Of a DNA stretch of 25,809 bases, positions 1-25,809 are shown one piece after another (positions within the stretch are counted from its first letter, which is position 1; every line of letters starts with the position of its first letter). Source of the DNA: a virus. The position numbers and the translations under genes were made by a program. The DNA lies in the IMG/VR virus record IMGVR_UViG_3300027692_000010, positions 1-25,809 of that record. One strand, given 5' to 3'. The notes under the pieces are model-generated. The model saw only the letters and a program-made list of their open reading frames with translations. It did no database searches and was not told the DNA's origin.

Positions 1-909
1 TTTCCGTCAACTGCAAATGGTTTCCAGTTCAATCCGAATCACTGCCAGGGAACCAGCACGACTCAGTGCCCTGCGATGGTCTTCTACAACAACACCAATG
101 GAGTCTCCTTCTCCATGTTTGGCAATCTCGCGAACACGGCTAACGGTGCTCCCGCTGCGGCTGCCAGTTCTTTCAGTCAGATGTTTACGGCGGCGGCGAC
201 AGGGTTTTCCTCTGGATTCACCTTCTGCACAAACGCCACAACTTATCCGTCCACGTCCATCGCCAACACCACATGCGGGATCGATATTCGAGCCAACAAT
301 CTCAATATCTGGCCGCTGATTGCCGCGACCTCTGGATCCAGCCGACCTTCCCAGGCGATCAACTTCATCGGGTCCGGTTGGAATACCGGCGGAACTGCGG
401 CGGCCAGCAATAACTACGCAATTACCAACACGCCTACGTCGAACGGTTCTGCCAGCAACTTCTTTCTCCAGATAAAGCAGACGGCCAACTCCGGAACGGG
501 GCAGAACGGCATTTCCATTCAGAATTCTTCCGGTTTTGGCGCTCAGTACCGGACTGACCTTGCAACCGCTTTGACGAGTGGATTCCCTGGATTCGGCCTT
601 CCCGTTCCTGCCGTGGCGCCGACGTATTCGGCTGCGACGGGATGCTCAGCGCCCACGGCGGTAGGGACCAACACCAACACCAGAGGCTCCCTTTCCATCG
701 TCTGCACGACCGCTACGACGGGTGTCATCGGCACGGTGACATTCTCGGCCACGGAAACGATCACACCGCACTGTACCCCCATAGAAACCGCGTTTACGAC
801 GCCCCACGGACTTTCCGTGACCAGCGCCAGTGCGACGGCCTTCAGCATCAGCGCGGCGGTGACTGTCGCCTCCACCACCGTTACCTTGGACTACGTTTGC
901 CTGCCATAG
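1..909 (+). CDS. Tail fibre/structural protein, C-terminal part (partial)
   Basis: The frame is open from the window edge, so only the last 302 residues are present and the start is missing. The sequence is rich in Gly, Ser, Thr, Asn and Ala with alternating small and hydrophobic residues, as expected of beta-rich phage fibre or virion-surface proteins. The last ~90 residues show a pattern I associate with phage tail-tip or fibre ends: spaced Cys, GTVTFSATETITPHC, then ...VTLDYVCLP at the terminus. It precedes a lipoprotein and a holin-like cluster, which fits the end of a late operon. Receptor binding is an inference; the structural assignment is moderate. Confidence 0.5.
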   Translation, partial: FPSTANGFQFNPNHCQGTSTTQCPAMVFYNNTNGVSFSMFGNLANTANGAPAAAASSFSQMFTAAATGFSSGFTFCTNATTYPSTSIANTTCGIDIRANNLNIWPLIAATSGSSRPSQAINFIGSGWNTGGTAAASNNYAITNTPTSNGSASNFFLQIKQTANSGTGQNGISIQNSSGFGAQYRTDLATALTSGFPGFGLPVPAVAPTYSAATGCSAPTAVGTNTNTRGSLSIVCTTATTGVIGTVTFSATETITPHCTPIETAFTTPHGLSVTSASATAFSISAAVTVASTTVTLDYVCLP

Positions 910-916
910 GAGAGAG

Positions 917-1198
917 ATGAAACGACTCGCTGTTTTCGCTTTGATTCTGCTCACCGGCTGCGTCACTGTCCACAAGACGCAGACCGGGACAGCGCCGATT
1001 GCCGAGGCTGTGAAACCGGCGCATCCGGCTTGCCCTGATGGGCTGATCTTCGCCGACTGGTACCCGCGCCGGGTGAATGCGGATGGGTCTTTGGGCCAGG
1101 TGGAGGAGTTGCATGGCGGAAGCGCAGCCGGGTTTGTGTTCGTGAAACACGCCAATGGGGCGCTGGTGTGCAAAAAAACGCCCGCCACGGTGAGGTGA
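917..1198 (+). CDS. Small phage lipoprotein
   Basis: A 93-residue protein. The N terminus is MKRLAVFALILLTGC, a short signal peptide with an LTGC lipobox, so Cys15 should be lipidated and the protein membrane anchored. A Shine-Dalgarno GGAGAG (909-914) overlaps the previous stop codon and sits just before the ATG. The rest is soluble and contains four further Cys. Its position between a fibre gene and holin-like genes makes a lysis (outer spanin-like) or superinfection role possible, but no spanin signature such as a proline-rich stretch is seen, so function is unknown. Confidence 0.65.
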   Translation: MKRLAVFALILLTGCVTVHKTQTGTAPIAEAVKPAHPACPDGLIFADWYPRRVNADGSLGQVEELHGGSAAGFVFVKHANGALVCKKTPATVR

Positions 1199-1339
1199 CG
1201 GGCAAATTGCCTTGCACCACGGAAATCTGAGATTGAATTCTCAAAGATCGTAGTCATCGCCGCCTGGGCGGCGACAGACAGAGTTTAGCACTTTTGAGCA
1301 GCGCGGATCTGATTTGAGGACTACAAAGGGGCAATGGGC

Positions 1340-1621
1340 ATGGTGCAAAAGGTCGTTAACTGGCTGGACCTGAAACCGGCATGGATCGCTATCCTGCTCA
1401 CTGTGGTTTCGGGTTGCGGGGGAATTCTCTGGCAGGCGGCCCAGTTCGAGACCCACGCAAACGACCGTTTCGACCGGCTAGAAGAGAAACTGGAGATTCA
1501 GGAGAAGCAGATTATCGAATTCCAGCAGTACCTTCGGACGCACTCGGAAAAAATGGGGTACACTCCCTCGAAACAGGATTATGATGGTAGCCAGAATGCG
1601 GTAAGCGAACCGAGGTACTGA
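1340..1621 (+). CDS. Membrane-anchored coiled-coil protein (lysis region)
   Basis: A 93-residue protein with one transmembrane segment near residues 13-33 (AWIAILLTVVSG...) followed by a charged helix (FDRLEEKLEIQEKQ) likely to form a coiled coil. This layout resembles small XhlA- or holin-associated phage proteins. An ATG six bases earlier (1334) is also in frame, but the AAAGGGG at 1325-1331 is only 2 nt from it and 8 nt from the ATG at 1340, so 1340 is preferred. It is the first of five closely spaced small genes that look like a lysis cassette. Confidence 0.6.
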   Translation: MVQKVVNWLDLKPAWIAILLTVVSGCGGILWQAAQFETHANDRFDRLEEKLEIQEKQIIEFQQYLRTHSEKMGYTPSKQDYDGSQNAVSEPRY

Positions 1622-1622
1622 C

Positions 1623-1799
1623 ATGGGAAGCACTTGGCCGAACAAACCGAAGCCAGCGCCGCCTGGCCAACCGCCTCCCCCGCAGCCGGTGCCTACCGAC
1701 GAGCCGGAGGACGTGAAAAAGCCCGGACCGCCGGAGAACGCGGACAAGATACTGCAGCAGCTCCGCGAAGGCCAATACATCGGGAAGGCCAGTGAGTGA
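1623..1799 (+). CDS. Small proline-rich protein
   Basis: A 58-residue protein starting one base after the previous stop. The first half is dominated by Pro and Lys (PPGQPPPPQPVP), followed by a short predicted helix (ADKILQQLREGQYIGKASE). It overlaps the next gene by 8 nt, through the sequence GTGAGTGA. No family recognised. Compact spacing and a coherent composition support it as real, but such low-complexity proteins are hard to confirm. Confidence 0.5.
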   Translation: MGSTWPNKPKPAPPGQPPPPQPVPTDEPEDVKKPGPPENADKILQQLREGQYIGKASE

Positions 1800-2046
1800 G
1801 TGGACCGTAGACACGCTGAAAGCGCACTACGATGCGATATTCGATGCTCGCAGTGAGGCGATACGGCAAGCCCTGGACGCGAACGAAAAAAGGTTGAATG
1901 CGCTGAATGAGATTCGCAGCATACTCTCAGATCAGCAATCGAAGTTCATCACCAAGACGGAAGCGGTTGCGCTGGTGACTGTGGTGTCGGTAGTGGTCGG
2001 AGCCGTGGTTGCCATTGCCAATTTCGCGATCCAGCATTTAAAGTGA
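1792..2046 (+). CDS. Phage helical protein with C-terminal membrane segment (holin-associated type)
   Basis: An 84-residue protein. Residues 1-55 form a charged amphipathic helix ending in NEIRSILSDQQSKFITKTEA. This resembles a widespread phage family in which 'NEFR..L.DQ....' precedes a membrane anchor. Residues ~60-80 (VALVTVVSVVVGAVVAIANF) are a transmembrane segment. It starts at GTG 1792 with GGGAAGG (1782-1788) upstream, inside the end of the preceding gene, suggesting translational coupling. A role beside the holin is inferred from layout and position. Confidence 0.65.
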   Translation: MSEWTVDTLKAHYDAIFDARSEAIRQALDANEKRLNALNEIRSILSDQQSKFITKTEAVALVTVVSVVVGAVVAIANFAIQHLK

Positions 2047-2052
2047 GGTAAC

Positions 2053-2130
2053 ATGAAGCGCCTCTACATCACGCTCGCCATCATCGCCGGGCTGTCGATT
2101 ATCTCCCTGATTTGGAGTGCCGAGCCATGA
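2053..2130 (+). CDS. Tiny membrane peptide
   Basis: A 25-residue ORF: basic start MKRLYITL, then a hydrophobic run (AIIAGLSIISLIW) and a short SAEP tail. It lies 6 nt after one gene, with GAGGTAAC just upstream, and its stop overlaps the next ATG as ATGA. The organisation is that of a translationally coupled single-pass peptide; an accessory holin or antiholin is one possibility. It is below usual annotation cut-offs and could be only a coupling leader. Confidence 0.45.
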   Translation: MKRLYITLAIIAGLSIISLIWSAEP

Positions 2131-2414
2131 CTCTTCCTAAAGATTGGAAATCAACCGCGGCGGGTTTGCTCTCTGGCTACCTTGCCATTGTCGGCCCAGT
2201 GACGGCATATCTGGCCACCACTCCCAATCCGACCGGAACCAAAATAGCCGGGGCAATGACTCTCGCAGGCGTGATCGCAAGGGCATGGCTAGGCGTAATT
2301 CAGAAGGATGCTGGATCGACCCCTGCTATTGTTCCCGGATCGCCGGTGGTCCAGCAAGTACCATCACACGAAACCCCGGATCAGCCGGGCGCAATTCCAG
2401 TCACGAAGGAGTAA
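2127..2414 (+). CDS. Putative holin
   Basis: A 95-residue protein beginning MTLPKDWKSTAAGLLSG. It has two hydrophobic segments (about residues 11-31 and 42-60) joined by a short turn (TTPNPTGTK) and a polar, Pro-rich C-terminal tail. This is the topology of many small class II phage holins. The ATGA overlap with the previous 25-residue peptide sets the start at 2127; the longer frame from a TTG at 2112 is less likely. No endolysin is seen nearby, so the holin assignment rests on topology and neighbourhood. Confidence 0.55.
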   Translation: MTLPKDWKSTAAGLLSGYLAIVGPVTAYLATTPNPTGTKIAGAMTLAGVIARAWLGVIQKDAGSTPAIVPGSPVVQQVPSHETPDQPGAIPVTKE

Positions 2415-2418
2415 CAAG

Positions 2419-2979
2419 ATGTGCCATAACCCCGTGCAAACCGCCGGCGCCCTGCTCGCCGCAGTCGAACCTGATCTGGTCAGCTTCCTTACCCTCGAAG
2501 GCATCGCCACCACACCTGAAGGCACCGCAGCAATCAATGCTTTTGCCGCTGCCACGAAGGCAGTCGAGAGTTGGGTTCCTGGAACCGAATCCGCGGAAGT
2601 AATCGAAGCCATCAACGATTTCACGACCGTGTTCAACACCCTTCCGATTCCTGCCGATGCCAAGACCATCGCAGACGTGATTCTGGCGGGCGTGGCGGGC
2701 GCGATTGGCATCATCGAGGCCAACTCCCCTGCGCCAGCCGAGGCGCTCGCTGCGGCCACTCCCGACACAGTGGCGAACGTGCAGGCGCTCCATGCTCACA
2801 CTGTTGCCGCGAACACGGAAACCAAGGTTGCAACCCTGACGGGCGGGTACAAGCCGAGCTTCATCACAAAAACGAAGGTGATGCTGGGCGACCATGGCGC
2901 GATTGCCGACCAGTGGGATTCGCAGTGGAAGAAGGCGGTCAACGCGGCCGGCCCGAAGTATCAAGGTCTTGCCGCCTAA
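2419..2979 (+). CDS. Alanine-rich phage protein of unknown function
   Basis: A 186-residue protein started by ATG 2419 with AAGGAG (2406-2411) seven bases upstream. It is Ala/Thr-rich and mainly helical, with a hydrophobic stretch DVILAGVAGAIGIIEA around residues 92-107 and a more polar, lysine-containing end (GGYKPSFITKTKVM...). I do not recognise a family. It is the last gene before the late terminator. The hydrophobic stretch could be a membrane segment, which would fit the lysis region, or a buried helix of a structural protein. Confidence 0.65.
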   Translation: MCHNPVQTAGALLAAVEPDLVSFLTLEGIATTPEGTAAINAFAAATKAVESWVPGTESAEVIEAINDFTTVFNTLPIPADAKTIADVILAGVAGAIGIIEANSPAPAEALAAATPDTVANVQALHAHTVAANTETKVATLTGGYKPSFITKTKVMLGDHGAIADQWDSQWKKAVNAAGPKYQGLAA

Positions 2980-2987
2980 CCAAGTGT

Positions 2988-3011
2988 GGGGGTTCGATTC
3001 CCCCTCGTCTG
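2988..3011 (+). other. tRNA T-arm-like hairpin (possible attachment-site or tRNA remnant)
   Basis: GGGGG (2988-2992), the loop TTCGATT (2993-2999) and CCCCC (3000-3004) form a canonical tRNA T-arm, followed by TCGTCTG where an acceptor 3' strand would be. No matching 5' acceptor strand, D-arm or anticodon arm is found upstream, where the previous gene's coding end lies, so this is not an intact tRNA. Temperate phages often carry the 3' end of a host tRNA as attP. The downstream stretch to 3110 holds further short stems but no gene. Confidence 0.4.
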
Positions 3012-3110
3012 CTGAGGCTTGGAGACTACAGGGACAGTCAGGACTCGCCCCGAAAGCGAGGCACCGACCCTGAGAGCAGCATGACAGCCGAGAAAGGGCG
3101 GCATACAACA

Positions 3111-3141
3111 AAGCGGTCACTCTCTAGGGGTGGCCGCTTTT
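3111..3141 (+). terminator. Rho-independent terminator of the late operon
   Basis: AAGCGGTCAC (3111-3120) pairs with GTGGCCGCTT (3130-3139), a 10-bp stem with one G-U pair and a 9-nt loop, followed by a T-run (TTTT, 3138-3141). It lies between the last rightward gene and the end of the leftward operon. The opposite strand also ends in a short T-rich stretch, so it may stop transcription from both sides. Confidence 0.8.
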
Positions 3142-3150
3142 GCTTGGGCG

Positions 3151-3516
3151 TTAGACGGGCTGAGGAATTCCAAATCGAGCGCGGCTCTTGTCGGTCATGC
3201 CGAACCTGATTAGGTTCTCTTCCGAATCGGCGGTTGCGCTGTCGTTTCCAGCTTGGCAATCCCATCCAGTGTAATCACACCAGCCAGCAGCCCAGAACCA
3301 ACGCCCATCTTTGAGCTTTCCCCAGCACTCCCAAGATTCCCCATCGTTTTCGCCTTCCTCCTGCCCTCTGAGAAACTCCACGTCCTCGCGCGTGAACGTA
3401 GTATCCGTGGTAGGACCGCCGTTGACCATCTTAATGGGTTGAAGCGCAGTGCAATTACCCCCGCCCCCTTCGCCGAAAACTTCCGCCCAGCTGTAGTCAT
3501 CCAACTCTTTCAGCAT
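3151..3516 (-). CDS. Conserved-type phage hypothetical protein (DYTGWxCQAG motif)
   Basis: A 121-residue acidic protein, last gene of the leftward operon. It contains SWECWGKLKDGRWFWAAGWC followed by DYTGWDCQAG, a Trp/Gly-rich motif I recall from many small phage proteins of unknown function. Two in-frame ATGs lie at the start; GAGG sits directly against the first and seven bases before the second (3516), so the second is chosen. The function is unknown. Confidence 0.7.
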   Translation of the reverse strand: MLKELDDYSWAEVFGEGGGGNCTALQPIKMVNGGPTTDTTFTREDVEFLRGQEEGENDGESWECWGKLKDGRWFWAAGWCDYTGWDCQAGNDSATADSEENLIRFGMTDKSRARFGIPQPV

Positions 3517-3564
3517 CGTCATTCCTCACGCACCTGCGGGTGCCAGTTGTGCTGCGCTAGAAGG

Positions 3565-3900
3565 TCAAGCCAACGGTTCGTCGCCGGGACGGCACATTAA
3601 GCGCCCATCGAGAACGGTTTGTCTCGTTTTCTTGGATGAGATTATCTGAAAGCCATTTGACTGAAGGGCAGAAAGAACTGCGTCTGCCAAATCTGAGGCG
3701 AACACTGGTTTAGGATGACTCCGCATAATATCTCCAGATGGCATGATGGTGCCGATGTTCTGGCCATCATCTATCATCTTTTCCAGCCCAGCAATCGTTG
3801 GCTTGGGGAGAATCTCGTCCACGATCTCTTCCTTGAGGCGAGAAGTTATCGCCTGAGCAAGTAACACTTTTAAGTGGTTTCTGTCCACGGCCTCTGACAT
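3565..3900 (-). CDS. Hypothetical phage protein
   Basis: A 111-residue protein starting MSEAVDRNHLKVLLAQAI with a good AAAGGAG ribosome-binding site 7-8 bases upstream. It is mainly helical, with a charged first half (SRLKEEIVDEILPKP) and a segment SDLADAVLSALQSNGFQII that looks like a small folded unit. No family recognised. It follows the methyltransferase gene in the leftward operon, separated by a 7-codon leader-like ORF that overlaps the methyltransferase stop. Confidence 0.6.
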   Translation of the reverse strand: MSEAVDRNHLKVLLAQAITSRLKEEIVDEILPKPTIAGLEKMIDDGQNIGTIMPSGDIMRSHPKPVFASDLADAVLSALQSNGFQIISSKKTRQTVLDGRLMCRPGDEPLA

Positions 3901-3937
3901 TCAAATTCTCCTTTCGGTTGTGCTGCGCTATGGGGTG

Positions 3938-3962
3938 CTAGGGCGGCTCATCGGCTGCTCTC
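3938..3962 (-). repeat. 25-bp gene-junction repeat (identical copy at 5256-5280)
   Basis: Positions 3938-3962 and 5256-5280 are identical over 25 bases. On the minus strand each copy holds the end of a gene (codons for ESSR then TGA), an ATGA overlap and the start of a very short ORF (MSRP...). Both precede the next gene of the operon. The repeat looks like a duplicated junction carrying a stop/start element rather than a mobile element. Confidence 0.7.
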
Positions 3963-4646
3963 TGTGATTCGCTCGGCGTAGTCGGCTACGCAGGATGATA
4001 ATTCGGGCGGGATGGTGGCGGCTTTTGCCGTAGCCTCTTTCCTAGCTTCGCTACTCGACCAGGAACTGCAATATCCCCCCGGTGCTCCATCCATTGCCTC
4101 ACGCTCCCGGGCCTTTTGATATTTTTGGCGTTCAGTCTTTAGATCCAATCCCGCCGCTAAAACTTTGACGCGAATATTAACCGGCATGGCGCGGAAAGCC
4201 TTTACTTTCGAGATGCCTTGATTGAGCAACACCGGGACGCCCGTACCCCACAGATAGAACGGTCCACAGTGATGCACTGCGTTCCCGACAAACGCCTGCG
4301 CTGCCCTCACGTTCTCCATCACATATGGAACGCCAGCCGCCTCGCACAGCATCCGCGTGTGATTGAATAGCTTGATTCCTATTTCGGGGTATGGCGGGTT
4401 GGGGTGGAAGTGCTTCATGCCGTGAACTGAGAACTGCTCGCAGGGACTCGATGCGCAGATGAAGTCGAAGCCCTGCTCTCGCACCCATTCCGGCGTGATC
4501 GTCAGCACATCCACCAGGCGGTAGTCCACGCGCTCTGGGATGGGTACGCTGGGCAAAGTCAGGTCGATGGCCACAACGTCCCACCCGCGCTCAAGGAACG
4601 TCTTGGACCAGCCTAGACGCCCCGCAAAAAGGTCCAGCAATTTCAT
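3948..4646 (-). CDS. C5 cytosine-specific DNA methyltransferase (short, orphan)
   Basis: A 232-residue SAM-dependent methylase. Motif I is at the N terminus (LLDLFAGRLGWSKTFLERG), with the SAM-side acidic segment VVAIDL next. Motif IV is SSPCEQFS, with the catalytic Cys in Pro-Cys, and motif VI is MENVR. Typical C5 methylases are 300-400 residues or more; this one lacks an obvious target-recognition domain and a clear C-terminal motif X, as in phage-borne short homologues. No restriction enzyme is adjacent, so protection of phage DNA from host restriction is the likely role. The start is set by GGAGAG just upstream, inside a repeated junction module. Confidence 0.8.
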   Translation of the reverse strand: MKLLDLFAGRLGWSKTFLERGWDVVAIDLTLPSVPIPERVDYRLVDVLTITPEWVREQGFDFICASSPCEQFSVHGMKHFHPNPPYPEIGIKLFNHTRMLCEAAGVPYVMENVRAAQAFVGNAVHHCGPFYLWGTGVPVLLNQGISKVKAFRAMPVNIRVKVLAAGLDLKTERQKYQKAREREAMDGAPGGYCSSWSSSEARKEATAKAATIPPELSSCVADYAERITESSR

Positions 4647-4671
4647 CGGCCGCTCTCCGCTTTTGTGCTGC
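4643..4671 (-). repeat. 29-bp ribosome-binding junction repeat (copy at 5267-5295, 28/29 identical)
   Basis: The two segments differ at one base. At 4643-4671 the repeat provides the ribosome-binding site (GGAGAG) and ATG of the methyltransferase gene. At 5267-5295 the same sequence encodes the C-terminal residues STKAESSR and stop of the DUF7694-like gene, plus the same Shine-Dalgarno and a short ORF. A shorter AGCGCAGCACAA core recurs before the genes starting at 3516 and 3900. Confidence 0.7.
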
Positions 4672-5217
4672 TCAGACGGTTATCGAAAATGGTTCTGCTC
4701 TCCAGTATTCTGCTTTCTGGAACTGCACCCCAGCGGATTCTGCGCACAGCCTATCCTCTTCCCGATCTCCAACCATGAGAGCCAAGTGCGGGGGGTACAT
4801 CTCATCGGGATACATGAAAGATAAGTCTTGCTGGGCCAGGACAAGCATCCCCATCTTCGGTTTTCGACAGAAGCAATTGCGCATCTCTGGATCATGCGCC
4901 GAGGGGTGATGCTGACACATATAAATCTTGTCGAAGGCATTGCCAGAAAGATGCTGCGTTTTGGCGATAGCTAGAACAACGTTTTCAAATGAGACTTGAC
5001 CAGTTGCGATGCCTCCCTGATTGGTCACGCCGACGATCCGGTATCCTCGTTGCTTCCACGACAAAAGACGCTCTGCCATGCGAGGGAACAATTCCACATC
5101 GTCTTCGGTGTTCACGAATCGACCAAGTTCATCGAATCCCTTGCGCACGGTTCCATCCAAATCGAGAAAAAGAATCGGTACGCGCTTCATGTCTTTAACG
5201 GCTTCCTGAGAGTTCAT
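4672..5217 (-). CDS. HAD-IIIA family phosphatase (GmhB/HisB-N-like)
   Basis: A 181-residue HAD hydrolase. Motif I LFLDLDGTVRKG supplies the two catalytic Asp, motif II is VGVTNQGGI, motif III includes the Lys of CRKPKMGML, and motif IV is GDREEDRLCAESAG. Between motifs II and III, CQHHPSAHDPEMRNCFCRKP matches the Cys/His zinc-binding loop of GmhB and histidinol-phosphatase relatives, which remove phosphate from sugar phosphates. In a phage it may act on nucleic acid 3'-phosphate ends or modified-nucleotide precursors; the substrate is unknown. ATG 5217 has AAAGGT upstream; an internal Met10 start is possible. Confidence 0.8.
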   Translation of the reverse strand: MNSQEAVKDMKRVPILFLDLDGTVRKGFDELGRFVNTEDDVELFPRMAERLLSWKQRGYRIVGVTNQGGIATGQVSFENVVLAIAKTQHLSGNAFDKIYMCQHHPSAHDPEMRNCFCRKPKMGMLVLAQQDLSFMYPDEMYPPHLALMVGDREEDRLCAESAGVQFQKAEYWRAEPFSITV

Positions 5218-5265
5218 CTATACCTTTCCGGCGAAGTATCGCGTTGCTTCAAAATCTAGGGCGGC

Positions 5266-5688
5266 TCATCGGCTGCTCTCCGCTTTTGTGCTGCGCCACG
5301 CGAACGCGGGGGCATTCGGAAGCAGAAATAGGTGCCGCATGTTGGCCACGTTCACGACTTCGTTAATAGGCGGGAAGATTTCCACGGCCCAGCAATCAAA
5401 GTACCCGCATTCATTCTTGACCCGCATCAGATCATCCCAGTTCATGCCTTGCAACCAATTACCCTCGTCGTCAATCATGGTCCTCTGGACCGAAATTCGC
5501 CGTGCCCCGTTGAGTTCATCGAACACTTGCGCCAGAAATTTGCAGGAGCGGTACACTAATAATGGTTGGGCTTTCAGGTTGCCCAACGATGGGGGCCGCG
5601 CGACGAGTGGAACTGGAATCATGGCCGCGGGCCAAAGTCTATTGTGCTGGCGTAGATAGGCTTGTTTTTGGCGAATCTCCCGACCCAT
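5266..5688 (-). CDS. DUF7694-like phage protein
   Basis: A 140-residue protein. The central part ARRISVQRTMID followed by NWDDLMRVKNECGYFDCWAV and EIFPPINEVVNVANMRHLFL matches the pattern I recall for DUF7694: a small phage domain with a 'W..L..IKNE....A.E.yP....vv..AN..HL' signature. Its role is unknown. The last residues (STKAESSR) lie in a repeated junction module. AAAGGG lies about four bases before the ATG. Confidence 0.7.
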   Translation of the reverse strand: MGREIRQKQAYLRQHNRLWPAAMIPVPLVARPPSLGNLKAQPLLVYRSCKFLAQVFDELNGARRISVQRTMIDDEGNWLQGMNWDDLMRVKNECGYFDCWAVEIFPPINEVVNVANMRHLFLLPNAPAFAWRSTKAESSR

Positions 5689-5709
5689 ATCTCCCTTTCA
5701 TGTTGCTGC

Positions 5710-6021
5710 TCAGAGCACGGCTAGAACGTCGTCCAGGCTGCGCACGGTGATGCAGGTATGGCCCAAGGCTTCCACGCGGTCCCGGAACGCTCCCTGCGCC
5801 GCCTGCTGCTCTTTGTGGTGGTCTTTCTTGACGGCCTTCGTCTCCATCCAGATCGGGAGGCGATTCGGCAGGCATAAAAGCAAATCGGCGGTGCCCGGGG
5901 GACAGAGTTGCATGAATCCTCCACGCACTCTGACCTTGCCCGAATTCAGCCGCAGGACGAAGTATCCCGCCTTCTCCAGTGCTTGCCGGATCGGGCCAGT
6001 GAGGTCACTTGTCTCGCTCAA
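5710..6021 (-). CDS. VRR-NUC domain nuclease
   Basis: A 103-residue protein. The fold-typical residues are visible: an N-terminal helix (IRQALEKAGYFVLRLNSG), PPGTADLLLCLPNR with the metal-binding Asp, and IWMETKAVKKDHHKEQQAAQ carrying the E-x-K catalytic motif and the downstream Gln. VRR-NUC proteins are PD-(D/E)XK structure-selective nucleases, common singly in phages where they process branched DNA. The start is TTG 6021, supported by AGAGGAGG four bases upstream. It overlaps the preceding gene's stop. Confidence 0.85.
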   Translation of the reverse strand: MSETSDLTGPIRQALEKAGYFVLRLNSGKVRVRGGFMQLCPPGTADLLLCLPNRLPIWMETKAVKKDHHKEQQAAQGAFRDRVEALGHTCITVRSLDDVLAVL

Positions 6022-6236
6022 TCTGCCTCCTCTTCCGCATGGGTATGCTCCATCATCTCAGCCGTGCAGCATTCGCTTTCAAGATGTATTCCTGGCATGA
6101 TGCACTTGCCGGGAAAAACACAACCAATCGGGTCATCCTCGCAGTCTTCGCGCTCCTCATCGAAACCCACGCCATGCCCGCACACATCCGGATCACAATC
6201 GCTATCATCCTCGTCATCTATGTAATAAAGAGTCAT
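6018..6236 (-). CDS. Small acidic Cys-rich protein
   Basis: A 72-residue very acidic protein (YYIDDEDDSDCDPDVCGHG...) with seven Cys and several His, so metal binding is plausible. GGGAGAAG precedes the ATG. It overlaps both neighbours by 4 nt. The C terminus EHTHAEEEAD resembles the HTHxEGEE tails of the two upstream genes, suggesting that these gene ends share ancestry. Function unknown. Confidence 0.6.
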   Translation of the reverse strand: MTLYYIDDEDDSDCDPDVCGHGVGFDEEREDCEDDPIGCVFPGKCIMPGIHLESECCTAEMMEHTHAEEEAD

Positions 6237-6262
6237 TCTTCTCCCTCGCTATGGGTATGCCG
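6233..6262 (-). repeat. 30-bp gene-end repeat (copy at 6658-6687, 27/30 identical)
   Basis: On the minus strand both copies encode R-H-T-H-x-E-G-E-E and the stop. The codons for EGEE (GAGGGNGAAGAA) serve at the same time as the Shine-Dalgarno of the next gene, whose ATG overlaps the TGA. A more diverged third copy ends the gene at 6018. Confidence 0.7.
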
Positions 6263-6661
6263 GAACGTTTCAAACCAAAATACGATTGGCTCTGCATTCA
6301 CGGTAATCCGGCCAAATCGCTCGGCGTGGCGGAAATTTGGGATGTGCTTTCGCATGGACTCAATCATCCGATCCTGCAACCAACTGCGCCAGTCTTCGAT
6401 GGACTCGACTCCCTTGTCAATGTTGCATGGAACGCAGGCCGGAAACAGATTGTCCTCGCGCTGGTTGTCCGGTCGATGGCAATAACCTGCGGAAACCACC
6501 TTTCCGTATCCGGTCTTCTTGTCGGTAACGTACTTAGATGCTCTCCATACGGCCTCAACGTGATCCACATGCCACTTGTCCGTCAACTCGGACCCGCAGT
6601 ATGCGCATCGACCGCCAAACATGCCGTGGATCGTTGCGCGTTGCTCTCTGCTCAACTTCAT
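6233..6661 (-). CDS. HNH endonuclease
   Basis: A 142-residue nuclease. After a short helix, RCAYCGSELTDKWHVDHVEA gives the first zinc Cys pair and the catalytic H-V-D-H. Then REDNLFPACVPCNIDKG gives the Asn and second Cys pair, and a helical tail follows (DWRSWLQDRMIESMRKHIP). This is the McrA/phage HNH architecture. Standalone phage HNH proteins can act in packaging or as mobile nucleases; here it sits in the accessory operon beside VRR-NUC rather than beside the terminase. It overlaps both neighbouring genes by 4 nt. Confidence 0.85.
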   Translation of the reverse strand: MKLSREQRATIHGMFGGRCAYCGSELTDKWHVDHVEAVWRASKYVTDKKTGYGKVVSAGYCHRPDNQREDNLFPACVPCNIDKGVESIEDWRSWLQDRMIESMRKHIPNFRHAERFGRITVNAEPIVFWFETFRHTHSEGEE

Positions 6662-6957
6662 TCTTCGCCCTCGTCATGGGTATGCCGCTCACAGCGACAG
6701 GGATGTTGGTTGCACTGCGGGCACGGTTGCTCGCCGGGGATGGGTTCAGGGTACTTTTCCACGGCTCGCTCATAAGCCCGTTTTTGGTCTGATTGGCACA
6801 TGGTGAAATCGCTCTTGACCCATTCCCACCACTTAGCGCACTCGACGAACGCCATCCGCAAATCCTCTGGTGTGCTGCTGCCGTCAATCATGAGTGGCCC
6901 TCCATGCGAATTTTGGCGGTTCTGGAAGCACCCAGATTTGTAGTCTGGTTCGCTCAT
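6658..6957 (-). CDS. Small phage protein with C-terminal Cys cluster
   Basis: A 99-residue protein. The middle is helical (PEDLRMAFVECAKWWEWVKS) and the C-terminal part has CPQCNQHPCRCERH, a possible zinc site, then the HTHDEGEE tail shared with its neighbour. GTAGGAG lies upstream of the ATG. No family recognised. It is co-directional and overlaps the HNH gene by 4 nt. Confidence 0.6.
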   Translation of the reverse strand: MSEPDYKSGCFQNRQNSHGGPLMIDGSSTPEDLRMAFVECAKWWEWVKSDFTMCQSDQKRAYERAVEKYPEPIPGEQPCPQCNQHPCRCERHTHDEGEE

Positions 6958-6994
6958 TCACTCCTACTTTCTCGGCCCCGAGGCCGGTGCTAAA

Positions 6995-7237
6995 TCAATG
7001 ACTCTTTCCGGTGCAGTCGATGACATGGCCAGACGGGCATTTCACCGTCCGCGTCTGGGCCGTAACGAAGATGTGCACCTGCTCTAATGGTCCTCCCGGT
7101 TTTGGCTCGCAGTATGGGCAATAAACGACCAGAGAAGCCTTCCTCCCCCTATTCCCGCCGCGCTCGCTGTACATGCTGTCGGGATGTTTTGCTTTCCAAG
7201 CTTTGTTTGCAATGGCCTGACGGCCTCCGTTATCCAT
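6995..7237 (-). CDS. Zinc-ribbon-like small protein
   Basis: An 80-residue protein starting MDNGGRQAIANKAWKAK. The C-terminal half carries VVYCPYCEPKPGG and, later, VKCPSGHVIDC, two Cys pairs consistent with a zinc ribbon. A longer in-frame start at 7339 would overlap the 45-residue gene upstream entirely. AGAGG six bases before the ATG at 7237 and the position just after that gene's stop favour the short form. Confidence 0.6.
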   Translation of the reverse strand: MDNGGRQAIANKAWKAKHPDSMYSERGGNRGRKASLVVYCPYCEPKPGGPLEQVHIFVTAQTRTVKCPSGHVIDCTGKSH

Positions 7238-7239
7238 TT

Positions 7240-7377
7240 TTAGCCTCTTTTCGGTCTGACTTGTTTGTCGATTACTATCAGCCGCTCGCACAGTATGCTC
7301 AGAGATGGCATCGAAGAAACAAAAGCTCGGGGACCCCACCGCCGCTCCGCTTCCGCCAGTGCTTCTTTGCGGGTCAT
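7240..7377 (-). CDS. Small phage hypothetical protein, 45 residues
   Basis: Starts MTRKEALAEAERRWGPRAFV, an Ala/Glu/Arg-rich helix followed by WG-x-x-A, a pattern I have seen in many small phage proteins of unknown function. GGAGAAG precedes the ATG, and the stop is next to the start of the following gene. It is missed if the longer overlapping frame (start 7339) is accepted. Confidence 0.6.
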   Translation of the reverse strand: MTRKEALAEAERRWGPRAFVSSMPSLSILCERLIVIDKQVRPKRG

Positions 7378-7394
7378 TCGCTCTTCTCCTGCAT

Positions 7395-7568
7395 CTAATT
7401 AAAGCCTCCGTGCTTCGCCTCGATCAAAGTAATAGCTGCTGCGAAAAATGCCGCGTCGTCTAGCCATCCCTGCCGGTCAAGACCCCTCCTCTGTTCAGCT
7501 AACCGCAGGCAATTTCCGTGACGTTCGCGCAGCCAAACGACGACAGCATTTTTATTGATTTCCATCAT
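7395..7568 (-). CDS. Small phage hypothetical protein, 57 residues
   Basis: Starts MMEINKNAVVVWLRERHG and continues as an amphipathic helical protein (GWLDDAAFFAAAITLIEA). The second Met is also possible. Its ATG overlaps the stop of the regulator gene as ATGATG, with GGAGAAGGAG upstream inside the regulator's last codons. The same AGATGCAGGAGAAG motif recurs at its own 3' end, serving the next gene. Function unknown. Confidence 0.55.
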   Translation of the reverse strand: MMEINKNAVVVWLRERHGNCLRLAEQRRGLDRQGWLDDAAFFAAAITLIEAKHGGFN

Positions 7569-7726
7569 TGCTCCTTCTCCTGCATCTGGCGCAGCGCAAG
7601 CCGCACGATTGCCACAGCCGACAGCTTGCCATGTTTTTCCTTGAGTCGCGTCCGCAACGACCGAATGACGCGCACGTCGTCCGGCGTGAAGGACAGGCTA
7701 GTTCGTTTCAGCTTCGTTTCGACCAT
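7565..7726 (-). CDS. Ribbon-helix-helix (Arc/CopG-like) regulator
   Basis: A 53-residue protein. LKRTSLSFTPDDVRVIRSL is the expected short strand followed by helix A, and KLSAVAIVRLALRQMQ the second helix, matching the ribbon-helix-helix fold of small dimeric DNA-binding repressors. It is the first gene of the leftward operon and lies 105 bases from the divergent ERF operon, so it probably controls its own promoter, the divergent one, or both. No Shine-Dalgarno is present; the promoter places the predicted transcript start at the A of ATG. Confidence 0.65.
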   Translation of the reverse strand: MVETKLKRTSLSFTPDDVRVIRSLRTRLKEKHGKLSAVAIVRLALRQMQEKEQ

Positions 7727-7732
7727 GAACAA

Positions 7733-7761
7733 ATCCTAGCGCAATTCATTCTTGCTGTCAA
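7733..7761 (-). promoter_or_regulatory. Sigma70-type promoter for the leftward operon, leaderless geometry
   Basis: On the minus strand TTGACA (7761-7756), a 17-base spacer and TAGGAT (7738-7733) are followed by six bases and the ATG of the regulator (7726). A start seven bases after the -10 falls on the initiating A, predicting a leaderless mRNA. Confidence 0.65.
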
Positions 7762-7785
7762 TCGCATTTTGCTGTTTTTTTATGT

Positions 7786-7814
7786 TTGACGCAACGCGCG
7801 CCACGGAATACATT
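7786..7814 (+). promoter_or_regulatory. Sigma70-type promoter for the recombination/replication operon
   Basis: TTGACG (7786-7791), a 17-base spacer and TACATT (7809-7814) lie upstream of the ERF gene. The predicted start near 7821 leaves a leader of about 11 bases that still includes GGAGG (7823-7827). It is divergent from the leftward promoter 25 bases away, so one regulator could control both. Confidence 0.55.
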
Positions 7815-7831
7815 GGAGAAACGGAGGAAAT

Positions 7832-8581
7832 ATGTCAACAGATTTAGCCGTACAGGAGCAGGTCGCGCTAACGCCCCTGAGCTTGATTCAAAGCGCACTT
7901 TCATCAGGCACGCCGGTCGATGTGATCCGCGAGCTGGTGGCGCTTCAGCAGTCGATGGTTGAATTCGAGTGGAAGCGGGAAGAACGACAGGCCGAACAAG
8001 ATTTTGGCGATGCTCTCAATGACTGCCAGAGTCAAATAGGGCGCATCGCGCCCAACCAAAAGCGCAACGACACAAATTCCTGGTGGGCTGATTACGCACA
8101 GCTCGACCGCACCATTCGTCCTATCTACACCGCCGCCGGGTTTTCGATTGCGTTCTCGGAAGTCGAACCGCTGTCGCCTGGAAAGGTGAGAATCAAGGCG
8201 GCTCTAAGGCGCGGACGTATCGAGCGCGAATACTTCGCCCAGATCACGCCCACCACTACGGGTCCGAAGGGTGGCGCGATGGCGACGGCTACCGACGCTG
8301 ATGCAATCGCTCAGTCACGGGCCAAGCGATACCTGATGCTGGACATTTTCAACATCGCCATCGGCATCGACGCGGACGAAAAGAAGCCGTTTGCCGAAGC
8401 TACTCCTGCTCTCAGCGATGTTCGTTTCGGTGATCTGATGGCGGAAATCGAGGGCGCGGTGAACCCGGAGGAACGCCGGAAAGCCTTTGCGAAGGCGTGG
8501 AACGAGGCTGGGGCCATCCGGGATTTCAAATCGCGCACCCAGTTCAAGGAAGTCTACGACAAGCTGAAAGAGAATAACTGA
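7832..8581 (+). CDS. erf: ERF-family single-strand annealing protein
   Basis: A 249-residue recombinase. After an N-terminal helical part, the conserved ERF core reads WADYAQLDRTIRPIYTAAGF, then ITPTTTGPKGGAMATATDAD and AKRYLMLDIFNIAIG. ERF proteins bind ssDNA and anneal complementary strands in phage recombination and genome circularisation. The next gene is a YqaJ-type exonuclease, the usual partner that generates the single strands. GGAGG lies four bases before the ATG. Confidence 0.9.
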   Translation: MSTDLAVQEQVALTPLSLIQSALSSGTPVDVIRELVALQQSMVEFEWKREERQAEQDFGDALNDCQSQIGRIAPNQKRNDTNSWWADYAQLDRTIRPIYTAAGFSIAFSEVEPLSPGKVRIKAALRRGRIEREYFAQITPTTTGPKGGAMATATDADAIAQSRAKRYLMLDIFNIAIGIDADEKKPFAEATPALSDVRFGDLMAEIEGAVNPEERRKAFAKAWNEAGAIRDFKSRTQFKEVYDKLKENN

Positions 8582-9360
8582 TGCACCATCTTGTGAAGCA
8601 ACTCTCCCCTGAATGGCTGTCGCTCCGCACTGGTAAGGTGACGGCCTCGCGCTGCCCTGACTTGATGAAAATCCTCAAGCGCAACAGCAAGACCGGCGAG
8701 AAGGGTCAACCGACCGCCGCCCGGAGAAACTACGCTCTCGAAGTGGCCGGCGAGATTATCAGCGGTGCCGCCGCGGAACATTTCGTCACGCAATGGATGG
8801 ACGCCGGCCGGGAGAAGGAACCGCGAGCGCGGGAAGAGTACGAGGTCCGGGAGGACTGCAGAGTTCTGCCTGTTGGGTTCTTCACGCATGACACCATCCC
8901 CCGCTATGGAGCTTCGCCCGATGGCCAGCGCGGAGAAGACAGGGGGCTGGAGTTCAAATGCCCCAAGTACGAGACGCATCTGGAATACCTGCTCAATCCC
9001 GATTTGCTGGTCGAGGCGTACAAATGGCAGTGCGTAGCTGAAATGTCCTGCACCGGCTGGAAATCCGTGGATCTGGTTTCGTTCTTCGATGAGGACTGCG
9101 ACAATCTTGGCAACGTGTGCCATACGCTTCCGCCAGACTTGCAAATGCTCATCGTGCCGATTCACCGGGTCGAGGCGGAAATCAAAGACCTTGAGGACAA
9201 CATGCTTTCGTTTCTTGAGGAAGTGCAGGTTATCCTCGAAACGCTGCAATCGAAGTACGGCGGATTCGAGCCTAAGCCCAAGCGCGCGGACCCGCTGGAA
9301 GACGCGCGGACAACCGAGGAGTGGCTGGAAGACTTCGCCGGCTCCGGATTCGTACCGTAA
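8581..9360 (+). CDS. YqaJ/lambda-exonuclease-like recombinase nuclease
   Basis: A 259-residue PD-(D/E)XK nuclease. The N terminus SPEWLSLRTGKVTASRCPDL matches the YqaJ 'eW...R.g.iTaS' signature. GASPDGQRGEDRGLEFKCP supplies the catalytic Asp and E-x-K, and EAYKWQCVAEMSC is the downstream Gln-containing helix. The enzyme resects dsDNA ends so that the ERF protein can anneal. Its ATG overlaps the ERF stop by one base. The C-terminal third is a charged helix (VEAEIKDLEDNMLSFLEEVQ). Confidence 0.9.
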   Translation: MHHLVKQLSPEWLSLRTGKVTASRCPDLMKILKRNSKTGEKGQPTAARRNYALEVAGEIISGAAAEHFVTQWMDAGREKEPRAREEYEVREDCRVLPVGFFTHDTIPRYGASPDGQRGEDRGLEFKCPKYETHLEYLLNPDLLVEAYKWQCVAEMSCTGWKSVDLVSFFDEDCDNLGNVCHTLPPDLQMLIVPIHRVEAEIKDLEDNMLSFLEEVQVILETLQSKYGGFEPKPKRADPLEDARTTEEWLEDFAGSGFVP

Positions 9361-9384
9361 CGCAATCGGTGGCACAATGGTAAC

Positions 9385-9543
9385 GTGAATTGCCACTACT
9401 GCCATACCGAAGGATTGACGCGGGTGAGAACCGAGACAGGCTGGCGCTTGTTCTTTGGCACTCACCTGCATCTTTGTTTGGGCTGGCGAAGGAAGCTGGC
9501 GCGGCTGGCGAATCGTGCAATTTTAACCGTTGCCCGAGGGTAA
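9385..9543 (+). CDS. Small zinc-finger-like protein
   Basis: A 52-residue ORF starting at GTG: MNCHYCHTEGLTRVRTETGW then LFFGTHLHLCLGWRRK. The Cys pair and His/Cys cluster suggest one zinc site with a basic tail, so nucleic-acid binding is possible. There is no convincing Shine-Dalgarno, only GGTGG about 12 bases upstream, so it is a moderate call. It occupies half of the 305-base gap between YqaJ and the replication gene. Confidence 0.45.
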   Translation: MNCHYCHTEGLTRVRTETGWRLFFGTHLHLCLGWRRKLARLANRAILTVARG

Positions 9544-9559
9544 ACCGTGGCAGTATAAT
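9530..9559 (+). promoter_or_regulatory. Promoter for the replication genes
   Basis: TTGCCC (9530-9535), an 18-base spacer and a perfect TATAAT (9554-9559) lie about 105 bases upstream of the DUF1376 gene. The predicted transcript starts near 9566 and carries a structured 100-base leader. Confidence 0.55.
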
Positions 9560-9617
9560 TTAAGAAAGCCTGCGCCCAGCTTGCTTTCACGGATCGGCTC
9601 GCTACCGCTCCCAGTTT

Positions 9618-9661
9618 CGGGGGAGTCCTCAAGCTCCCCCGGAGCGACCAACTTGAGGGGG
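9618..9661 (+). promoter_or_regulatory. Alternative hairpins over the replication-gene ribosome-binding site
   Basis: Hairpin 1 pairs CGGGGGAG (9618-9625) with CTCCCCCG (9634-9641). Hairpin 2 pairs CCTCAAG (9627-9633) with CTTGAGG (9652-9658) and covers the start of GAGGGGG (9655-9661), the Shine-Dalgarno of the next gene. Hairpin 2 uses the loop of hairpin 1, so the two largely exclude each other. CTCCCCC could also pair with the GAGGGGG itself. This could tune translation of the replication initiator. Confidence 0.45.
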
Positions 9662-9665
9662 AAAC

Positions 9666-10550
9666 TTGGCCACTAAGGTCGATATATGGATGCCGCTATC
9701 CATCGGTGATTACCTCGCGGACACATCGCACTTGAGCACGCTGGAACATGGCGCCTATCTTCTTATGCTCATGCACTACTGGCGCAAGGGTCCGCTGCCA
9801 AACGATTCCGTCAAATTAGCCAACATATGTAAGATGTCTCCGGATGCTTGGAGCATGGTCCAAGCAGTGCTCATGGAGTTCTTGAGCATAGGCGAGGATG
9901 GCTTGCTACACCAGACTCGCGCCGACAGGGAACGGGCGAAATGGATGGAAAAGAAGGATTCCGCGCAAGAAAAGGCCAAAAAGGCTGCAAAAGCACGGTG
10001 GGATAATGCTCCAAGCAATGCTCCAAGCATTCCTCAAGCAATGCTTGACTCATGCCCGTCATCGTTACCGTTACCTATTGAAGAACAAAAGCAAATACCT
10101 TCTCCGAAGCCGCGCAAGCGCGTTTCGGAGGGGCGTAAGAAAAAGGAACTTGTCGCCAGACCCACGAAGACCGATTTCGACAAGGAACGCCACCGGCAGT
10201 TCAAGACAGCCATCTTCTCCTACTGGCGAAGCAAGAACCAGATCGACTGCCCTTGGGGTCAGCCGGAGGGGAGGCAATTGGAAATCTGGCTCCGCGCCAA
10301 CCCCGCAATCCTCGTCGACGAGTTCACCGCCATACTTCGCAATCGCTTCAAGTCTGAAGTGAATCACTCCGAGCGGCCATCGAAGTGGATTCGCAATGTC
10401 ACGGATTACGCTACCGGACCTTTGGATCGCTTCGGCAAGCCCATCCACGTTGCCAACGGCAAGCCTCCAGAGCCGCTCCCCAAATCCGATTACGAACTTG
10501 CCCGCGAACAGGCCATGAGAGAAAGAGCAGGATTGCGCCATGCCGACTGA
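9666..10550 (+). CDS. DUF1376-type phage replication initiation protein
   Basis: A 294-residue protein. Residues 6-90 match DUF1376 (WMPLSIGDYLADTSHLSTLE, HGAYLLMLMHYWRKGPLP...), a winged-helix DNA-binding domain of phage replication organisers. A charged linker (residues ~95-165) holds low-complexity NAPSNAPS and Lys-rich segments. The C-terminal half (FKTAIFSYWRSKN..., RPSKWIRNVTDYATGP) may contact the helicase encoded next. The start is TTG 9666, with GAGGGGG four bases upstream. The gene overlaps the helicase gene by 11 nt, as in lambda O/P-like pairs. Confidence 0.8.
   Translation: MATKVDIWMPLSIGDYLADTSHLSTLEHGAYLLMLMHYWRKGPLPNDSVKLANICKMSPDAWSMVQAVLMEFLSIGEDGLLHQTRADRERAKWMEKKDSAQEKAKKAAKARWDNAPSNAPSIPQAMLDSCPSSLPLPIEEQKQIPSPKPRKRVSEGRKKKELVARPTKTDFDKERHRQFKTAIFSYWRSKNQIDCPWGQPEGRQLEIWLRANPAILVDEFTAILRNRFKSEVNHSERPSKWIRNVTDYATGPLDRFGKPIHVANGKPPEPLPKSDYELAREQAMRERAGLRHAD
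10005..10048 (+). repeat. Iteron-like 12-bp repeats inside the replication gene
   Basis: AATGCTCCAAGC is tandemly repeated at 10005-10016 and 10017-10028, followed by a related ATTCCTCAAGC and AATGCTTGA. A similar CCAAGCAGTGCTC occurs near 9860. The repeats fall in the linker between the N- and C-terminal parts of the initiator, where lambdoid phages place their origin iterons. The origin role is inferred from that parallel. Confidence 0.45.
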
Positions 10551-11838
10551 GAACATCACCCCCAATTGCGTGGAAAGCGAGAGAATCATCCTCGGATCTG
10601 TCCTGCTGAATCAGGATTATCTTTTGGAGGCCGAGGACAAGATTTCGCCGGATGATTTTTTCCTCGACTCTCACCGCCTGATTTTCCGCAGGATGTGCGA
10701 CATCAACCGCCAGGACCGGGGGATAGATTTCGAGACGCTTGCTCAGGAATTGGATTCGCACAAGGAATTGAGTTCGGTGGGCGGAAGGTCGTACATCATC
10801 GACTTGACCAGCGGGCTACCCCGCCGGCCGGTAATCGAAGATCACATTCGGCTGATGAAGGACTTCTCGGTTTTGCGGAGTTTGCTTTCGATAGCCGGTT
10901 CGACTCAGGCAAGAGCCTACGACCACGGCGAGTCTGCGATGGAAATAGCCGCCTGGACGGATTCGGCCATACAAACCCTTATCGAGACGGGACGGGCGCC
11001 TACAGACGCCTCTAGCGGGGCGGCAGAGGCCAGTATAGAGTTCCTCGACGAGTTCGAGCGCAGGGCAAACTTGCAAGAGGACGACACAATCTCCTATGGC
11101 CTGATGCCAGAGTTCGATGGATTGACTGGGGGGATGTTCCCCGGCGAGGTTACAGTGATCGGCGGCGAATCGGGCGTGGGAAAATCCTCTGCGATGATTC
11201 AGGCGCTGGTTTTTTCCGGGAAGCGGGGGATTCCCTCAGTCTGCTATTCGCTGGAAATGACCCGCGCTCAGGTTCTCGGCAGAATTTGTTCGGTAATTTC
11301 GAGGGTGCCGTATCGTTTCATCCGCTTCCCCCAAACTGCGAATTTGGAGCAGAGGCGAGATATTCGCGCTGCAGCATACCGGATAGGCGAGTGGCCCATG
11401 CAGACCTTCGACCAGTCCGGCATGACCATAGGCGAGATTGTGGCATCGGCGCGCATACAAATCAAGCGCAAGGGGGCCCGGCTGATTTGCGTGGATTACT
11501 TGCAGGAGATTGAGGTTCCAGGGATCAAAGAGGAGCGGCTGAAAGTATCGGAGGCCGCGAAAAGGCTGGCGCGGGTCGTGAAGGGAACCCCGGCGCACAT
11601 GCTCATGCTCTCACAGCTCGCGCGGCGGGAAGACAACGGAATACCGCAGATGAAGCAGCTCAGGGAGTCGGGCAAGATTGAGAACGTGGCTCACTGCATT
11701 GCTTTGCTCTGGCGGGAGTTCGACCGCGAACGCGGCCACCATTTGACGACGGGCAAGGTCGTTGTGCCGAAGAACCGCTTCGGATACACCGGCAATGTAG
11801 ACACGATTTTCAACAGCGATTACGCGATTTTCCAATAG
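10540..11838 (+). CDS. DnaB-type replicative helicase
   Basis: A 432-residue hexameric 5'-3' helicase. Residues 1-110 are the DnaB N-terminal helical domain (SERIILGSVLLN...DDFFLDSHRLIF). The RecA-like domain has Walker A GGESGVGKSS (208-217), the catalytic Glu in YSLEM (239), Walker B LICVDYLQ (315-322), SQLARRED (sensor, ~359) and KNRFG (~411). Length is slightly below bacterial DnaB (~470). It is coupled to the DUF1376 initiator, which probably loads it. Confidence 0.92.
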   Translation: MPTENITPNCVESERIILGSVLLNQDYLLEAEDKISPDDFFLDSHRLIFRRMCDINRQDRGIDFETLAQELDSHKELSSVGGRSYIIDLTSGLPRRPVIEDHIRLMKDFSVLRSLLSIAGSTQARAYDHGESAMEIAAWTDSAIQTLIETGRAPTDASSGAAEASIEFLDEFERRANLQEDDTISYGLMPEFDGLTGGMFPGEVTVIGGESGVGKSSAMIQALVFSGKRGIPSVCYSLEMTRAQVLGRICSVISRVPYRFIRFPQTANLEQRRDIRAAAYRIGEWPMQTFDQSGMTIGEIVASARIQIKRKGARLICVDYLQEIEVPGIKEERLKVSEAAKRLARVVKGTPAHMLMLSQLARREDNGIPQMKQLRESGKIENVAHCIALLWREFDRERGHHLTTGKVVVPKNRFGYTGNVDTIFNSDYAIFQ

Positions 11839-11848
11839 GAGGCTTGAT

Positions 11849-12034
11849 ATGTGCGCAACAGCGGAAGAAATCACCAACGCCGAAACCTACGCCCGCAACC
11901 TTCGCGGGGCGGAATGCAACAAGGAATCATTCGACCTTCAACTGATGTACGGGCAGTGGGCTCTTGATTCGCAGCGGGTTTTGATGCAGCACCAGGCGCG
12001 CTGCGAGGAATGCAGGAAGGCGGAAGCGGCATGA
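11849..12034 (+). CDS. Small hypothetical protein, 61 residues
   Basis: Starts MCATAEEITNAETYARNLRG with AGGAGG six bases upstream. A helical protein ending in HQARCEECRKAEAA, with a C-x-x-C pair that could contribute a metal ligand. It overlaps the HNH-like gene as ATGA and is probably translationally coupled. Family unknown. Confidence 0.6.
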   Translation: MCATAEEITNAETYARNLRGAECNKESFDLQLMYGQWALDSQRVLMQHQARCEECRKAEAA

Positions 12035-12333
12035 AGCGCGGCCGTATAAACCCGGTCCGTAAAACTCTCAGGCGGGGCGAACCGAGTCCCGCCGAAAAGT
12101 CGGACCTGCGCACTTCCGTCTACGCGCGAGCCAAAGGTATTTGCCAACTGCAGCTGGTGCAGGAGTGCTTAGGCTATGCCCCGCTGAATGGCGATGGCAC
12201 CCACCAGGGCCATCTGGTCCACATCAAAGCCAAGCGAGTTCATGGGTGGGGTTTGGACAACCTGCTTTGGGGGTGCTGGGTGTGCCATGCGTTTCAGCAC
12301 GCAGGTGGCAAGCCAGTGCCAAGCAAGCTATAA
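12031..12333 (+). CDS. HNH-type nuclease-like protein
   Basis: A 100-residue protein. RTSVYARAKGICQLQLVQEC resembles the start of phage HNH proteins. GHLVHIKAKRVHGWGLDNLL is the H-x-x-H/N core, and GCWVCHAFQHAGGKPVPSK has the C-x-x-C-H end and the GGKP that follows in this family. The chosen start overlaps the previous stop (ATGA); a frame from 12010 would need an unlikely longer overlap. It ends the rightward early operon. Whether it is a nuclease or a NinG-like processing factor is open. Confidence 0.7.
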   Translation: MKRGRINPVRKTLRRGEPSPAEKSDLRTSVYARAKGICQLQLVQECLGYAPLNGDGTHQGHLVHIKAKRVHGWGLDNLLWGCWVCHAFQHAGGKPVPSKL

Positions 12334-12423
12334 TCTACCAGCGGCCCTCCCCCAGAACAGCAAATCGCCCGCGTCTCCCTCTGAGGCCGCGGTCGAAGTT
12401 GTGTGGGCTGCAAAGTTTTCAGG

Positions 12424-13020
12424 TCAGTCGTCCTCGGCCAGCGCCTTCATGTCGGCCAGCGCCTCGGCGTTTGAATCGTAGAATCTTTCAGGGTTGATTT
12501 TGTAGCCAGGCGCGGACGCATCGTAAATCTTCATCGCGGCCAGTTCCCAATTGAAAAACTCCTCAAGTTTGTGGCCAGCCTCGCCAGCCAACGTAATCAC
12601 CCAACCGGCTCGGCAATGAGTGTTATCGCAAGTGTGGACGTTTTGCATCGCCAAAGATCCCGGATGGCTGGAAGCCTCGTAGACCGCTTTGTGAATGTCT
12701 GGAATGATCGGAACCGGCGGCGGTCCTGCGTTCTCGCCTTTCTTTTCCTCTTTGTCGTCAGTCCACTGCAAGCGGGAGCAGTCGGAGCAGCCGGAGCATT
12801 CGGAGCAGCGGGAGCAGCGGGAGCAGCCGGAGCAGCCGGAGCAGCGGGAGCAGCCGGAGCAGCCGGAGCAGCGGGAGCAGCCGGAGCATTCGGAGCAGCC
12901 GTAGCAGTTCGTACAATTTCCGCATTCTTCGAGGCTGTCAAGTGCCTTCTGCGCTGCCTTATTGGTGCCAAAGTATTCGACGGAGCACTTGTTACCATTT
13001 GCGTCTTTCAACCAAGTCAT
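12424..13020 (-). CDS. Protein with fifteen Cys-Ser-X tandem repeats and a C-terminal phage domain
   Basis: A 198-residue protein. Residues ~39-83 are fifteen triplets of the form C-S-X (one C-Y-G), X being Gly, Arg, Glu or Asp, encoded by a perfect 9-bp tandem repeat. A linker (KEEKKGENAGPPPVP) follows. The C-terminal ~85 residues contain NVHTCDNTHCRAGWVITLAG and EEFFNWELAAMKIY, a domain I recall as a separate small phage and bacterial protein. The repeat is therefore an added N-terminal module, possibly a metal-binding or solenoid segment. AGAGGAAAT precedes the ATG. Function unknown. Confidence 0.75.
   Translation of the reverse strand: MTWLKDANGNKCSVEYFGTNKAAQKALDSLEECGNCTNCYGCSECSGCSRCSGCSGCSRCSGCSGCSRCSRCSECSGCSDCSRLQWTDDKEEKKGENAGPPPVPIIPDIHKAVYEASSHPGSLAMQNVHTCDNTHCRAGWVITLAGEAGHKLEEFFNWELAAMKIYDASAPGYKINPERFYDSNAEALADMKALAEDD
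12772..12906 (-). repeat. 9-bp tandem repeat, 15 units, in coding sequence
   Basis: On the plus strand the unit is three variable bases followed by GGAGCA (GTAGCA in the last unit), uninterrupted over 135 bases. The six constant bases encode Cys-Ser and the three variable ones choose the third residue. Copy-number change would keep the frame. Confidence 0.9.
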
Positions 13021-13054
13021 CGCGATTTCCTCTTTTCCAGATACGTCTGGCCGG

Positions 13055-13258
13055 TTAGTCTTTCGGGTAGTGTCTCCTGGAATCCGCCACAGAGCGCGGT
13101 GTATCGCCGTACAGTCGTTCAGCTACGGCTGAACAAGCGGCAGCGTGGCCCTTTGAGCCGTTTTCTTCATTGACAAACGCTTCGCAAATGTAGCATCGGC
13201 AATCCAGAGCATGTTGCTCGATTGCGTCCCTGACAATCTGGTAAATCTCGGCGTTCAT
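13055..13258 (-). CDS. Small Cys-containing phage protein
   Basis: A 67-residue protein starting MNAEIYQIVRDAIEQHALDC, then RCYICEAF and a Cys further on, giving a possible zinc site. AAAGGAAGCGC precedes the ATG, inside the end of the upstream gene (4-nt overlap). The tail SRRHYPKD is nearly the same as the upstream neighbour's tail. Function unknown. Confidence 0.6.
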   Translation of the reverse strand: MNAEIYQIVRDAIEQHALDCRCYICEAFVNEENGSKGHAAACSAVAERLYGDTPRSVADSRRHYPKD

Positions 13259-13491
13259 GCGCTTCCTTTCGGGTAATGTCTTCGGCTGTCTTCGACGGAG
13301 CGGACAATGGTAGTCGCCTCCAGTCCATAGCGGTGCATAATCAGGGCGGCATGGAGCTTGCAACCGGCATCCACGGCGACGAAGCCTTCGGGTAGGGGGT
13401 GAGCGTCGATCTTGCAGGCGCAGACGCGGGGCGGGGGCGTGTAGGGCAAATCTCCGGCGTTGTGCTCGTGCTCGTAGCCTTTAGACGGCAT
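13255..13491 (-). CDS. Hypothetical protein, 78 residues
   Basis: Starts MPSKGYEHEHNAGDLPYTPP with GGAGGGAGG six bases upstream. Contains VCACKIDAHPLPEGFVAVDA and a conserved-looking GCKLHAALIMHRYG. The tail DSRRHYPKGSA doubles as the ribosome-binding region of the next gene and shares DNA with that gene's own end. Family unknown. Confidence 0.55.
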   Translation of the reverse strand: MPSKGYEHEHNAGDLPYTPPPRVCACKIDAHPLPEGFVAVDAGCKLHAALIMHRYGLEATTIVRSVEDSRRHYPKGSA

Positions 13492-13780
13492 CGGTGGCCT
13501 CCCTCCGCTTGGCGTGTACTGGGAGTTCGCAAACCTTTTCCCATATCCGGTCTCCGACGTAAGAAAGCTCCGAAAATCCAGACCGAGAATAGCCGATCAA
13601 CTGGGCGAACTGCGATCGATCATCGTCACTGAAATCTTGAATAGCAAGGTGATTCATATCGAAAGGACCTCGATCCAGAAGATACTGAACTATCTTGTTT
13701 GGCTTAAATCGAATAGTCCCGCTCGGATCGGTTACGAGCGGCTGCATCGGATTTGTAGCTTTCCTACGTATTGTCGGCAT
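13481..13780 (-). CDS. Conserved-type phage hypothetical protein (FSDDDRxQFAQLIGYS)
   Basis: A 99-residue protein. The segment FDMNHLAIQDFSDDDRSQFA followed by QLIGYSRSGFSELSYVGDRI is a recognisable block shared by many small phage proteins of unknown function. Two ATGs are present; AGAGGG lies directly against the first (13786) and six bases before the second (13780), so the second is chosen. It overlaps both neighbours slightly. Confidence 0.7.
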   Translation of the reverse strand: MPTIRRKATNPMQPLVTDPSGTIRFKPNKIVQYLLDRGPFDMNHLAIQDFSDDDRSQFAQLIGYSRSGFSELSYVGDRIWEKVCELPVHAKRREATDAV

Positions 13781-14015
13781 CTTCATCCCTCTCTTTCCTG
13801 CGATCTAAAACGCTGAAAGCTGCTTGCCATGCGTCGGGCTTGGTCACGGTCGCCCATGCGCCGTCAACCTGGCCTTCGTCCTCCCACATGACAATCCAGC
13901 CATTGCCTTCGGTGTGGAGTTCTACGCGGGCGGTGGGGTTGATCGTCTTGCAGCAGAATTCAAACAGCCCCTGGCCGGCGAAGTCCTCGACTCGTCTCTC
14001 TGTGTGGGCGCTCAC
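13764..14015 (-). CDS. Hypothetical phage protein, 83 residues
   Basis: Begins at GTG 14015 (MSAHTERRVEDFAG), which overlaps the preceding stop as GTGA with GAGG five bases upstream; a GTG at 14033 would need a longer overlap. The body ARVELHTEGNGWIVMWEDEG looks like a small beta-rich domain, and the end is charged (LDRRKERDEDADNT). Family unknown. Confidence 0.55.
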   Translation of the reverse strand: MSAHTERRVEDFAGQGLFEFCCKTINPTARVELHTEGNGWIVMWEDEGQVDGAWATVTKPDAWQAAFSVLDRRKERDEDADNT

Positions 14016-14224
14016 CAGTACCTCGCAATCCACTCCCCAAAGGGCAGGGCTTGGTTTCCATAGTCGTTGCGGTGCTCCACATAAGCACGCCAGCGGGCCT
14101 TCCTGCTCATCGTTCTCAGTGTGAGGCGTGCGGGTGGGTAAGTAGGCTCGTCGCCCGTATACCCGCCCACGCCGCCCAGGCGGTGAATCTCTGCGAGTCG
14201 GCAGTATGCGGCTTCACTCAGCAT
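14012..14224 (-). CDS. Hypothetical phage protein, 70 residues
   Basis: MLSEAAYCRLAEIHRLGGVG, then a basic middle and the end ARWRAYVEHRNDYGNQALPF and GEWIARYW. The final block has the look of a conserved small domain. Its start lies inside the preceding gene, with only a weak ribosome-binding site, so coupling is likely. Function unknown. Confidence 0.5.
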   Translation of the reverse strand: MLSEAAYCRLAEIHRLGGVGGYTGDEPTYPPARLTLRTMSRKARWRAYVEHRNDYGNQALPFGEWIARYW

Positions 14225-14543
14225 GGGACACCGCCTTCCGCAAAGCTCCCTTGGCCATCGCTTCGGTCACCGGATCGAGCCAATCGCGCTTACTAGGCAA
14301 TTCAGCGACGATGCGGATCAGCGCGGTGTACATCTCCGGCGCGGAGGCCATCAGGTGGGCGTTGGCTTGCGCCTCTTTGAACCGATCGCCATTTTCGGGC
14401 CACAATCCGTCATAAAGAGGGATATAGTGGACCGGGTCGTAGCAACCAGGATCGACAAGGTAGGTGCCCATGACGATGCTAAATGCCCCGTCGTCTTCGT
14501 TGTACTCAACTTCCCACGGCCCCGGCGTAAACGGTGTGCTCAT
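14214..14543 (-). CDS. Phage protein of the TPGPW...ANAHLMASAPEMY family
   Basis: A 109-residue protein starting MSTPFTPGPWEVEYNEDDGA and containing ANAHLMASAPEMYTALIRIV. This pair of blocks is very common among small phage proteins, but no function is established that I know of. The ATG overlaps the upstream stop (TGATG) and uses GGAGG from that gene's final codons, six bases upstream. Confidence 0.75.
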   Translation of the reverse strand: MSTPFTPGPWEVEYNEDDGAFSIVMGTYLVDPGCYDPVHYIPLYDGLWPENGDRFKEAQANAHLMASAPEMYTALIRIVAELPSKRDWLDPVTEAMAKGALRKAVSHAE

Positions 14544-14905
14544 CACTGGCCTCCTTCAGCGGATAGAGCCGCATCCTCTTCCTCAGAGAGCAAGGGGGTG
14601 CAGTCGTAGACGGCTGGTTTGGCCGGCTCAATGACACGGCAAGCAACGTCTCGCGGGGCAGAGACATTCCAGTGGATCGGGCCAGAGAAATCCTTCGAGC
14701 CGATCTTGATCTTGGGGTACTTGTCGCCCTCGTCGTAGTATTTCTTGGTGAACGGTCTCGGCATAAGGCGCGCGGTGTTCAGGAAGATTTGCCGGTCTGA
14801 GCAGACGTAGGAAATCCAGCATTGCTGCACTTCGGTTTCCGGTTCCTTGTCGAGTGCATCGGCCATTTTGCGGAGTTCGATTGCAATGTCTTTGGCGAGG
14901 GGCAT
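14543..14905 (-). CDS. Hypothetical phage protein, 120 residues
   Basis: Starts MPLAKDIAIELRKMADALDK, followed by PETEVQQCWISYVCSDRQIF and a basic central region, ending LLSEEEDAALSAEGGQ. I recall similar small phage proteins without known function. AAGGA lies five bases before the ATG, within the end of the XRE-type gene. Its last codons carry the ribosome-binding site of the next gene. Confidence 0.6.
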   Translation of the reverse strand: MPLAKDIAIELRKMADALDKEPETEVQQCWISYVCSDRQIFLNTARLMPRPFTKKYYDEGDKYPKIKIGSKDFSGPIHWNVSAPRDVACRVIEPAKPAVYDCTPLLSEEEDAALSAEGGQ

Positions 14906-14906
14906 G

Positions 14907-15110
14907 TCATCCTTCTTTCTTTGTGTAGTGATCCGGTTGGAGTTGAAATCCGAGCGCGGCGGCCAGCTTTGGCGACAGGCGTTGCTTTCCGTGCCGGACG
15001 TTGGATAGGAAAGCGATCCCGAAGCCGAGAGCCTTGGCAGTTCTTCGCAAAGAAGACTCCGATATTCTCGCCTCCAGTTCCGCGATCACGTCTTGGGTGG
15101 TGTAAATCAT
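14907..15110 (-). CDS. XRE/Cro-like helix-turn-helix regulator
   Basis: A 67-residue protein. SLRRTAKALGFGIAFLSNVR followed by HGKQRLSPKLAAALGFQ fits the five-helix Cro/CI fold, with the helix-turn-helix at roughly residues 23-42. It is short, so it is Cro-like rather than a full CI repressor with an oligomerisation domain. It has its own promoter within the leftward operon and could bind the palindromes at 16776 and 16974, but that pairing is untested. TAAGGT could serve either as the -10 or as a ribosome-binding site. Confidence 0.7.
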   Translation of the reverse strand: MIYTTQDVIAELEARISESSLRRTAKALGFGIAFLSNVRHGKQRLSPKLAAALGFQLQPDHYTKKEG

Positions 15111-15116
15111 GTGATT

Positions 15117-15145
15117 ACCTTACGCCGAACAGCGAACATTGTCAA
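15117..15145 (-). promoter_or_regulatory. Promoter of the XRE-type regulator, leaderless geometry
   Basis: On the minus strand TTGACA (15145-15140), a 17-base spacer and TAAGGT (15122-15117) are followed by six bases and ATG 15110. The -35 is perfect and the -10 weak. TAAGGT may instead act as Shine-Dalgarno, so this promoter is less certain than the one at 7733. Confidence 0.45.
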
Positions 15146-15153
15146 GCAAAAAA

Positions 15154-15249
15154 TCAGGGCATCCACCCCAATTTGATGAACAGCCACAGAGCGGCGCCGA
15201 CCGCCACGATGCACCAGCAAACCTTCTCTCCTACGTCCATGCGGCTCAT
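15154..15249 (-). CDS. Tiny membrane peptide, 31 residues
   Basis: MSRMDVGEKVCWCIVAVGAA followed by LWLFIKLGWMP: one transmembrane segment. The ATG overlaps the previous stop as ATGA. Part of a chain of very small coupled ORFs. No function known. Confidence 0.45.
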   Translation of the reverse strand: MSRMDVGEKVCWCIVAVGAALWLFIKLGWMP

Positions 15250-15395
15250 CGGCACAGCCTCCAGAGCAGCAGGCCCAAGCCGATGAGCGCGGCATCCCAA
15301 GCGAGCATCCAGAGGGCCAGCCTAATCGGATGAGTAAACGAAATGACGGGCTTCTCGTCCAGGTCGGGGTGGGCGTGTCGGTAGGGGTAGGTCAT
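15246..15395 (-). CDS. Small membrane protein, 49 residues
   Basis: MTYPYRHAHPDLDEKPVISF, then a hydrophobic region LALWMLAWDAALIGLGLLLW forming one long or two short membrane segments. AAAGGAATCGCG precedes the ATG, the same initiation sequence as before the gene at 13020. A longer in-frame start at 15428 would overlap two upstream ORFs and is rejected. Function unknown. Confidence 0.5.
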   Translation of the reverse strand: MTYPYRHAHPDLDEKPVISFTHPIRLALWMLAWDAALIGLGLLLWRLCR

Positions 15396-15484
15396 CGCGA
15401 TTCCTTTCTTGCACTCAGGATGTCGCACAGCAGCGCCACGAGTCCGCTCACAAAAGCATCGGCTATCAGGGCAAGGAGGGTCAT
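15392..15484 (-). CDS. Tiny hydrophobic peptide, 30 residues
   Basis: MTLLALIADAFVSGLVALLC followed by DILSARKESR: a single hydrophobic helix with a charged tail. It overlaps the neighbours at both ends by 4 nt, and its final codons include the ribosome-binding site of the next gene. Real translation is likely given the chain of overlaps, but this is unproven. Confidence 0.4.
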   Translation of the reverse strand: MTLLALIADAFVSGLVALLCDILSARKESR

Positions 15485-15591
15485 TTCATGCCTCGCTTTA
15501 GCTCCGCCAGTTCGCGCTGCAGGCGGCCGAGAATCCTCTGTTGCACGCAGTCGGGCATCATCTTGGCCCACTCATCCGCGCTTACACTCAT
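15481..15591 (-). CDS. Small helical protein, 36 residues
   Basis: MSVSADEWAKMMPDCVQQRI then LGRLQRELAELKRGMK, a helix with coiled-coil character. The ATG overlaps the preceding stop as ATGA, with GGAGGG upstream. Family unknown. Confidence 0.5.
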   Translation of the reverse strand: MSVSADEWAKMMPDCVQQRILGRLQRELAELKRGMK

Positions 15592-15815
15592 GATTTCCCT
15601 CCTTGCGGGTATTGTCGCCGGGCTAGAGCGTCGTAAGCCAGCTTTTTTACCAGCATCCGTCCTTCGGCATCTCTGATTCTTGTTAATGCCGCTACTAGAG
15701 CGGCAATCTGGTTGTTAAGTTCCGTGATGAGATTGCCCTGCCGGGTAAACATCAGGATCTGCTCCGCATAAGCTGCTCGGACTTCAGCCTCGGTCATTTC
15801 GGGGATTTTGGACAT
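15588..15815 (-). CDS. Small helical phage protein, 75 residues
   Basis: MSKIPEMTEAEVRAAYAEQI followed by LITELNNQIAALVAALTRIR, a likely coiled coil, and an end ARRQYPQGGKS. AAAGGAGGACGC gives a strong ribosome-binding site. No family recognised. It heads the run of five tiny overlapping genes upstream of the XRE-type gene. Confidence 0.6.
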   Translation of the reverse strand: MSKIPEMTEAEVRAAYAEQILMFTRQGNLITELNNQIAALVAALTRIRDAEGRMLVKKLAYDALARRQYPQGGKS

Positions 15816-15911
15816 GCGTCCTCCTTTGTGGCTTCGAGTGCTCGCATAGCTGTAGCTTCCACGTCAGCCCAATTGAGCGGGTACAGCCCGCATGGGTGAT
15901 TTTGCTTACTT
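15794..15911 (-). other. Open frame with protein-like sequence but no clear start
   Basis: Between two genes, the minus strand carries HPCGLYPLNWADVEATAMRA followed by LEATKEDACPKSPK and a stop at 15794. The composition looks coding, but no ATG, GTG or TTG with a ribosome-binding site precedes it. An internal ATG would give only 17 residues. It may be a degraded small gene. Confidence 0.25.
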
Positions 15912-16529
15912 TTAGCAGACCGCCAGCATACGCTCGATCAACTCTGGAACGGTTGCTTGGAGCTTCTCAACCGTTGGCTTTAGAGCGGCCCCCGCGGCGT
16001 CCCACGCGACGTCCCACGCGTCGGACCACGCGGCGGCCCTGGCGGCGTCCCACGCGGCGGCCATCGCGGCGGCCCACGCGGCGTCCCTCGCGGCGTCAGC
16101 ATCGCGCGTGGCAGCTTCTAATTCCGGTATGATCGATGGCACAGCCGCAAGCGATGTGATCTCTGGAAGACTTTCGAGAGCTTCGGCGTTTGCGGTCAAG
16201 CCTGCAAGCCTTAACCATGCCGGAGTGTGGACGCGAACGAGCCAATCCGCAGCCACAAGAGAGCGCCGCTCTTCAATCTCGACCGATCCTTTAGTGCCGA
16301 TCAGGCGCGGAATAAATTGCTTGAGAGTTTGGCGCACTTCATCTGAAACTGAATCGTTGTAACTGCGCATGAATGTTGCGATTACCGGCGAGGCGCATTG
16401 CGGATGATCGCTCCACGGCTCATTGGCGATGTAGGCTACAGCTTCCATCACGCACATCTCTTGCGAGGATGGTTCGTGGGCACCTTGCTTGAGGTTGAGT
16501 GCTTCAAGATCGAGCGTTCTTACGGTCAT
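15912..16529 (-). CDS. Phage protein with Ala/Trp-rich repeat region
   Basis: A 205-residue protein; ATG 16529 has AGGAGG eight bases upstream. The first ~130 residues contain EMCVMEAVAYIANEPWSDHP, CASPVIATFMRSYNDSVSDE and IPRLIGTKGSVEIEERRSLV, a conserved-looking block I recall from actinobacterial and soil phages and plasmids. Residues ~150-185 are repeats built on AAWDAA/AAWAAA, a low-complexity helix, followed by LKPTVEKLQATVPELIERML. The function is unknown. Repeat number in such regions varies between relatives. Confidence 0.7.
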   Translation of the reverse strand: MTVRTLDLEALNLKQGAHEPSSQEMCVMEAVAYIANEPWSDHPQCASPVIATFMRSYNDSVSDEVRQTLKQFIPRLIGTKGSVEIEERRSLVAADWLVRVHTPAWLRLAGLTANAEALESLPEITSLAAVPSIIPELEAATRDADAARDAAWAAAMAAAWDAARAAAWSDAWDVAWDAAGAALKPTVEKLQATVPELIERMLAVC

Positions 16530-16580
16530 TTTCGTATCCTCCTGATTCTTTGAGTGTTGGGGCATTGCTGCCCCGGATGG

Positions 16581-16736
16581 TTAGAGGATGATGAGCATCT
16601 GAGCCATGACGCCCAGCGCATCCCACCGCTTGCAGCTGCTGGCCTTGCTTGCACCGGAGAAGCGTTCGCGGCGTTGGGCCGGAGTGAGGCTGTTCCAAAC
16701 TTGCTTGACTTCGTTGATTTGCTCGGCGGCGGTCAT
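16581..16736 (-). CDS. Small hypothetical protein, 51 residues
   Basis: MTAAEQINEVKQVWNSLTPA then QRRERFSGASKASSCKRWDA, ending in a hydrophobic stretch LGVMAQMLIIL. AGGAGG eight bases upstream supports the start. It is the first gene after the operator-bearing promoter at 16770-16798. The longer minus-strand frame at 16504-16770 is a shadow of this gene. Confidence 0.6.
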   Translation of the reverse strand: MTAAEQINEVKQVWNSLTPAQRRERFSGASKASSCKRWDALGVMAQMLIIL

Positions 16737-16769
16737 TGTCTTGTCCTCCTAGATTTCTGCTACTCCTCA

Positions 16770-16798
16770 ACAGTAACGAATTATTCGTTTCAAGTCAA
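16770..16798 (-). promoter_or_regulatory. Promoter with palindromic operator in the spacer
   Basis: On the minus strand TTGACT (16798-16793), a 17-base spacer and TACTGT (16775-16770). The spacer ends with the palindrome ACGAATAATTCGT (16788-16776), directly next to the -10. A protein bound there would block RNA polymerase. It drives the leftward operon starting at 16736. Confidence 0.6.
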
Positions 16799-16801
16799 GG
16801 G

Positions 16802-16960
16802 TTATTTTGAGGAAACTGTGGAAATCTTTCGTTTCGCTCTCCAATCCTTCAATCGTTGCTTTGCGCACTCCCGGCATTCGCGTTGACCGTTAGATCGAAT
16901 GCGCCCGGTATCGCTGAGGATGTGATCGTTCTTGCATCGTGTTGATTTCAGTGCACCCAT
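16802..16960 (-). CDS. Small zinc-finger/HNH-like protein
   Basis: A 52-residue protein: STRCKNDHILSDTGRIRSNG followed by QRECRECAKQR. The C-x-x-x-H and C-x-x-C pairs with a basic tail match a small phage zinc-finger type seen with 'C..GH......G.R.C..C'. It is too short for a full HNH nuclease. The promoter places its transcript start one base before the ATG, and no Shine-Dalgarno exists. It is the first gene of the leftward operon. Confidence 0.6.
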   Translation of the reverse strand: MGALKSTRCKNDHILSDTGRIRSNGQRECRECAKQRLKDWRAKRKISTVSSK

Positions 16961-16967
16961 AATTTTT

Positions 16968-16996
16968 ATTGTAACGTATTATTCGTCCCGATGCAA
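16968..16996 (-). promoter_or_regulatory. Second promoter with the same spacer operator, leaderless geometry
   Basis: On the minus strand TTGCAT (16996-16991), a 17-base spacer and TACAAT (16973-16968). The spacer carries ACGAATAATACGT (16986-16974), matching the operator at 16776 in 12 of 13 bases and at the same distance from the -10. Seven bases separate the -10 from ATG 16960. Confidence 0.65.
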
Positions 16997-17025
16997 ATCC
17001 AACCCGCTTGCGGTAGACTGTGCTC

Positions 17026-17196
17026 ATGGAAAATGACAAGCCAATCGATGAATCTACTGTCGACGCTTTAGAGTTGGAGAAATTCCTGGCCGATATTCCC
17101 TCCAGCTATGGCTTCCTAGCGATCGAACCTGACGAGGAGGGCTGCTTTGTACGGTTGGTCCAAGAGCAAAAAGTAAGGTGGGTTTTTGGCCGGTGA
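17026..17196 (+). CDS. Small acidic protein upstream of TerS, 56 residues
   Basis: MENDKPIDESTVDALELEKF followed by LADIPSSYGFLAIEPDEEGC. The DALELEKFLADIPS block resembles ALELEKFTAFIPS in the small ORF after TerL (20532-20678), so the two may be related. There is no ribosome-binding site; TAGACT lies six bases before the ATG, another possible leaderless start, but a good -35 is lacking. It ends 18 bases before TerS. Function unknown. Confidence 0.5.
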   Translation: MENDKPIDESTVDALELEKFLADIPSSYGFLAIEPDEEGCFVRLVQEQKVRWVFGR

Positions 17197-17214
17197 GCAT
17201 GATAAATTAATCCC

Positions 17215-17610
17215 ATGCCAGCAGGTAGACCATCCTTCAATTGGACACCAGAGATTGAGTCCGAAATCATCGACCGGATTCTCTCTGGCGAAGCTATTGA
17301 GGACATTGTTGATTCTGTTGGGGTTAGCGCAAGAACGTTTTATCGTCGCAAGGCGGATGACGCAGAATTCGGCGCAAGTATCGCGCGCGCGCAAAGCGAG
17401 GCTCAGGATGCGTGGGTTGATCGCACGGAAAGGCTAATGCTTTCAGCGACTTCCGAGAACTGGCAGCTCGTGCAGTTCCAGTGTCGGCACATTGCTTGGA
17501 TCGCGGGAAAGCGCAAGCCGAAGGTCTACGGCGACAAGATTCAGCAGGAGATTACCGGCTCACTCGACCTTGCCGGCCGTCTCTCCGCAGCTCGTGAGCG
17601 CAAGAAGTAA
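17215..17610 (+). CDS. terS: Terminase small subunit (Sf6-type)
   Basis: A 131-residue protein. GRPSFNWTPEIESEIIDRIL starts the N-terminal helix-turn-helix domain, which continues with SGEAIEDIVDSVGVSARTFY and RRKADDAEFGASIARAQSEA. The C-terminal part has RHIAWIAGKRKPKVYGDKI, typical of the Sf6 gp1-like family. TerS recognises the pac/cos site and recruits TerL, encoded about 480 bases downstream. There is no clear Shine-Dalgarno; TAAATT six bases before the ATG may be a -10. Confidence 0.8.
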   Translation: MPAGRPSFNWTPEIESEIIDRILSGEAIEDIVDSVGVSARTFYRRKADDAEFGASIARAQSEAQDAWVDRTERLMLSATSENWQLVQFQCRHIAWIAGKRKPKVYGDKIQQEITGSLDLAGRLSAARERKK

Positions 17611-17613
17611 TTG

Positions 17614-17642
17614 TTTACATTGGCAACGCATCTGTTTACAAT
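17614..17642 (+). promoter_or_regulatory. Sigma70-type promoter, leaderless geometry, before the zinc-finger/TerL genes
   Basis: TTTACA (17614-17619), a 17-base spacer and TACAAT (17637-17642) are followed by six bases and ATG 17649, which has no ribosome-binding site. This is the strongest rightward case of the leaderless layout. Confidence 0.65.
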
Positions 17643-17648
17643 AGATAC

Positions 17649-17972
17649 ATGGAGTTGATGGTTCCCGCTTGGAAGTGTGCCCAATGTCAACATGTGTGGT
17701 TGAAGGGCGATTCCGTGCCTACTCATTGCTCTAAATGCAAATCGCGGAGATGGAATAATGAAACTGGTACTTCAGATAAGCGAACAATCAACGCCCCGCA
17801 AGTGCAGCGTCTGCCTTCAGCCCGCAAATCTGTGGAAGTTCAAGCCGAACAACCGGAGAACAAAACGCCCAGCGAGCGGCTTAGACCTGAGCAGCCGTCG
17901 TCCGGTGTGCGCTCTTCATGCCCAGATTGCGGCGGCCTAAACGGAATGCACCAGAGAGGATGTAAGCGATGA
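17649..17972 (+). CDS. Protein with two zinc-finger ends joined by a polar linker
   Basis: A 107-residue protein. The N-terminal zinc ribbon is KCAQCQHVWLKGD...THCSKC (residues ~9-31). The C terminus has SCPDCGGLNGMHQRGCKR, a second Cys/His cluster. Between them about 55 residues are Gln/Ser/Pro/Glu-rich and look unstructured; this is exactly the stretch that overlaps a second zinc-type ORF in another frame (17758-17940). It ends in an ATGA overlap with the next small gene. Function unknown; its place before TerL might suggest a packaging link. Confidence 0.65.
   Translation: MELMVPAWKCAQCQHVWLKGDSVPTHCSKCKSRRWNNETGTSDKRTINAPQVQRLPSARKSVEVQAEQPENKTPSERLRPEQPSSGVRSSCPDCGGLNGMHQRGCKR
17758..17940 (+). 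CDS. Nested zinc-type ORF in another frame
   Basis: A 60-residue ORF lying wholly inside the linker of the gene at 17649. It has its own GGAG (17746-17749) eight bases before the ATG. PRKCSVCLQPANLWKFKPNN and SRRPVCALHAQIAAA give C-x-x-C (16, 19) and C-x-x-H (51, 54), a coherent single zinc site. The host frame there reads as filler, so the nested frame may be the one under selection. It could still be an unexpressed chance frame. Confidence 0.45.
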   Translation: MKLVLQISEQSTPRKCSVCLQPANLWKFKPNNRRTKRPASGLDLSSRRPVCALHAQIAAA

Positions 17973-18091
17973 TCTTTGGACTGTGGCTCTCGGCAATCTC
18001 CATCGTTTGGGGCGTGTACATCATGGCCAAGATTCACCAGGCGCGTCTCCGCATCCAAAACCCTGAGCAAGAGATGCCTGACTGGCGATGA
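17969..18091 (+). CDS. Small membrane protein upstream of TerL, 40 residues
   Basis: MIFGLWLSAISIVWGVYIMA then KIHQARLRIQNPEQEMPDWR: one transmembrane helix and a polar tail. The start overlaps the preceding stop (ATGA) and the stop overlaps the TerL ATG (ATGA), so it probably couples TerL translation. Function unknown. Confidence 0.55.
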   Translation: MIFGLWLSAISIVWGVYIMAKIHQARLRIQNPEQEMPDWR

Positions 18092-20544
18092 CGGCAGCCG
18101 AGCAAATCCTCGACGAGATTGCGTCTTACGCTGCCGATCCGCTTGGGTTCGCTCAGTTTGCGTTTCCTTGGGGAGAACCAGGTCCGCTCGAAAACGAGTC
18201 TATCCGCGAGTGGCAGGCCGACGTATTCAATACGATTGGCAAGCATCTGCAGAGTCCATTCCGGTTCCAGCCGCTCAAGATCGCTATCGCATCGGGTCAT
18301 GGTATTGGCAAGACGGCTGAGATTGCGATGATCTGCTCGTGGGCGATGAGCACCTGCGATGATTGCCGGGTGCTGGTGACGGCGAATACAGAGGATCAGC
18401 TCACGACCAAGACTTGGCCGGAGATGGTCAAGTGGTTTGGCCTGTCGATTAATCGGGACTGGTGGAACATCTCTGCGACTCGCATCACATCGCGTCAGGC
18501 TGGGCATGAGAGCACTTGGAGATTGGACCGCGAAACGTGGTCCGAGAACAACACCGAGGCGTTCCAGGGGCTACACAACCGGCGGAAGCGCATTGTTCTG
18601 ATCTTCGATGAGGGCTCGGCAATCCCCAAGACTGTCTGGGATGTGGCTGAAGGCGCTTTGACGGATGAAGATACCGAAATCATCTTTCTTGTGTTCGGCA
18701 ATCCGACGCAGAACGATACTCCATTCGCCGAGTGCTTTGGAGCGCAGAAGCATCGCTGGGTGACGCGGCACATTGACTCGCGAACTGTGCCGGGGACGAA
18801 CAAAGAGCAGATCGACCGATGGATTGCCGACTTTGGCGAGGATTCGGACTTCGTTCGGGTCAGGGTCAGAGGCGAGTTCCCGCGCGCAGGCGGGTTGCAG
18901 TTCATTCCGCAGGACTTGGTAGCGGCGGCTCGGAAGCGTCAGTGCCAGCCGAGCGGCTACAAGATTATGAGCGTTGACGTTGCCCGGTCGGGGTTCAATC
19001 AGACGGTTGTGGGCTGGCGCTGGGGGCAAGTGGCGCACATCACAGACAAATGGCGTGGCCTGTCGATCCCAGATCAATCAGGGAGAATTGCCCTGCGGAT
19101 CATGGAAGAGGATGCGCGATGCGTCATCATCGACGGCGATGGAATCGGAGGAGCTGTTTCCGATCACCTGCGCATGATGCTGCCCAAGCCTAACCAGCCC
19201 GTCAAGGAATGGCCGGATACTGCTCTGACGCGCTGGTTCAAGACGCATCCATGGTTTACAGTTCAGGAGTTTCATGGAGGTCTGCCGGCGGCCGACAAGT
19301 TCATGTATTTCAATAAGCGTGCCGAGGTCTGGGGTAAGGTCAAGACGTGGCTGGAACATGCGGACATTGACGACGATCCCGAGTTGGAGCGGGACTTGAC
19401 AGGGCCGAGGTTCGACACTGACAACCCAAAGTCGGTGATCCAGCTGGAGCGCAAAGAGGATATGCGAGACCGGGGCGTAGACTCGCCCGATTGCTTCGTG
19501 GCGGGAACCATGATTCGCACGCCTAGCGGCGAGCGGCCAATTGAATCGCTCAAGGTGGGCGACCAGGTATTGACTCCGTTCGGACCATCGCGCATCTGCG
19601 TCAGGCACGTGAGCATGTCGGACAGGCTGACAACAGTTCGATTTTCTAGCGGGTCAATCCTCACAGGCAAAGGGAAACACAAGGTTTTTACGTGGACCGG
19701 CGCGAAACGCCTTGATATACTGTCCATGACAGACGAGGTGGAATCATGGTCGTGGATGAGGTATCTGGAGTGGCGCTGCGTGAGTTTGTTCTTTACCGAG
19801 GCGAGAATTTTTGGCTTCAAACAAGCGGTCGATACTTTCAATCCGGGCGCAAGGGTTCGTCTGAGAGACTTTTGCATCGCCGGGTTTGGATTGACAACTT
19901 TGGGTCGATTCCTGAAGGCTTTGAGGTCCACCATAAAGACGATGATTGGCGCAATAGCGACCCTGACAACCTCGAACTCATGGCCGGTGCCGATCACCGA
20001 AGACTTCACGCTCTTCAGCGCAATGCCACTCAGGCTGGATATGCGTCATCGCTGCGAGGCTTGGCGGCTGGAAGAGACAAGGCAGCGGAGTGGCATCGGT
20101 CCGAACAGGGCCGGGCGTGGCATAGTCAAACCGCGATTAACAACGTGTGGCGACCAGACAGAGCCATGCTTCCGCGCACCTGTATCAGATGCAATTCCCA
20201 GTTCGAGGCTTTCTTTGCTAGAGCGATGTATTGCTCCAATAGCTGCATTCAGAAAGCAGCCTACGCGCGTCGTGGACGTGCAGACCGAAAGCGCAAGAGA
20301 GTTGACGTATAACCTAACCCTGCGTGAGAACAACGCTTATTGGGCCAACGGAATACTCGTCTTCAATTGCGGTGATCAGCTGTGCATGACGTTCGCGGCG
20401 AACCCGATGGCAGAGACGCGGGAAGAGAAGACCAAGCGGGAGCAGGCGGCAATCAAAGACCCGATGGAGCTGCATTTTGCGCGGTTGCGTGAGACGCAGC
20501 GACGGGAGAAGCTGAAGCAGGGAGGCAACTATTGGGATACGTAG
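18088..20544 (+). CDS. terL: Terminase large subunit, interrupted by an intein
   Basis: An 818-residue precursor; removing the intein (residues 469-760) leaves 526, a normal TerL length. The ATPase domain has Walker A SGHGIGKT (69-76), Walker B IVLIFDEGS (169-177) and the FGNPT coupling motif (203-207). The RNase H-like nuclease domain has IMSVDVARSG (Asp297), then CVIIDGDGIGG, and finally the split motif SPD|CGDQLCMTF. TerL pumps DNA into the prohead and cuts it, so packaging should require splicing to rejoin the last motif. The C-terminal part is charged and helical (EEKTKREQAAIKDP). Confidence 0.93.
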   Translation: MTAAEQILDEIASYAADPLGFAQFAFPWGEPGPLENESIREWQADVFNTIGKHLQSPFRFQPLKIAIASGHGIGKTAEIAMICSWAMSTCDDCRVLVTANTEDQLTTKTWPEMVKWFGLSINRDWWNISATRITSRQAGHESTWRLDRETWSENNTEAFQGLHNRRKRIVLIFDEGSAIPKTVWDVAEGALTDEDTEIIFLVFGNPTQNDTPFAECFGAQKHRWVTRHIDSRTVPGTNKEQIDRWIADFGEDSDFVRVRVRGEFPRAGGLQFIPQDLVAAARKRQCQPSGYKIMSVDVARSGFNQTVVGWRWGQVAHITDKWRGLSIPDQSGRIALRIMEEDARCVIIDGDGIGGAVSDHLRMMLPKPNQPVKEWPDTALTRWFKTHPWFTVQEFHGGLPAADKFMYFNKRAEVWGKVKTWLEHADIDDDPELERDLTGPRFDTDNPKSVIQLERKEDMRDRGVDSPDCFVAGTMIRTPSGERPIESLKVGDQVLTPFGPSRICVRHVSMSDRLTTVRFSSGSILTGKGKHKVFTWTGAKRLDILSMTDEVESWSWMRYLEWRCVSLFFTEARIFGFKQAVDTFNPGARVRLRDFCIAGFGLTTLGRFLKALRSTIKTMIGAIATLTTSNSWPVPITEDFTLFSAMPLRLDMRHRCEAWRLEETRQRSGIGPNRAGRGIVKPRLTTCGDQTEPCFRAPVSDAIPSSRLSLLERCIAPIAAFRKQPTRVVDVQTESARELTYNLTLRENNAYWANGILVFNCGDQLCMTFAANPMAETREEKTKREQAAIKDPMELHFARLRETQRREKLKQGGNYWDT
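19735..19745 (+). promoter_or_regulatory. Shine-Dalgarno of the nested HNH gene
   Basis: GAGGTGG (19735-19741) is placed so that GAGG lies seven bases before ATG 19746. It sits inside the intein coding sequence, just after the block-B region, and allows independent translation of the endonuclease. Confidence 0.65.
19746..20312 (+). CDS. HNH homing endonuclease nested out of frame in the terminase intein
   Basis: A 188-residue protein in the -1 frame relative to TerL. After a short lead it has SGRYFQSGRKGSSERLLHRR (the recurring segment before many HNH_3 domains), then EGFEVHHKDDDWRNSDPDNL with His62-His63 and Asn75, and GADHRRLHALQRN with His84 and His88. The C-terminal part has TCIRCNSQFEAFFARAMYC followed by SNSC: Cys146, 149, 163 and 167 form a zinc finger. 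The tail RRGRADRKRKRVDV is basic and overlaps intein block F in the other frame. Such enzymes cut intein-free alleles to drive homing. It has its own ribosome-binding site and TAA stop. Confidence 0.88.
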   Translation: MVVDEVSGVALREFVLYRGENFWLQTSGRYFQSGRKGSSERLLHRRVWIDNFGSIPEGFEVHHKDDDWRNSDPDNLELMAGADHRRLHALQRNATQAGYASSLRGLAAGRDKAAEWHRSEQGRAWHSQTAINNVWRPDRAMLPRTCIRCNSQFEAFFARAMYCSNSCIQKAAYARRGRADRKRKRVDV

Positions 20545-20678
20545 AGTGGGCAGTCGAGGCCTTGGAATTGGAAAAGTTTACCGCTTTTATTCCGAGTCTA
20601 GTCACGCATTTTGACAAGATAGCATCTCATTGGAACAACTTGGGTACAGGTAGCCGAATGTGTAGTCTTTCTGATTGA
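20532..20678 (+). CDS. Small ORF after TerL, 48 residues
   Basis: Begins at TTG 20532 with GGAGG (20521-20525) six bases upstream, overlapping the end of TerL by 13 nt. MGYVEWAVEALELEKFTAFI then PSLVTHFDKIASHWNNLGTG. The ALELEKFxAxIPS block is shared with the ORF at 17026, hinting at a duplicated small gene flanking the terminase genes. Function unknown. Confidence 0.45.
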   Translation: MGYVEWAVEALELEKFTAFIPSLVTHFDKIASHWNNLGTGSRMCSLSD

Positions 20679-20703
20679 CATTGCAGGCGAAAGGTGTATT
20701 GAT

Positions 20704-20952
20704 ATGTCTATGCGTGCTCTCCTCCGAAGGCTGATTGGCTGGGATGAACTGGGTGACCGGTTTTTCTCGGCCGACTCGGCTAGGAAGATGGAGACCGTTC
20801 TCTGCGATGAGATCGAGCGGTTGCGCAATGAAATCCAGTTCCTGAAGTCCAGGCAGCGGGCCAATCCGCCCTCCCCCAAGATTCCCGATACGTGGGAAGA
20901 AGTCATGTCGTCGTTTATGTCCGATACGGAGCATTTCAAGGAGCAATCTTGA
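20704..20952 (+). CDS. Small coiled-coil phage protein, 82 residues
   Basis: MSMRALLRRLIGWDELGDRF, then KMETVLCDEIERLRNEIQFL forming a coiled coil, and a C-terminal DTWEEVMSSFMSDTEHFKEQ. AAAGGTG lies eight bases upstream, and TTGACA at 20675 may be part of a local promoter. Family unknown; the position suggests a head-assembly or packaging accessory. Confidence 0.6.
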   Translation: MSMRALLRRLIGWDELGDRFFSADSARKMETVLCDEIERLRNEIQFLKSRQRANPPSPKIPDTWEEVMSSFMSDTEHFKEQS

Positions 20953-21278
20953 GCACAGCAGGTTATGGGATGAAGTTCAGCAAGGGCTATCTTGGCCCCG
21001 GTTCTGGCGGCGGCAAGAGTGAGCCGGAAGCCAAAGGCAAGCCGATGGGCGAAGAGCACCAGGACGGCGCGAATGATGGCGCGAATGATGGCGAGGATCA
21101 TCAGGGAGCGATTCACGAGCACCTAAAGGCGATGCACGCCGCCACCGGGCACGGTCACTCGCACATCGAACACGCGCCGGAAGGCCACATGGCGCATCAC
21201 ATCGACCATGAAGGCCAGATTTCCGGGCCGGAACCGACCGAGGATTGCCCCGGTGGAATGTGCGGAGGTGGAATGTGA
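20949..21278 (+). CDS. Gly/His/Asp-rich phage protein with Cys end
   Basis: Starts at TTG 20949, overlapping the previous stop as TTGA with AAGGAG upstream; a longer frame from 20892 would overlap further and is unlikely. MSTAGYGMKFSKGYLGPGSG is followed by the repeat DGANDGANDGEDHQ, then a His-rich stretch HAATGHGHSHIEHAPEGHMA and the end DCPGGMCGGGM. The composition suggests metal binding, perhaps a virion or head-accessory protein. Family unknown. Confidence 0.55.
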   Translation: MSTAGYGMKFSKGYLGPGSGGGKSEPEAKGKPMGEEHQDGANDGANDGEDHQGAIHEHLKAMHAATGHGHSHIEHAPEGHMAHHIDHEGQISGPEPTEDCPGGMCGGGM

Positions 21279-21598
21279 TTATCGAAAATCAGTTCGGCGG
21301 TGTCGATCTTCTGGCCACGGCGAAGGCGATGCTGGTGCGCATCGAGAATCTGGAGAAGGAAGTCTTTGCTCCGGTGAAGAAATCGAGCGGCGTTGACGGC
21401 GATGCAGGGGATTGGACGAAGACGGGAGATGGCACGACTTACCCGGCAGTCCCAACTCAGGCCGAGGCCGATGCTGTGGCAGCCGAGGCGAAGGCGGAAG
21501 AGTTCAACGAGACCGTCTACTACGAGGATGGCAGTTCGGCGTATGGCCCGAAGCCGATACCTCGCGTCAATGAGCATGGTTCGCCTGCGAAGGTGTAA
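21275..21598 (+). CDS. Hypothetical protein between TerL and portal, 107 residues
   Basis: Begins at GTG 21275 (MIIENQFGGVDLLATAKAML), overlapping the previous stop as GTGA, with GGAGG six bases upstream. The middle is helical (VRIENLEKEVFAP), followed by a polar region and an end YYEDGSSAYGPKPIPRVNEH. Function unknown; it sits in the packaging/head operon. Confidence 0.6.
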   Translation: MIIENQFGGVDLLATAKAMLVRIENLEKEVFAPVKKSSGVDGDAGDWTKTGDGTTYPAVPTQAEADAVAAEAKAEEFNETVYYEDGSSAYGPKPIPRVNEHGSPAKV

Positions 21599-21600
21599 CG

Positions 21601-21798
21601 ATGGCCGAAAAGAAGGTCAATCTTGGGTCGAAGGGGAGCTTCCACATCAAGGAAGGCTCCCTGCATGCCATGCTGCACGTTCCGCAGGGCCAGAAGATAG
21701 GTCAGGCGAAGATGAAGGCGGCCTCGCATTCCAGCAATCCTACCTTACGTAAGAAGGCGATCAGCGGGTTAGGTCTTTCCGCGATGCATCATGGCTGA
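21601..21798 (+). CDS. Small basic phage protein (SFHIKEGSLHAML type)
   Basis: A 65-residue protein: KGSFHIKEGSLHAMLHVPQG, then KIGQAKMKAASHSSNPTLRK and KAISGLGLSAMHHG. I recall the 'sF.vk.G.LH.mLgvp.g..ip' and 'NP.LrkrA' blocks from head-operon small phage proteins. Function unknown. It overlaps the portal gene by 8 nt. Confidence 0.65.
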   Translation: MAEKKVNLGSKGSFHIKEGSLHAMLHVPQGQKIGQAKMKAASHSSNPTLRKKAISGLGLSAMHHG

Positions 21799-24313
21799 TT
21801 TTCCCGAACGCACCGGAGTAGTCGAGAACGAAGCAGACTCCGGGCAACCGGAAGACGAAGGTCCGCGCCTCACTCCAATCAACTTCGACGATTACGACTA
21901 CACTCCAGGCGAACGAGCGCCATGGCGATGCTCTCCAAAGCCCTGCTACGGGCCGGATGAGCTTGGATTCCTTCGTGGGGCTATCGACGAGCTAATCAAG
22001 GGCACAGAGCAGGCAGACGCGGCGGCGCGCATCTGGGAGGTACTGCAGGCGTGGGAACAGAGGCTGTTTCGCAGGAACTACCACTTCCTGAATGCGGGCT
22101 GGAAAGGCTGGGGGATGTTCGGCGGGAGCTCGGGTACGACGGGTGCCTCTATTCTCCAGACACAGAATTCCATGAAGTTGTTCTCCTGCAACGTGTTCGG
22201 AGCGCGTCACAAGAAGATCGTGGCGCTTTTAAGCCGCGAAGTTCCGCCGACTGAGGTTGTGCCGGCCGGCGAGAACACGATGGATCAGGAGACGGCGCAG
22301 GAGGCGATTCCGTACCTCAAGGCATTCCGCGAGCAGGCGAAGATGCGCAAGCGGATGCAGGAGGTCGGATCGTATCTCTACACCGATGGATCGGCGGTAA
22401 TGCTGACGTATACGGTGGCGGACCGCAAGTATGGGATTGAGATCGATGACGAGGGCAATCCGGGACCGGCGCGGCGCGAAGAGGTTGAAGTATTCGGCAA
22501 GCTGGAGCGCAAAATCCCGCTTCAGGCGGACGATCTTGAATCGGCGGGGTGGATCAGGCTTTCCAAGGAAAAGAGCCGCTCGATCCTGAAAGCGCGGTAT
22601 CCATGGATTCGCGACAGGATAGGTGGCGGCGCCAACAAGGACGCGATGGGTCAGATCGACCGTATGGCGCGGGCGAATGTGCGACTGGCCGTGCAGGCAT
22701 CAAGCACCAGTGGGGAAGCCTACTCGGAGGACACGACAGAATCGGCATATTTCTTCCGTCCCAGCCAGTACGAATCGATTGCCGACGAGAATATGAGGGA
22801 CATGCTCTATGAGGAGTTTGCTTCGGGGCTGGAGGTTTGGACCGCCGGGGGTGAGATTGGGCTGGTTAGGGAAAGTTCACTGGATGGGCCTGACGGTCAC
22901 GTTGCGCTGTGCCACGCAACCCCCGGCGACGGCCAGAACCGAGAATCCATCGGTACGAATTACCTTCCGATTCAAAAAGTCCTAAACGCCACCATTTCGC
23001 TGTACGACCGTTACTTTCGGGCCAACGTCCCGAAGCGCATGGCCGGTGAGCCGTTCATCGACGTAGAGGCTGCAAATCAGCAGGCCAACGATCCGGCGAA
23101 GTTCATCCCCGTCGACATGATGAGCCTGATTCAGAATGGGTTGAAAATTCAGGACATTACCGGCATCGAGAACGTCTCGCAGCCCAATGTGGCGATTCTG
23201 ACCTACATTCAATACCTGATTCAGCAGTTGCCGGCAGAGTTGGATGGCGGACAGCCTGCGGTGTTTGGCGGAGATGGCGATGCGGATGGTCAAGGCACGT
23301 TCGGCGAAGCCCGGTTGGATCGCGACCAGGCGCTGCAGGTCTATTCCCTGCCGTGGGGCGATATGTCAAGCGCGGTAGCGTGTCTGGAGGCGCAGGCGAT
23401 CAAGTCGGCGTCGGAGAATCGGAAGTCGGATTTTTCGCTGGGACTGCCGGGTGAGCGCATCAGCGTTTCCGTAGGCAAGCTGGGTGGGAATGTCTTGGTG
23501 TGGCCGTCGAGCACCGAGATACCGCCGTCGATGGCCGAACAGCAGGCCGAAATCGGCGCGATGATCCAGGCGGCGCCGACGACTCCGTTCTATGCGGGGA
23601 TTCTGGCCGATCCGAGAAACCTACAATCGTTCCGGCGTTTGCCGTCCCTGTCTGGATTGAAACTCCCTGGGCTCGACGACGTGACTGCGCAGGTCGAGGA
23701 CAACATCAAACTGCTTTCGAGCGAGCCTTTGCCGAACCCGGTTATACCGCAGATGGAGCAGCAGATTCAGCAGATCGACCAGCAAGCGGCGATGGCGGCG
23801 CAGCAGACACTCGACCCGATGCAGCGCCAGCAAATCGTTCAGCAAGCCCAGCAGCAGGCCGCGCAGCTTCAACAGCAGCTCACTCAGTTGCCGCCGCTGG
23901 TAACGAGCGTGCCGGTCGCGCAGGATGCCAGCGAGGACCACCAGATTCGCGCGGCAATTGCGCTGGCAGAGATGAAATCGCCGCGAGGTAGAGCGGCAAA
24001 GGTAGGTAATGAGCAACAGCAGAAAGGCTTCCTGAATCTGTCGTTGAACTGGCAGGCGCATGCGCAGATCGCGGCGCAACTTGCTCCGCCCCCGACGATG
24101 GAGAGCAGGGCATCGTTCACGGTTGACCCGACAAAGCTCCCGCCCGATGCGCAGACGATTGCTTTTGAGAAAATGGGGCTCAAGATTCCGCCGATTGCCT
24201 TGCAGGTTCAGCCGCAAGAGCATGAAGTGACAGAGGAATCGGAAGGACTCGACCCGCAGAGTGGCGTGCCGGTCAAGCGCAAGGTTTCAGTGGTTGGAAA
24301 GCCACTGAATTAG
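21791..24313 (+). CDS. Portal protein (P22-like podovirus type)
   Basis: An 840-residue protein. The N-terminal two thirds contain the mixed core of large podoviral portals, with FREQAKMRKRMQEVGSYLYT, LPIQKVLNATISLYDRYFRA and PKRMAGEPFIDVEAANQQAN as conserved-looking blocks. Residues ~650-700 are Gln-rich coiled coil (MEQQIQQIDQQAAMAAQQTL), comparable to barrel/helical ends of portals. The portal forms the dodecameric channel at the capsid vertex and docks TerL. Position right after the terminase block and length both fit. Confidence 0.75.
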   Translation: MADFPERTGVVENEADSGQPEDEGPRLTPINFDDYDYTPGERAPWRCSPKPCYGPDELGFLRGAIDELIKGTEQADAAARIWEVLQAWEQRLFRRNYHFLNAGWKGWGMFGGSSGTTGASILQTQNSMKLFSCNVFGARHKKIVALLSREVPPTEVVPAGENTMDQETAQEAIPYLKAFREQAKMRKRMQEVGSYLYTDGSAVMLTYTVADRKYGIEIDDEGNPGPARREEVEVFGKLERKIPLQADDLESAGWIRLSKEKSRSILKARYPWIRDRIGGGANKDAMGQIDRMARANVRLAVQASSTSGEAYSEDTTESAYFFRPSQYESIADENMRDMLYEEFASGLEVWTAGGEIGLVRESSLDGPDGHVALCHATPGDGQNRESIGTNYLPIQKVLNATISLYDRYFRANVPKRMAGEPFIDVEAANQQANDPAKFIPVDMMSLIQNGLKIQDITGIENVSQPNVAILTYIQYLIQQLPAELDGGQPAVFGGDGDADGQGTFGEARLDRDQALQVYSLPWGDMSSAVACLEAQAIKSASENRKSDFSLGLPGERISVSVGKLGGNVLVWPSSTEIPPSMAEQQAEIGAMIQAAPTTPFYAGILADPRNLQSFRRLPSLSGLKLPGLDDVTAQVEDNIKLLSSEPLPNPVIPQMEQQIQQIDQQAAMAAQQTLDPMQRQQIVQQAQQQAAQLQQQLTQLPPLVTSVPVAQDASEDHQIRAAIALAEMKSPRGRAAKVGNEQQQKGFLNLSLNWQAHAQIAAQLAPPPTMESRASFTVDPTKLPPDAQTIAFEKMGLKIPPIALQVQPQEHEVTEESEGLDPQSGVPVKRKVSVVGKPLN

Positions 24314-24321
24314 GAGACAAA

Positions 24322-24615
24322 GTGCTAATTGAATTTCAAAGTGCCTGCATCAAACACGACACAACCGCGCTTCAATTCCGAGAGGAGCTTCTTCGTTTTG
24401 GAGACGTGTCCATCCCGGAATGGGCAGTGCCATTGATAAACCTCCCCGATCAGGAGATCGTGATGCACCACCTGATCAATTGCGGAGGGCGCATTGCAGC
24501 CTTTAGGCAGGATAAAGACGGTAACTTGACTCCAATTCCCGAAAGTGAACAAGAATTTTGGATAGCGGGCAGATTGGTAACGCCGAGAAATCTTCAGGAG
24601 ACATCCAATGGATGA
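24322..24615 (+). CDS. Hypothetical head-operon protein, 97 residues
   Basis: Starts at GTG 24322 with AGGAGA upstream: MLIEFQSACIKHDTTALQFR, then ALPLIN-like text replaced by EWAVPLINLPDQEIVMHHLI and a short C-terminal domain ending RLVTPRNLQETSNG. It lies between the portal and the putative scaffold, overlapping the latter by 8 nt. Family not recognised. Confidence 0.6.
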   Translation: MLIEFQSACIKHDTTALQFREELLRFGDVSIPEWAVPLINLPDQEIVMHHLINCGGRIAAFRQDKDGNLTPIPESEQEFWIAGRLVTPRNLQETSNG

Positions 24616-25809
24616 AGCAGTTCTTGATGTAGAACTAGGCACTGGCGGAGAATCCGGCCTGGAGACAACGCAACCCGACCCACAGGCGCAACGTCAGTCT
24701 GATAAAGAATATTCGCAGTGGATAAAGAGCCTGCGCGAGGACGGCGATGCAGGCAAGCACTACCGGCGCATCAAGGATGACTTTGGCCGGCTGGAAGCGA
24801 TCCGCAAGCTCGACCCCAAGGGCATCGATGGGATACGTTCGACCTACGACGGTATCAAGGGGCTGGCGTATGGCGACAAGACGGGCCTTGAAGCCGCGAA
24901 CACGATGCGCAGCGCCCTCGCCGAAACGCAGAGCGCCATGGACTCAATTCGGGCGGGGGAATATGAATCTCTGCCCGAAGACGTGCGAGACGGGATTATC
25001 CGAACCTTGCCAGCCCAGTTGGAAACGCTGGCGCAGACGAATCCTGACGCGTACACTGCGGCACTTTTGCCTCACTTCGTGGACTCGTTGCGCGAAAGCG
25101 GACTGGTACAGCACTTTAATCAGTTGGTGGATGTGCTCTCGCAGAAGCCCCCGGCATGGCTCAAGCCCGAGCAGATGACGGAATGGACAAATGAACGCTT
25201 GCGGCAAGTTCTGGGCAGTGCAACTGGCATGAGTCAGTGGTTCCGCGAGCAGGAAGCGCGCGCGAAAGAGGTCGGGGCAAAGCCGGGCGGTCAGCCGATG
25301 AAGACGGGCGGAGAGCCGACCGCAAGGGCAGCGGAGACCGGCGGCACAGCCAATCCCCAGTATTGGCAGGAGAAGATTTATCCCGAGGCCAACAAGCACG
25401 CCGAAGACACCTTCAATCGAGAATTGAGGCCGTGGGAAGAGAAGCTGGCGGCCAAAGGATTCCGGTTGTCCAAGTTGGAGAAAGAAGCTCTGGCGCAGAA
25501 GTTCGTGTCTGGTGTGACGGCTTTGGCGCAGGCGAACAAGGATTACACTTCGCAGATGAGCCGCTATGACAAGATGAAGAATCCCGATGCGGCCTCGATT
25601 GTGAGCGTGTTCCGTGGGGAGTTCAACCGCCATGCGAACAACGTCATGAAGCAGTTGGTGGAAGAGAACTACGCCGACAAGCTCAAGGGCGGCAAGCCAG
25701 GGCCTAAGGTTGTCCCTCACCGCAGCGCCGCGGCATCGGCTCCCGAGAGGGGTGTGCAGTACGGTTCCGTGAAGCCGCGCCGGGAGGATATTGATCTGGT
25801 AAAGACGCC
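24608..25809 (+). CDS. Putative scaffolding protein (partial at window end)
   Basis: Open from ATG 24608, with AGGAG seven bases upstream, to the window edge: at least 400 residues with no stop. The N terminus is acidic (MDEAVLDVELGTGGESGLET), the body helical and charged (KDDFGRLEAIRKLDPKGIDG; EYESLPEDVRDGII), with a Gly/Pro linker and a basic end (KLKGGKPGPKVVPHRSAAAS). This composition and position after the portal suit a scaffold, but other head-assembly roles are possible. The major capsid gene would be expected next. Confidence 0.55.
   Translation, partial: MDEAVLDVELGTGGESGLETTQPDPQAQRQSDKEYSQWIKSLREDGDAGKHYRRIKDDFGRLEAIRKLDPKGIDGIRSTYDGIKGLAYGDKTGLEAANTMRSALAETQSAMDSIRAGEYESLPEDVRDGIIRTLPAQLETLAQTNPDAYTAALLPHFVDSLRESGLVQHFNQLVDVLSQKPPAWLKPEQMTEWTNERLRQVLGSATGMSQWFREQEARAKEVGAKPGGQPMKTGGEPTARAAETGGTANPQYWQEKIYPEANKHAEDTFNRELRPWEEKLAAKGFRLSKLEKEALAQKFVSGVTALAQANKDYTSQMSRYDKMKNPDAASIVSVFRGEFNRHANNVMKQLVEENYADKLKGGKPGPKVVPHRSAAASAPERGVQYGSVKPRREDIDLVKT

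What the first reader, a model, noticed from the sequence alone, without database searches (positions are those of the whole stretch)
19492..20367. HNH homing endonuclease gene nested out of frame inside a terminase intein
Seen: intein splicing blocks A, B, F and G are in the TerL frame, but residues ~85-273 of that frame have no endonuclease motifs. The same DNA in the -1 frame encodes a complete 188-residue HNH protein (19746-20312) with GAGG seven bases upstream, an ATG, HNH and zinc-finger residues, and a TAA. Its C-terminal codons also encode the start of intein block F in the other frame. Known: inteins usually carry the endonuclease in frame, or are mini-inteins; free-standing endonuclease genes are known between halves of split inteins. 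Inference: this intein may use a separately translated endonuclease, uncoupling homing from splicing, while the terminase frame is kept open through it. I know of no described case but cannot check. Openness of the host frame is only moderately improbable: few codon junctions in the HNH gene could create a stop, one (Leu-Met, CTC ATG) avoiding it.
Basis: partly seen in the sequence, partly recalled or inferred. Interest (0 to 1): 0.93.

Follow-up and report, generated by a model that had tools for sequence, protein, structure and literature searches.

The report
Intein hiding a second-frame endonuclease gene
A phage DNA-packaging gene carries a self-splicing insert (an intein), and the DNA-cutting enzyme thought to spread that insert is encoded in a different reading frame of the same DNA; the same two-frame layout recurs in dozens of unrelated phages, so it looks like an overlooked but common way of building a mobile intein.

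Summary
terL (18088-20544) contains a contiguous intein (19492-20367: Cys1, block B His63, blocks F/G, Asn292, Cys+1), and a complete HNH gene (19746-20312, with Shine-Dalgarno and ATG) is nested out of frame inside it. It is neither chance nor an assembly error. A search with the HNH protein gave 66 loci below 95% identity with the same layout in the same relative frame, 2 in the other frame, 5 with the host ORF broken (4 of them split inteins flanking the HNH gene), and none in frame. A search with the intein alone gave 34 of 59 nested and again none in frame. Three isolated phages have it, with the HNH gene unannotated. Host-frame openness is maintained (0 stops in 64 of 64 loci; about 5 expected, 6.5 in free-standing controls). 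Substitutions show purifying selection on the HNH frame and near-neutrality of the overlapped host frame except for stops. The same intein type occurs in a DegT aminotransferase, and a second, unrelated endonuclease (DUF559) is nested out of frame in helicase inteins. Most likely: a mobile mini-intein whose homing endonuclease is a separately translated overlapping gene. Closest prior report (ShiLan, PMC11855218) lacks splicing domains; a 2025 preprint on "non-canonical" phage inteins could not be read and may overlap.

The parts
17215..17610 (+). terminase small subunit (Sf6 type), context gene
   Evidence: PF20901 E 3.7e-18
18088..19491 (+). TerL N-extein (468 aa), ending ...RGVDSPD at the nuclease-domain site
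   Evidence: 44-45% identity to epsilon15/AF-type TerL over residues 1-467; PHROG terminase large subunit; uninterrupted homologues align across the junction
19492..20367 (+). intein, 292 aa in the terL frame, Cys1 to Asn292, followed by Cys+1
   Evidence: Hint_2, Intein_splicing and intein_Cterm matches; C1, H63 and N292 invariant in 62 relatives
19492..19776 (+). N-terminal half of the splicing domain (blocks A and B, His63), intein residues 1-95
   Evidence: AF2 pLDDT 94-98 for residues 1-90; inteins are the top Foldseek matches
19735..19739 (+). Shine-Dalgarno-like GAGGT, 6 nt before the HNH ATG
   Evidence: SD enrichment across loci
19746..20312 (+). HNH endonuclease gene, 188 aa, -1 frame relative to terL
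   Evidence: HNH_3 E 1.5e-12, all 60 aligned relatives HNH_3, AF2 mean pLDDT 91.5, I-HmuI closest in PDB
19869..19997 (+). HNH_3 motif region of the nested gene (residues 42-84; H62, H63, N75, H84 conserved)
20181..20246 (+). C-terminal CxxC...CxxxC zinc-finger-like motif (C146, C149, C163, C167)
   Evidence: nearly invariant in 60 relatives
20310..20312 (+). HNH stop TAA, formed by host-frame Tyr-Asn (TAT AAC) of block F
20296..20367 (+). intein blocks F and G (RELTYNLTLRENNAYWANGILVFN)
   Evidence: TIGR01443, own HMM E 8e-14, AF2 pLDDT 91-97 for residues 261-292
20368..20544 (+). TerL C-extein beginning with Cys+1, and terL stop
   Evidence: aligns to the C-terminus of uninterrupted TerL

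Best explanation
This is a mobile intein in which splicing and mobility are encoded in two overlapping reading frames. The terL frame encodes a complete mini-intein splicing domain (blocks A, B, F, G) whose two halves are joined by about 160-190 residues that are the meaningless +1 reading of an HNH gene. Splicing would remove the whole 292-residue segment and ligate TerL across its nuclease-domain active-site region. Inside the segment a separate HNH gene, with its own Shine-Dalgarno and ATG, is translated from the same mRNA in the -1 frame and gives a free 188-aa I-HmuI-like HNH homing endonuclease. This would cut intein-free terL and drive copying of the whole segment. The host frame only has to stay free of stops. 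The -1 frame is preferred because an HNH gene read one base later needs Leu/Ile/Val/Met codons at particular junctions to make a stop, about a third as many as in the other frame. Shown: anatomy, recurrence, selection on the HNH frame, stop avoidance in the host frame, fold predictions, empty-site homologues. Inferred: splicing activity, independent translation, cleavage of intein-free terL, homing.
For: Recurrence: 66 loci (<95% HNH identity) with one contiguous host ORF and HNH in the -1 frame, 2 in the +1 frame, 0 in frame. HNH-blind retrieval with the intein N-domain: 34 nested, 0 in frame. Isolated phages Highwayman, TJE1 and LS06-2018-MD07 have it. Openness: 0 stops in 64/64 nested loci against mean 5.3 expected, while free-standing HNH relatives have 6.5. 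Selection: pooled close pairs, rate of HNH-silent/host-changing substitutions 0.050 against HNH-changing/host-silent 0.012; host-changing about equal to doubly silent (only 3 of the latter); 0 of 81 weighted opportunities for an HNH-silent host stop used. SD of at least 4 nt in 60% against 15% in shuffles. Folds: splicing halves pLDDT above 90, middle 49-73; HNH 91.5. Uninterrupted TerL homologues. No Rfam intron.
Against: No experiment. Block G ends Phe-Asn, not His-Asn, and block B lacks the usual Thr, so this copy could splice slowly or not at all. Loci are related by descent, so counts are not independent events. Forty percent of nested loci have no clear SD before the first ATG. HNH and Hint divergence correlate only weakly once extein divergence is controlled (partial Mantel 0.095, 25/500 permutations), so co-mobility as one unit is not demonstrated.
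Confidence: 0.86

Rival explanations
1. Chance overlap or assembly error: an ordinary in-frame HNH intein with two compensating indels, or an accidental open frame.
For: For this locus alone, openness has P of 0.0075-0.135.
Against: The same layout and frame in 66 non-redundant loci, including finished isolate phages; no in-frame relative in two retrievals; host-frame sequence unrelated to HNH and unconserved.
Confidence: 0.01
2. The HNH is made by programmed -1 frameshifting from terL, giving an extein-IntN-HNH fusion, not by internal initiation.
For: 66 of 68 contiguous nested loci have the HNH in exactly the -1 frame of the host.
Against: Only 3 of 63 loci have a slippery heptamer in the right place; ATG start with enriched SD; HNH frame open for only 3-54 nt upstream of the start in most loci; the +1-frame cases (L081, L100, and the DUF559 nested genes) would need another shift; stop-codon statistics alone explain the frame bias.
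Confidence: 0.05
3. The HNH is a packaging accessory of the terminase (as proposed for HK97-type HNH proteins beside terminase genes), not a homing enzyme.
For: Nearly all relatives sit in or next to terL; HNH proteins beside terminases are known to assist cos cleavage (discussed in PMC10448857).
Against: HNH genes broken by internal stops while the host frame stays open (L027, L028); the same HNH-intein in a DegT aminotransferase gene (L067); a second, unrelated endonuclease in the same nested position in helicase genes; sporadic distribution with empty-site homologues.
Confidence: 0.08
4. The intein no longer splices; the nested HNH alone persists as a ShiLan-like out-of-frame insertion tolerated in the host protein.
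For: ShiLan elements persist without splicing domains (PMC11855218); Phe replaces the penultimate His here.
Against: Cys1, His63 and Asn292 are invariant in 62 relatives; the insertion lies in the terminase nuclease-domain active-site region of an essential gene; the splicing halves fold confidently as an intein.
Confidence: 0.05

Closest known systems
ShiLan domain and Pacc40 insertion (out-of-frame HNH in actinophage DNA methylase genes; PMC11855218, 2025)
   Same: HNH gene nested out of frame in a phage gene whose own frame stays open through the insert
   Different: ShiLan has no detectable intein splicing domain and no detectable RBS; here intact A/B/F/G blocks flank the HNH gene and many loci have an SD
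Canonical mobile inteins with an in-frame endonuclease domain (PI-SceI type; HNH-bearing DnaB/GyrB-type inteins)
   Same: Hint splicing domain interrupted between blocks B and F by an endonuclease that should drive homing
   Different: Endonuclease is a separate gene in another frame, not part of the spliced protein
Fractured genes with split inteins and a free-standing HEG between the halves (Dassa et al. 2009, doi 10.1093/nar/gkp095; from memory and citing papers, text not held)
   Same: Endonuclease is a separate protein between intein halves; gp41-1, which I know as a split intein of that set, is the closest PDB sequence match
   Different: Here the host frame is uninterrupted and splicing is in cis; loci L059, L075, L078, L096 show the split state with the same HNH family
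I-HmuI family HNH homing endonucleases (PDB 1u3e)
   Same: HNH_3 domain, closest solved structure by sequence and fold
   Different: I-HmuI is carried in a group I intron (own knowledge); no intron is found here
Gosselin, Arsenault and Gogarten, bioRxiv 10.1101/2025.01.02.630785, 'Actinobacteriophage inteins: ... non-canonical architecture'
   Same: Title and its citation in PMC11855218 suggest overlapping frames in actinophage inteins
   Different: Not held in the library and not read; overlap with this finding is unknown

Membership tests
Intein | N-terminal nucleophile Cys/Ser (block A) | tested here: met
   Cys469 of the ORF = Cys1, invariant in 62 relatives
Intein | Block B TxxH histidine | tested here: met
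   His63 invariant; the usual Thr is replaced (GKGKH)
Intein | C-terminal (His)-Asn and +1 Cys/Ser/Thr (block G) | tested here: met
   Asn292 and Cys+1 present; the penultimate residue is Phe, not His
Intein | Hint fold | tested here: met
   AF2 model, inteins are top Foldseek matches; Pfam Intein_splicing in 56 of 62 relatives
Intein | Self-splicing activity | not testable with these tools
   needs expression
Canonical full-length intein with in-frame endonuclease | Endonuclease domain in the spliced frame | tested here: not met
   No endonuclease family in the terL frame; HNH is in the -1 frame
HNH homing endonuclease | HNH motif and DNA-binding appendage | tested here: met
   HNH_3 in all 60, conserved zinc-finger-like Cys
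HNH homing endonuclease | Cleaves the intein-free allele and promotes its own copying | not testable with these tools
   needs cleavage and homing assays; empty-site TerL homologues exist
Fractured gene / split intein with free-standing HEG | Host gene split into two ORFs | tested here: not met
   terL is one ORF here; split relatives exist
ShiLan-type out-of-frame insertion | Absence of splicing domains | tested here: not met
   splicing blocks present
Group I/II intron-borne HNH gene | Intron RNA around the HNH gene | tested here: not met
   No Rfam match at E<=1 in 18000-21000

The most novel reading that the evidence does not exclude
Out-of-frame nesting is a general and common architecture of phage inteins: a splicing mini-intein in the host frame with a separately translated homing endonuclease gene in another frame. 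It arose more than once (HNH in TerL and in a DegT aminotransferase; DUF559/PD-(D/E)XK-like in helicases) and is a short step from the split-intein 'fractured genes', because a host-frame stop plus a start for the C-half gives exactly the arrangement of L059, L075, L078 and L096.
Probability: 0.55. Interest if true: 0.9.

Novelty: new variant of a known kind. Interest (0 to 1): 0.8.

Why it matters
If it holds, a large set of phage inteins that look like mini-inteins with a junk insert are in fact mobile, with the mobility gene missed by annotation because it overlaps an essential gene in another frame. It separates splicing from homing at the protein level, so each can be lost or regulated alone. 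It also offers a directly testable route from contiguous inteins to natural split inteins, whose origin is an open question and whose parts are widely used tools. It gives a clean system for two-frame evolution, in which one frame is under protein-level selection and the other only has to avoid stops.

Tried and rejected
Assembly error or compensating indels: rejected by 66 non-redundant homologues and finished phage genomes. Programmed frameshifting: few slippery sites. Group I intron: no Rfam hit. Co-transfer of intein and HNH as one unit against terL phylogeny: only a weak partial correlation, near saturation, not used as proof. Alignment-seeded scan with all 15 HNH proteins failed for lack of a conserved block; a 7-sequence alignment worked. 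The genome-contig scan gave only one locus (L102), whose host frame is broken by what looks like a single indel. The key preprint and Dassa 2009 could not be read. Pfam and PDB searches with the HNH proteins gave no closer named family than HNH_3 and I-HmuI.

Full report
Observation. The terL ORF runs 18088-20544 without a stop. It aligns with epsilon15/AF-type large terminases over residues 1-467, and the predicted spliced product aligns across the junction with uninterrupted TerL of phages AF (231 identities in 482) and epsilon15 (232 in 475). Between them lies a 292-residue intein, 19492-20367: Hint_2 at its start, the TIGR01443 C-terminal splicing region at its end, Cys1, His63, Asn292 and Cys+1. 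Inside it the -1 frame holds a 188-codon HNH gene, 19746-20312 (HNH_3, E 1.5e-12), with GAGGT 6 nt before its ATG.

Is it more than chance? For this locus alone the host frame is open in 13.5% of synonymous codon permutations and 0.75% of random back-translations, so one locus would be suggestive only. The homologues decide. A tblastn search of phage records with the HNH protein already placed matches inside annotated terL genes of Acinetobacter phage Highwayman, Tetrasphaera phage TJE1 and Rhodobacteraceae phage LS06-2018-MD07. In all three the HNH is in the same offset frame between blocks B and F of a contiguous intein, and only the terminase is annotated there. All 14 viral contigs first retrieved have the same layout. 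A wider scan gave 80 more.

Classification. Using HMMs for the Hint N-half, Hint C-half and HNH protein and removing loci at or above 95% HNH identity, 87 clusters divide into: 66 with one host ORF and HNH in the -1 frame, 2 with one host ORF and HNH in the +1 frame (L081, L100), 5 with a broken host ORF, 14 without a detected intein pair (mostly HNH genes beside terL), and none with HNH in frame. A retrieval seeded by the intein N-domain only, which does not look at HNH, gave 34 nested -1-frame loci of 59, no in-frame HNH, and 21 contiguous inteins without this HNH, including mini-inteins. Some contigs occur in both retrievals. The loci are related by descent, so these are not independent events, but exteins are often only 15-30% identical.

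The host frame is kept open. In 64 nested loci the host frame has no stop within the HNH gene (64/64). Random back-translation predicts a mean of 5.3 stops. Relatives with no detected intein, which have no such need, have a mean of 6.5, with 2 of 14 open; one of those two, L080, does have a Hint N-half. The other frame would hold about 18 stops, which explains why the -1 nesting predominates. The two +1-frame loci are nevertheless open where about 13 stops are expected.

Which frame is selected? In four close pairs pooled, substitutions silent in HNH but changing the host frame occur at 0.050 per weighted opportunity, those changing HNH but silent in the host frame at 0.012, doubly changing at 0.009, doubly silent at 0.050 (3 events only). 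HNH-silent changes that would create a host stop: 0 in 81 opportunities, about 4 expected. In distant pairs the HNH frame keeps 45-75% identity where the overlapped host frame keeps 20-50%. So the HNH protein is under purifying selection, and the overlapped host frame drifts except that it may not stop. This also argues for recent activity of the endonuclease.

Expression and structure. The first ATG of the HNH ORF is preceded by an SD match of at least 4 nt in 60% of loci against 15% in shuffles, and of at least 6 nt in 18% against 0.8%. Slippery heptamers are rare (3 of 63). AlphaFold2 gives the HNH protein a mean pLDDT of 91.5; the closest PDB entry is I-HmuI by sequence (E 0.0026) and weakly by fold. 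The host-frame intein folds with pLDDT above 90 in residues 1-90 and 261-292 and about 49-73 between about 100 and 250; its best structural matches are inteins, and its best sequence match is the gp41-1 intein, which I know as a natural split intein from a fractured gene. No Rfam family matches the region.

Generality. L067 carries the same HNH intein in a DegT/DnrJ/EryC1/StrS aminotransferase gene. L118, L121-L124/L126 and L163 carry helicase inteins (SNF2 or ResIII hosts) in which an unrelated endonuclease (DUF559/MTES_1575 fold, one with a NUMOD3 motif) is nested in the +1 frame. There the host frame is open in 0 of 3000 synonymous shuffles while 8-13 stops are expected. Two unrelated endonuclease families and at least three host gene families therefore share the arrangement.

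Decay and splitting. In L027 and L028 the HNH gene is broken by a stop while the host frame stays open, as expected if homing is dispensable and splicing is not. In L059, L075, L078 and L096 the host gene is split: the N-half ends near the start of the HNH gene, and the C-half of the intein starts inside or at the end of it, with ATGA and GTGA overlaps in L059 and L075 and an AAGGAG before the C-half ATG in L078. This is the fractured-gene arrangement, and it can be reached from the nested state by a host-frame stop plus a start codon. The direction of change is inferred.

Relation to known work. The only described out-of-frame HNH insertions found in the library are ShiLan and Pacc40 in actinophage methylases (PMC11855218), which lack splicing domains and a detectable RBS. 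The mycobacteriophage TerL inteins surveyed in PMC5050341 lie in the ATPase domain, unlike these, which sit in the nuclease domain. A 2025 preprint on non-canonical actinophage inteins, cited in PMC11855218 for overlapping frames, was not available and may describe related cases; novelty and interest are scored with that in mind.

Verdict. A real, recurrent two-frame mobile intein. Anatomy, recurrence and selection are shown. Splicing, independent translation and homing are inferred.

Noticed in passing
L118:2501-3397; L121:2501-3331; L163:2501-3334: Helicase inteins (SNF2/ResIII hosts) with an unrelated DUF559/PD-(D/E)XK-like endonuclease gene nested in the +1 frame.
   Followed up: partly
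L067:2150-4255: Nested HNH intein inside a DegT/DnrJ/EryC1/StrS aminotransferase gene rather than a terminase.
   Followed up: partly
L059, L075, L078, L096: Split terminase genes with split-intein halves and an HNH gene between them; the C-half starts overlap the HNH stop (ATGA, GTGA) in L059 and L075.
   Followed up: partly
L027:2974-3615; L028:2986-3651: HNH gene broken by an internal stop while the host frame remains open.
   Followed up: partly
L089:2700-3650: HNH gene after terL with the terminase C-terminal sequence (GDCxRYDLCNFEYTTFKxLGHYQK) present on both sides, as if the insertion duplicated the gene end.
   Followed up: no
L003, L042, L061 (N-terminal part of the HNH gene): Longer HNH proteins; in L003 the extra N-terminal part looks like a degenerate second HNH-like copy.
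   Followed up: no
L102 (Prevotellaceae contig ONQS01000014.1): Nested HNH terminase intein in a bacterial assembly, host frame interrupted by an apparent single frameshift near 2834-2870.
   Followed up: no
window 3951-11838: Other phage genes: DNA methyltransferase-like (-), polynucleotide kinase-like (-), Erf-like annealing protein, RecE-like exonuclease, primosomal protein, DnaB helicase.
   Followed up: no
window 21791-24313: 840-aa ORF downstream of terL at the usual portal position, with no family match in Pfam (E<=0.05) or PHROGs.
   Followed up: no
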